Source: Cordylochernes scorpioides (taxonomy: Eukaryota; Arthropoda; Arachnida; Pseudoscorpiones; Chernetidae). From it: 64,000 nucleotides of DNA. The stretch is taken from contig CP092879.1 in the NCBI GenBank assembly GCA_030710605.1, positions 47,326,576-47,390,575 of the forward strand, given 5' to 3'. The notes below the pieces were generated by a model, which did no database searches, was not told the DNA's origin, and saw nothing but the letters and a program-made list of their open reading frames with translations. Below are positions 1 to 64,000 of the stretch, piece after piece (position 1 is the stretch's first letter; each line of letters starts with the position of its first letter). Made by a program: the position numbers and the translations under genes.

Positions 1-3000
1 CTCTCCTGGTTTATTGCCGAATGTCGAAATCGTATTCCTGAATCAGATTGTACCATCGCGCTATCTGAGGATTTGTAGTCTTCTTCCTCCTGTAGCAACA
101 TTCCTGCTAGTCCCTCAGCACTCGCATCGCAATGTACTTCTGTCTTAAGTTCAGGGTTGTAATGAGCTAGTACCGGATATTCGACCAGATCATTTCGAAG
201 TCGTCCAAATGACTTTCGCTGTTCTTCCTTCCATTCAAATTGTGTACCTTTCTTTGTAAGTCTGCTTAGCGGTTCTGTTTTCCTCGCGAAGTCCTTTACA
301 AATCGTCTGAAGAAGTTCGTCAGTCCCAGAAAGCGTCGTATGTCGTGGACATTCTTGGGTTCTGGAAATTCTTCTATCGCCTTGATCTTTCTTGGGCCTG
401 GCTTAAGTCCGCCTGTACTGATGACATACCCTAGGAACTCAACTTCCCTCCTTCCGAACTCACATTTAGAGGGTTTCAGCGTCAACTTCGCTGATCTTAT
501 TCTTTCAAGTACTTCCCTCAACCTTTCGATCATCTCCCGCCAATCCTTTGCCGGGATAATCACGTCGTCGAGATAGCAGAATGCCTTCTTGTTCAGCAGC
601 GGACCTAGAACAGAGTGCATCAGTCTTTGGAATTCTGCTGGTGCGTTGGCGAGTCCAAAAATCATTCTTTCGAATTGACCTGTATCATCTGGGGTGATGA
701 ATGCTGTCTTTAGTTTTGCCTTATCAGTCAGTGGTATCTGCAGATATCCATGCGCCAGATCCAGAGTAGTGAAGAATTTCGCATTCCGTAGACCTTCCAG
801 AAGGTCGTCTATCCTCGGTAAAGGGAACTTGTCCTTAACTGTTTGAATGTTGAGTCTCCTATAATCCACCACCAAACGATGATCTCCAGTTTTCTTTCTC
901 ACAAGTAGGACGGGACTAGCGTAGGGTGATCTAGTTTCCGTGACTATTCCATTGTCCTTCCACTCTCTGACAATCTCCCCGATTGCTTCGCGTTCACTTG
1001 CAGTCGTCTTGTACGGTCTCAGACAGACTGGCTTGCTTCCATCAACCTCCTTAATGTCCATCTTGGTGACATCGGTGCACCCTAATTCACCCATACCAAG
1101 AGCGAAACAGTCTCTATATTCATTCACTACGTCGAGGATTTCTTGTCTCTCTTTCGGAGTCAGAGAATGATTGATGTTGACGTCCTCAGGCACTATGGGG
1201 CGCTTTCGTTTCATTTGGTCCTGTCCTTCCCTCTTCTCTTCACTTTTAGTCTGAAACGAATCCTCTGAAACGTCCAGATTAACAACAATGTCATCAGGGC
1301 TCAGCAGTTCAACTCGACCTATACATTGGTTTTTCTTTACTCTCAAGTTGCCCTTGCCAACTGAGATGATGGGTACGGTCGTCTTTCCATCGACCACTTC
1401 CAATAGAGAATTGACACAGTCGTCTACTCCTGTGAACAATACGTAGCCGTCCCTTACCTCGTCTGTGATTGCACTTTCAAAGTTAATGCAGTCGCTCCCC
1501 AACTGAACAGTCTCGGTTGCTCTCAGTTCAACGCGACGCGACTTGATTTCTTCTTGCAGATTAGCAAACGGAAATTCGGTTGAATAGCCAATATGCAGTT
1601 CCTTACCGATTCTGGCGAAGGATACGTAGGGTAGATCTGTCCATGTTCTTCCAATTAGTAGGTCATAAGGTTGGGCATCATCGTTAACAATGAATACAGC
1701 GATCTCTTTTCCGACGACGCCATCAATCTCCAGGTCAACTGTCGTCTTCCCAACGGTCCTGGCAGCTGGTGCGGTCTGGTTACCGATGCCGTACAAACTA
1801 GTCGAGTCTGAATCGATGTCGACGTTGATCCTTCTTGCGACCGATTCTCTCAATAGGCAACTGCTGCTTCCGGTGTCTATCATTGCTTTCACGGTCTCCT
1901 TGTTGTCGATCTTGGCGTCCTTCAAATATACATCTGGCGGGACAGTCTTCAGTCCTTCGACTTCCAGGTTGGCTACTTTTAGTCCTTCTTTGGGTCTTGT
2001 GCAATTTCTTTCCTTGTGCCCCGTTTGACCGCATCCTCGGCATGTCAACGTAGCCTTGGGTACTGGACAGTCTCTGGCAATGTGTCCAAACTGATTGCAG
2101 TTGAAGCACTTCGGTTCTCCCTTGTCGTTTCTGATTGCACGGTTGACCATTCTCCTCGAGGTGTTAGGATACTTTTCACTGATTTCGTTCCTTGCAGCCT
2201 CTCTACTCGAAACATTCGTTCCTTGTTCAGTCTCTTTAACTTCGCTTCGGTTGGGAAATCTCGCAGATTTCTGCTGAAACGACGGTGGTGTGGTGTGTTT
2301 CGAATTCCAATGCGGAGGTCCCATCTCGGCGCGAACATTTTCGTACTCGTCCAGTTTATCCGCCAACACATCTGGGTTGTTTATCTTGGTCCAATCGTCA
2401 ATGAGATGATTACGCAGCACATTTGGAACCTTTTTCTTTAGCTGGTTAGTGACGGACAAATCCTTTAGAGCGTCGAAATCTTCCACGTTCATTCCTTCGA
2501 TCCATTCGTTGAAAAACCCTCGCAATTCGAAAGCGAAGTCTCTCCAGGAACCCTCTTGAGATTTATCGTGCTTCTCGAATTTTTGTCTGAACTGTTCGGG
2601 GCTCAACTTGTACCGTTTTAGGAGCAACCTTTTCACGAATCTATAATCGCCGCTTTGCCCTTCTGTCTCCCGTGCGATTAACTGCGTCATTTCGTAAGGT
2701 AGTAATCCTAGAAGACTGAACGCCCATTGGTCTTCATCCAACCCTAGTCGCTTTGCCTGTCGTTCGAAAAGAATTAGATAGAAACTCAAATCACTGTCCT
2801 TCGATTCGTACTTGGGCATCAGTTTACGTATCTCGCAATGTGCGTTATTACTGGTACCGCGAGACGGATCGCTGCTTCCATTTGTTCTTTTCGTGCCCGT
2901 TCTGCTCGTTCTGCTTGCTCTGTTCGTGCTGTTTGTTCCATTCGCTCCCGTTCTGCTCGTTCTGTTTGTTCCTGTTCCTCGATCAGAGTCTCCAACAGTT

Positions 3001-3029
3001 GCTTTGCGAATTCTTCTTCGTAAGATTGA
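1..3029 (-). CDS. gag-pol polyprotein, gypsy type, runs off left edge
   Basis: I read this frame codon by codon and found no stop from 3029 down to base 1, about 1,009 codons; it lacks an end in the window. Recognisable gag begins near 2880. In order: gag core (MPKYESKDSD at about 2819-2790), two CCHC zinc knuckles (CX2CX4HX4C, about 2108-2067 and 2046-2005; nucleic-acid binding), an aspartic protease with IDTGSS (about 1885), and RT with palm motif AFCYLDDVI (catalytic YLDD at 575-564). RNase H begins with HCDASAEGLAG near 150-120. Past about 85 the expected RNase H sequence is absent: the nearby residues ARWYNLIQEYDFDI, which belong to the RNase H C-terminal tail, appear in another frame at 50-15. 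So part of RNase H is deleted and frameshifted. The protein would make the element's capsid, protease and reverse transcriptase. Confidence 0.85.
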
Positions 3030-3145
3030 CTATTCAGGATAAGGCGTTTTAAGTCGACGATCCTGCTCTCTGGCGGTACTACCTCGCCGAGTTCATACGC
3101 CAACTTGCTCAAATCGCATTTCTTTGCTCTGGCTAAATAAGTCAT
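2819..3145 (-). CDS. gag N-terminal part, frameshifted from gag-pol
   Basis: A 108-codon reading from ATG at 3145 (MTYLARAKKCDLSKL). The open frame extends 10 codons further up but without a better start. It has a SAP-like N-terminus followed by a charged Glu/Arg-rich coiled-coil (EQTERAERERMEQ and repeats), as in the gag N-terminus of many arthropod gypsy elements. It ends at 2819, exactly where the other frame has its first in-frame Met. Both frames are open between 3029 and 2819. Gag homology passes from this frame to the other around 2890-2860, so either a small indel broke the gene or programmed frameshifting is used. I favour an indel because gag itself is split. Confidence 0.6.
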   Translation of the reverse strand: MTYLARAKKCDLSKLAYELGEVVPPESRIVDLKRLILNSQSYEEEFAKQLLETLIEEQEQTERAERERMEQTARTEQAERAERARKEQMEAAIRLAVPVITHIARYVN

Positions 3146-3283
3146 ATTTTTCAAAAACAAGATAGAGTATAACAAAACAAAAATAATTAAATGAAACTAA
3201 CTAAACCGGATTCAACTTTTCTTTAGTACTTTTGGGACAACACTTATACCGCGATACTTTGCGGTAATACTTCTATTTGTTTC

Positions 3284-3606
3284 TTCAATTTACTTTAAAA
3301 TACTTTCTTTAGAATACTTTACTTTAAAATACTTTCTTTAAAATACTTCACTTTACTTTAAAATACTTTCTTTAAAATACTTCACTTTACTTTAAAATAC
3401 TTTCTTTAAAATACTTCGCTTTACTTTAAAATACTTTCTTTAAAATACTTCACTTTACTTTAAAATACTTTCTTTAAAATACTTCACTTTACTTTAAAAT
3501 ACTTTCTTTAAAATACTTCACTTTACTTTAAAATACTTTCTTTAGAATACTTTACTTTACTTTAAAATACTTTCTTTAAAATACTTTTTAAAATGGTAAT
3601 ACTTTA
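3284..3606. repeat. 34-bp tandem repeat in gypsy leader
   Basis: About nine copies of a 34-bp unit alternating ACTTTAAAATACTTTC and TTTAAAATACTTCACTTT, with single-base variants (tcac or tcgc, aaaa or agaa). It lies between the 5' LTR and gag, so it is part of the element's untranslated leader or was expanded within it. No ORF crosses it. Confidence 0.85.
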
Positions 3607-3764
3607 AAATGCTTTCAAATAAATGGTAGTAAGGTTACGTACATACCATTCGTGTGCTGCAGCTTCCTCTTTCGGTTAATACAACATGGCGACGCGCGTC
3701 CTTTTTGCTGCTTGAACACTCCAGCAATTCTTCTTTCTTTAGGGTTATCCCGCTTCTGAAATTC

Positions 3765-4015
3765 TGTTGGCTTCCGTAGGCGTCCTTACTGGGATAAAGA
3801 AAGAGGGGATTCCATTTAGTTATTTAATTATTATATATATTTATTAAGGAGCGACCCGCTCCAATACAAAAATTAGCAACAAACATAAGCGAGTGTCATG
3901 GAACAACGTAAACAAAGTCTCTGCCGGCGTAGAGGTTGCGTCATCCCTCGCGAGCCAATCGGAGAGTGCCACCGGTGTCGTCAAGGCCAGGCGGCGCCTA
4001 CATTACATCACGACA
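3765..4015 (-). mobile_element. Gypsy 5' LTR
   Basis: On the minus strand it starts TGTCGTGATG at 4015 and has a poly(A) signal AATAAA near 3845-3835. The start is well placed because BEL/Pao coding sequence resumes right after it on the plus strand. The 3' boundary and primer binding site could not be fixed (a candidate ends near 3765), so the length is approximate. Confidence 0.5.
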
Positions 4016-4391
4016 ATCGCAAGAAACAACGACAGTTAAAAGTTGGAGATATAGTCCTTGTGGAGGTTGAAAACAGGAAGCAAATAAACTGGCCTATGGG
4101 AAAGATTACGAAGGTGTTTCCTGGAACTGACAATGTGCGAAGACTTGTGGAAGTTAAGACTAAGTCTGGATTCATGAAGCGTGCAGTTCAACGATTGTTC
4201 CCACTGGAAGTACCATCTGAGGACGTAGAGCAGGCGACGGGAAGATTAAGCCAGCGGAGGATGAGATCGTCAGGGAGAAAACATCCGGTGTGGAGTCCGC
4301 GTCAGTGCAAGAGAAAACTACTCCAGTAAAAGTAGGGAAAGTTTACACGCGTTCTGGAAGAAAAGTCAAGTTACCGATTAGGTTTAATTGA
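4016..4391 (+). pseudogene. BEL/Pao pol C-terminal tail (integrase C-terminus)
   Basis: From 4021 the plus strand reads KKQRQLKVGDIVLVEVENRK, then INWPMGKITKVFPG and MKRAVQRLFPLE. This is the DUF5641-type domain that ends BEL/Pao integrases. After about 4235 homology moves to another frame (KVGKVYTRSGRKVKLP, stop at 4389-4391), the usual TRSGR tail, so one frameshift lies near 4230-4260. Upstream coding sequence is replaced by the inserted gypsy LTR. The first 40 codons of the apparent ORF starting at 3898 are LTR sequence, not protein. Confidence 0.75.
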
Positions 4392-4510
4392 AGTTTGAGA
4401 GAAAATTTAATCATAAAACATTCTGTTAGATTTGAGATAATTCCTTCTTTGTTTTTTTTTTTAATTAATATTGACCTTATAGCAAAGTTCAAAAGGTCAA
4501 GGTGGGAGAG

Positions 4511-4838
4511 TGACGCGAAAATAGGTACTTTTGGGCCAACCGAGCCTGGCAACACAGCACCCGCTGCCCCGCGCGCATGCGCGAGCGGAAAAGGATACCC
4601 ACCGCAATTCTGGTAAACAAAAGCTGTCTCGACGCCAACGTTTGGTTTTGACAGGCCTGAAAAATAACTATCTCTCATAAATTTTAATAATTGTTTTGAA
4701 TAATATTTGTATTAATATTAATTTGTGTGATTTTTAAATAAATATTTATTTCAATAAGTATTAAATTATTCATCACTTGTTTCTAATTTAGGCCTCGCCA
4801 TCCAGCGTTGTGACTCAATTCTACTGATCACTGCAACA
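4511..4838 (+). mobile_element. BEL/Pao 3' LTR
   Basis: A purine tract (AAGGTGGGAGAG, about 4499-4510) after the pol stop is followed by TGACGCGAAAAT at 4511, the expected LTR start. The segment holds a GC-rich block (4555-4600), a poly(A) signal near 4736-4742, and ends in CA near 4838. The end is inferred from the TG...CA rule and has no second copy here to confirm it. Confidence 0.55.
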
Positions 4839-4853
4839 AAGGTATTGATTTAT

Positions 4854-4953
4854 NNNNNNNNNNNNNNNNNNNNNNNNNNNNNNNNNNNNNNNNNNNNNNN
4901 NNNNNNNNNNNNNNNNNNNNNNNNNNNNNNNNNNNNNNNNNNNNNNNNNNNNN
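4854..4953. other. Assembly gap, 100 N
   Basis: Exactly 100 N, the usual placeholder for a scaffold gap of unknown length. It falls at the edge of a tandem repeat, a common cause of assembly breaks. Confidence 0.99.
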
Positions 4954-5230
4954 TTGAAGCCCTGTACCCCAGTCTTCCGCACCAACTGATACTGAACAGC
5001 AGTGAAGAGTTCTTGAAACCAAGACCCACAGACAAGATCAAGGTTTCATTTGACGTTGAATCCCAGTACCCCAGTCTCCCGCACCAACTGATACTGAAAG
5101 CACTGAAGAGTTCCTGAAACCAAGCCCCACCAGACAAGATCAAGGTTTCATTTGACGTTGAATCCTTGTACCCCAGTCTCCAAAACCAACTGATACTGAA
5201 CAGCACTGAATATTTCTTGAAATGAAAAGA
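4954..5230 (+). repeat. 102-bp tandem repeat with Penelope RT-like reading
   Basis: About 2.7 units, with the landmark TTGAA..TACCCCAGTCT at 4954, 5056 and 5158. The period of 102 bp is 34 codons, and the plus strand reads KVSFDVESQYPSLPHQLIL and variants in successive units. SFDV-S-LYPS-P resembles the RT motif of Penelope-like elements (SFDVxSLF/Y..IP). Frames stay open through the first unit boundary, then stop codons appear at the ends of units 2 and 3. More copies may lie in the adjoining gap. Confidence 0.75.
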
Positions 5231-5829
5231 CATTTTTCCCTGGAGCCTTGATTAATTTTACTCAATGGTTTTATCTGTTTAGAATTCAAGGCATTGATAG
5301 TTTCATTTAATTCTTCGATTCAATTCAAATTGAGTCAAAAGGATGATAATTGATGCAATTGTGATTGTATAATTTTTTTAAAATGTGGCAATACAAAGCC
5401 TGGGATTTTATATAATTGAAAACTATTATGCATTTATTATTATATTGAAACAAAAATTAATGAAAAGAGAAATATTGCTTCACATTAGTTATAATATTAT
5501 AAATTTGAGATACCTTTTTTATTATGTATCTCATTTAGTTTTTAAGAGAGAGAGATTTAATAATATATTGGAAACTCCATTAAGATTTTATTTTATTTCA
5601 ACACACAAAACGCGATATCCCGGCTAGGGATAATTGGGTCGATTTACAATTTTTTAAAACAGAAACAGTTAATACATAACAGGTAATACAAACAGTTATA
5701 AACATATTATACAAGAAAAAGTAATCGAAATAAAAAGAGAAACAATAATATATATTAGGAACCTGAGCCTTTCAGGTTTGAAAGAAAATCATAAATATAT
5801 TAACAAAAATAGTTAAATCTATGATATAT
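5231..5829. other. AT-rich intergenic stretch with one hairpin
   Basis: No supported gene. Near 5760-5780 a perfect hairpin AACCTGA-GCCTT-TCAGGTT lies just downstream, on the minus strand, of the LINE coding tail, as expected for a LINE 3' UTR stem-loop. Confidence 0.5.
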
Positions 5830-6010
5830 TTATCTGCTATTTACAAATAGATATAGATATACAACATTATTTATTGTCTGTTGTCTAGCGGTGAAGAAGA
5901 CTGGGCATTCCAGCAGTAGGTGTCTCGAGTCCTGGAATTCGTTGCCACAAATAAACTCGATAAGATATTGCAAAGAATAAATTATCCAGTTTAATATCAG
6001 AAATATTGTT
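5830..6010 (-). pseudogene. LINE reverse transcriptase C-terminal remnant
   Basis: The minus-strand reading FICGNEFQDSRHLLLECPVF ends at a TAA at 5832-5830. CG-(N)-ED/QDSRHLL-ECP is the C-terminal zinc-knuckle-like motif of many non-LTR ORF2 proteins (zf-RVT). Only about 60 codons are recognisable and upstream sequence decays into AT-rich DNA, so it is a 5'-truncated dead copy. Confidence 0.55.
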
Positions 6011-6119
6011 TCAATTTGAGTTCACAATTCGAATAATAATCCCTTGACTCAATATTAAAATACAAACATTAGGTCTTAAGGGAAATTTTCCTTTTTTTAC
6101 ATATCATTCTATTGTATTG

Positions 6120-6230
6120 TAATCAAATTATACTATTGTCGGTTCGATGTAAATATTTTCTTCTGTAGAAAGGCTTTGTTGCCCGAAAGCTAGAGATATT
6201 TATAAATAAATGATTTGTAAAAAAGGAACT
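6120..6230 (+). mobile_element. Penelope-like 3' tail with hammerhead-like hairpin
   Basis: At 6163-6190 the plus strand reads CTGTAGA, then an AGGC..GCC stem, then GAAAGCT. The same arrangement occurs at the 3' ends of the Penelope copies at 22743-22767 (minus), 25373-25400 and 55441-55470. It is a short 3' remnant lying immediately before the satellite array. The 5' limit is uncertain. Confidence 0.5.
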
Positions 6231-9200
6231 TTACTACTATATAGTATTACTAATATTGGTGTATTTTAGGCTCGTTATAAGGGGGGTTTCTATAGCCATG
6301 ATTCACTATATGGTATTACTAATATTGAGGTTTATTTTAGGCTCGTTATAAGGGGGGTTTCTATAGCCATGATTCACTATATGGTATTACTAATATTGAG
6401 GTTTATTTTAGGTTCGTTATAAGGGGGGTTGTTATAGCCATGGTTCACTATATGGTATTACTAATATTGAGGTTTATTTTAGGCTCGTTATAAGGGGGGT
6501 TCGCTATAGCCCTGGTTCACTATATGGTATTACTAATATTGGTGTTTATTTTAGGTTCGTTATAAGGGGGGTTTCTATAGCCATGATTCACTATATGGTA
6601 TTACTAATATTGAGGTTTATTTTAGGTTCGTTATAAGGGGGGTTGCTATAGCCATGGTTCACTATATGGTATTACTAATATTGAGGTTTATTTTAGGTTC
6701 TTTATAAGGGGGGTTTCTATAGCCATGATTCACTATATGGTATTACTAATATTGGTGTATTTTAGGTTCGTTATAAGGGGGTTTCTATAGCCATGATTCA
6801 CTATATGGTATTACTAATATTGGTGTTTATTTTAGGTTCGTTATAAGGGGGGTTAGCTATAGCCATGATTCACTATATGGTATTACTAATATTGAGGTTT
6901 ATTTTAGGTCCGTTATAAGGGAGGTTGCTATAGCCATGGTTCACTATATGGTATTACTAATATTGAGGTTTATTTTAGGCTCGTTATAAGGGGGGTTCGC
7001 TATAGCCCTGGTTCACTATATGGTATTACTAATATTGGTGTTTATTTTAGGTTCATTATAAGGGGGTTTCTATAGCCATGATTCACTATATGGTATTACT
7101 AATATTGAGGTTTATTTTAGGCTCGTTATAAGGGGGGTTTTCTATAGCCATGATTCACTATATGGTATTACTAATATTGAGGTTTATTTTAGGTTCTTTA
7201 TAAGGGGGGTTGCTATAGCCATGGCTCACTATATGGTATTACTAATATTGAGGTTTATTTTAGGTTCGTTATAAGGGGGGTTTCTATAGCCATGATTCAC
7301 TGTATGGTATTACTAATATTGGTGTATTTTAGGTTCGTTATAAAGGGGTTTCTATAGCCATGATTCACTATATGGTATTACTAATATTGGTGTTTATTTC
7401 AGGTTCGTTATAAGGGGGGTTCGCTAAAGCCATGATTCACTATATGGTATTACTAATATTGAGAGTTATTTTAGGTCCGTTATAAGGGAGGTTGCTATAG
7501 CCCTGGTTCACTATATGGCATTATTAATATTGGTGTTTATTTTAGGTCCGTTATAAGGGGGGTTCGCTATAGCCCTGGTTCACTATATGGTATTACTAAT
7601 ATTGAGGTTTATTTTAGGTTCGTTATAAGGGGGGGTTGCTATAGCTATGATTCACTATATGGTATTACTAATATTGAGGTTTATTTTAGGTTCGTTATAA
7701 GGGGGGTTGCTATAGCCATGATTCACTATATGGTATTACTAATATTGGTGTATTTTAGGTTCGTTATAAGGGGGTTTCTATAGCCATGATTCACTATATG
7801 ATATTACTAATATTGATGTTCATTTTAGGTTCTTTATAAGGGGGGTTCGCTATAGCCATGATTCACTATATGGTATTACTAATATTGAGGTTTATTTAGG
7901 TTCGTTATAAGGGGGGTTTCTATAGCCATGATTCACTATATGGTATTACTAATATTGGTGTATTTTAGGTTCATTATAAGGGGGGTTTCTATAGCCATGA
8001 TTCACTATATGGTATAACTGAAATTGATGTTTATTTTAGGTTCTTTATAAGGGGGGTTTCTATAGCCATGATTCACTATATGGTATTACTAATATTGAGG
8101 TTTATTTTAGGTTCATTATAAGGGGAGTTTCAATAGCCATGATTCACTATATGGTATTACTAATATTGAGGTTTATTTTAGGTTCATTATAAGGGGAGTT
8201 TCAATAGCCATGATTCACTATATGGTATTACTAATATTGGTGTATTTTAGGTTCGTTATAAGGGGGGTTTCTATAGCCATGATTCACTATATGGTATTAC
8301 TAATATTGAGGTTTATTTTAGGTTTGTTATAAGGGGGATTGCTATAGCCATGATTCACTATATGGTATTACTAATATAGGTGTTTATTTTAGGTTCGTTA
8401 TAAGGGGGGTTTCTATAGCCATGATTCATTATATGGTATTACTAATATTGAGGTTTATTTTAGGCTCGTTATAAGGAGGGTTGCTATAGCCATGATTCAC
8501 TATATGGTATTACTATTATTGGTGTTTATTTTAGGTTCTTTATAAGGGGGGTTTCTATAGCCATGATTTACTATATGGTATTACTAATATTGAGGTTTAT
8601 TTTGGGCTCGTTATAAGGGGGGTTGCTATAGCCATGATTCACTATATGGTATTACTAATATTGAGGTTTATTTTAGGTTCATTATAAGGGGGGTTTCTAT
8701 AGCCATGATTCACTATATGGTATTACTAATATTGGTGTTTATTTTGGTTCTTTATAAGGGGGGTTTCTATAGCCATGGTTCACTATATGGTATAACTAAT
8801 ATTGAGGTTTATTTTAGGCTCGTTATAAGGAGGGTTGCTATAGCCATGATTCACTATATGGTATTACTAATATAGGTGTTTATTTTAGGTTCTTATAAGG
8901 GGGTTTCTATAGCCATGATTCACTATATGGTATTACTAATATTGGTGTATTTTAGGTTCATTATAAGGGGGGTTTCTATAGCCATGATTCACTATATGGT
9001 ATAACTAATATTGAGGTTTATTTTAGGTTTGTTATAAGGGGGGTTTCTATAGCCATGATTCACTATATGGTATTACTAATATTGGTGTATTTTAGGTTCA
9101 TTATAAGGGGGTTTCTATAGCCATGATTCACTATATGGTATTACTAATATTGGTGTATTTTAGGTTCTTTATAAGGGGGGTTTCTATAGCCATGATTCAT

Positions 9201-12200
9201 TATATGATAATACTAATATTGAGGTTTATTTTAGGTTCTTTATAAGGGGGGTTTCTATAGCCATGATTCACTATATGGTATTACTAATATTGGTGTTTAT
9301 TTTAGGCTCGTTATAAGGGGGGTTGCTATAGCCATGATTCACTATATGGTATTACTAATATAGGTGTATTTTAGGTTCATTATAAGGGGGGTTTCTATAG
9401 CCATGATTCACTATATGGTATTACTAATATTGGTGTATTTTAGGTTCATTATAAGGGGGTTTCTATAGCCATGATTCACTATATGATATTACTAATATTG
9501 ATGTTCATTTTAGGTTCTTTATAAGGGGGTTCGCTATAGCCATGATTCACTATATGGTATTACTAATATTGAGGTTTATTTTAGGTTCGTTATAAGGGGG
9601 GTTTCTATAGCCATGATTCACTATATGGTATTACTAATATTGGTGTATTTTAGGTTCATTATAAGGGGGGTTTCTATAGCCATGATTCACTATATGGTAT
9701 AACTGAAATTGATGTTTATTTTAGGTTCTTTATAAGGGGGGGTTTCTATAGCCATGATTCACTATATGGTATTACTAATATTGAGGTTTATTTTAGGTTC
9801 ATTATAAGGGGAGTTTCAATAGCCATGATTCACTATATGGTATTACTAATATTGAGGTTTATTTTAGGTTCATTATAAGGGGGAGTTTCAATAGCCATGA
9901 TTCACTATATGGTATTACTAATATTGGTGTATTTTAGGTTCGTTATAAGGGGGGTTTCTATAGCCATGATTCACTATATGGTATTACTAATATTGAGGTT
10001 TATTTTAGGTTTGTTATAAGGGGGATTGCTATAGCCATGATTCACTATATGGTATTACTAATATAGGTGTTTATTTTAGGTTCGTTATAAGGGGGGTTTC
10101 TATAGCCATGATTCATTATATGGTATTACTAATATTGAGGTTTATTTTAGGCTCGTTATAAGGAGGGTTGCTATAGCCATGATTCACTATATGGTATTAC
10201 TATTATTGGTGTTTATTTTAGGTTCTTTATAAGGGGGGTTTCTATAGCCATGATTTTACTATATGGTATTACTAATATTGAGGTTTATTTGGGCTCGTTA
10301 TAAGGGGGGTTGCTATAGCCATGATTCACTATATGGTATTACTAATATTGAGGTTTATTTTAGGTTCATTATAAGGGGGGTTTCTATAGCCATGATTCAC
10401 TATATGGTATTACTAATATTGGTGTTTATTTTGGTTCTTTATAAGGGGGGTTTCTATAGCCATGGTTCACTATATGGTATAACTAATATTGAGGTTTATT
10501 TTAGGCTCGTTATAAGGAGGGTTGCTATAGCCATGATTCACTATATGGTATTACTAATATAGGTGTTTATTTTAGGTTCTTATAAGGGGGTTTCTATAGC
10601 CATGATTCACTATATGGTATTACTAATATTGGTGTATTTTAGGTTCATTATAAGGGGGGTTTCTATAGCCATGATTCACTATATGGTATAACTAATATTG
10701 AGGTTTATTTTAGGTTTGTTATAAGGGGGGTTTCTATAGCCATGATTCACTATATGGTATTACTAATATTGGTGTATTTTAGGTTCATTATAAGGGGGTT
10801 TCTATAGCCATGATTCACTATATGGTATTACTAATATTGGTGTATTTTAGGTTCTTTATAAGGGGGGTTTCTATAGCCATGATTCATTATATGATAATAC
10901 TAATATTGAGGTTTATTTTAGGTTCTTTATAAGGGGGGTTTCTATAGCCATGATTCACTATATGGTATTACTAATATTGGTGTTTATTTTAGGCTCGTTA
11001 TAAGGGGGGTTGCTATAGCCATGATTCACTATATGGTATTACTAATATAGGTGTATTTTAGGTTCATTATAAGGGGGGTTTCTATAGCCATGATTCACTA
11101 TATGGTATTACTAATATTGGTGTATTTTAGGTTCATTATAAGGGGGGTTTCTATAGCCATGATTCACTATATGGTATTACTAATATTGGTGTATTTTAGG
11201 TTCATTATAAGGGGGTTTTTATAGCCATGATTCACTATATGTTATTACTAATATAGGTGTATTTTAGGTTCATTATAAGGGGGGTTTCTATAGCCATGAT
11301 TCACTATATGGTATTACTAATATTGAGGTTTATTTTAGGTTTGTTATAAGGGGGGGTTGCTATAGCCATGATTCACTATATGGTATTACTAATATAGGTG
11401 TTTATTTTAGGTTCATTATAAGGGGGGTTTCTATAGCCATGATTGACTATATGGTATTACTAATATTGAGGTTTATTTTAGGCTCGTTATAAGGAGGGTT
11501 GCTATAGCCATGATTCACTATATGGTATTACTAATATTGGTGTTTATTTTAGGTTCGTTATAAGGGGGGTTTCTATAGCCATGATTTACTATATGGTATT
11601 ACTAATATTGAGGTTTATTTTAGGTTCATTATAAGGGGGGTTTCTATAGCCATGATTCACTATATGGTATTACTAATATTGAGGTTTATTTTAGGTTCGT
11701 TATAAGGGGGGTTGCTATAGCCATGATTCAATATATGGTATTACTAATATTGATGTTTATTTTAGGTTCATTATAAGGGGGGTTTCTATAGCCATGATCC
11801 ACTATAAGGTATTACTAATATTGGTGTTTATTTAAGTTCGTTTTAAGGGGGGTTCGCTATAGCCCTGGTTCACTATATGGTATTACTAATATTGAGGTTT
11901 ATTTTAGGTCCGTTATAAGGGGGGTTGCTATAGCCATGATTCACTATATGGTATTACTAATATTGAGGTTTATTTTAGGCTCGTTATAAGGAGGGTTGCT
12001 TTAGCCATGATTCACTATATGGTATTACTAATATTGGTGTTTATTTTAGGTTCGTTATAAGGGGGGTTTCTATAGCAATGATTCACTATATGGTATTACT
12101 AATATTGGTGTTCATTTTAGGTTCTTATAAGGGGGGGTTGCTATAGCCATGATTCAATATATGGTATTACTAATATTGATGTTTATTTTAGGTTCGTTAT

Positions 12201-15200
12201 AAGGGGGGTTCTATAGCCATGATTCACTATATGGTATTACTAATATTGAGGTTTATTTTAGGCTCGTTATAAGGAGGGTTGCTATAGCCATGATTCACTA
12301 TATGGTATTACTAATATTGGTGTTTTTTTTAGATTCGTTATAAGGGGGGTTTCTATAGCCCTGGTTCACTATATGGTATTACTAATATTGAGGTTAATTT
12401 TAGGCTCGTTATAAGGAGGGTTGCTATAGCCATGATTCACTATATGGTATTACTAATATTGGTGTTTATTTTAGGTTCGTAATAAGGGGGGTTGCTATAG
12501 CCATGATTCACTATATGGTATTACTAATATTGAGGTTTATTTTAGGTTCGTTATAAGGGGGGTTTCTATAGCCATGATTCATTATATGATAATACTAATA
12601 TTGAGGTTTATTTTAGGTTCTTTATAAGGGGGGTTTCTATAGCCATGATCACTATATGGTATTACTAATATTGGTGTTTATTTTAGGTTCGTAATAAGGG
12701 GGGTTGCTATAGCCATGATTCACTATATGGTATTACTAATATTGAGGTTTATTTTAGGTTCATTATAAGGGGGGTTTCTATAGCCATGATTCACTATATG
12801 GTATTACTAATATTGAGGTTTATTTTAGGTTCGTTATAAGGGGGGTTGCTATAGCCATGATTCACTATATGGTATTACTAATATTGAGGTTTATTTTAGG
12901 CTCGTTATAAGGGGGGTTTCTATAGCCATGATTCACTATATGGTATTACTAATATTGGTGTTTATTTTAAGTTCGTTATAAGGGGGGTTTCTATAGCCAT
13001 GATTCACTATATGGTATTACTAATATTGAGGTTTATTTTAGGTTCGTAATAAGGGGGGTTTCTATAGCCATGATTCACTATATGGTATTACTAATATTGG
13101 TGTTTATTTTAGGTTCGTTATAAGGGGGGTTTCTATAGCCATGGTTCACTATATGGTATTACTAATATTTAGGTTTATTTTAGGTCCGTTATTATGGAGG
13201 TTGCTATAGCCCTGGTTCACTATATGGCATTATTAATATTGGTGTTTATTTTAGGTTCGTTATAAGGGGGGTTGCTATAGCCATGATTCACTATATGGTA
13301 TTACTAATATTGAGGTTTATTTTAGGCTCGTTATAAGGGGGGTTTCTATAGCCATGATTCACTATATGGTATTACTAATATTGGTGTTTATTTTAAGTTC
13401 GTTATAAGGGGGGTTTCTATAGCCATGATTCACTATATGGTATTACTAATATTGAGGTTTATTTTAGGTTCGTAATAAGGGGGGTTTCTATAGCCATGAT
13501 TCACTATATGGTATTACTAATATTGGTGTTTATTTTAGGTTCGTTATAAGGGGGGGTTTCTATAGCCATGGTTCACTATATGGTATTACTAATATTTAGG
13601 TTTATTTTAGGTCCGTTATTATGGAGGTTGCTATAGCCCTGGTTCACTATATGGCATTATTAATATTGGTGTTTATTTTAGGTCCTTTATAAGGGGAGTT
13701 CGCTATAGCCCTGGTTCACTATATGGTATTACAAATATTGAGGTTTATTTTAGGTTCGTTATAAGGGGGGTTTCTATAGCCATGATCCACTATAAGGTAT
13801 TACTAATATTGGTGTTTATTTAAGTTCGTTTTAAGGGGGTTGCTATAGCCATGATTCACTATATGGTATTACTAATATTGGTGTTTATTTTAGGTTCGTT
13901 ATAAGGGGGGTTGCTATAGCCATGATTCACTATATGGTATTACTAATATTGAGGTTTATTTTAGGTTCTTTATAAGGGGGGTTGCTATAGCCATGATTCA
14001 CTATATGGTATTACTAATATTGGTGTATTTTAGGTTCGTTATAAAGGGGTTTCTATAGCCATGAATCACTATATGATATTACTAATATTGGTGTTTATTT
14101 TAGGTTCGTTATAAGGGGGATTCGCTATAGCCATGATTCACTATATGGTATTACTAATATTGAGGTTTATTTTAGGTTCGTTATAAGGGGGTTTCTATAG
14201 CCATGATTCACTATATGGTATTACTAATATTGGTGTATTTTAGGTTCATTATAAGGGGGGTTTCTATAGCCATGATTCACTATATGGTGTAACTAATATT
14301 GAGGTTTATTTTAGGTTTGTTATAAGGGGGGTTGCTATAGCCATGATTCACTATATGGTATTACTAATATAGGTGTATATTTTAGGTTCGTTATAAGGGG
14401 GGTTTCTATAGCCATGATTCACTATATGGTATTACTAATATTGTGGTTTATTTTAGGCTCGTTATACGGAGGGTTGCTATAGCCATGATTCACTATATGG
14501 TATTACTAATATTGGTGTTTATTTTAGGTTCTTTATAAGGGGGGTTTCTATAGCCATGATTTACTATATGGTATTACTAATATTGGTGTTTATTTTAGGT
14601 TCCTTATAAGGGGGGTTTCTATAGCCATGGTTCACTATATGGTATTACTAATATTGGTGTTTATTTTAGGTTCGTTATAAGGGGGGTTGCTATAGCCATG
14701 GTTCACTATATGGTATTGCTAATATTGAGGTTTATTTTAGGCTCGTTATAAGGAGGGTTGCTATAGCCATGATTCACTATATGGTATTACTAATATTGGT
14801 GTTTATTTTAGGTTCGTTATAAGGGGGGTTTCTATAGCAATGATTCACTATATGGTATTACTAATATTGGTGTTTATTTTAGGTTCGTTATAAGGGGGTT
14901 TCTATAGCCATGATTCACTATATGGTATTACTAATATTGAGGTTTATTTTAGGTTCGTTATAAGGGGGGTTGCTATAGCCATGATTCAATATATGGTATT
15001 ACTAATATTGATGTTTATTTTAGGTTCATTATAAGGGGGGTTTCTATAGCCATGATTCACTATATGGTATTACTAATATTGAGGTTTATTTTAGGCTCGT
15101 TATAAGGAGGGTTGCTATAGCCATGATTCACTATATGGTATTACTAATATTGGTGTTTTTTTTAGGTTCGTTATAATGGGGATTTCTATAGCCCTGGTTC

Positions 15201-18200
15201 ACTATATGGTATTATTAATATTGAGGTTAATTTTAGGCTCGTTATAAGGAGGGTTGCTATAGCCATGATTCACTATATGGTATTACTAATATTGGTGTTT
15301 ATTTTAGGTTCGTTATAAGGGGGGTTTCTATAGCCATGATTCATTATATGATAATACTAATATTGAGGTTTATTTTAGGTTCTTTATAAGGGGGGTTTCT
15401 ATAACCATGATCACTATATGGTATTACCAATATTGAGGTTTATTTTAGGTTCATTATAAGGGGGGTTTCTATAGCCATGATTCACTATATGGTATTACTA
15501 ATATTGAGGTTTATTTTAGGTTCGTTATAAGGGGGGTTGCTATAGCCATGATTCACTATATGGTATTACTAATATTGAGGTTTATTTTAGGCTCGTTATA
15601 AGGGGGGTTTCTATAGCCACGATTCACTATATGGTATTACTAATATTGGTGTTTATTTTAAGTTCGTTATAAGGGGGGTTTCTATAGCCATGATTCACTA
15701 TATGGTATTACTAATATTGAGGTTTATTTTAGGTTCGTAATAAGGGGGGTTTCTATAGCCATGATTCACTATATGGTATTACTAATATTGGTGTTTATTT
15801 TAGGTTCGTTATAAGGGGGGTTTCTATAGCCATGGTTCACTATATGGTATTACTAATATTTAGGTTTATTTTAGGTCCGTTATTATGGAGGTTGCTATAG
15901 CCCTGGTTCACTATATGGCATTATTAATATTGGTGTTTATTTTAGGTCCGTTATAAGGGGAGTTCGCTATAGCCCTGGTTCACTATATGGTATTACAAAT
16001 ATTGAAGTTTATTTTAGGTTCGTTATAAGGGGGGTTTCTATAGCCATGATCCACTATAAGGTATTACTAATATTGGTGTTTATTTAAGTTCGTTTTAAGG
16101 GGGGTTGCTATAGCCATAATTCACTATATGGTATTACTAATATTGGTGTTTATTTTAGGTTCGTTATAAGGGGGGTTGCTATAGCCATGATTCACTATAT
16201 GGTATTACTAATATTGAGGTTTATTTTAGGCTCGTTATAAGGGAGGTTTCTATAGCCATGATTCACTATATGGTATTACTAATATTGGTGTTTATTTTAA
16301 GTTCGTTATAAGGGGGGTTTCTATAGCCATGATTCACTATATGGTATTACTAATATTGAGGTTTATTTTAGGTTCGTAATAAGGGGGGGTTTCTATAGCC
16401 ATGATTCACTATATGGTATTACTAATATTGGTGTTTATTTTAGGTTCGTTATAAGGGGGGTTTCTATAGCCATGGTTCACTATATGGTATTACTAATATT
16501 TAGGTTTATTTTAGGTCCGTTATTATGGAGGTTGCTATAGCCCTGGTTCACTATATGGCATTATTAATATTGGTGTTTATTTTAGGTCCTTTATAAGGGG
16601 AGTTCGCTATAGCCCTGGTTCACTATATGGTATTACAAATATTGAGGTTTATTTTAGGTTCGTTATAAGGGGGGTTTCTATAGCCATGATCCACTATAAG
16701 GTATTACTAATATTGGTGTTTATTTATGTTCGTTTTAAGGGGGGTTGCTATAGCCATGATTCACTATATGGTATTACTAATATTGGTGTTTATTTTAGGT
16801 TCGTTATAAGGGGGGTTGCTATAGCCATGATTCACTATATGGTATTACTAATATTGAGGTTTATTTTAGGTTCTTTATAAGGGGGGTTGCTATAGCCATG
16901 ATTCACTATATGGTATTACTAATATTGGTGTATTTTAGGTTCGTTATAAAGGGGTTTCTATAGCCATGATTCACTATATGATATTACTAATATTGGTGTT
17001 TATTTTAGGTTCGTTATAAGGGGGGTTCGCTATAGCCATGATTCACTATATGGTATTACTAATATTGAGGTTTATTTTAGGTTCGTTATAAGGGGGTTTC
17101 TATAGCCATGATTCACTATATGGTATTACTAATATTGGTGTATTTTAGGTTCATTATAAGGGGGGTTTCTATAGCCATGATTCACTATATGGTGTAACTA
17201 ATATTGAGGTTTATTTTAGGTTTGTTATAAGGGGGGGTTTCTATAGCCATGGTTCACTATATGGTATTACTAATATTGGTGTTTATTTTAGGTTCGTTAT
17301 AAGGGGGGTTTCTATAGCCATGGTTCACTATATGGTATTACTAATATTTAGGTTTATTTTAGGTCCGTTATTATGGAGGTTGCTATAGCCCTGGTTCACT
17401 ATATGGCATTATTAATATTGGTGTTTATTTTAGGTCCTTTATAAGGGGAGTTCGCTATAGCCCTGGTTCACTATATGGTATTACAAATATTGAGGTTTAT
17501 TTTAGGTTCGTTATAAGGGGGGTTTCTATAGCCATGATCCACTATAAGGTATTACTAATATTGGTGTTTATTTAAGTTCGTTTTAAGGGGGGTTGCTATA
17601 GCCATGATTCACTATATGGTATTACTAATATTGGTGTTTATTTTAGGTTCGTTATAAGGGGGGTTGCTATAGCCATGATTCACTATATGGTATTACTAAT
17701 ATTGAGGTTTATTTTAGGTTCTTTATAAGGGGGGTTGCTATAGCCATGATTCACTATATGGTATTACTAATATTGGTGTATTTTAGGTTCGTTATAAAGG
17801 GGTTTCTATAGCCATGAATCACTATATGATATTACTAATATTGGTGTTTATTTTAGGTTCGTTATAAGGGGGATTCGCTATAGCCATGATTCACTATATG
17901 GTATTACTAATATTGAGGTTTATTTTAGGTTCGTTATAAGGGGGTTTCTATAGCCATGATTCACTATATGGTATTACTAATATTGGTGTATTTTAGGTTC
18001 ATTATAAGGGGGGTTTCTATAGCCATGATTCACTATATGGTGTAACTAATATTGAGGTTTATTTTAGGTTTGTTATAAGGGGGGTTGCTATAGCCATGAT
18101 TCACTATATGGTATTACTAATATAGGTGTATATTTTAGGTTCGTTATAAGGGGGGTTTCTATAGCCATGATTCACTATATGGTATTACTAATATTGTGGT

Positions 18201-21200
18201 TTATTTTAGGCTCGTTATACGGAGGGTTGCTATAGCCATGATTCACTATATGGTATTACTAATATTGGTGTTTATTTTAGGTTCTTTATAAGGGGGGTTT
18301 CTATAGCCATGATTTACTATATGGTATTACTAATATTGGTGTTTATTTTAGGTTCCTTATAAGGGGGGTTTCTATAGCCATGGTTCACTATATGGTATTA
18401 CTATTATTGGTGTTTATTTTAGGTTCGTTATAAGGGGGGTTGCTATAGCCATGGTTCACTATATGGTATTGCTAATATTGAGGTTTATTTTAGGCTCGTT
18501 ATAAGGAGGGTTGCTATAGCCATGATTCACTATATGGTATTACTAATATTGGTGTTTATTTTAGGTTCGTTATAAGGGGGGTTTCTATAGCAATGATTCA
18601 CTATATGGTATTACTAATATTGGTGTTTATTTTAGGTTCGTTATAAGGGGGGTTGCTATAGCCATGATTCAATATATGGTATTACTAATATTGATGTTTA
18701 TTTTAGGTTCATTATAAGGGGGGTTTCTATAGCCATGATTCACTATATGGTATTACTAATATTGAGGTTTATTTTAGGCTCGTTATAAGGAGGGTTGCTA
18801 TAGCCATGATTCACTATATGGTATTACTAATATTGGTGTTTTTTTTAGGTTCGTTATAATGGGGATTTCTATAGCCCTGGTTCACTATATGGTATTATTA
18901 ATATTGAGGTTAATTTTAGGCTCGTTATAAGGAGGGTTGCTATAGCCATGATTCACTATATGGTATTACTAATATTGGTGTTTATTTTAGGTTCGTTATA
19001 AGGGGGGTTTCTATAGCCATGATTCATTATATGATAATACTAATATTGAGGTTTATTTTAGGTTCTTTATAAGGGGGGTTTCTATAACCATGATCACTAT
19101 ATGGTATTACCAATATTGAGGTTTATTTTAGGTTCATTATAAGGGGGGTTTCTATAGCCATGATTCACTATATGGTATTACTAATATTGAGGTTTATTTT
19201 AGGTTCGTTATAAGGGGGTTGCTATAGCCATGATTCACTATATGGTATTACTAATATTGAGGTTTATTTTAGGCTCGTTATAAGGGGGGTTTCTATAGCC
19301 ACGATTCACTATATGGTATTACTAATATTGGTGTTTATTTTAAGTTCGTTATAAGGGGGGGTTTCTATAGCCATGATTCACTATATGGTATTACTAATAT
19401 TGAGGTTTATTTTAGGTTCGTAATAAGGGGGGTTTCTATAGCCATGATTCACTATATGGTATTACTAATATTGGTGTTTATTTTAGGTTCGTTATAAGGG
19501 GGGTTTCTATAGCCATGGTTCACTATATGGTATTACTAATATTTAGGTTTATTTTAGGTCCGTTATTATGGAGGTTGCTATAGCCCTGGTTCACTATATG
19601 GCATTATTAATATTGGTGTTTATTTTAGGTCCGTTATAAGGGGAGTTCGCTATAGCCCTGGTTCACTATATGGTATTACAAATATTGAAGTTTATTTTAG
19701 GTTCGTTATAAGGGGGGTTTCTATAGCCATGATCCACTATAAGGTATTACTAATATTGGTGTTTATTTAAGTTCGTTTTAAGGGGGGTTGCTATAGCCAT
19801 AATTCACTATATGGTATTACTAATATTGGTGTTTATTTTAGGTTCGTTATAAGGGGGGTTGCTATAGCCATGATTCACTATATGGTATTACTAATATTGA
19901 GGTTTATTTTAGGCTCGTTATAAGGGAGGTTTCTATAGCCATGATTCACTATATGGTATTACTAATATTGGTGTTTATTTTAAGTTCGTTATAAGGGGGG
20001 TTTCTATAGCCATGATTCACTATATGGTATTACTAATATTGAGGTTTATTTTAGGTTCGTAATAAGGGGGGTTTCTATAGCCATGATTCACTATATGGTA
20101 TTACTAATATTGGTGTTTATTTTAGGTTCGTTATAAGGGGGGTTTCTATAGCCATGGTTCACTATATGGTATTACTAATATTTAGGTTTATTTTAGGTCC
20201 GTTATTATGGAGGTTGCTATAGCCCTGGTTCACTATATGGCATTATTAATATTGGTGTTTATTTTAGGTCCTTTATAAGGGGAGTTCGCTATAGCCCTGG
20301 TTCACTATATGGTATTACAAATATTGAGGTTTATTTTAGGTTCGTTATAAGGGGGGTTTCTATAGCCATGATCCACTATAAGGTATTACTAATATTGGTG
20401 TTTATTTATGTTCGTTTTAAGGGGGGGTTGCTATAGCCATGATTCACTATATGGTATTACTAATATTGGTGTTTATTTTAGGTTCGTTATAAGGGGGGTT
20501 GCTATAGCCATGATTCACTATATGGTATTACTAATATTGAGGTTTATTTTAGGTTCTTTATAAGGGGGGTTGCTATAGCCATGATTCACTATATGGTATT
20601 ACTAATATTGGTGTATTTAGGTTCGTTATAAAGGGGTTTCTATAGCCATGATTCACTATATGATATTACTAATATTGGTGTTTATTTTAGGTTCGTTATA
20701 AGGGGGGTTCGCTATAGCCATGATTCACTATATGGTATTACTAATATTGAGGTTTATTTTAGGTTCGTTATAAGGGGGTTTCTATAGCCATGATTCACTA
20801 TATGGTATTACTAATATTGGTGTATTTTAGGTTCATTATAAGGGGGGTTTCTATAGCCATGATTCACTATATGGTGTAACTAATATTGAGGTTTATTTTA
20901 GGTTTGTTATAAGGGGGGTTTCTATAGCCATGATTCACTATATGGTATTACTAATATTGGTGTATTTTAGGTTCGTAAAAAGGGGGGTTTCTATAGCCAT
21001 GATTCACTATATGGTATTACTAATATTGAGGTTTATTTTAGGTTTGTTATAAGGGGGGTTGCTATAGCCATGATTCACTATATGGTATTACTAATATAGG
21101 TGTATATTTTAGGTTCGTTATAAGGGGGGTTTCTATAGCCATGATTCACTATATGGTATTACTAATATTGTGGTTTATTTTAGGCTCGTTATAAGGAGGG

Positions 21201-22650
21201 TTGCTATAGCCATGATTCACTATATGGTATTACTAATATTGGTGTTTATTTTAGGTTCTTTATAAGGGGGGTTTCTATAGCCATGATTTACTATATGGTA
21301 TTACTAATATTGGTGTTTATTTTAGGTTCCTTATAAGGGGGGGTTTCTATAGCCATGGTTCACTATATGGTATTACTAATATTGGTGTTTATTTTAGGTT
21401 CGTTATAAGGGGGGTTGCTATAGCCATGGTTCACTATATGGTATTACTAATATTGAGGTTTATTTTAGGCTCGTTATAAGGAGGGTTGCTATAGCCATGA
21501 TTCACTATATGGTATTACTAATATTGGTGTTTATTTTAGGTTCGTTATAAGGGGGGTTTCTATAGCAATGATTCACTATATGGTATTACTAATATTGGTG
21601 TTTATTTTAGGTTCGTTATAAGGGGGGTTTCTATAGCCATGATTCACTATATGGTATTACTAATATTGAGGTTTATTTTAGGTTCGTTATAAGGGGGGTT
21701 GCTATAGCCATGATTCAATATATGGTATTACTAATATTGATGTTTATTTTAGGTTCATTATAAGGGGGGTTTCTATAGCCATGATTCACTATATGGTATT
21801 ACTAATATTGAGGTTTATTTTAGGCTCGTTATAAGGAGGGTTGCTATAGCCATGATTCACTATATGGTATTACTAATATTGGTGTTTTTTTTAGGTTCGT
21901 TATAAGGGGGATTTCTATAGCCCTGGTTCACTATATGGTATTATTAATATTGAGGTTAATTTTAGGCTCGTTATAAGGAGGGTTGCTATAGCCATGATTC
22001 ACTATATGGTATTACTAATATTGGTGTTTATTTTAGGTTCGTAATAAGGGGGGTTGCTATAGCCATGATTCACTATATGGTATTACTAATATTGAGGTTT
22101 ATTTTAGGTTCGTTATAAGGGGGGTTTCTATAGCCATGATTCATTATATGATAATACTAATATTGAGGTTTATTTTAGGTTCGTTATAAGGGGGGTTTCT
22201 ATAGCCATGATTCACTATATGGTATTACTAATATTGAGGTTTATTTTAGGTTCGTAATAAGGGGGGTTGCTATAGCCATGATTCACTATATGGTATTACT
22301 AATATTGAGGTTTATTTTAGGCTCGTTATAAGGGGGGTTCTATAGCCATGATTCACTATATGGTATTACTAATATTGGTGTTTATTTTAAGTTCGTTATA
22401 AGGGGGGTTTCTATAGCCATGATTCACTATATGGTATTACTAATATTGAGGTTTATTTTAGGTTCGTTATAAGGGGGGTTTCTATAGCCATGATTCACTA
22501 TATGGTATTACTAATATTGAGGTTTATTTTAGGTTTGTTATAAGGGGGGGTTTCTATAGCCATGATTCACTATATGGTATTACTAATATTGAGGTTTATT
22601 TTAAGTTCGTTATAAGGGGGGTTCGCTATAGCCCTGGTTCCCTATATGGT
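6231..22650 (+). repeat. ~70-bp satellite array, about 16.4 kb
   Basis: Uninterrupted tandem array of a 68-72 bp monomer, roughly 230 copies. Conserved blocks in order are TATAGCCATGATTCACTATA, TGGTATTACTAATATTG, a variable (AGG/GTG)TTTATTTTAGG, then TTCGTTATAAGGGGGGTT. Monomers fall into classes (ATTGAGGTTT or ATTGGTGT, GGTTTC or GGTTGC or GGTTCGC, CCATGATTC or CCCTGGTTC). Monomer order repeats over kilobases, for example at offsets of about 1,685 bp (8011 and 9696) and about 3,683 bp (15401 and 19084). Short ORFs in it are by-products of the period. The sequence alone does not show whether it is centromeric, heterochromatic or dispersed. Confidence 0.97.
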
Positions 22651-22918
22651 ATAACTAATTAAAGGTAAAGACTCTACTAGTAAGGTATATAAATAAAGAA
22701 GGATCAGAAGATGAGTTTCTTTTATTGTATGAATGCTACGAGCTTTCGGGCAAAAGCCCTTCGACAGGCAAAAATATAACTATACTAAGAAAGATACCGA
22801 TTTATATATGTTAATCTTAACAGAAGACCGTTTTTTGAGAAAAGTAAATATTGAATCTGCAGTCTGAAACCACGAGACGGCGCGTGGTTTGGGCTATTGA
22901 AATAAACATGTGGGAGGT

Positions 22919-23707
22919 TTAAATGTAGTTTGTGTAGGCTGCGGGGATGTCAATTTTTCTATTTATGCTGTGTAGCTTGGATGAAACTATGGATTCCAGA
23001 ACTAATCTCTGGTGTAGGTTGGAGATATTTTTGTAGTGAATGGTTGGGTTAGCAGTGTCAAAGGAATGGCCAGAAGATGCAATGTGTTGGAAAATAAGGG
23101 AACGGGTATCTCGGCTGGTGATGTTGCGTGTGTGTTCGGACATTCTGATGGCGATGGTTCTACCGGTCTCTACCACATAGGTGGCAGGACACTGTTGGCA
23201 CGAGACCGAGTAGACTGCCCCAGAAGATGTTAGAGGATCAGTGGAGGAGTCGGTTTTTGTGATGGGATGCCTAAGGAGTGAGTGGAGGTTAGGTGTGTTA
23301 GTAAAAAAGGTATGGATGCCAAAGGGTTTGAGGAAACGGGAGAGGTTAACTGAGAGGGGAGAGAATGGGATCACACATGTGGATTTGTAAGTTGCAGGAG
23401 GGTTGAGAGGAACAGGTGAATAGGTGTGTTTTTCTATGAAGGATAGAGGGAAACCTGAAATTGTAAGATGGGAGATGATGCGGTTCTTTTCAATAGTTTT
23501 GAAAATGGGGAGTGAGCAGTGGGTTAATAGGCGGCGGGTGAGGGCTTCAACTATATTGATTTTGTGGGAGGTTGGACAGTGTGACCTATAATGGGTGTAT
23601 CTGGGGGGGTGGTTTTTCTTGTAGTAGACTGTGGTATGGTAGGTGTTTGGGGTGCGTATGACTAGGACGTCCAGGAAAGGAATAACAAGCTCATGTTCTC
23701 TCTCAAG
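22919..23707 (-). pseudogene. Penelope-like RT C-terminus plus GIY-YIG endonuclease, left copy
   Basis: Open minus-strand frame of about 260 codons ending at 22919, with no upstream start because the copy is 5' truncated at the palindrome centre. In order: the RT-distal motif PFLDVLVIR, a basic linker (SHKINIVEALTRR), then the GIY-YIG nuclease with GAVYSVSCQQC (CX2C insertion), TYVVETGRT, EHTRNI, FQHIASSGHSF and RLVLESI. In the right copy the core reads YVGETGRT; here the Gly is Val, which changes a residue near the active-site turn. The nuclease would nick target DNA to prime reverse transcription. Without an RT catalytic domain this copy cannot be autonomous. Confidence 0.8.
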
Positions 23708-23822
23708 AGACTACAATCCCAACATCACATTCACTCTTGAGAGAGAACATGAGCTTGTTATTCCTTTCCTGGACGTCCTAGTCATACGCACCCCAAACAC
23801 CTACCATACCACAGTCTACTAC
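23621..23822. repeat. Near-perfect palindrome at Penelope dimer centre
   Basis: Arms of 89 bp (23621-23709 and 23734-23822) appear perfectly complementary, with a 24-bp spacer (23710-23733). Arm identity this high implies a recent origin or gene conversion. It forms the head-to-head junction of the two Penelope copies. Confidence 0.9.
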
Positions 23823-25221
23823 AGAATAGAAATTCGGCTCAATCACAGACTGAGCCAGGGATGATATAGGCTCAACAGCGGCCCTTGCATCCCAGGCTTT
23901 CGCTGAAATCTAGATCCACACAGCCAGAAGGAATGATGCATTCTCCATGCACCGAGCGGCCATTGGTAGGCCCCTCGCGCCCCGCCATTATGGTCTGGCT
24001 CCATGGGGTTGACCATTCACCCACAGGCGTCACCGAGAGTTCATTGGCAAGGTTGCTGACCGAGCCCCCTCGTTCGGACTTAGAAAGACCCGTCCTACGC
24101 TCCAATAGGACTCCCCCCCCTTTAGCCCTCGTACCCTTATCCAGTACTCCCTGAATCTGCCGTCGAATCAAGGACCTCTGAGGTACGAGGTTTACACGGG
24201 GCACCAATGTGAAGGCGGGAGGGTGGTACTGCTGTGTGCACCCCTTGGTTTTTCAACACCAGGCCTAGCCCTGGTGCAATTTCCGCGCACGGCAAGGACG
24301 CTCCCAATGGCGCACACACAGAGCGAAGACCAAAGAGTTTCAAGACACGTGCGCCTCGCCTCAGACAACCAAGGACAGACGGCCAGCTTACAGCTTCACT
24401 GGACGTCAGTCAGTGGCACCCCTACGGAGGACACACGCAGAGACGCCTCTCCACTCACTCCTCTAGAGTGATTGTAGAGGACGGGAAAAACTTCTACCCC
24501 GTTACACACAGTCTACTACAAGAAAAACCACCCCCCCAGATACACCCATTATAGGTCACACAGTCCAACCTCCCACAAAATCAATATAGTTAAAGCCCTC
24601 ACCCGCCGCCTATTAACCCACTGCTCAGTCCCCATTTTCAAAACTATTGAAAAGAACCGCATCATCTCCCATCTTACAATTTCAGGTTTCCCTCTATCCT
24701 TCATAGAAAAACACACCTATTCACCTGTTCCTCTCAACCCTCCTGCAACTTACAAATCCACATGTGTGATCCGATTCTCTCCCCTCTCAGTTAACCTCTC
24801 CCGTTTCCTCAAACCCTTTGGCATCCGTACCTTTTTTACTAACACACATAACCTTCACTCACTCCTTAGGCATCCCATCACAAAAACCGACTCCTCCACT
24901 GATCCTCTAACATCTTCTGGGGCAGTCTACTCGGTCTCGTGCCAACAGTGTCCTGCCACCTATGTGGGAGAGACCGGTAGAACCATCGCCATCAGAATGT
25001 CCGAACACACACGCAACATCACCAACCGAGATACCCGTTCCCTTATTTTCCAACACATTGCATCTTCTGGCCATTCCTTTGACACTGCTAACCCAACCAT
25101 TCACTACAAAAATATATCCAACCTATACCAGAGATTAGTTCTGGAATCAATAGTTTCATCCAAGCTACACAGCATAAATAGAAAAATTGACATCCCCGCA
25201 GCCTACACAAACTACATTTAA
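23711..25221 (+). pseudogene. Penelope-like RT C-terminus plus GIY-YIG endonuclease, right copy, interrupted
   Basis: Coding starts inside RT at NPNITFTLER (about 23716) and PFLDVLVIR (about 23761), is broken at 23823 by a 683-bp insertion, and resumes in a continuous frame from 24508 (TVYYKKNHPPRYTHYRSHS) to the stop at 25221. The nuclease part carries YSVSCQQC, YVGETGRT, EHTRNI, QHIASSGHSF and LVLESI, all GIY-YIG hallmarks in their usual order. It is followed by a 3' UTR whose end has the CTGTCGA-hairpin-GAAAGC motif at 25373-25400. The 5' part of the element is missing. Confidence 0.8.
23824..24506. mobile_element. Unclassified 683-bp GC-rich insertion with 14-bp direct repeats
   Basis: The insertion is flanked by CACAGTCTACTACA at 23810-23823 and again at 24507-24520, and it splits the Penelope coding frame cleanly. 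Base composition is far more GC-rich than anything around it. There is no poly(A) tail or terminal inverted repeat. On the minus strand TTGGTGCCCCGTGT (about 24210-24194) resembles an LTR-element primer binding site, but there is no LTR pair. The 14-bp duplication suggests retrotransposition primed by a LINE or Penelope enzyme. ORFs inside show no recognisable domain. Confidence 0.6.
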
Positions 25222-25446
25222 ACCTCCCACATGTTTATTTCAATAGCCCAAACCACGCGCCGTCTCGTGGTTTCAGACTGCAGATTCAATATTTACTTTT
25301 CTCAAAAAACGGTCTTCTGTTAAGATTAACATATAAAAATCGGTATCTTTCTTAGTATAGTTATATTTTTGCCTGTCGAAGGGCTTTTGCCCGAAAGCTC
25401 GTAGCATTCATACAATAAAAGAAACTCATCTTCTGATCCTTCTTTA

Positions 25447-27740
25447 GGTATAACTAATATTGGTGTATTTTAGGCTCGTTATAAGGGGGTTTCTATAGCC
25501 ATGATTCACTATATGGTATTACTAATATTGAGGTTTATTTTAGGTTCGTTATAAGGGGGGTTGCTATAGCCATGATTCAATATATGGTATTACTAATATT
25601 GAGGTTTATTTTAGGTTTGTTATAAGGGGGGTTGCTATAGCCATGGCTCACTATATGGTATTACTAATATTGAGGTTTATTTTAGGTTTGTTATAAGGGG
25701 GGTTTCTATAGCCATGATTCACTATATGGTATTACTAATATTGAGGTTTATTTTAGGTTTGTTATAAGGGGGGTTGCTATAGCCATGGCTCACTATATGG
25801 TATCACTAATATTGAGGTTTATTTTAGGTTTGTTATAAGGGGGGTTGCTATAGCCATGGCTCACTATATGGTATTACTAAATATTGAGGTTTATTTTAGG
25901 TTTTTTATAAGGGGGGTTGCTATAGCCATGGCTCACTATATGGTATTACTAATATTGAGGTTTATTTTAGGTTTGTTATTAGGGGGGGTTGCTATAGCCA
26001 TGGCTCACTATATGGTATTACTAATATTGAGGATTATTTTAGGTTTGTTATAAGGGGGGTTGCTATAGCCATGGCTCACTATATGGTATTACTAATATTG
26101 AGGTTTATTTTAGGTTTGTTATAAGGGGGGTTTCTATAGCCATGATTCACTATATGGTATTACTAATATTGAGGTTTATTTTAGGTTTGTTATAAGGGGG
26201 GTTGCTATAGCCATGGCTCACTATATGGTATTACTAATATTGAGGTTTATTTTAGGTTTGTTATAAGGGGGGTTGCTATAGCCATGGCTCACTATATGGT
26301 ATTACTAATATTGAGGTTTATTTTAGTTTTTTTATAAGGGGGGTTGCTATAGCCATGGCTCACTATATGGTATTACTAATATTGGTGTTTATTTTAGGTT
26401 CGTTATAAGGGGGGTTGCTATAGCCATGGCTCACTATATGGTATTACTAATATTGAGGTTTATTTTAGGTTTGTTATAAGGGGGGTTGCTATAGCCATTG
26501 CTCACTATATGGTATTACTAATATTGAGGTTTATTTTAGGTTTGTTATAAGGGGGGTTGCTATAGCCATGGCTCACTATATGGTATTACTAATATTGGTG
26601 TATTTTAGGTTCGTTATAAGGGGGGTTCGCTATAGCCATGATTCACTATATGGTATTACTAATATTGAGGTTTATTTTAGGTTCGTTATAAGGGGGGTTG
26701 CTATAGCCATGGCTCACTATATGGTATTACTACTATTGAGGTTTATTTTAGGTTCTTTATAAGGGGGGTTGCTATAGCCATGGCTCACTATATGGTATTA
26801 CTAATATTGAGGTTTATTTTAGGTTTGTTATAAGGGGGGTTGCTATAGCCATGGTTCACTATATGGTATTACTAATATTGAGGTTTATTTTAGGTTCATT
26901 ATAAGGGGGGTTGCTATAGCCATGGTTCACTATATGGAATTACTAATATTGAGGTTTATTTTAGGTTCGTTATAAGGGGGTTCGCTATAGCCCTGGTTCA
27001 CTATATGGTATTACTAATATTGGTGTTTCTTTTAGGCTCGTTATAAGGCGGGTTGCTATAGCCATGGTTCACTATAGTTATGTAATCACTATAGCCAGGG
27101 TTGACTATATCCATGTATTCCCTGTAGCCATGGTTCACTATATGGTATTACTAATATTGATGTATTTTAGGTTCGTAATAAGGGGGGTTCGCTATAGCCA
27201 TGGTTCACTATAGTCATGTATTCACTATAGCCATGGTTGACTATATCCATGTATTCCCTATAGCCATGGTTCACTATATGTTATTACTAATATTGGTGTA
27301 TTTTAGGTTCGTTATAAGGGGGGTTCGCTATAGCCCTGGTTCACTATATGGTATTACTAATATTGGTGTATTTAGGTTCGTTATAAGGGGGGTTCGCTAT
27401 AGCCATGGTTCACTATAGTCATGTATTCACTATAGCCATGGTTGACTATACCCATGTATTCCCTATAGCCATGGTTCACTATATGGTATTACTAATATTG
27501 GTGTATTTTAGGTTCGTTATAAGGGGGGTTCGCTATAGCCATGGTTCACTATAGTCATGTATTCACTATAGCCATGGTTGACTATATCCATGTATTCCCT
27601 ATAGCCATGGTTCACTATATGGTATTACTAATATTTGTGTATTTTAGGTTCGTTATAAGGGGGGTTCGCTATAGCCATGGTTCACTATAGTCATGTATTC
27701 ACTATAGCCATGGTTGACTATATCCATGTATTCCCTATAT
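25447..27740 (+). repeat. Satellite array, right-hand part, with dimeric edge
   Basis: The same ~70-bp monomer in the same orientation as the main array. Up to about 27050 the monomers are more uniform (GGGGTTGC, CCATGGCTC, GGTTTGTTATAAGG). From 27060 a different spacer appears (AGTCATGTATTCACTATAG, TTGACTATATCCATG, TATTCCCTATAG) alternating with standard monomers, giving a composite unit of about 137 bp at 27414, 27553 and 27688. The array ends at about 27740. Confidence 0.95.
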
Positions 27741-27888
27741 ACTAATGTTTGTATTTTAATAGCAGAAAATTGTTGTGATAGTGTATATAATCATAAGGAA
27801 TTAATACATTTCCATTTTTTAGTTTTCATAAATTATAAGATCCACTATTGTTGCAAAGATAGAAGCTGCCTGGCCGGAATTCATAGTT

Positions 27889-28100
27889 CTTCAAATTAAA
27901 GATACTTCGGACAGTAAATCTTTTTTATTGTCTCGATGTTTCGACAAAGGATTTTTAAATTTTAGATTTTTAAAAATTATTTTTAACGCTTTGCCAAATA
28001 CAAGTTTGATTTTTTTTCACTTTTAACGAGGATAAAAGATTTTTGTTGAAACGTCGAGACAATAAAAAGATTTACTGGCCGAAGTATCTTTAATTTGAAG
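27889..28100. mobile_element. Inverted-repeat element with decayed hammerhead (element A)
   Basis: A 212-bp segment with about 65-bp inverted ends (CTTCAAATTAAAGATACTTC at left and its complement at right). The right arm on the plus strand (28024-28065) reads AACGAGGATAAAAG, ATTTTTGTTGAAACGTCGAG, aligning with the intact hammerhead of the element at 37238-37397 but with CUGACGA decayed to UUAACGA. The left arm keeps only the GAAAC-side (TCGATGTTTCGAC). The centre AACGCTTTGCCAAAT also matches the other element. Confidence 0.7.
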
Positions 28101-28751
28101 ATCGAGTATTGTGTTATACCATACATGTTCCAATGTTGTGAAATTCGAACCTCATCATCAGGGGATCAGTGAACGAGTGGTCTTGCCAGAAACTGAATGC
28201 TACGACTACAGCTAGCGTCACACTGGCCTTATCATCATCACTACAGTTTGTTTACTTCTTCTCACTTATCTATATACTGTAGTTGGTCTCGAGGACCAAG
28301 CCATCACCATCTCCTCAGCGGCGAAGTACGCGATCTACGTATTCTTTGTAGATCGCGAAATACGTGGTGTCGCTGGAGACCCACTGGCGATTATCCACCA
28401 AACTCTGCAGCGCTGGCAGAGGCGCCATGTTCTTTGTATATAGTATGATGCAAATTTTGCCGGAAAGAAATTGATATAAAGAGACAGGAGAGGCGACCCT
28501 TGTTTCTTCAGATAGCATGATGCATAATTATTATTATTATTTTTTTTAATAGTGCAGACTGTGCACTTTGCATGTATTGACAAGATGTCAATAAAATTAT
28601 TTTAATTGCCAATTGTCTATATACTGTAAATGTGTTCTCTATTTTAACTTTATTTTCCTAAATGGATAATAAATGTTATTATCATATAATCATCAACGGC
28701 CTCATGCCTTCATACAAGCTGCGTGTACCTTATCTTATAACAAATCTAAAC
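28101..28751. other. No gene; small hairpin and half-MITE
   Basis: 28329-28357 holds a perfect 10-bp-stem hairpin (CGCGATCTAC...GTAGATCGCG). 28478-28508 resembles the TIR of the 161-bp MITE at 35350-35510 (AAAGAGACAGGAGAGGCGAC). Translations of both strands show no recognisable domain. Confidence 0.4.
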
Positions 28752-28957
28752 CAGGGGTCGGCAAAATTTTGAGTCGGAAGAGTCAAAAATTCCAATTTAC
28801 AAAATTTCAAAGTTTTTAAAGAGCCACAACATTTTTTCTTGCCAACAATAAATAGTACTCACATAAATAATATTTGCGTATGGAACTATATAAAGAGCCG
28901 CAGCTTCACATCCAAAGAGTTGCATGTGACTCGCGAGCCGCAGTTTGTCGACCTCTG
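28752..28957 (+). mobile_element. hAT MITE
   Basis: TIRs CAGGGGTCGGCAAA and TTTGTCGACCTCTG, flanked by ATCTAAAC and GTCTAAAC (7 of 8 bases shared). Internal CGCGAGCCGCAG and AAAGAGCCGCAGC blocks match the many copies in the array at 40.7-57.7 kb. Confidence 0.85.
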
Positions 28958-28980
28958 GTCTAAACCGTTGGTTTTTGATT

Positions 28981-29025
28981 GCTACTTCCCGGGATCGAAT
29001 CCCGCATTGGGAACTTTTTTTCTAA
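28981..29025 (+). other. tRNA-like T-arm fragment
   Basis: CCGGGATCGAATCCCG folds as a T-arm and is followed by a T run at 29015. No matching acceptor 5' strand or D-arm was found upstream, so this is at most a tRNA or SINE fragment. Confidence 0.3.
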
Positions 29026-30170
29026 TTAAAAAAAATGCTCCAATGGCCCCCGATTCTTGCAAAATCTAACCCCACCAGCGAGTGCAAGTAACCAAATGGG
29101 AAACTGTCATACTTGTAAGTACAAGAGTCGAACTGCGCTTTTTTACATGTGTAGATATGTGGTGCACTTACAATAGAAGCAGTCGCCAACTTCTTCCCAC
29201 CATTATTATCTTGTCCTATACCACAACAAACACACCCCTCTATTTATTAGAAATAAAAATTTCAAAAATATTTACAGGGGAAGTTTCGAAATACTTTCAA
29301 GGTAGTATACATATCTGTTGTACAGGAGGATATCAAAATATTAAAATTTCACAGTAAAACACAAAACTTTATTTCTAGTTAATCGTATTACAAATGTTTT
29401 CAATATTTAGGTCGTAGATTGTACAAACAAAAATGCTTAAGTCAAATCTGCGTAGATTGCAATAGCTTTCCACAATTTCTGAGGGTGTAAACAATCTAAA
29501 CTATTTAACTATTATTAATCGTTAAAATCTAGTGGTGTCTCGTCCAATTTCTGATTTTGTTGTTCCATGGAGTGGGGGGGTGCCTTTGCCCCGTTAGTCA
29601 GCCACATTTCAGAGTTCCCTGTAGGCCTTCACGGTTACAGGGGCTCACGACACCGTACTTCGCCCTACAGGACAGTCCCTTACTTGTGCTGCTTCTCCCG
29701 CACGCCACGTAAAGGAGGGGTTGAACTTCTGGGCAGGGTTAAAATTTGGTAAATTTGCAGATATATGTCGTATTATATGTTGTACATATGCAATTTTGTA
29801 CATAGGGATGTCCTACATAAAATAAGGAACACCAAGCCTGATATAACTTCAAAATGGCATTCAATAAAATCTACCACCGGAAAAGAAGGGCGCGGAATCC
29901 AGTACGGTCGAATGACAGAAGAAACTAAGAGAGCATAAAAATCGAGCAGGTCATTCCTTGATTGGACATGGGCACCCAAAAAGGTCCGCCCTCTCTGACG
30001 TCACCACTAGAATATCCTTCTGAGTTCACAGGAAGGAGGATATCCGTATAGGCAGCAGTAAAGTCGTCATGCAGCCAAATTAACTAAATAGTCCACCTCA
30101 CCTTTACGAGTGCTGCCCCCTCTAAACCTAGGTAACCATGTTCTTGTGTGAAAAAAAAACGTACAAATGT
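29026..30170. other. No supported gene
   Basis: AT-rich DNA with one GC-richer block at 29560-29750. The ORFs are short, unrelated to known domains as far as I can see, and overlap on both strands. Confidence 0.4.
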
Positions 30171-30250
30171 GATATTGTACTGGGAAAGGATGCATAAATT
30201 ATGAAAAAAGCATTTCCTTATCGTGCAACTGAAAGTTGCTGATGGCTTGT
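30171..30250 (+). repeat. Copy of palindromic repeat also at 37441-37586
   Basis: GATATTGTACTGGGAAAGG, ATGCATAAATTATGAAAAA and CAACTGAAAGTTGCTGATG match the left half of the repeat at 37441. The second half is absent here. Confidence 0.6.
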
Positions 30251-30379
30251 GCCATGTTCCTATGTGTGTGGTATTCATTCATCTTCAGGCTAGTGCGCTC
30301 CCACTCTGGTAATGACTGCATGTTTGATGAGGATTCCGCTGCGATGTGTTGCTGGTGTTCCACGCATTACAACATATAT

Positions 30380-30560
30380 ATATATTAAAAAACAAAATAC
30401 ATATCCTGACCGTGCTCATATGAGCATTTATTAGATAGCAGAGCACCATCCAGTGACTCAAAAAAAAAAACTAAACGTTTACTTAACTTGTTTCGTGATA
30501 TTTGGCCAAATCAATTTGTATATTTCAACTTATTTATAGTTGTAATATAGTCTTATAAAC
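30380..30560 (+). repeat. Dispersed repeat also at 39130-39330
   Basis: Shared blocks in order: CATATCCTGA, GCAGAGC(A/G)CCATC, AACTAAACGTT and TGATATTTGGCCAA. Coding potential is absent. Confidence 0.5.
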
Positions 30561-30814
30561 TGCTAACATTCCACTTCATTTGGTTTGGATTTTTCCGTTG
30601 AAGAGCAAGTTTTAGTTCGAAGATCGAAATATCTCAAAATAAATAAATTATTTGCCTTAATTTCTGCTTATTCAAATATTTCTGAGTAACAATCACTCTC
30701 GCATAAACCTTTAATGTCGAAGGCAGAATGTTCGCACTGGGAGAAGAAAAGGCTGATCTAATCAGAGAGTCTACAGTAAGATATTTTTACACATAAATCA
30801 AATTTTTCTACTAT

Positions 30815-30935
30815 CCTTACTGCAATGAAAAAATAATGAGAGTGTTTGGCTAATCAGTGGTAAACCCTCCCAGCGGTTTCACCAATTTAATCTACCAGAC
30901 CGCTTTTTTGAGCTCTAATACTGTATCGGATCATT
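30815..30935 (-). repeat. MITE-like repeat, GATGAG family, copy 1
   Basis: On the minus strand: ATTGGTGAAACCGCTGGGAG, GGTTTACCACTGATTAGCC, then a stretch ending TTTTTCATTGCAGTAAGGA. Related copies lie at 38120-38185, 38325-38405 and 60105-60190. Confidence 0.6.
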
Positions 30936-30989
30936 CTATTTATATATGTTACACTGGAAGGTGGAAAGGTAAGGGGGGTAGGACTTTTA

Positions 30990-32640
30990 CGAACGAACCT
31001 AAATACCTCAATATTAGTAATACCATATAGTGAACCAGGGCTATAGCGAATCCCACTTATAACGAACCTAAGATACATCAATATTAGTAATACCATATAG
31101 AGAACCAGGGCTATAGCGAACCCCTTTTTAACGAACCTAAAATAAACACCAATATTAGTAATACCATATAGTGAACCATGGCTATAGCGAACCCCTTTTT
31201 AACGAACCTAAAATAAACACCAATATTAGTAATACCATATAGTGAACCAGGGCTATAGCGAACCCCCCTTATAACGAACCTGAAATGTACACCAATATTA
31301 GTAATACCATATAGTGAACCAGGGCTATAGCGAACTCCCCTTATAACGGACCTAAAATAAACACCAATATTAGTAATACCATATAGTGAACCAGGGCTAT
31401 AGCAACCCTTCTTATAACGGACCTAAAATAAACACCAATATTAGTAATACCATATAGTGAACCAGGGCTATAGCGAACCCCCCTTATAACGGACCTAAAA
31501 TAAACAACAATATTAGTAATACCATATAATTAACCAGGGCTATAGCGAACTCCCCTTATAACGGACCTAAAATAAACACCAATATTAGTAATACCATATA
31601 GTGAACCAGGGCTATAGCGAACCCCCCTTGTAAAGGACCTAAAATAAACACCAATATTAGTAATACCATATAATTAACCAGGGCTATAGCGAACTCCCCT
31701 TATAACGGACCTAAAATAAACACCAATATTATTAATACCATATAGTGAACCAGGGCTATAGCAACCCCCCTTATAACGAACCTAAAATAAACACCAATAT
31801 TAGTAATACCATATAGTGAACCAGGGCTATAGCAACCCTTCTTATAACGGACCTAAAATAAACACCAATATAAGTAATACCATATAATGAACCAGGGCTA
31901 TAGCAACCCCCCTTATAACGAACCTAAAATAAACACCAACATTAGTAATACCATATAGTGAACCAGGGCTATAGCGAACTCCCCTTATAACGGACCTAAA
32001 ATAAACACCAATATTAGTAATACCATATAGTGAACCATGGCTATAGCAACCCTTCTTATAACGGACCTAAAATAAACACCAATATAAGTAATACAATATA
32101 GTGAACCATGGCTATAGCAACCCCCCTTATAACGAACCTATAATACACCAACATTAGTAATACCATATAGTGAACCAGGGCTATAGCGAACTCCCCTTAT
32201 AACGGACCTAAAATAAACACCAATATTAGTAATACCATATAGTGAACCATGGCTATAGCAACCCCCCTTATAACGAACCTATAATACACCAACATTAGTA
32301 ATACCATATAGTGAGAATCATGGCTATAGGGAATACATGGATATAGTCAACCATGGCTATGGTTAATACATGGCTATAGTGAACCATGGCCATAGTGAAC
32401 AGCGCTTAAAACGAACCTAAAATAAACCCCAATATTAGTAATAAAATATAGTCAACCATGGCTATAGTGAATACATGACTATAGGGAACCATGGCTATAG
32501 TGAACCCCACCTTATATCAAACACAAAATAACCCCCATACACAATATAATAATACCATATAGTGAACCATGGCTATGGTGAACACATGGATATAGTTAAC
32601 CATGGCTATAGTGAACCATGGCTATAGTGAATACATGGAT
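30990..32640 (-). repeat. Satellite array in inverted orientation
   Basis: About 23 monomers of the same satellite, now reading TATAGCGAACCCCCCTTATA, ACGAACCTAAAATAAACACC, AATATTAGTAATACCATATA on the plus strand, i.e. inverted relative to 6.2-27.7 kb. From about 32310 it passes into degenerate units (GGATATAGTCAACCATGGC). It resumes at 34944 after an LTR-element insertion. Confidence 0.93.
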
Positions 32641-32653
32641 ATAGTGAACCATG

Positions 32654-32801
32654 TTTGTAAAATAATTAATTTTACCGCGTGCCAAGTATGTAAATTTTGT
32701 TGTTTGTTTTAAAAAGATTTGAAAAATAAAGAGATTATTGAGGTGGAGACAGCCACACAAACGACTGCAATTTTTTTTTTCCACACAGTAGAAATACATC
32801 A
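32654..32801 (+). mobile_element. 5' LTR, truncated at its 5' end
   Basis: Starts abruptly at TTTGTAAAATAATT after the satellite word GAACCATG and ends GAAATACATCA. It matches 34794-34943 with few differences, including ACCGCGTGCCAAGTATG and GAGGTGGAGACAGCCAC. It lacks the TGATACATTTTG start seen in the 3' LTR. Confidence 0.8.
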
Positions 32802-32840
32802 GTTAGTCGACAGGATTCGAACCTGTGCGGGAAGATCCCA
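32802..32840 (+). promoter_or_regulatory. Primer binding site, tRNA-Ser-like, unusually long
   Basis: Right after the 5' LTR, TTAGTCGACAGGATTCGAAC and CTGTGCGGGAAGATCCC is the complement of a tRNA acceptor stem, T-arm and long variable arm. CAGGTTCGAATCCTG plus CGACTA fits serine tRNAs. The usual TGG start is altered. Confidence 0.6.
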
Positions 32841-32928
32841 AGAATATCTTATATTTTATCAAGATCAAAGCGAGGTTCCTGCCAGGAATATTTAAAGAAA
32901 AGAAAAAAAAATAATAAATAAATTCGAA

Positions 32929-34401
32929 ATGACATCGAAGAAAGACTTGAAAACTTTACAGAAAGAAGAGGTTGTTACCGGAGCGAAAATAGACATTTCA
33001 ATTAAAGAAATTTTGCCGATTTTCAACCCTGATACAGGCCTTACGTATCAAGAATGGCGAAATCTTTTTGAAAGGATAGTCGCGCTTCAAAGTATTTCAG
33101 AAAAGGATGCTCTATCAATGATCCCGAGCATTTTTAAAGGAAAAGCGTTAGAGATCTACGCCTCGATGTGCCAGGACGTGTTTACGTTGGATGAACTTCA
33201 CCAAGCTATGAATACATTTTTCCCGGTATCGACAAGTGTATTGATGAAGCAATTTTGGACTGAAAAGAAGCTAACTACACCTTCGCATAGACTCATGGGT
33301 AATTTACCACTAGCTGAGAAACCATTTGATGTAGTTGCCCTTGACAGTATTTTAGGATTAGGGGATTATAACAGTACAAAGAATTGTCTTCATGTGATAG
33401 TTGATCATCACTCAAGATACATCTGGGCTTATCCTTCTAAGAGTACGTCTATAGCAACGTACATCAATATAATAAATCAGTTATTAAATGTAGATAAACC
33501 AAAAATTATTGTTACTGATAGGCACCCCTCATTTGTGTCCAAAAGGTTTAACAAATTTATACAAGAAAAGGGCATAAAACACGTAAGGACATCCCCTTCG
33601 CACCCACAATGTAATGGGCTTGTAGAAAGGGCGAATGCGACTATTATCTCAAAACTTAGACTTCACCATCAACAAAATTCCAGAATACCATGGCCCAAAT
33701 TATTACAAAAGGCCTTAGAAGAATATCGGAGTATTCCTCATTCCATAACTAAAATGCCTCCCGTTTATTTGCTTTTTGGCATAACGCCATCATATATCAA
33801 TAATTTAACAAGAGCATATCCACCCATAGAAGAGGCTAGGAGAATTGCAAAAGAAAATACAGAAAAATTACATCTTAAAATGGTAAAAATATATAATGAA
33901 TCCCATAAAACGCCTAATCTAAAAATAGGGGATAAGGTCCTTTATAAGATCCCTTACCAATCAGGTCAAGGTAAGCTTATGCCAGCCTTTTACCCAGAAC
34001 CATACACCATAATTTCCATGCCCTCACCACAAACCATAGAAATAGATAAGCCATGCCAACCCGAAAATAAGCATGCAACAATAGTTAATATTTCTAAAGT
34101 AAAGCTCTGGGATCCGGTAACTGAAGATAATACTGAACCACCATTCCCATTTCAGGAAGAAGAGGATTTGGAAGGATGCTTGGGTGTCGAACCTAACAAG
34201 CAAGCTTCCACCGATAGTCCTCAGGTTTTATTCTCTTCCATTAAAAATTCAGATCACCCCACAGAGCCCCTGGAGAAACTACTGCTGGTTTCGGTAGACA
34301 CCCAAACTGAATCAGAACCAGTTGTATCCTGTGAGGTTTACCAAAGGTGGAAGAGGTCATATAAATTCCAAGAACTGGGGTGCGATTCATTGGGAAAATA
34401 A
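32929..34401 (+). CDS. Gag-integrase fusion protein
   Basis: A 490-aa ORF from ATG 32929. Residues 1-112 look like a retrotransposon gag capsid segment (LTYQEWRNLFERIVALQ, IPSIFKGKALEIYASM). At about residue 113-117 (TEKKLTTPSH) it joins directly to an integrase just after the position of the HHCC zinc domain. The integrase core keeps the full triad: D139 (VVALDS), D197 (VTDRHPSF) and E233 (LVERANAT), with 35 residues between the last two, the canonical DD35E spacing. A C-terminal GDKVLYKIPYQ region follows (about 323 on), then an acidic tail. In a normal gypsy polyprotein, protease, RT and RNase H lie between these parts; here they are removed without breaking the frame. The ORF has survived, so the insertion is young or the protein is used. 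Confidence 0.85.
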   Translation: MTSKKDLKTLQKEEVVTGAKIDISIKEILPIFNPDTGLTYQEWRNLFERIVALQSISEKDALSMIPSIFKGKALEIYASMCQDVFTLDELHQAMNTFFPVSTSVLMKQFWTEKKLTTPSHRLMGNLPLAEKPFDVVALDSILGLGDYNSTKNCLHVIVDHHSRYIWAYPSKSTSIATYINIINQLLNVDKPKIIVTDRHPSFVSKRFNKFIQEKGIKHVRTSPSHPQCNGLVERANATIISKLRLHHQQNSRIPWPKLLQKALEEYRSIPHSITKMPPVYLLFGITPSYINNLTRAYPPIEEARRIAKENTEKLHLKMVKIYNESHKTPNLKIGDKVLYKIPYQSGQGKLMPAFYPEPYTIISMPSPQTIEIDKPCQPENKHATIVNISKVKLWDPVTEDNTEPPFPFQEEEDLEGCLGVEPNKQASTDSPQVLFSSIKNSDHPTEPLEKLLLVSVDTQTESEPVVSCEVYQRWKRSYKFQELGCDSLGK

Positions 34402-34744
34402 CTAAAAGTTGCCCTGGAATGGGATTCTACATGGAGAGTGTCTCCATAGACATGTAATGTCCAAATTTTAAAATATCATTTTTTTTTTCTTCCTGCCTAT
34501 TGTTAGTTAGGTTTTGTAGAGCCACCTTTTCCTGTGATTTTCCCCAACTAACAGGCTTTGGTCGCCTTTTTACCTCTAACAATATAGTTTCTTGTGTAAA
34601 TACAATTACTTGTGTAATATAATTTTTGCATTTTTTTCTTTTTTTTCCCCCCCTTCAAAATGTATCTTATCCTTTACCTTCCATCCCCTCCCAACCTCCG
34701 TTGAGGAAAAAATTAATACTAATTTTTTTTTTTGTGGGGGGTAG

Positions 34745-34943
34745 TGATACATTTTGAATGATATTCAACTTCTATCTGTTTTGCATAATGTTCTTTGTAA
34801 AATAATTAATTTTACCGCGTGCCAAGTATGTAAATTTTGTTGTTTGTTTTAAAATGAGTTGAAAAATAAAGAGATTATTGAGGTGGAGACAGCCACAAAC
34901 GACTGCTATTTTTTTTTTTTTTACACACAGTAGAAATACATCA
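34745..34943 (+). mobile_element. 3' LTR
   Basis: Begins TGATACATTTTGAATG after a TGTGGGGGGTAG polypurine-like tract and ends ATACATCA, giving TGAT...ATCA inverted ends. Contains AATAAA at about 34866. Satellite sequence resumes immediately at 34944. Confidence 0.75.
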
Positions 34944-35555
34944 TGGATATAGTGAGAATCATGGCTATAGGGAATACATGGCTATAGTGAACCATGGCTA
35001 TAGTCAACCATGGCTATAGTGAACCATGACTATAGTGAACCATGGCAATAGTGACCTCCCTTATAATGTGAACCTAAAATAACCCCCAATATTGGCAATA
35101 CCATATAGTGAGAATCATGGCTATAGGGAATACATGGATATAGTCAACCATGGCTATAGTGAACCCCCCTTATAACAAACACAAAATAACCCTCATACAC
35201 AATATTAATAATACCATATAGTGAACCATGGCTATAGTGAATACATAGATATAATCAACCATGGCTATAGTAAATACATGACGATAGTAAACCATGGCTA
35301 TAGTGAACCCCCCTTATAACGAACCTAAAATAAACACCAATATTAGTAGTCTAAAGAGACAAAGGTCGCCTCTCTCGTCAAAATGTTTGACAAAGCTGGT
35401 TTTATGGCTTTGTCACCGACCCGAGTCCGCTAGTTTGCGGCGACGGTCAATAGATGGCGTCTGGTGTCGACGTCTATTTTTACGGGAGAGGCGACTTTTG
35501 TCTCTTTAGATCAATATCCTTCTGGCAAAATTTCCACCAATATTAGTAACACCAT
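34944..35555 (-). repeat. Inverted satellite, degenerate right-hand part
   Basis: Mix of full monomers (GAACCCCCCTTATAACGAAC) and GGATATAGTCAACCATGGC spacer units, continuing the array interrupted by the LTR element. A 161-bp MITE splits one monomer at 35350. Confidence 0.9.
35350..35510. mobile_element. 161-bp TIR MITE in satellite
   Basis: Terminal inverted repeats TCTAAAGAGACAAAGGTCGC at left and GCGACTTTTGTCTCTTTAGA at right (one mismatch). It sits within the satellite word AATATTAGTA. A half copy of its TIR occurs at 28478-28508. Superfamily unknown. Confidence 0.8.
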
Positions 35556-35613
35556 ATAGTGAACCCCATGGGTATATCGATCTAAGATTTCGGTCCGATT
35601 GGGGTTCACTATA
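35555..35613. repeat. Inverted repeat of satellite terminus
   Basis: TATAGTGAACCCCA (35555-35568) and TGGGGTTCACTATA (35600-35613) are perfect 14-bp complements around a 31-bp non-satellite spacer. The words are the satellite's own, so this looks like a terminal inverted repeat of its progenitor. Confidence 0.6.
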
Positions 35614-35639
35614 GAGAGGTTTGACCGTCTATGGATTAC

Positions 35640-36690
35640 AAAAACGGCAGTTATATTACATTAGGGGAAGTAGAGCTGACTATAATGATAAAAGAAACAA
35701 TTTGCTTCTAATGAATCCGAATTCTGTTGGCAGGAGGGATTCCAAAATTAATTCTTGTTTTTTTTTATTTTAGGCGTGATTCATTGAAAAATGAAATGCA
35801 CGTCGGCCGTTACAGAGATGTCCCTTGACGTGAGCGACGTTGTAAAATCCTCCCTTCGCTAGTAAGTCATCTGTATAACCTTTTCTGGAAACTCGAACTT
35901 CAACCCCATAAGCAGTACTTCGGATAAAAAGGCAAGCAAGCTGCATGAGAGGCGCAGAGAACCAGGTGACAATAGAATGAGTGAACGAACTCGTGATGGG
36001 CAGCAGTTCTTAATGCAAAGACACGGGTAGGAGAGGGAATTAATGAAGATTCCAAGTAAGGAATTAAAAGAAATTTAGAAAAAGGTTTCCGGTCAATGAT
36101 GAAAACCAGAGGTAGATATGAAGAATCGAGATAAAAGAGTGGTTGGATTAAAGGCAGAGGTCAATGTCCAGAAAATGAAGGCAACATTTGGTGTTCTGAG
36201 GTATTGTAACAGTTGATCGTTGCCAAAACGTGGCCAAGAAGTTGGAAGGATGGCAAAGGTCAAAGCCATAATTAGGAAGCAAGTTGGAGAAGTGCCAGAA
36301 CAGATTGGAGGGCCAGATGGTGAAAAAAATATGAAATGGATGAAGGTGGGCAGTGACGTAGGCAGGCCAGCGGACGCCCACTCCCAGCGGGCGGTGCAGC
36401 GGCAGGACGACCTGCAGGCGGCAGGAATAGCCACCCCGGCGGACGCCGCCTCAGGACGACCAGCAGGCCGCAGGAAGGACAACAGTGGTTGGCGGAAACA
36501 TCAGGTGACAGCGAGTGGGCCGGAATGCGGTGTAGCAGAAAGGTGGGAACCGTGGGCAATAGTCCAACAGGAAATGGAATGCAACAGGCGGATGATATCT
36601 CCACCGAAGCGCTGGGGAAAGTTTATCCAACACCGATAACACGAGCGACACGCCATTAGAGGGCGCCACTCACGTTTCAGCCATTTGAAA
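35640..36690. other. Non-repeat stretch upstream of RING ORF
   Basis: Not recognised as satellite or any repeat seen elsewhere in this window. It becomes GC-rich at 36350-36560 (CpG and GCAGGCGGC runs). ORFs on both strands overlap and show no domain. Could be the 5' flank of the RING gene or an old element. Confidence 0.35.
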
Positions 36691-36694
36691 GCTG

Positions 36695-36699
36695 TCAGT
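36695..36699 (+). promoter_or_regulatory. Possible initiator (TCAGT) for RING ORF
   Basis: TCAGT, the arthropod initiator core, lies 41 bp before the ATG at 36741. No TATA box stands at the right distance. Motif match only. Confidence 0.25.
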
Positions 36700-36740
36700 A
36701 GAGCAAGCTGCAACAAGTACTGTTCACTCTTCAAGTCAAA

Positions 36741-37109
36741 ATGGATCCCTTCTGTACTATCTGCCATAATGAAGAAATCGGTCCAATGACCAAGCTTCCC
36801 TGTGATCATTATTTTCATTTCATCTGCCTCAACTCGCTTCTTAAGGGTTCAGATAAATGTCCTAACTGCAGAATCCAGCTCAATCTACAACACCTTGTAG
36901 ACAAGCCTGAACACGTTCCCGATATCCAGGGGTACATTGACTACTTCAATTACTGTCTTCCGTTCCGGCCGCTGCCAAGATCATCTCAAGACCTGCTCTT
37001 CGCCTGTGTCATCGGGGGCGACCACGAGCGAGCACAAATCTTGGTGGAACAACACATCGACGAGACCATTGAAATTGATATCAAAACCAACAGAGAGGAA
37101 GATGGCTAA
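36741..37109 (+). CDS. RING-H2 finger protein, 122 aa, with ankyrin-like tail
   Basis: ATG 36741, stop 37107-37109. Residues 5-43 form a full RING-H2 finger: C5-x2-C8, C21-x-H23-x2-H26-x2-C29, C40-x2-C43, all eight zinc ligands present (C3H2C3). RING-H2 proteins are usually E3 ubiquitin ligases that recruit an E2. Residues 84-107 (DLLFACVIGGDHERAQILVE) resemble the start of an ankyrin repeat, which would bind a substrate, but the reading stops soon after. It may be the first exon of a longer gene, a truncated copy or a complete small protein. No clear splice donor was found. This is the only ORF here that looks like a cellular rather than an element gene. Confidence 0.55.
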   Translation: MDPFCTICHNEEIGPMTKLPCDHYFHFICLNSLLKGSDKCPNCRIQLNLQHLVDKPEHVPDIQGYIDYFNYCLPFRPLPRSSQDLLFACVIGGDHERAQILVEQHIDETIEIDIKTNREEDG

Positions 37110-37237
37110 AGTACAAATTAAGTACAAATCCCCATGGCTAGAACAACTAAAGTAAGTACAACAATTTTTCATAATAAAATATATAATAGAGGACATAATA
37201 ATATTTGAAAAAATAGTACAAATTTGATATTATTTTT

Positions 37238-37397
37238 TTCTGTGAAAAATAGACACTTCGTCGAGTTAGAGTTTTTTTTTCTCAACGTTTCGACAAAAAT
37301 CTTTTGTCTTCGTCAGGAGAAATAAATAAAAATAAAGCATTTGGCAAGGCGTTAAAAATTGTTCTCTAACTGGCCAAAGTGTCTATTTTTCACAGAA
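37238..37397. mobile_element. Inverted-repeat element with hammerhead ribozyme (element B)
   Basis: Ends TTCTGTGAAAAATAGACACTT and its complement (37375-37397) bracket about 160 bp. The minus strand carries GAACAATTTTTAACGCC, TTGCCAAATGC, a T-rich run, then the hammerhead. The same order occurs in the element at 27889-28100. Flank GCCGGCCAGGCAAC at 37404 also matches GCCTGGCCGG at 27868 in the same relative place. Confidence 0.75.
37278..37322 (-). ncRNA. Hammerhead ribozyme
   Basis: On the minus strand: stem I 5' TTTCTC (37322-37317), core CTGACGA (37316-37310, fits CUGANGA), stem II GACAAAA-GAT-TTTTGTC (7 bp, preceded by one unpaired A), core GAAA (37291-37288), minimal stem III C-G, cleavage triplet GTT (37286-37284), stem I 3' GAGAAA (37283-37278). 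Stem I pairs perfectly over 6 bp. All conserved core bases are present. Stem III has almost no loop, as in the minimal hammerheads of Penelope-like elements that may act as dimers. Confidence 0.7.
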
Positions 37398-37440
37398 ATA
37401 TGAATGCCGGCCAGGCAACCTCCATCTTCAGAATAAATTT

Positions 37441-37586
37441 GATATTGTACTGGGATAAGGTGCTTAAATTATGAAAAATAAAAAGGCATCTCCTTATCAT
37501 GCAACTGAAAGTTGCTGATGAATCAGCAATGACATCAGAAACTTTCAGTTGCACGATAAGGAGATGCCTTTTTCTTTTTCATAATA
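37441..37586. repeat. Palindromic repeat
   Basis: Inverted arms AAGGCATCTCCTTATCATGC..AACTGAAAGTT and AACTTTCAGTTGC..ACGATAAGGAGATGCCTT around about 25 bp. A half copy lies at 30171-30250. Probably a small foldback element. Confidence 0.75.
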
Positions 37587-37587
37587 T

Positions 37588-37768
37588 TATTTATAATACA
37601 ATATAATGTGGCTTATAATTATAGAACGACATTAGAAAATTATCCCGCATGTGTTTCTTTTGAACGAAAAATTGATATTTATTTTGAAGAGAAATAACGA
37701 TTATTTCTAACCTTGGGGATGAAGTATGAAAGGATGAATTGTGAAGAGTAATGTTAAATGGAAATATA
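37588..37768 (+). repeat. Direct repeat, copy 1
   Basis: About 180 bp (TAATACAATATAAT.. GAACGAAAAAT.. GATGAAGTATGAAAG.. TGAATTGTGAAGAGTAATG) repeated at 38630-38812, about 1,045 bp away. A 132-codon minus ORF here (37591-37989) is very AT-rich and matches nothing I recognise. Confidence 0.7.
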
Positions 37769-38094
37769 AAGTGTCCAGGGATAAGATAATAATATTTGTT
37801 TACAGGTATTTGAAACTGCCTTAACAGTTTCTCACATACTTCATTATATAAAATATTTACTCTTATAATTTTTATATGGATAAATAAAGGAAGTTTGTAT
37901 TCACAAACTCTTTCAGAGCAAAAATTAGCCTTTAATAGAGCTTTATTAATTCTATTATTATTTCTACAAATACTGAATAGAACATTCATTTATACAAAAA
38001 TAATTATTTTCAATAAAACAACATATTAAATCTCTTAAAAATACTGCATTCTATTTATTTCTAAGCAATGGAAGCATTATAAAACACGAATGTT

Positions 38095-38445
38095 TCTTTT
38101 CCTTTACAAAACAAACTCTTCAATTCTCCTTACTGCGATGAAAAAATATATTGGGAGGGCTTGGCTCATCAGTGGTGAAACTTATTTATATGTAATTCTA
38201 CTGTCCTAAAAGCATATGTTCATAGTTTTCTTGAATACTATTCTAAGATTCCACTCTTCATTGCAGCGTATATAAGCATAATCGTCCAATACAGTATTAG
38301 AGCTCTAAGAAGCGATCTGGTAGATTAAATTGGCGAAACCTTTGGGAGGGTTCACCACTGATGAGCCAAGCCCTCCCAATATATTTTTTCATCGCAGTAA
38401 GGACAGTAGAAGAGTTTGTTTTGTATAGGAAAAGAAAAATTCATA
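38095..38445. repeat. Large inverted repeat, GATGAG-family copies 2 and 3
   Basis: Arms of about 85-100 bp (CAAACTCTTC, CTTACTGCGATGAAAAAATA, GGGAGGGCTTGGCTCATCAG and complement) separated by about 160 bp. It lies between the two direct repeats at 37588 and 38630, so the whole 1.2 kb may be one foldback element. Confidence 0.7.
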
Positions 38446-38629
38446 CTTTATATAATCTTATATATAGATGGAATGTGTGTGTTATCGCCTTATATTTATA
38501 TCTGAAACATCATTTGATAAACAAGGTCTTCACACATTCATTTACAATGTTTTTTCTGTGTACAGAGCCATGGCGCTGAACAAATTGTCCAATCAACTAA
38601 AGTAAAAGAAAACATGCCTACAGAGAATA

Positions 38630-38812
38630 TGTATAATACAATATAATACGGCTTATGATTGTAAAACGACGTTTAACAAGTTTCCCCGCAAATGTTTCTT
38701 TTGAACGAAAAATCGTAATTTATTTTAAGGTGAAATAACGACTATTTCTATCCTTAGGGATGAAGTATGAAAGAATGAATTGTGAAGAGTAATGATGAAC
38801 GGAAAATAAAAA
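38630..38812 (+). repeat. Direct repeat, copy 2
   Basis: Second copy of the sequence at 37588-37768, with point changes and small indels. Identity is visibly high over GGGATGAAGTATGAAAG and TGAATTGTGAAGAGTAATG. Confidence 0.7.
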
Positions 38813-39640
38813 TTTTCAGGAATGGGAACTGGACTAGACACTTGTATGTATTTTATATTCCTGCTTGTGCACCTTCTTAAGAGATCATAAGATGTACTTC
38901 ATTAAGAAGAATTCAAATCGGTACATCAACATTTTATTTAAAGTTTATTATTCCTATTGTCAGAGAACCATCTTAACAAAATAGAGCTATATATTAGTTG
39001 TTCCTTAAACTAAAATATTGATTAAAATAATAGATTTTTCCAATTACATTCATTATTAAAACAGATTCCTTATATTTGCAAACTTATAATCTTCTATTAT
39101 AAATAAATCTTACAATAATTCTATATTAAAAACAAATTAGGCATATCCTGATCGCTAAAATGAACCTTTTTTAGATGGCAGAGCGCCATCTATTGGAACA
39201 GAAATCAACTAAACGTTGAATTTAACCTGTTTTCTGATATTTGGCCAACCCATTCTAACATAATTCTATATGAAAATTTATTTTAAACTTTTATCATTTG
39301 ATTCTTTGCTCAATGATTTTCTCAATTTTCTTTATCTAGTTTTTTATTTTGAATTATTTGATTTGTATTTCATATTCTCTGTGTTGGTATATTCTAATAA
39401 AATAATAATTTGCAATCAGATATGAGGCTCTTTAATCAATATGAAAACATGAACAACAAAATCTTTATCACATTGTACTAAACAGAATAAACTTTCTCTT
39501 ATGAATAAGGAAACAATTATTTGCATATTGTGGGATATTATTGTTGTGCAATATATTATGATCTTCTGTAGTTTTTTATTTACATATTTGTAGAAATTAT
39601 ACAAAGATGTGGTAAAATATTTCCTTAATTTGTCTATGAT
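38813..39640. other. AT-rich, no gene
   Basis: Contains a diverged copy of the 30380-30560 repeat at about 39130-39330. No supported coding sequence. Confidence 0.45.
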
Positions 39641-39643
39641 GAA

Positions 39644-40110
39644 TACACTCATGGACAAAAGGAGTTGTACTCATTAGCATGTATATTGAGATTCAGACAA
39701 TAACTCTGAAAGATATTACAGTGACCTTTATTGAAGGCACACGAGATAACCTATATACACTCATGGACAAAACTTAAGGAGGTTGTACTTTTTAGCATGT
39801 ATATTGAGATTCACACAATAAATGTGAAAGATATTACAGTGACCTTTATTGAAAACACACGAGATAACCAATATAAACTCGTGGACAAAACTTAGGGAGG
39901 TTGTACCTTTTAGCATGTATATCAGGATTCAGACAATAACTCTGAAAGATATTACAGTGACCTTTATTGAAGACACACGAGATAACCAATACACACTCAT
40001 GGACAAAACTTAAGGAGGTTGTACCTTTTAGCATGTATATCAGGATTCTGACAATAACTCTGAAAGATATTTGATACACAGTGACCTTTATTGAAGACAC
40101 ACGAGATAAC
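39644..40110. repeat. ~118-bp tandem repeat, four copies, with Tc1-like terminal word
   Basis: Unit starts at 39644, 39756, 39874 and 39992 with ACTCATGGACAAAACTTAAGG, then TTAGCATGTATAT, AACTCTGAAAGATATTACAG and ACACACGAGATAAC. An inverted match of the first word (CTTAAGTTTTGTCTATGAG) lies at 40192-40210, so these look like subterminal repeats of a Tc1/mariner-type element. Single copies recur inside the big array near 47770 and 53640. Confidence 0.8.
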
Positions 40111-40329
40111 AAAGTGTGAATAAAATTACCTGTTTCCTTAAAAAAAAAAAAAAAAGACCGGCGATATCAAAGATGTTCCACTTCCTTAAGTTTTGTCTAT
40201 GAGTCTATATTGTAAGTGAATGGTTTTGGTCGATTCTATGGAAAAAAAATGTACATTTTCTTGTAGCGATTTACATACAGGTGTGTATAGGGAAATCAAA
40301 CTTGGGCTTTTATAAATTTTAGCGCATAT

Positions 40330-40748
40330 AAAATCTAGCAGTACAGCTTGGCAGTATGGAAACAGCCAATCTCAACCTGAAGTTGCCAAATGGTTCAATG
40401 TTAATAGAAATGTGTCTGCCTGGAAACATAATTCAATGAAGTTAAAACCAAATCCAGACACCTGGTCAGGAATTACAAAATATTATCCATGACCCAAGAA
40501 GATCGCTCATTTTGGATGCTAAATGTCATAGTAAGATAGCAGGAGCTTTAAAATGTTTCTGGAACGATAGTTTCAAGATAAACTGTCTATCAAAGTTTAA
40601 GAAGATTGGTCTTTATTCAAAACAATGAATGATGTATATATCTTTCGCCCTTTTTTTCAAAGAATAGCTCGTTTGAATTGGGACAGGGAACATCAGTTCT
40701 TCACACATGATCAAGTTCTCTTCAATGGCAAGTCAAAGTTTTGTCTAT
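40330..40748 (+). pseudogene. Tc1-like transposase relic
   Basis: Fragments on the plus strand include QPEVAKWFNVNRNV (helix-turn-helix-like, about 40360) and QRIARLNWDREHQFFTHDQV followed by LFNGKSKFCLY (40660-40748), the region around the first catalytic Asp of Tc1 transposases. That Asp-Glu-Ser position reads Gly-Lys-Ser here, and several stops and shifts lie between. It is interrupted by the hAT MITE at 40751. Derivatives of this piece recur in every unit of the array that follows. Confidence 0.6.
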
Positions 40749-40750
40749 AC

Positions 40751-40958
40751 CAGGGGTCTGCAACCTTTTGAGTATGAAGAGTCAAATATTACAATTTATA
40801 TATTTTTCAAAGTTTTTAAAGTGCTACAAAATTTTTACTTGCCCACAATAAATAGTACTCGCATAAATGAATATTTACGTATGGAACTATATAAAGAGCC
40901 ACAGCTTCACATCCAAAGAGCCGCATGTGGCTCACGAACCGCAGGTTACCGACTCCTG
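40751..40958 (+). mobile_element. hAT MITE, plus type
   Basis: CAGGGGTCTGCAACC...ACCGACTCCTG, flanked by GTCTATAC and GTCTAGAT. It splits the Tc1-like transposase relic. Confidence 0.85.
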
Positions 40959-41349
40959 GTCTAGATACTGATTCACGTAGGGGATGGAAGCCAAGGCAAG
41001 AAGTGACGTCGACCTGGATGGAAATCCCTCATCCTTCCCCATTGATGACGTAATCGTGCAACTGTCCGCCGCATTACATAACATCGTCATCACCAAGGAC
41101 ATTGACCTACCATGGCTCGTACCTCACTGCCAGCTGCGTCAACCACTTCGCTTCAACCTGACAGAACGCCTCCAAAATTTCCTGGTATAACTTTAAGGCG
41201 AGTCTATTATGTTCCTCCGCTAGCTAGATTTAGCTAACATGTCACAAGAGACTAGATCAAACAAGTGTTAATGGATTTATATCCGGGCACACTAGAAGTC
41301 TCATTTACTCTATTCGTAGCTTAAGAGCCAACACTGCAAATCGCTCTAG

Positions 41350-41557
41350 ACAAGGGTCAGCAAACTGGAGCTCGGGAGACACATGAGGTTCTTTGGATGT
41401 GAAGCTGCGGCTCTTTATATAGTTCTATACGTTAATATTTATTTATGCGAGTACTATTTATTTTTGGTAAGAAAAAATATTCTGGCTCTTTAAAATCTTT
41501 GAAAATTTGTAAATTGTAATGTTTGACTCTTCCGACTCAAAAGTTTGTCAACCCGTG
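41350..41557 (-). mobile_element. hAT MITE, minus type
   Basis: CAAGGGTCAGCAAAC...GTCAACCCGTG with GCTCTAGA/CTCTAGAA flanks. Inverted relative to the neighbouring plus-type copies. Confidence 0.8.
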
Positions 41558-42107
41558 CTCTAGAAGATTACTATATTGATAAATCACACACAAAGCCTCA
41601 TTAAGACCACCGGTTTTATATAGATTCGCAATGGGAAAAAAGGAATCATAGATGGAGCTCCTATACTCCAGGCAACGCAGCACCCAACAACAGCCTCAAG
41701 GTCCGAAGCATGTCTAATGGCTACACGTTCTATAGAGATAAAATAATATATTATGGAATATTTTGGTCGAACATGTCCATCAACATAATTAACTTAAGAT
41801 CTTTTCCAGCTGACTAACGCCCAGTGTATCTCCAAACATGCTGTAAGGCTGTTACGAGCTTGTAACAAGAATAAAAAGGTTGAATATACATGCACCAATG
41901 CGCCCAACACTAGAATCTACCTCTTACTCTCCTTATAAGTACGATGACTTGGGTCAAGGAACAACAAGCCATAACACGCTACAGTATTGTTATAGTACCT
42001 TTAGACTGTCTCACTATGCTAATGTACTTTCGAAACTTATCTCACCATGCCAATACTGTCGAGGATATCAGGGGAAAACCCAGTTGGCTACACCGACCAC
42101 CTTACAC

Positions 42108-42441
42108 CAGGGGTCAGCAACCTATTGAGTCGGAATAGCCAAAAATTACATTTTATAAAATTTCAAAGTTTTTAAAGAGTCAACAATTCTTTTTTGCCAA
42201 TAATATATAGTACTCTCATAAATAAAGCTTTTTGGGGAAATAAAATTTGCGGCTAAAAGTGAGTACAGGTGGTTGAGAGATAGAATCGGTTCTTTAGTCT
42301 TCGTTAATCAATTCAGAAAGATTTTTAATGTTTTTTTTTTAAATAAAATGAATAATATTTGCGTATGAAACTATATAAAGAGCCACAGCTTCACATCCAA
42401 AGAGCCGCATGTGGCTCGCGAGCCGCAGTTTGCTTACCCTG
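42108..42441 (+). mobile_element. hAT MITE, plus type, long form
   Basis: Standard ends (CAGGGGTCAGCAACC, TTGCTTACCCTG) but with about 125 extra bases (GCTTTTTGGGGAAATAAA ... GAATCGGTTCTTTAG) that are shared with the copy at 57343-57674. Confidence 0.8.
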
Positions 42442-43116
42442 GTCTAAATACTGATTCCCGCAGGGGATGGAAGCCAAGGCAAGAAGTGACGTCGACCTAG
42501 ATGGAATTCCTCACCTTTCTCCATGAATGATGTAATCGTGTAACTTTCATCGTTCAATCCTCGTTCAATTCATCGTTTGATCAACATTCAATCGTGTAAC
42601 ATTCACAGCAATCAATGCTGTATATCCCTTCCACCCTTTTTCAAAGAATAGCTCGCTTGAATTGGGGACGGGTGAACATCTGTTCTTCACACATGATCAA
42701 ATTCTCTTCAATGACAAGTCAAAGTATAGTCTAGACGCTGGCGTAGGGGATGGAAGGCAAGGCAAGGAGTGACGTCGACCTAGATTGAAGTTCCTCACCC
42801 TTCCCCATGAATGACGTAATCGTGTAACTGTCCGCCGCATTACATAACATCGTCGTCACCAAGGACATTAACCTACCATAGCCGTACTTCACCGCCAGTT
42901 TCGTCTACCACTTCGCTTCAACCTGACTCAGCGCTTCCAAAATTTCCTGGTATAACTTTAAGGCGGGTCTATTATGTTCCTCCGCAAGCTAGATTTAGCT
43001 AACATGTCACAAGAGACTAGATCAAACAAGTTTTGATGGATTTATATCCGGGCACACTAGAAGTCTCATTTACTCTATTCGTAGCTTAAGAGCCAACACT
43101 GCAAATCAATCTAGAA

Positions 43117-43322
43117 CAGAGGTCGCAAACTGCGGCTCGCGAGCCACATTCGGTTCTTTGGATGTGAAGCTGCGGCTCTTTATATAGTTCTATATGTTAA
43201 TATTTATTTATGCGAGTACTATTTTTTGTTAGCAAGAAAAAAATTTCTGGCTCTTTAAAAACTTTGAAACTTTGTAAATTGTCATTTTTGACTTTTCCGA
43301 CTCAAAGGGTTGCTAACCCGTG
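43117..43322 (-). mobile_element. hAT MITE, minus type
   Basis: CAGAGGTCGCAAACTGCGG...GCTAACCCGTG. TCTAGAA on the left and CTCTAGAA on the right mark the target duplication. Confidence 0.8.
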
Positions 43323-43871
43323 CTCTAGAAGATTACTATATTAATAGAATCACACACACAAAGCTTTATTAAGACCACCAGTCTTAGACAGATTCACCAC
43401 AAGCAGAAAGGAATCATAGATAGAGCTCCTATACTCCAGGCAACACAGAACCCAACAACAGTTTCCAGGCCCAACCAATGCTCAATGGCCACACGTTCTA
43501 TAGAGATAAAATCTATATGGAATATTTTAGCCAAACATGTCCATAAACATAATTAACTTAAGATATTCTCCAGATGACCAACGCCTAGTGTATCTCCAAA
43601 CATTCTGTAAGACTGTTACGAGCTTGTAACAAGGATAAAAAGGTTGAATATACATGCACCAATGCGCCCAACACTAGAATCTACCCCTTACTCTCCTTAA
43701 AGGTACGATGACTTGGGTCAAGGAACAACAAGCCATAACACGCTACAGTATTGTTATAGCACCTTTAGACTGTCTCACTCTGCTAATGTACTTTCGACAT
43801 TCCAGCCACCATGCCATTATTGTCGGGGGAATCAGGAGAATACCCAGTTGTCCACACCGACCACCTTATAC

Positions 43872-44055
43872 CAGGGGTCGGCAACCTTTTGAGTCAGAAT
43901 AGCCAAAAATTACAATTTATAAATTTCAAAGTTTTAAAGTGCTACAACATTTTTTCTTGCTAAAAATGAATAGTACTCTCATAAATATATTTGCGTAGGG
44001 AACTATATAAAGAGCCGCAGCTTCACATCCAAAGAGCCGCAGGTTACCGACCCTG
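43872..44055 (+). mobile_element. hAT MITE, plus type
   Basis: CAGGGGTCGGCAACC...ACCGACCCTG, followed by GTCTAGAT. Shorter than the others: it lacks the CATGTGGCTCGCGAGCC block. Confidence 0.8.
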
Positions 44056-44993
44056 GTCTAGATACTGATTTACGCAGGGGATGGAAGCCAAGGCAAGGAG
44101 TGACGTCGACCTAGATGGAAATTCCTTACCTTTCCCCATGAATGTGGTAATCGTATAACTTTCATCGTCAATCCTCGTTTAATTCATCGTTCAATCAACA
44201 TTCCATCGTGTATCATTCAAAACAATCAATGGTGTATATCCCTTCCACCCTTTTTCAAAGAATAGCTCGCTTGAATTGGGGGCCGTGAAAATCAGTTCTT
44301 CACAAATGATCAAGTTCTCTTCAATGACAAGTCAAAGTATAGTCTAGACGCTGGCGTAGGAGATGGAAGCCAAGGCAAGGAGTGACGTCGACCTAGATGG
44401 AAATTCTTCACCTTTCCCCCTGAATGAAGTAATCGTGTAACTTTCATCTTTCAATCCTCGTTTAATTCATCGTTCAATCAACATTCAATCGTGTATCGTT
44501 CAAAACAATCAATGGTGTATATCCCTTCCACCCTTTTTCAAAGAATAGTTCGCTTGAATTGGGGGCCGTGAAAATCAGTTCTTCACAAATGATCAAGTTC
44601 TCTTCAATGACAAGTCAAAGTATAGTCTAGACGCTGGTGAAGCCAAGGCAAGGAGTGACGTCGACCTAGATGAAAATTCCTCACTCTTCCCCATGAATGA
44701 CGTAATCGTGTAACTGTCCGCCGCATTACATAACATCGTCGTCACCAAGAACATTGACCTACCATGGCAGTACCTCACCGCTAGCTTCGTCAACCACTTC
44801 GCTTCAACCTGACAGAACGCTTCCAAAATTTCCTGGTATAACTTTAAGGCGGGTCTATCATGTTTCTCCGCTCAGCTAACATGTCACAAGAGACTAGGCC
44901 AAACAGGTGTTAATGGATTTATATCCGGGCACACTAGAAGTCTCATTTACTCTATTCGTAGCTTAAGAGCCAACACTGCAAATCAACCTAGAA

Positions 44994-45174
44994 CAGAGGT
45001 CGGCAAACTGCAGATCGCGAGCCACATGCGGCTCTTTGGATGTAAGCTGTTGCTCTTTATATAGTTCCATACGTTAATATGTTGGCAAAAAAAATATTAA
45101 GGCTCCTTAAAAACTTTGAAAATTTTTAAATTGTAATTTTCGAATCTTCCGACTCAAAGGTTTGCTAACCCGTG
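44994..45174 (-). mobile_element. hAT MITE, minus type
   Basis: CAGAGGTCGGCAAACTGC...GCTAACCCGTG, with about 25 bp deleted around the TTATTTATGCGAGTAC block. Confidence 0.8.
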
Positions 45175-45723
45175 CTCTAGAAGATTACTATATTAATAGA
45201 ATCACACACACAAAGCTTTATTAAGACCACCAGTCTTAGACAGATTCACCACAAGCAGAAAGGAATCATAGATAGAGCTCCTATACTCCAGGCAACACAG
45301 AACCCAACAACAGTTTCCAGGCCCAACCAATGCTCAATGGCCACACGTTCTATAGAGATAAAATCTATATGGAATATTTTAGTCAAACATGTCCATAAAC
45401 ATAATTAACTTAAGATATTTTCCAGATGACCAACGCCTAGTGTATCACCAAACATTCTGTAAGACTGTTACGAGCTTGTAACAAGGATAAAAAGGTTGAA
45501 TATACATGCACCAATGCGCCCAACACAAGAATCTACCCCTTACTCTCCTTAAAGGTACGATGACTTGGGTCAAGGAACAACAAGCCATAACACGCTACAG
45601 TATTGTTATAGCACCTTTAGACTGTCTCACTCTGCTAATGTACTTTCGACATTCCAGCCACCATGCCATTATTGTCGGGGGAATCAGGAGAATACCCAGT
45701 TGTCCACACCGACCACCTTATAC

Positions 45724-45909
45724 CAGGGGTCGGCAACCTTTTGAGTCGGAATAGCCAAAAATTACAATTTATAAAATTTCAAAGTTTTTAAAGTGCTACA
45801 CCATTTTTTCTTGCTAAAAATGAATAGTACTCTCATAAATATATTTGCGTAGGGAACTATATAAAGAGCCGAAGCTTCACATCCAAAGAGCCGCAGGTTA
45901 CCGACCCTG
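45724..45909 (+). mobile_element. hAT MITE, plus type
   Basis: CAGGGGTCGGCAACC...ACCGACCCTG. Almost identical to the copy at 43872, as expected if the unit was duplicated after MITE insertion. Confidence 0.8.
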
Positions 45910-46573
45910 GTCTAGATACTGATTTACGCAGGGGATGGAAGCCAAGGCAAGGAGTGACGTCGACCTAGATGAAATTCCTTACCTTTCCCCATGAATGACG
46001 TAATCGTGTAACTTTCATCGTCAATCCTCGTTCAATTCATCGTTCAATCAACATTCCATCGTGTATCATTCAAAACAATCAATGGTGTACATCCCTTCCA
46101 CCCTTTTTCAAAGAATAGTTCGCTTGAATTGGGGGCCGTGAAAATCAGTTCTTCACAAATGATCAAGTTCTCTTCAATGACAAGTCAAAGTATAGTCTAG
46201 ACGCTGGTGAAGGGGATGGAAGCCAAGGCAAGGAGTGACGTCGACCTAGATGAAAATTCCTCACTCTTCCCCATGAATGACGTAATCGTGTAACTGTCCG
46301 CCGCATTACATAACATCGTCGTCACCAAGAACATTGACCTACCATGGCAGTACCTCACCGCTAGCTTCGTCAACCACTTCGCTTCAACCTGACAGAACGC
46401 TTCCAAAATTTCCTGGTATAACTTTAAGGCGGGTCTATCATGTTTCTCCGCTCAGCTAACATGTCACAAGAGACTAGGCCAAACAGGTGTTAATGGATTT
46501 ATATCCGGGCACACTAGAAGTCTCATTTACTCTATTCGTAGCTTAAGAGCCAACACTGCAAATCAACCTAGAA

Positions 46574-46754
46574 CAGAGGTCGGCAAACTGCAGATCGCGA
46601 GCCACATGCGGCTCTTTGGATGTAAGCTGTTGCTCTTTATATAGTTCCATACGTTAATATGTTGGCAAAAAAAATATTAAGGCTCCTTAAAAACTTTGAA
46701 AATTTTTAAATTGTAATTTTCGAATCTTCCGACTAAAAAGTTTGCCAACTCGTG
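46574..46754 (-). mobile_element. hAT MITE, minus type
   Basis: CAGAGGTCGGCAAACTGC...GCCAACTCGTG. Shares the internal deletion of the copy at 44994, so both descend from one unit. Confidence 0.8.
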
Positions 46755-47280
46755 TTCTAGAAGATTAGATATAAAATCACACACAAAGCTTTATTAAGAA
46801 CACCGGTCTTATACAGATTCACCACAAGAAGAAAGGAATCATAGATGGAGCTCCTGTACTCCAGGCAGCGCAGAACCCAACAAAAGCCTCCAGGTCCGAA
46901 GCATTTTTAATGGCTACATATTCTATAGAGATAAAATCATTATGGAATATTTTAATCAAACATGGCCATTAATATAATTAACTTAAGATCTCCTCCATAT
47001 GACCAACGCCTAGTGTATCTCCAAACGTGCTGTAAGACTGTCACGAGCTTGTAACAAGAATAAAAAGGTTGAATATTCAGGCACCAATGCGCCCAACACT
47101 AAAATCTACCTCTTACTCTCCTTGGATCAAGGAACAACAAGCCATAACACGCCACAGTATTGTTATAGCACATTTAGACTATCTCACTATGCTAATGTAC
47201 TTTCGAAACTCCTCTCACCATGCCAATACTGTAGGTGGAATCAGGAGAATTCCCAGTTGTCCACACCGACCACCTTACAC

Positions 47281-47485
47281 CAGGGGTCGGCAACCTTTTG
47301 AGTCGGAATAGCCAAAAATTACAATTTATAAAATATCAAAGGTTTTCAAATTTTACAAAACTTTTCTTGCCAACAATAAATAGTACTCACATAAATAATA
47401 TTTGCGTATGGAACTATATAAATAGACGCAGCTTCACATACAAAGAGCCGCATGTGGCTCACGAGCCGCAGGTTACCGACCCCTG
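47281..47485 (+). mobile_element. hAT MITE, plus type
   Basis: CAGGGGTCGGCAACC...CCGACCCCTG, then GTCTAGAT. Contains the full CATGTGGCTCACGAGCC block. Confidence 0.85.
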
Positions 47486-48015
47486 GTCTAGATGCTAGTT
47501 TGCGCAGGGGATGGAAGCCAAGGCAAGAAGTGACGTCGACCTAGATGGAAATTCCTTACCTTTCCCCATGAATGACTTAATCGTGTAACTTTCATCGTTC
47601 AATTCTCGTTCAACTCATCGTTCAATCAACATTCAATCGTGTAACATTCAAAACAATCAATGGTGTATATCCCTCCCAAAGAATAACTCGCTTGAATTGG
47701 AGCCCGTGAACATCAGTTTGTAGAAGTTATACAAAGATGTGGCAGAAATTTCCTTAATTTTTCTATGATGAATACACTCATGGGCAAAAGGAAGTTGTAC
47801 TTTTTAGCATGTATATCGGTATTCAGACAATAACTCTGAAAGATATCTGAAAGATATTACAGTGACCTTTATTGAAGACACACGAGGCTCTTCACACATG
47901 ATCAAATTCTCTTCAATGAAAAGTCAAAGTATAGTCTAGACCAGGGGTGGCGAACCTTTTTATATTAGAAGGCCAATTTTCATTTTACCATTTTTGAGAA
48001 GGCCGCATCCATATA

Positions 48016-49434
48016 CACTGCGTGACATTGAAAATGGAACACCAAGAAATAGTGGCCAGAAAGTGATGAAACTCGGCAGACAGAGAGAGACAGGGACGAA
48101 CAATAAGTGATCTTTATTTCAAAATGATAGTCATAATACAGAGCGAGAACGGCGTCGGCTTAGTAGCATGTAGGACCACCGCGGACGGCGATGCACGCAG
48201 CAACACGTCTAGGTAGAGAGTCAATCAGAGTACGGCTGGCGTCCTGAGGGATAGCTCTCCATTCCCTCTCAACCATTTGCCACAGTTCGTCTTCTGAGCG
48301 CGGCTGTGGCAAGGCATGCAAACGGCGTCCAATGATGTCCCAGACGTGCTCGATTGGTGAGAGATCAGGAGAGTACGGTGGCCAGGGAAGCATCCGTACA
48401 TCTTGCAGAGCTTGTTGGCTAATGCGAGCAGTGTGCGGTCGGGCGTTATCCTGCTGATAAAGGGCATTGGGTACCCCCTGAAGGTAGGGGAGTGTCACCG
48501 GTCGCAGCACATCATCAACGTATCGTTGGGCCGTCATAGTGCCCTGAATACGAAGTAAAGGTGACCTGGAATCATACGCGATTGCGCCCCAAACCATGAT
48601 TCCACGTTGTCGCACGGTGGGGCGTTCCACAATTGCTGCCGGATTGGACCTTTCTCCACGTCGACGCCACACGCGTACACGGCGACTATTACTGGACAAG
48701 CAGAAACGCGACTCATCTGAGAACACGACCCTGTGCCATTCCGTCATCCACGTCGATCTAGCCCGGCACCATTCCAAACGTTGGCGCCTATTCGGTGGGG
48801 TCAATGGCAGTCTTCTTAGCGGACGGCATGAGTGCAAGCCATCAGCAACCAATCGACGGGAAATGGTTCTGGTCGAGATGGAATGATCTAGGGTGTCTTG
48901 CACATGTTGCAGGATGGCGGTACAAGTGGCTTGTGGGGCCGCCACTGCTTGTCGAAGGATACGCCGATCCACACGTGCTGACGTCACTCTGGTTGCACCG
49001 ACATTCCTATAAATTGCCACATTTCCTTGTTCCAACCATCTTCTCCACAGTCGGTGCACCGTGGACGCACCAAGGTGTGTATCAGCTGCGATTTGACGTA
49101 TGAACCAACCTGCCCTTTTCAGTCCGATCACCATGCCCCTCGTAAAAGCGTCTGTCTGCTTGAACTGCCTCCGTTTACGATGACCTGGCATTCTCTGTTA
49201 TTACACGTGTCTTTTGACACAAGAACAAAATTTCTACAATGATTTTCCTTGAAGAAATAACGACACGAATACTGTCCTTTCTGCAAGTTCCTTCCCTTAT
49301 ATCTTACTCCATGTGCGCACGAGAGCTGCGCATTTTACATCATTTGCATAACTCGGTTAGGCGCGTCTACCCTGAAATTTGCATAATTTTCTGGCCACTA
49401 TTTCTTGGTGTTCCATTTTCAATGTCACGCAGTG
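48016..49434 (-). mobile_element. Tc1-like transposon, apparently intact, 1,419 bp
   Basis: Perfect 47-bp terminal inverted repeats, CACTGCGTGACATTG.. inward to ..TAGTGGCCAGAAA, with TA on both sides (48014-48015 and 49435-49436). It contains one uninterrupted transposase ORF on the minus strand. Identical TIRs, an intact ORF and nesting in an older hAT all indicate a recent insertion. Confidence 0.95.
48160..49191 (-). CDS. Tc1-family transposase, 343 aa
   Basis: ATG at 49191, stop at 48160. The N-terminal half has two helix-turn-helix regions for TIR binding (about residues 10-55, IRQIAADTHLGASTVHRLW, and 75-115, SISTRTISRRLVADGL at its end). The catalytic half has VVFSDESRF (first Asp), IMVWGAI, LYQQDNARPHTA (second Asp) and SPDLSPIEHVWD (Glu), then a C-terminus ending RRVAACIAVRGGPTCY, typical of Tc1 proteins. 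The enzyme would cut the TIRs and integrate at TA. I count 32 residues between the second Asp and the Glu (DNA checked), two fewer than in classical DD34E Tc1 enzymes. No stop or frameshift is present, so the protein could be functional. Confidence 0.93.
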   Translation of the reverse strand: MPGHRKRRQFKQTDAFTRGMVIGLKRAGWFIRQIAADTHLGASTVHRLWRRWLEQGNVAIYRNVGATRVTSARVDRRILRQAVAAPQATCTAILQHVQDTLDHSISTRTISRRLVADGLHSCRPLRRLPLTPPNRRQRLEWCRARSTWMTEWHRVVFSDESRFCLSSNSRRVRVWRRRGERSNPAAIVERPTVRQRGIMVWGAIAYDSRSPLLRIQGTMTAQRYVDDVLRPVTLPYLQGVPNALYQQDNARPHTARISQQALQDVRMLPWPPYSPDLSPIEHVWDIIGRRLHALPQPRSEDELWQMVEREWRAIPQDASRTLIDSLPRRVAACIAVRGGPTCY

Positions 49435-49559
49435 TATATATGTACGATTCAATTAAAGGGATTTATATACAAAATTAAAATACATAATTTTCTTTGCAAT
49501 TAAATAGTTTATTTTTTCAAAATGACATACAATTAATAAATTCCAAAAAATTAACATTT

Positions 49560-51345
49560 AATTTTACAATCCATAAAATCTAATGGGATTTCTGTGGTTG
49601 TTTATTGGATGACAAAAAAGAAATATATGGTTCAAAATTGGCGTGGTACATAATTTAAGTTGATCTTCCAAATGAACATCACTTATTTGACTTTTTAGGC
49701 GGGTTTTAATTTGAGTCATGAATGAAAATGTTGCCTCGCAGCAATATGTACTTCCAAAAACATGAAAGAATTCTTCGTGCGTGTTGTCTTAGACAAAAAT
49801 AAATAACTGTAGTCTTCCATATTTCAATAGGATCTTTTTTTGAATAGAATTGTGTTTTAAAGATATTATCTTCTCCTATCTCAAATAATTCCATTTGATA
49901 TTCTTTGGGCGCTACGTCGATATCAACAATTTAGTGTGAGAACATGTTTTTCAAAATCTGAGAATTTTTTATTATATTCTTCAATTAATATATTCAGAAC
50001 AGAAACATACTCATCCAAATTTTGAGGGGAATAATTTTGCTCCATCATAATTTCCGATAACTGTGGGAAATGTTTTTAGGAATTTCTAATCGACCTAGTA
50101 AAGATTTAAAGAATAAAAGTTTTTTTTCGTAAAGCTTGAAATTTTTGCCACATTTCGTATAGGGAATTTAGCTTTTTCCCTGCAAGTTTAAATTCAATTC
50201 ATTTTGCTTCATTGTCATGTCACATAAAAAGGCAGCATTTCTACAAAATTATATATCTGATAAATCGCAATATTTCTTTTGTTTTTAAAAAAAAATAATT
50301 ATTTGTTGACGCAGGGTGAATATTTTTAGCAAAACTTGTCCTCTTGATAACCAACGTATTTTGCTATGATATGGTAAGTCTCCATTGCATGTGTCATTAT
50401 CTGACATTATTATATCTCGAAATTGACGATGACGCATTGAATTTGATCGAATAAAATTTACAATATACCAATAATATTTTCTAAAGTATCGTTCAAACTA
50501 GCCGACTTAGCACATAGGTTTTGTTGGTGCAAAATACAATGAAAAGAAATCAAGATTTCTAAATTAGCATATTCTTTTTTAATAACGAAATGAAACTTTC
50601 TCGCTTTCCTACCAAGGCTGGTGCACCATCGGTACACACACTTACTAAATTATTTATATTTAACCCTGCTTCGCAAATTTTTATTTTGAAGTTCTCCAAG
50701 ATGTCCATTCCTCGTGTCCTGCCTGAAAGTATTCTTAATGCAAGCAACTCTTCAAAACATCGAAAATCCTCAGTAATAGCTCGAATAAAAATTAGAACCT
50801 GTGCTGAATCGGTATTGTCTGTGGATTCATCCAATGCTATGGAGAAATATATTTTTTCTTCTTTAATAATCTTGTGTGTTGTGTGTGTTGTGTGTGCAGA
50901 ACTGTTGTTTTATATTTGTAGCTAATTCGTGTTGTCGTTCGGTGATGGTTCCTCTTGAAAGAAGTAATTGTTTGTATTTATCTACTTTTTCTGGATGTAA
51001 GCATTTGACCACTTCCACAATACATTATTTTATCATTTCAACGTCGCTAAATGGTTTTCCCCGTTTTCCAAGAATGTACGCTACTTTGTATGTTGCTTCC
51101 GTGGCATTATTATTTTGTTGAAAGAACTTATTGAAAGTTTGTTGCCGGTGAAGCTTTTCATTTTTAAGTTGTTGTAATATAGTTTTACGTGCTTCTCCTT
51201 CAAGAATTGCATATTTATGATTCGAATGAGTCATGTAATGTTGATTAGCATTATACTTTTCAATTGTAGTTATAACTGTACTACATAAAAAACAAACCAT
51301 TTTATCTTTGGAACTAATTAAGAAGTATTGCAATTCCCATTCTTC
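49560..51345 (-). pseudogene. hAT transposase, frameshifted
   Basis: Minus-strand segments in order: a BED-type zinc-finger-like start (FLCSTVITTIEKYNANQHY, THSNHKY; 51333-51025), the catalytic Asp region MDESTDNTDSAQVLIFIRA and VCTDGAPALVGKRESF (50834-50559), FHCILHQQNLCAKSASLND (near 50510), then in another frame KIRWLSRGQVLLKIFTLR (near 50330). These are hAT landmarks of the ZBED/Charlie kind, in the right order. At least three frame changes and several stops separate them, so the enzyme is dead. It would have recognised the CAGGGG ends, and could have mobilised the related MITEs. Confidence 0.8.
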
Positions 51346-52407
51346 ATTAAATAATCGATTCTCGTCCTTAGAGTCCTTTTTTGTTTTTTAGATATGATTC
51401 TAAATTAAAAGATATATGAAAATTTACACATAAAAAGACCATGCGCACATAAAATTGTATTTTGAAAATATGGGAGAAATGGACTGAAATAAAAATCCAC
51501 ATTTTTTTTACATAAGTTTACTTTCACAGAAAATTAATTATATTAATAATTGTTCAACTGGTAAAATTTTAAATTATGCAATGATTATCAAAATTTAAAA
51601 TTAATTTACCCGTATTTTACTACAATACAATAGAAAACATTGTTCGATGTTTGTAATATGTATTATCTTACAACTTACTTTATTCAAAAAATAAACAACC
51701 ATTTAGTAAAGTTGATACAGGTACACACCGGCAATTACGTTGCCTCGACGTTATTTGGACGTTACGTTTAGTTTTAGTACTAGTGTTGACCGCAAATCGC
51801 CGCTGCCGATTTAGTGGTATAGTTATGTACTTCATTTTTAGCACGACACTGGAATTACTTTTAGAAATTTAAATACTTACATTTACTATATTATATATAT
51901 ATATAATATATATTTATATATATTATATATGACATTCGTATTAGATATTTTCAATAAAATAATGGAAGTAATTGAAAACTGCGAAACAAAAATGATAATT
52001 TTGAATTTATGAAAAGGCCACCCCTGGTCTAGACGCTGGCGTAGGGAATGGAAGGCACGGCAAGGAGTGAGGTCGACCTAGATGGAAATTCCTCACCCAT
52101 CCCCATGAATGACGTAATCGTGTAACTGTCCGCCGCAATACATAACATCGTCGTCACCAAGGGCATTGACATACCATGGCCGTACCTCACCGCTAGCTTC
52201 GTCAACCACTTCGCTTCAACCTGACAGAACGCTTTCAAATTTCCTGGTATAACTTTAAGGCGGGTCTATTATGTTTCTCCGCTCAGCTAACATGTCACAA
52301 GAGACTAGGCCAAACAGGTGTTAATGGATTTATATCCGGGAAAACTAGAAAAAGTGTCATTTACTCTATTCGTAGCTTAAGAGCCAACACTGCAAATCAC
52401 TCTAGAA

Positions 52408-52617
52408 CAGAGGTTGGCAAACTGCGGCTCGCGAGCCACATTCGGCTCTTTGGATGTGAAGCTGTGGCTTTTTATATAGCTCCATACGTAAATATTTATT
52501 TATGCGAGTACTATTTATTGTTGGCACAAAATATATAAATATAGGCTCTTTAAACACTTTGAAAAATTTTAAATTGTAATTTTCGACTCTTCCGACTCAA
52601 AAGTTTGCCAACTCGTG
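52408..52617 (-). mobile_element. hAT MITE, minus type
   Basis: CAGAGGTTGGCAAACTGCGG...GCCAACTCGTG with TCTAGAA at left and GCTCTAAA at right. Confidence 0.8.
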
Positions 52618-53144
52618 CTCTAAAGTTTAGAGATAAAATCACACAAAAAGCTTTATTAAGACCACCGGTCTTATACAGATTCAACACAAGAAGAAAGGAA
52701 TCATAGATGGAGCTCCTGTACTCCAGGCAGCGCAGAAACCAACAAAAGCCTCCAGGTCCGAAGCATGTCTAATTGCTACACGTTCTATAGAGATAAAATC
52801 ATTATGGAATTTTATAGTCAAACATGGTCATTAACATAATTAAATTAAGATCTCCTCCATATGACCAACGCCTAGTGTATCCCCAAACATGCTGTAAGAC
52901 TGTTAATGAGCTTGTGTCAAGAATAAAAAAAGGTTGAATATACACGCACCAATGCGCCCAACACTAAAATCTGCCTCTTACTCTCCTTGGATCAAGGAAC
53001 AACAAGCCATAACACGCCACACTATTGTTATAGCACATTTAGACGGCTCACTGAGCTAATATACTTTCAAAACTCCTCTCACCATGCCAATACTGTAGGT
53101 GGAATCAGGAGAATTCCCAGTTGTCCACACCGACCACCTTACAC

Positions 53145-53350
53145 CAGGGGTCGGCAACCTTTTGAGTCGGAATAGCCCATAATTACAATTTATAAAATTT
53201 CAAAGTTTTTGAAGTGCTACAGAAAATTTTCTTGCCAACAATAAATAGTACTCACATAAATAATATTTGCGTATGGAACTATATAAATACCCGCAGCTTC
53301 ACATCCAAAGAGCCGCATGTGGCTCACGAGCCGCAGGTTACAGACCCCTG
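53145..53350 (+). mobile_element. hAT MITE, plus type
   Basis: CAGGGGTCGGCAACC...ACAGACCCCTG, then GTCTAGAT. Very close to the copy at 47281. Confidence 0.85.
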
Positions 53351-54185
53351 GTCTAGATACTGATTTACGCAGGGGATGGAAGCCAAGGCAACGAGTGACG
53401 TGGACCTAGATGGAAATCCCTCACCTTTCCCCATGAATGACTTAATCGTGTAACTTTCATCGTTCAATTCTCGTTCAACTCATCGTTCAATCAACATTCA
53501 ATCGTGTAACATTCAAAACATAAATGGTGTATATCCCTCCCAAATAATAGCTCGCTTGAATTGGAGCCCGTGAACATCAGTTTGTAGAAATATACAAAGA
53601 TGTGGCAGAAAATTTCCTTAATTTGTCTATGATGAATACACTCATGGTCAAAAGGAAGTTGTACCTTTTAGCATGTATATCGGTATTCAGACAATAACTC
53701 TGAAAGATACCTGAAAGATATTACAGTGACCTTTATTGAAGACACATTAAGCTCTTCACACATGATAAAATTCTCTTCAATGAAAAGTCAAAGTATAGTC
53801 TAGACGCTGGCGTAGGGAATAGATAACACGGCAAGTAGTGACTTCGAGCTAGGTGGAAATTCCTCACCCATCCCCATGAATGACGTAATCGTGTAACTGT
53901 CCGCCGCAATACATAACATCGTCGTCACCAAGGGCATTGACCTACCATGGCCGGACCTCACCGCTAGCTTCGTCAACCACTTCGCTTCAACCTGACAGAA
54001 CGCTTCCAAAATTTCCTGGCATAACTTTAAGGCGGGTCAATTATGTTTCTCCGCTAGCTAGATTTAGCTAACATGTCACAAGAGACTAGATCAAACAAGT
54101 GTTGATGGATTTATATCCGGGTACACTAGAAGTCGCATTTACTCTATTCGCAGCTTAAGAGCCAACACTGCAAATCACTCTAAAA

Positions 54186-54373
54186 CAGAGGTCGGCAAAC
54201 TGCGGCTCGCGAGCCACATTCAGCTCTTTGGATGTGAAGCTGTGGCTCTTTATATAGCTCCATACGTAAATATTATTTATGCGAGTACTATTTATTGTTG
54301 GCAAGAAAATATTCTGGCTGTTTAAAAACTCAGAAAATTTGTAAATTGTAATGTTTGATTCTTCCGACTCTGA
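54186..54373 (-). mobile_element. hAT MITE, minus type, right end truncated
   Basis: CAGAGGTCGGCAAACTGCGG is intact, but the other end stops at CTTCCGACTC and lacks the CCCGTG terminus; the flank GAAGATTAC follows directly. Confidence 0.75.
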
Positions 54374-54790
54374 AGATTACTATATTGATAAATCACACAC
54401 AAAGCCTCATTAAGACCACCGGTCTTATATAGATTCACCACGGGAAGAAAGGAATCATAGATGTAGCTCCTATAATCCAGGCAACGCAGCACCCAACAAC
54501 AGCCTCCAGGTCCGACGCATGTCTAATGGCCACACGTTCTATAGAGATAAAATCATTATGGAATATTTTAGTCGAACATGTCCATTAACATAATTAACTT
54601 GAGATCTCCTCCAGATGATTAACGCCCAGTGTATCTCCAAACATGCTGTAAAACTGTTGCGAGCTTGTAACAAGAATAAAAAGGTTGAATATACACGCAC
54701 CAATGCGCCCAACACTAGAATCTACCCCTTACTCTCCTTAAAGGTACGATGACTTGGGTCACGTAACAAAAAGCTATAACACGCCACAGT

Positions 54791-55078
54791 TCTTGCCAGG
54801 ATTGCCCAGCCTCCTATGTGGGGGAGACTGGCAGAACCGCGTATATCAGAATCACCGAACACAAACGAAACATAAACAATAGAGACCCGAAATCACTTAT
54901 ATACCAACATATTTCAAACACTGGCCATAACTTTAATTTAGATCATCCTAAAATCCTATATCAGCACATAAACAATAAGCAGCACAGATTGGTACTGGAA
55001 TCCATCATATCAACACAAACAAACAGCATCAATAGGAAAATAGATCTAGCGGAAATATATCATATAATATCTCAATAG
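54791..55078 (+). pseudogene. GIY-YIG endonuclease fragment of Penelope-like element
   Basis: Open from the truncation point: SCQDCPASYVGETGRTAYIR, EHKRNI, YQHISNTGHNFN, RLVLESI, NSINRKIDL, stop at 55076-55078. CX2C, YVGETGRT and the H-x-H pattern match the Penelope GIY-YIG nuclease. The first Tyr of the GIY/VYSV strand is lost with the truncated 5' end, so it cannot be active. Confidence 0.85.
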
Positions 55079-55527
55079 TTATCCCGTGATATACTCGGGT
55101 GTGTGGTCGGGTTGGAGTGGACCCCCGCTTGGTTTTTCTCTGTTGAGATATTTTAAATTATACTGGTCTTAAACTTTACGAAATTTTAAAGTGTCGCACT
55201 GCTTACATACAGTGAATATCATTATTTTACTTAACTTTTAACGTATTTCAAAGTTTTTGCCATAATTTTATCTAAATTTTAAAAATCTTTAAGTTCATTT
55301 ACATAGTTTTATTTTTATAGTCATAATTCCTATTTCTATTTTAATTACATTTGAAATATCACTCCGCATGTAAATTTATATGTTGTATATAATGTCTCAA
55401 GCGCGCTTATACCCTGTTAGTATAGTCATACTAGCCACCGCTGTGGAAGAACCGAAAGGTTCGAAAGCTTGCATAAGTATAATAAAAGAGGCTCCTTCGT
55501 AAAACTTTAGATTCGTTATACAATTAT
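54791..55527 (+). mobile_element. Penelope-like element, 5'-truncated
   Basis: A 737-bp insertion splitting the array word CCACAGT/ATTGTTAT, with ACAGT on both sides (54786-54790 and 55528-55532). It holds only the nuclease end of the ORF and a 3' UTR whose end at 55441-55470 reads CTGTGGA, GAACC-GAAA-GGTTC hairpin, GAAAGC. It is clearly diverged from the Penelope copies at 22.7-25.4 kb, so it is another lineage. Confidence 0.85.
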
Positions 55528-55653
55528 ACAGTATTGTTATGGCACCTTTAGACTGTCTCACTATGCTAATGTACTTCGAAATTCATCTCACCATGCCAAT
55601 ACTGTCGGGGATATCAGGGGAAAACCCAGTTGGCAACACCGACCACCTTATAC

Positions 55654-55857
55654 CAGGGGTCAGCAACCTTTTGAGTCGGAATAGCCAAAAATTACATTTT
55701 ATAAAATTTCAAAATATTTTTAAGTGCTACAAATTTTTCTTGCCAACAATAAATAGTACTCACATAAATAATATTTGCGTATGGAACTATATAAATAGCC
55801 GCAGCTTCGCATCCAAAGAGTCGCATGTGGCTCACGAGCCGCAGGTTACCGACCCTG
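55654..55857 (+). mobile_element. hAT MITE, plus type
   Basis: CAGGGGTCAGCAACC...ACCGACCCTG, then GTCTAGAT. Confidence 0.8.
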
Positions 55858-56513
55858 GTCTAGATACTGATTCACCCAGAAGATGAAAGCCAAGGCAAGA
55901 AGTGACGTCGACCTAGATGGAAATTCCTCACCTTTCCCCATGAATGACGTAATCGTGTAACTATCATCGTTCAATACTCGTTCAATTAACATTCAATCGT
56001 GTATCATTCAAAACAATCAATGATGTATATCCCTTCCAAAGAATAGCTCGCTTGAATTGGGGGCCGTGAACATCATCAGTTCTTCACACATGATCAAATT
56101 CCCTTCAATGACAAGTCAAAGTATAATCTAGACGCTGGCGTAGGGAATGGAAGGCACGGCAAGGAGTGACTTCGAGCTAGGTGGAAATTCCTCACCCATC
56201 CCCATGAAGGACGTAATCGTGTAACTGTCCGCCGCTTTACATAACATCGTCGTCACCAAGGACATTGACCTACCATGACTGTACCTCACCGCTAGCTTCG
56301 TCAACCACTTCGCTTCAACCTGACAGAACGCTTCCAAAATTTCCTGGTATAACTTTAAGGCGGGCCTATTATGTTCCTCCGCTAGCTAGATTTAGCTAAC
56401 ATGTCACAAGAGACTAGGCCAAACCGGTGTTAATGGATTTATATCCGGGCACACTAGAAGTCTCATTTACTCTATTCGTAACTTAAGAGCCAACACTGCA
56501 AATCAACCTAGAA

Positions 56514-56794
56514 CAGAGGTCGGCAAACTGCGGCTCGCGAGCCACATGCGGCTCTTGGATGTGAAGCTGTGGCTCTTTATATAGTTCCATACGTTAATAT
56601 TTATTTATGCGAGTACTATTTATTGTTGCCAAGAAAAAATATTCAGGCTCTTTATATAGTTCCATACGTTAATATTTATTCATGCGAGTACTATTTATTG
56701 TTGCCAAGAAAAAATATTCTGGCTCTTTAAAAACTTTGAAAATTTGTAAATTGTAATTTTTAACTCTTCCGACTCAAAAGTTTGCCAACCCGTG
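56514..56794 (-). mobile_element. hAT MITE, minus type, with internal duplication
   Basis: CAGAGGTCGGCAAACTGCGG...GCCAACCCGTG. About 75 bp (GGCTCTTTATATAGTTCCAT to GAAAAAATATTC) occurs twice in tandem, making it longer than its sisters. Confidence 0.8.
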
Positions 56795-57342
56795 CTCTAG
56801 AAGATTACTATAGAGATAAAAATCACACACAAAGCTTTATTAAGACCACCGGTCTTAAACAGATTCACCACAGGAAGAAAGGAATCATAGATGGAGCTTC
56901 TGTACTCCAGGCAACGCAGCAACCAACAACAGCCTCCAGGTACGACGCATGTCCAATGGCCTCACGTTCTATAGAGATAAAATCATTATGGAATATTTTA
57001 GTCAAACATGTCCATTAACATAATTAGCTTAAGATCTCCTCCATATGACCAACGTCCAGTGTATCTCCAAACATGCTGTAAGATTGTTACAAGCTTGTAA
57101 CAAGAATAAAAAGGTTGAATATACATGCACCAATGCGCCCAACACTAGAATCTACCTCCTACTCTCCTTAAAGGTACAATGACTTGGGTCAAGTAACAAC
57201 AAGCCATAACACGCCACAGTATTGTTATGGCACCTTTAGACTGTCTCACTATGCTAATATACTTTCGAAACTCCTGTCACCTTGCCAATAATGTCGGGGA
57301 AATCGGGGGAAAACCCAGTTGTCCACACGGTTCACCTTATAC

Positions 57343-57674
57343 CGGTGGTCATCAACCTGTTGAATCGGAAGAGCCAAAAATTACAATTTACAAAATTTCA
57401 AAGTTTTAAAGAATCAACCATTTTTTCTTGCCAACAATAAATAATACTCGCAAAAATGAAGATTTTTGGGGAAATAAAGATCGCGGTTAAAAGAAAGTAC
57501 AAGTGGTTGAGATATAGAATCGGTTCTTTAGTGCTCGTTAATCGATTCAGAAAGATTTTCAAAATGTTTTAAAAATAAAATTAAGAATATTTGCGAATGG
57601 AACTATATAAAGAGCCGTATCCTCACACCCAAAGAAGCGCATGTGGCTCGCGAGCCGCAGGTTGCCGACCTCTG
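57343..57674 (+). mobile_element. hAT MITE, plus type, long form, end of array
   Basis: Diverged start CGGTGGTCATCAACC and end TTGCCGACCTCTG. Carries the same ~125-bp extra segment as 42108-42441. Array similarity stops here. Confidence 0.75.
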
Positions 57675-57999
57675 CCATATTCCATCACAGAAGGGTTTGC
57701 GCCGAGGTATCAGCCGAGAGTGACTCAACATACCAGCAGGTCAAGGACGCAGTCATCCACGTGACAAAACCAGGTCTGTCGTCTGTTGGAGTTTTGTCAA
57801 CAAACCGCTCGACACGTTACGTTGCTCGTTGGACGGGGCAGTGACCTTGAGTTGCCAGGATTTTTTTAAGAAGGCAACGTTGATCCACTAGGTCAACTTA
57901 CTTTGTAACACTCTCTCACTCTAGCTCTTTATACTTTACATCACAGATTATTTTTATTTAAAATATATCCATAGGGTACATTTGATCTCTTTTCACATT
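57675..57999. other. No recognised gene
   Basis: The ORF at 57641-57844 includes MITE sequence; its remainder (YQQVKDAVIHVTKPG) is not a motif I recognise. It then becomes AT-rich. Confidence 0.35.
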
Positions 58000-58165
58000 C
58001 TTACATTTCACACACATCACAAACAAAAAAAAAACATGCAACGCACACTTATATACACACACGTTCACATACACACGCACGCCTAAACACACACCACACA
58101 CAAGAAAACACAATGAACACGCACACACCACACACAAGAAAACACAATGAACACGCACACAAGCA
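58000..58165. repeat. CA-rich simple repeat with a ~36-bp duplicated unit
   Basis: CACACACC, ACACAAGAAAACACAATGAA and CACGCACA occur twice head to tail (about 58091-58126 and 58127-58163) within a CA-rich tract. A second CA-rich tract lies at 58378-58442. ORFs here are repeat artefacts. Confidence 0.8.
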
Positions 58166-58442
58166 GTGGAGGACCCGCTCATCGCCTGGTCCAGGACCCT
58201 TCAGCGCCGAGGTTTCCTTCCATCATCTCCCATCATCATCTTGTAATATATATGTTTTCATACATGTATATATTTTCTTTCTCTCTTTCTTTATATATTT
58301 TCTCTCTCTACTTCTTTGTTTGAAAATGTGTAATATTGTCTAGATGACAATAAATATTTTTAAATTGTCAAAATTGTCACACAAGAAAACACAAAAAACA
58401 AGCACACACAAGAAAACACACACATACACAAATACACACATA

Positions 58443-59349
58443 TAACTAGTTCTCCCCCCATCCTTTCCTCCTCCATTTCTTCCTTTATGAAAAAAAGATG
58501 AACGTTGTTCATTGAAATTTCTCTTACCTTCTCCGCATCCCCCCACCAAGGTCGCCTTGACGTACCTTCCGTGAGGTGGACTAACAGAACAAAACAAAGG
58601 ACCGACACGACAACGTGGTATCCATCAAATATATCAACGGAATATAAATAACTTAAACACACAATATAAATACTTACAATAAACTTTAATATAAGTGTAA
58701 AGATAAAATTTTTAAAACTTGATGTTAATTACTTTCCTTTTTGTTTTATTACATCATGGGATCCCCACTGTCAATTACACCACAGGAATCCCGCGTTTTT
58801 AAAAAAGCAATTTTCTCTTTTATTACCGGAATAATTAATAATATACAAGGTCGAAACTATGACAGCGACAATAATTCTTGACTTACCTCTATATAGTGTG
58901 ATAATTTCATCCAAATAGGTCAAGTATTGTAGAAAGGCATGTTGAACAAACAAACAAACTTTTCATCTTTAAATTTTTGTAGTAAAGATATTTCAAAAAT
59001 TTATGATAATAATAATACCAACCAGACTCTCTCTCTCTGAGGAAGACCTTGAACGAAAAAAAAAAAAAACAGTAACATCCTGGCTTCCAGCCAAGACATT
59101 CCACACTTTACCATTTAGTTATCATCACAGAGAAAAAATTCAATGACCTCTGAACAAATTCCTGGAGGTGTTTAGTCGGATAATTATTTAAAATTAATGA
59201 TAAAACATGCAATAGATAGTTCAGACTTAATTTGCATAATACCGATCGCAAATATTAGCTTACATATGTACCAAAAATGGCACCTCTCACTTTAAATAAG
59301 CATTAAAACAATATATAATGGTTTTTACCCCAGTAAAAAACTTAAAGGT
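58443..59349. other. No supported gene
   Basis: AT-rich DNA; ORFs on both strands are short and overlap one another. A short TC-repeat (58260-58315 and 59028-59038) is the only structure seen. Confidence 0.4.
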
Positions 59350-59565
59350 GATGGTAAAGAATGAATTACAACACCAGTTTTGGCAAATTAAGGCAAAACC
59401 CAACCTGTATACTAAAGTTTCGGGCTATGGCCTTCATCAGTACAGGGTGGCTTCGATTTCATAACATTCTATGAGAGGAATTACTGTTGAAGGCCAAACC
59501 ATGTTATACAGGTAAAATTTTATATGAATTTTCCAAAGCTGGTGTTGTGGCTCATTCTTCACTAC
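59350..59565. mobile_element. Inverted-repeat element with intact hammerhead (element C)
   Basis: Outer arms (ACAACACCAGTTTTGG at 59369, CCAAAGCTGGTGTTGT at 59532) are about 36 of 40 bp complementary and enclose about 216 bp. The left half holds an intact hammerhead on the minus strand. The right half holds a decayed mirror copy on the plus strand (CTGTTGAAGGCC, TTATACAGG; 59484-59512), in which the GAAA box is lost. So the whole unit is a head-to-head pair. Confidence 0.75.
59397..59450 (-). ncRNA. Hammerhead ribozyme, all core bases present
   Basis: On the minus strand: stem I 5' CCACCCTGTA (59450-59441), core CTGATGA (59440-59434), stem II GGC-CATA-GCC closed over an A-C pair, core GAAA (59421-59418), stem III C-(TTTA)-G, cleavage triplet GTA (59412-59410), stem I 3' TACAGGTTGGG (59409-59399). 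CCTGTA pairs TACAGG over 6 bp, then after one mismatch ACC pairs GGT-side bases. Core CUGAUGA and GAAA, the A-U pair before the cleavage site and the NUH triplet are all correct. Cleavage is predicted after 59410. A one-pair stem III is typical of hammerheads from Penelope-like elements. Confidence 0.8.
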
Positions 59566-59683
59566 TAATTCTAAGTTTATTTTGTGTACTGGGGTGATAA
59601 GTAATTGTTTTAATGTATATTTATATATAGATGTGTCTATTTTAGTAAATAAATACCATCCTTCCGGAACTTTATGTTACATT

Positions 59684-59862
59684 CAGTTAAACCTGTCTAT
59701 AGCGCCCCCTCTTGGAACTCACCAAAATAGGGTGCTATAGAGAGGGGATGCTATAGACAGGTCACTTTTAATGTATATATCACATCGTACTACGTATTTA
59801 AAATCGGGCGCTATAGAGAGTCGGGCGCTATTTAGAGGGGACGCTATAGACAGGTTTCACTG
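59684..59862. mobile_element. Small TIR element, Tc1/pogo-like ends
   Basis: CAG(T)TAAACCTGTCTATAGCG at left and CGCTATAGACAGGTTTCACTG at right are inverted repeats, with TA after the right end. Internal copies of CTATAGA(C/G)AG(G) at 59733-59760 suggest rearranged ends. Too short to code. Confidence 0.75.
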
Positions 59863-59885
59863 TACACACATTTATGTGAATACTC

Positions 59886-59985
59886 NNNNNNNNNNNNNNN
59901 NNNNNNNNNNNNNNNNNNNNNNNNNNNNNNNNNNNNNNNNNNNNNNNNNNNNNNNNNNNNNNNNNNNNNNNNNNNNNNNNNNNNN
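59886..59985. other. Assembly gap, 100 N
   Basis: Exactly 100 N, just after the small TIR element. True length unknown. Confidence 0.99.
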
Positions 59986-60012
59986 TTCTATTGACCTTAC
60001 TGCAATGATTTG

Positions 60013-60722
60013 AAAATTCGTTTAAAAAAAGAAGATACGACAGGGATTCGAACCTAGGTGCCACTAGAAAAGGAACGCATCTCAATACGATTATAAGAAA
60101 TTATAATATTAAACTGGCGAAACCGCTGGTAGGGTTTACCACTGATGAGCAAGGGGCTCTCCCATTATTTTATCATTGTAGTAAGGGTAGTAGGAAATTG
60201 ATTTATTTTTATAAGAATCATATGCTTCAAAAATAGTTTAAATTTATTTATAATAATTATACATATAGAACCAATGTAGATTATATTTAATGAAGAATAT
60301 TTTATTAATATATTATAGCGTAGAAATCAAGTCTTTGTATATCTGGAGATGTAAAAGTATTTATTGATGACGTCACGGCGACTAGTCGACAATTATCAAC
60401 CCAAAACTATCTACAGCTAGAGAATATCGAGCAAGCAAGCTAGGTAACTAAATGATGATTTTACAAATATAAAATAATAAATCTGTTTCCAAATATTTTC
60501 ATTGAATAATTAAATTAAATAATAAATTACTTCTTCGCCACAATATAAACACATCAAATATATAATAAAAAGTATAAAGTCAAACCAGAAGAAAGTAAAA
60601 TCCAAATAAAAACTAAACCCAGGTAAAGTAAAATTCTAGAATTAACTGTATTGAGATGTGTTCCTTTTCTGGTGGAACCTGGGTTCGAACCCCAGTCGTG
60701 CCTTCTTTTTTTTAACGAATTT
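60013..60722. mobile_element. Inverted-repeat element with tRNA-like T-arms in its ends
   Basis: Arms of about 75 bp (60013-60088 and 60648-60722) are inverted copies. Each contains a T-arm: GGGTTCGAACCCCAG at right, and on the minus strand AGGTTCGAATCCCTG at left, followed outward by (A/T)CGT and a T-run like a pol III terminator. Neither arm has a full cloverleaf (no matching acceptor 5' strand or D-arm), so they are tRNA-derived fragments rather than tRNA genes. The 560-bp interior is AT-rich and holds a GATGAG-family repeat at 60105. Confidence 0.65.
60105..60190 (+). repeat. MITE-like repeat, GATGAG family, copy 4
   Basis: AAACTGGCGAAACCGCTGG, GGTTTACCACTGATGAGC, TTTTATCATTGTAGTAAGG. 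Matches the copies at 30815 and 38100-38445. Confidence 0.6.
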
Positions 60723-61312
60723 ATAATTATTCATTATAAATAAATAATATATATAATATATCCATTTAATTTGATTTCAAAATAAAAACAGAAATTTATT
60801 CTATATAAACTCGAGTATTAAAGAACTCGGGCATTGTCCAATTCTTTTGTCTATATAGCGTTAAAATTGTTGTTTTTATTTTATATACTAGATGCAAATT
60901 TCTTTTATCCTATTTATCACTCATTAATATATTAATATGACAAATTATCTTTTATTTTTTTCAAAAGCTTATATATAAAAGTAAAAACTAATATTAGTTG
61001 TTTGGAAATATAATTCATTTTTAAAAGTTTATTTCTTATGTGTTTAATGTAAAACACCTTAGTACTATTTATAAAATACTATATCTTTTTTACAAGTACT
61101 GAACGCATTGTATAAGAAAACATATTATAAAATTAGCAATAATTTAATTACTATTAAAGTTTCGAAAAATGCTTCTAATTTTGTTATCTAGATGGCGCTA
61201 CAGGTTAAGTTAGCCGATACATGAGTAGCTATGTAAATATATAATTTAGAAACAATATGTAATTACCTTTGTAGCATATGCAAATTCCATCGTGACATTT
61301 TAATATACAGGG
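60723..61312. other. AT-rich, no gene
   Basis: Over 75 percent A+T by eye, with no supported coding sequence. Confidence 0.5.
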
Positions 61313-61440
61313 TGATCCAAAAGTCCCGCACAACTTTAAAAATTAATAACTCCGCGAATATTCGCGCTAGAGCAATGCGGTAAACACCATTGTGTTCAGG
61401 ATGCAATGGGATTTTTTTATGGCAAATAATGTAAAATTCG
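61309..61440 (+). mobile_element. Mariner-like terminal fragment
   Basis: ACAGGGTGATCCAAAAGTCC resembles the ACAGGGTG-CCAAAAGT termini of mariner-type elements. No opposite end or transposase was found nearby. The ORF across it (61263-61658, minus) is AT-rich and not convincing. Confidence 0.35.
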
Positions 61441-61838
61441 AAATTGATTTTAGTTACAATTTTATTCTCCAGATGGCGCTCTACCAGAATCAGAGATTCA
61501 GCGGCCAAAATGTTTGATAAATTGAAAAATATAACTGATCGACACGTATTTTTCCTTTTTGAATACCAGGAAAGAACCCTAATAATAACAAATAACAAAT
61601 TAATAAAACACCACTTCGCCAAAAGTATGAAGAATTGGTTAACGATTTTCAAATACAATCAAAGATATGTAAAATAGGTAAATGCAAATTAAAACATGTA
61701 GCAAAAAGAAAATTGATATTTTAGATACGGTTTGTTTCCGAAGATAATAAATTTCTAATATTTTTAATTCAACTCTCACTCAGTATCGATTATATTTATT
61801 TTAATTCATTTGAAAAATATGTATCTATCTCTGATAAT

Positions 61839-62250
61839 TTATTTTACTCTGGAATGCCGTTGTTGTTGTCGTGTCCAATAAAGAGCCTCAGATGTACCAT
61901 GCATCTCCATCACATCAGCAGCAATGTCCACTATCTTGGGTGTGTAAAGCTGCTGCTCTGGGTCTATGTCAAATTTCTGCAAGGCTGCGGCCATTGCTGG
62001 ACATGAGAATATGTGGGTAGGTGTATGTTCCACACCAGGACAATTGTTGCATGCCCTATAGGTTCTTGTGCCATCTGGATGTATTGTCATTCCTTTATAG
62101 TGTTTTGTTCTAAGTCTTGTTATAGTTTTTGTCATTTTTCTCTCAGAGTTTATTTCGCATTTTGATATTTTCTTATTTTTTTGTTTAATTATCTTGTATT
62201 CTGACAAAGAATCAGCGTCAAATAATGACATTTGTTCTTTCCTTTGGCTC
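61839..62250 (-). pseudogene. LINE (jockey/I-like) ORF2 C-terminal fragment
   Basis: The minus reading TRLRTKHYKGMTIHPDGTRT, CNNCPGVEHTPTHIFSCPAM ends at a stop at 61839. LRTxHYxG followed by CxxC...H-x4-C is the end of non-LTR ORF2 proteins (RNase H tail and zinc-knuckle-like motif). The 5' side of the reading runs into the copia LTR, so only about 120 codons are LINE. It is a truncated copy. Confidence 0.65.
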
Positions 62251-62254
62251 AACT

Positions 62255-62484
62255 TTGATGAATGAAGCGTGGACCGGCCGCTGGGCGGCGCTGCATGGAG
62301 ATGACTAACCAATGGGAACGCCCCTCCCCTTCTGCCGCGTCATCTTGTATATAGTCTTAAGCCTGCCTTTGTTTTTACTGCTGTGTCATCATATATATCC
62401 TCATATATCCTTATATTAAATAATAATCCTATATTCATAAATAATTTCTTTTGGCTGTTCTTTTTGCATCACCGACCCACAACA
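62255..62484 (+). mobile_element. Copia 5' LTR (start approximate)
   Basis: Ends CCCACAACA at 62484, immediately before the primer site. Includes TATA-like TGTATATAGTC at 62347 and a GC-rich promoter-side block (62270-62340). The start cannot be fixed because the 3' LTR is outside the window. Confidence 0.5.
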
Positions 62485-62502
62485 TGGTAGCAGCGCGCGG
62501 TT
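62485..62502 (+). promoter_or_regulatory. Copia primer binding site (initiator tRNA-Met type)
   Basis: TGGTAGCAGCGCGCGG starts right after the LTR's CA. TGGTAGCAG is complementary to the 3' end of initiator tRNA-Met, the usual copia primer; later bases differ from the standard GAGC. Confidence 0.7.
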
Positions 62503-62540
62503 GTCTGCATTAAAAAGAACGAAAAGTAAGTGAAACCAAG

Positions 62541-63833
62541 ATGGCGTCATCTTCCCAAGCGCTTGCCCTGAACGTCGAGAAGCTCACCGGCAGCAATTAT
62601 CGATCATGGAAATTTAACATGAAGATGCTCCTGATCGAAAGAGGATTATGGGAATGTGTAATTAACGAAGAAGCGATCGACGCTGATGAGGATCAAAGAA
62701 AATATGAGAAGACAAAAATTAAGCAAGAAAAGGCACTGGCAACGATTGCTCTATCGATTTCTACAGAGCAACAAATACACGTTATCGACTGTAAGACTGC
62801 AAGTGAAACCTGGACGACCCTGGAACAAATATTTGAACCGAAATCAAGGGCGCGAATTCTTCAACTCAAGAAACAATTCGTGAACATCAAGTTCATTGAA
62901 GAAGAAGATATGATAAATTACCTATCAAGATTAAAGACCTGCAGTGATCATCTCAGAGAAGCGGGATGTGAAGTAAAGGATGAAGATCTGGCATACTCTA
63001 TGCTAGCTGGACTACCAGACTTCTATGATGGGATTATAATGAACTTTAGCAACATGACGGATGATGAGTTCACGTCATCCAAGGTGAGGCAGGTCCTGCT
63101 AACGGAACACGAGAGGAGAACAACCAGAAAGGAGGATTCATCCAAGGAGGTGCTACAGGTGAACAAGCTTCAAAATAACAACAATACCGACAGTCGAAGA
63201 AAATGCTACCGATGCGGGAAGATCGGCCACATCGCCGCCAACTGCCGAGGAATGAAGCAAACAACTAGAAACCGCGATAATCAACATTATCAGAGGAAGG
63301 TAAACAAATCAGATAACTTCCTGGCTGCACTCAACCTAACGAGCGACGAGGATTCGTGGCTGCTGGATAGCGGAGCAACCAACCATGTATGCAGAAACAA
63401 GGACTGGTTCGTTGACCTTCGGGAGGTGTCTTCTGATCCTATTATGACTGCGAGTGGGACAACTGAAGCCAAAGGATATGGACACATATTTCTCCAGACG
63501 TCTATTCATAATGAAAGCATCGAAATCAAGCTAAACAATGTGTTATACGTCCCAAATGTGCGAAGGAATCTGCTGTCGGTCTCCAAGATTGAAGAAAACG
63601 GCAACCGTGTGACCTTCCGTAATATGGTAGCTCGCGTTTTCAATCCAGAAAACAGGATTATAGCGGAAGCGACAAATGTAAATGGCCTCTACATTGTGAA
63701 AGGTAAGACCTTAAACTCCAGTAAAACAGCATTTAATAGTGAAAGGGACCATTTTCAGAACAATTCCTTAATCAAAGGTTATGCCATATTGACAGTAACG
63801 CCATTGAAAAGATGGCGCGGGAGGAGCTCGTAA
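62541..63833 (+). pseudogene. Copia gag-protease part of polyprotein, ends at a frameshift
   Basis: 430 codons from ATG 62541. In order: copia-type gag (KLTGSNYRSWKFNMKMLL at about 14; TASETWTTLEQIFEP at about 86), one CCHC knuckle (CYRCGKIGHIAANC, about 222-235), aspartic protease WLLDSGATNHV (about 272) and LYVPNVRRNLLSVSKI (about 330). It then goes out of frame near 63776, at the start of the pre-integrase domain, and the last 20 or so codons are not homologous. A deletion of about 7 bp at a short repeat explains the shift. Otherwise the reading is clean, so the break is recent. Confidence 0.85.
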
Positions 63834-64000
63834 TAGGCTTAGAAATTTCCTCTAGAGACAAAGGCCTATGCGACGATTGTTGTATCGCTAAATCCACTAA
63901 AGCGTCACATAAAAACCTAGGCAATATTAGATCTAAACAGACCTTGGAGCTTATCCACACAGATATTTGCGGTCCAATGCCGGTAAAATCAAACGGAGGC
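63785..64000 (+). pseudogene. Copia integrase N-terminal part, second frame, runs off right edge
   Basis: Continues the polyprotein in another frame: AIEKMAREELVIGLEIS, a CX2C zinc pair (GLCDDCCIAKST), then ELIHTDICGPMP, which carries the first catalytic Asp of the integrase core. The frame is open to base 64000. The His part of the HHCC zinc site lies at the deletion, so zinc binding would be lost even if the frame were corrected. Confidence 0.8.

Follow-up and report, generated by a model that had tools for sequence, protein, structure and literature searches.

Hammerhead-bearing foldbacks in a pseudoscorpion genome are best read as double-ended insertions of Penelope-like elements

What are the short foldback sequences built around hammerhead ribozymes (HHRs) in the genome of the pseudoscorpion Cordylochernes scorpioides, and do they constitute an element family of their own? 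The stretch of DNA analyzed here (hereafter the window) comprises 64,000 nt of assembly GCA_030710605.1, contig CP092879.1, positions 47,326,576–47,390,575 of the forward strand, and holds three such loci (loci 1, 2, and 3). An earlier note, made from the letters of the window, had described them as a possible undescribed non-autonomous family, either head-to-head dimers of a Penelope 3' end or retrozyme-like units. Our best reading is that the foldbacks are double-ended insertions of the ribozyme-bearing end of a Penelope-like element (PLE), with no separate element family involved. We consider it probable (about 0.82) that each foldback represents one insertion event, in which two cDNAs copied from the two ends of a break were joined in the center.

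All three loci consist of two pseudo-LTR (pLTR) units in inverted, head-to-head order, with their 3' ends pointing outward (Table 1). The stretches of loci 1 and 3, compared with their own reverse complements, had inverted-arm scores of 153 and 114, while the maxima in 200 shuffles were 44 and 53, respectively. The top self-complementarity score in the locus 2 stretch (172; shuffle maximum 56) belonged to a neighboring hairpin at 37465–37589, and the arms of locus 2 were established by repeat-unit alignment instead. That hairpin, which adjoins locus 2, is MITE-like, 125 bp long, and near-perfect. The shared plan of inverted arms proposed by the earlier note was therefore supported by shuffles and alignment, but the extents of about 160–216 bp were not, given that locus 3 is about twice as long and that every locus carries, at a single end, an additional tail. 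Likewise, a hammerhead in one arm was confirmed for loci 2 and 3, which have intact cores, but not for locus 1, in which the core is broken. The mirror arms of loci 2 and 3 begin downstream of the HHR or inside it. The center and flank that loci 1 and 2 were said to have in common are real: the center, AACGC-TTTGCCAAAT, is the 5' head of the pLTR, and the flank is the tail.

Table 1. Positions of the foldback pairs and their parts in the window.
Feature	Positions	Strand	Basis or detail
Locus 1, head-to-head pLTR pair, family 1	27853..28101	both	alignment to repeat unit
Locus 1, short target repeat TATTGT	27846–27851 and 28107–28112		
Locus 1, near-complete unit, tailless	27975..28101	+	unit positions 14–137, 89% identity
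Locus 1, inverted unit, inner-truncated, tailed	27855..27948	-	unit positions 78–170, 95%
Locus 1, tail	about 27853–27888	-	on inverted unit
Locus 1, hammerhead remnant, TTAACGA replacing CTGACGA; predicted cleavage after 28055	28023..28055	+	sequence versus family alignment
Locus 2, head-to-head pLTR pair, family 2	37237..37435	both	alignment to repeat unit
Locus 2, target duplication AAATTTGATATT	37220–37231 and 37435–37446
Locus 2, complete unit, tailless	37237..37365	-	unit positions 16–146, 96%
Locus 2, hammerhead, intact core (CTGACGA...GAAAC-GTT)	37284..37316	-	HHR scan and sequence
Locus 2, short inner-truncated unit, tailed, without HHR	37364..37435	+	unit positions 112–183, 94%
Locus 2, tail	about 37398–37435	+	on short unit
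Locus 3, head-to-head pLTR pair, family 3 (older)	59266..59676	both
Locus 3, weak 6-bp target repeat TTACAT	59260–59265 and 59677–59682
Locus 3, HHR-bearing unit, tailless	59266..59483	-	unit positions 16–237, 87%
Locus 3, hammerhead, intact core (CTGATGA...GAAAC); predicted cleavage after TA	59410..59440	-	direct reading and family alignment
Locus 3, inner-truncated unit, tailed, decayed HHR remnant	59496..59676	+	unit positions 80–271, 74%; match extends to 59684
Locus 3, tail	about 59651–59676	+	on + unit
Fourth pair, two PLE 3' parts with GIY-YIG-type reading frames, head-to-head	22660..25446
Fourth pair, 34-bp tail	22660–22693		left unit only
Fourth pair, exact 12-bp target duplication GGTATAACTAAT	22648–22659 and 25447–25458

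The fourth pair of the window consists of longer PLE 3' parts. Pfam detected GIY-YIG in its right unit (E = 0.0008, below the gathering score) and found no GIY-YIG match in its left unit. An unrelated insert of ~680 bp (about 23828–24506), with CAGTCTACTACA on both sides, splits the right PLE, and the whole pair is located within a 71-bp tandem satellite that occupies much of 6116–22600, 25450–26900, and 31070–32290, with an inverted block near 31–32 kb. Each of loci 1, 2, and 3 has a second copy, 96–99% identical, about 365–416 kb away on the opposite strand (G000 C17:47750897–47770451), which points to an inverted segmental duplication as the probable origin of these second copies. Other features of the window were reading frames for an integrase core (rve; 32896–34398, +), a Tc1-like transposase (48163–49197, -), and a copia-type gag with Pol_BBD (62514–63830, +), and a short repeat resembling mir-9209 in Rfam, below the gathering score, present three times (44990–45061, 46570–46641, and 56510–56581).

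The genome searched for further copies was the window's own (2.62 Gb, 24 contigs). Queries from loci 1, 2, and 3 returned 2,105, 1,014, and 5,653 first-look candidates, respectively, 40 of which were scored for each query; from families 1 and 2 we fetched another 39 copies apiece and aligned 35 and 40 rows, respectively. An exact search of the genome for the 31-base HHR string that typifies families 1 and 2 gave 5,652 occurrences (2,812 + 2,840), and that for its reversed control gave none. From 5' to 3', the repeat unit comprises a head (AATTATTTTTAACGCTTTGCCAAATG in family 1), the HHR, about 45–50 nt more, and a tail of up to 39 nt, and alignments of all three families placed the HHR between the pLTR head and the tail. 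An ATG within the tail starts a frame, ATGAATGCCGGCCAGGCAGCC, as read by eye, and some copies continue into further sequence upstream of the head. Family 3 copies were about 80% alike and rearranged, with a self-complementary head.

The link to PLEs comes from longer copies. At L100, reverse transcriptase and GIY-YIG pieces lie beside the same pLTR (Pfam RVT_1, E = 0.006; GIY-YIG, E = 0.0005), both below gathering score and decayed, and at L095 the same pLTR adjoins a GIY-YIG-like ORF. A query composed of the 3' part of the L095 ORF, the spacer, and the pLTR returned 4,523 first-look candidates, 40 of which were scored. The features of EN+ PLEs were thus found together, namely RT/GIY-YIG joined to the pLTR, inverted pairs, an optional tail, target-site duplications (TSDs), and the position of the HHR, which is where PLE hammerheads have been described. 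The proposal of head-to-head dimers of a Penelope 3' end accordingly holds, given the same pLTR, tail, and TSD, and PLE RT/GIY-YIG sequence next to that pLTR in the genome.

Head-to-head order was nearly universal. An inverted partner in this order within 260 bp was present at 40/40 family 1 loci and 34/40 family 2 loci (74/80 together); the partner search covered head-to-head order only, and no tail-to-tail unit was seen among the other matches listed. We also drew a sample independent of the foldback by taking, in contig order, the 20 earliest occurrences of the HHR string on contig C1. Thirteen of these were solo head-to-head pairs, three lay immediately downstream of PLE 3' sequence (the region separating ORF from pLTR), and four were partnerless within the ~270 bp fetched per side. 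The earlier note had named copies that are always parts of longer Penelope elements as an outcome that would speak against a family, and this outcome did not hold. Among 100 listed places, all ten opposite-strand HHR neighbors within 5 kb were head-to-head, and there was a single same-strand neighbor within this distance. L095 has two direct pLTRs 7 kb apart. In L028, a normal pair is accompanied at positions 89–359 by a tandem array in which the family 1 3' end and its tail are repeated four times, at ~67 bp each.

Target duplications frame many of the pairs as wholes. A TSD flank score of at least 8 was reached by 54 of 74 pairs of families 1 and 2 (near-duplicates included), whereas 50 rounds of a mismatched-flank control averaged 4.1 such pairs and never exceeded 10, and 20 of the 74 pairs had no clear TSD; the other outcome named beforehand, random ends with no target duplication, is at odds with this result. 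Among the 54 clear cases, the TSD was 12 bp long in 24 and 8–17 bp in the others, and TSDs were AT-rich by eye.

The outer ends of the pairs are defined, and the inner ends vary. Most pairs combine a near-complete unit, which reaches a fixed 5' end, with a partner shortened at the inner end; the shortened unit lacks the head side and as a rule keeps its 3' end. In the query-selected sets, the right unit mostly starts near unit position 14 or 16 and the partner's inner end is scattered, whereas in the HHR-string sample both units can be shortened. Inner ends of the second unit spread over positions 14–108 in family 1 and 13–120 in family 2, of about 180 positions, and many inner junctions have a few filler bases. 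We counted 34 distinct inner junctions in 34 pairs of family 1 and 27 in 31 pairs of family 2 (61 in 65). Given that inner junctions are scattered, the foldback therefore seems to be made anew at each insertion and not inherited as a unit. One junction, common to locus 2, L058, L059, and L064, which have different target duplications, departs from the pattern of one junction per copy. It falls at a short microhomology, at the pile-up at family 2 position 112, and the right units of these four loci were no more alike than random, as 1,711 of 2,000 random fours were equally or more alike. Another inner junction was common to L076 and L083.

The most regular property of the pairs concerns the 30–40 bp 3' tail, which is optional in units. 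Out of 88 pairs, 85 had exactly one tail, none had two, and three had none, and in each of these three one unit was broken before the normal 3' end. Near-duplicates, judged by shared flanks, had been dropped from this tally (six in family 1, three in family 2), and tail status was unselected because the queries for families 1 and 2 both excluded the tail. The tail was on the left unit in 20, the right unit in 12, and neither unit in 2 of 34 family 1 pairs, and on the left in 24 and the right in 7 of 31 family 2 pairs, with neither unit tailed in none; no pair of either family had it on both. Of ten pairs in which one or both units include ORF 3' sequence, nine had one tail and one had none, these ten having been chosen from 40 scored candidates as those with both units visible in the match table. 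In the HHR-string sample, 13/13 pairs had one tail, one pair being internally shortened. The tailed unit was the truncated one in 44/63 pairs of the query-selected sets (p 0.002), and in 6/11 by our own reading of the HHR-string sample, where two further pairs were equal; we suspect that the locus 2 query biased the former, and base no conclusion on this excess.

The rule is less clear in the old family 3. Read by eye, one tail was present in L103, L110, L117, L120, L130, and the window copy, and no tail in L109, L119, L121, and L127, while in L118 both outward units had tail sequence, and one of them continues past the tail; other family 3 copies were single units or too rearranged for classing. 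Tail sequence was also present at both ends of the PLE-bearing stretch of L100; the pLTRs of this stretch are of different ages and may derive from separate insertions.

The two units of a pair also resemble each other in their private variants. Such variants were common to both units in 44/166 cases (0.265) in family 1 and 16/93 (0.172) in family 2, versus 0.087 and 0.086, respectively, when units were dealt among pairs, and 0 of 1,000 shuffles reached the observed sharing in either family.

From these observations and the published PAc protein (Poseidon of Anolis carolinensis) we propose a sequence of enzyme steps. The PLE endonuclease would make a staggered double cut, most often of 12 bp, and each 3' DNA end would prime a separate reverse transcription. 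One would start at an inner site, yielding no tail, and the other at an outer site, yielding the tail, on RNA from one source, and the two cDNAs would be joined centrally via microhomology or filler. Solo pairs would result when copying begins at the 5' pLTR of the mRNA, which is possible because the first ~160 nt of the mRNA already include the head, the HHR, and both start sites. It is also conceivable, at somewhat less than even odds in our judgment, that PLE integration is obligatorily two-ended and asymmetric, with a two-enzyme complex on one RNA whose reverse transcriptases are forced to different start sites, so that every insertion would have one tailed and one tailless end.

Where does this leave the hammerhead? 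By chance, the HHR scan of the window was expected to yield 0.1 perfect core-plus-helix matches on each strand. It yielded two, and both are on the minus strand; one is that of locus 2, and the other, at 37388–37431, is taken for chance. The core of locus 3 was missed by the helix threshold of the scan and identified by direct reading. A type I core, CUGANGA - helix II - GAAA - UH with helix I, was found in loci 2 and 3 and in the majority sequences of all three families, whereas locus 1 has no intact HHR, having two core changes (TTAACGA versus CTGACGA in relatives) and an opposite arm without that half. Helix III is nearly absent, ACGU in families 1 and 2 and ACCAUGGU in family 3; both are self-complementary, which would fit dimer-type cleavage as reported for PLE hammerhead motifs. 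Cleavage is predicted after GTC, GTT, or GTA in the three families. In families 1 and 2, by our own reading, the CTGACGA box is followed by one additional purine ahead of helix II. An HHR-like string, CTGTGGA...GAAAGC, was also noted at 55441–55466 (+), and similar ones lie beside PLE reading frames at 22744 and 25373.

The core changed at rates of 0.048 versus 0.055 for the rest of the unit in family 1 and 0.017 versus 0.043 in family 2. It was retained in 22/34 and 31/37 right-hand units of families 1 and 2, and in 17/24 and 8/10 left-hand units long enough to hold it. Rfam detected no hammerhead family in the window (gathering score; E up to 5) or in nine copies (E up to 5), where its matches were to hairpin-like and other models, all below gathering scores, and in predicted folds of loci 1 and 3 the HHR is enclosed within the long duplex. 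HHR cleavage was considered as the cause of truncation and found no support: the inner ends are scattered, and the sole pile-up is at position 112, with cleavage sites at 91 and 97. An active role of the HHR in these copies is disfavored by the lack of an Rfam match, the extra purine, the absence of a pile-up at the cleavage site, and the burial of the HHR. While the HHR might trim or separate PLE transcripts, our data give no support to a role in shaping the foldbacks.

How do other explanations compare? A self-propagating non-autonomous foldback, in which the palindrome is transcribed, cleaved by its HHR, perhaps circularized, and reinserted by PLE enzymes, would account for ORF-less copies being numerous and having TSDs and defined outer ends, for the HHR core kept in most units long enough for it, and for the inner junction common to four unlinked loci. 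We nevertheless regard it as improbable, given that the independent pairs have almost as many inner junctions as members and the four junction-sharers are not a related group, that truncation points vary and the tail can be on either side, so that no fixed foldback is inherited, that truncation points show no cluster at the HHR cleavage sites, that direct tandem units are rare (the single same-strand HHR neighbor within 5 kb among 100 places, L095, and the L028 array), and that the HHR of two window loci would be buried. The same scatter of junctions, the head-to-head instead of direct tandem order, and the inverted pLTRs already described for PLEs (PMC3846280) tell against an undescribed non-autonomous family or retrozyme-like unit as suggested before. 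A MITE or foldback DNA transposon with an accidental hammerhead-like string would explain little beyond the long inverted arms; the outer ends are unequal, with a tail on one side, TSD lengths and inner truncation points vary, and the same unit is joined to PLE sequence, which makes this the least probable of the alternatives.

Snap-back self-priming, as proposed for Adineta vaga Penelope (PMC3846280), in which cDNA or antisense RNA folds at a palindromic head and copies itself, is about as improbable as the self-propagating foldback. It would produce the head-to-head orientation, and the family 3 head is indeed self-complementary, but it predicts matching 3' ends and an intact inner palindrome, and here the second unit shows the reverse, lacking the head side and having a canonical 3' end, and 3' ends differ by the tail in 85/88 pairs. 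The tail asymmetry, together with the private variants common to a pair, thus argues against snap-back and fits reverse transcription from both DNA ends. Those variants also oppose two unrelated insertions, with a later PLE inserted into the head of an earlier one; heads are AT-rich and AT-rich sites are favored by PLEs according to PMC11167929, but TSDs enclose the whole pair in many cases and the tail rule would be expected only at chance level, leaving this explanation very unlikely. We therefore retain copying from both ends of one break, within a single insertion, as the reading of the foldbacks.

Inverted pLTRs, the optional tail, TSDs, and PLE hammerheads have all been described previously. 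According to PMC3846280, Pen2, Pen2a, and Pen3a of Adineta vaga are EN+ PLEs with inverted pLTRs and an optional tail, and self-priming on an antisense template was proposed in that paper; compared with these elements as described there, C. scorpioides has thousands of HHR copies and many ORF-less pairs, and the tail is on exactly one unit nearly without exception. According to PMC11167929, the purified PAc protein cleaves and extends both strands, and reverse transcription starts at two adjacent internal sites bounding the tail. The units described here are like PAc in having the HHR at the pLTR–ORF junction and the tail between two reverse transcription start sites, but PAc is described as tandem repeats, in contrast to inverted pairs with one start of each kind; a coupling of the two start sites per insertion is not among the results reported in the available text of that paper, which states that the mechanism of PLE mobility is still largely open.

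Metazoan non-LTR retrozymes, as outlined in PMC7229834 and PMC7761336, are ORF-less repeats of 170–400 nt with type I HHRs, thought to depend on PLE enzymes. The foldbacks share with them short ORF-less repeats and type I HHRs; however, retrozymes have direct tandem order, canonical HHRs, and circular RNAs, whereas our case consists of inverted pairs with minimal HHRs, and direct tandem HHR copies, which characterize retrozymes, were represented by the one same-strand neighbor within 5 kb at 100 listed places. In being of type I with helix III nearly absent, the HHRs resemble the minimal ones reported for PLEs and Terminons (Cervera and de la Pena, 2014; Lunse et al., 2017), from which families 1 and 2 differ by the extra purine before helix II.

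The near-absolute count of one tail per pair may be new; our literature search, whose coverage of the field was incomplete, found no count of tails per inverted pair, and we do not claim that none has been published. Inverted repeats of PLEs with a one-sided tail were earlier explained by self-priming or left open. The pairs of C. scorpioides add a numerical constraint, namely one start of each kind per insertion, an inner-truncated second unit, and variants common to the pair, and this constraint favors copying from both ends of the break. More generally, finding a short foldback with a hammerhead in an animal genome does not by itself imply a new element family.
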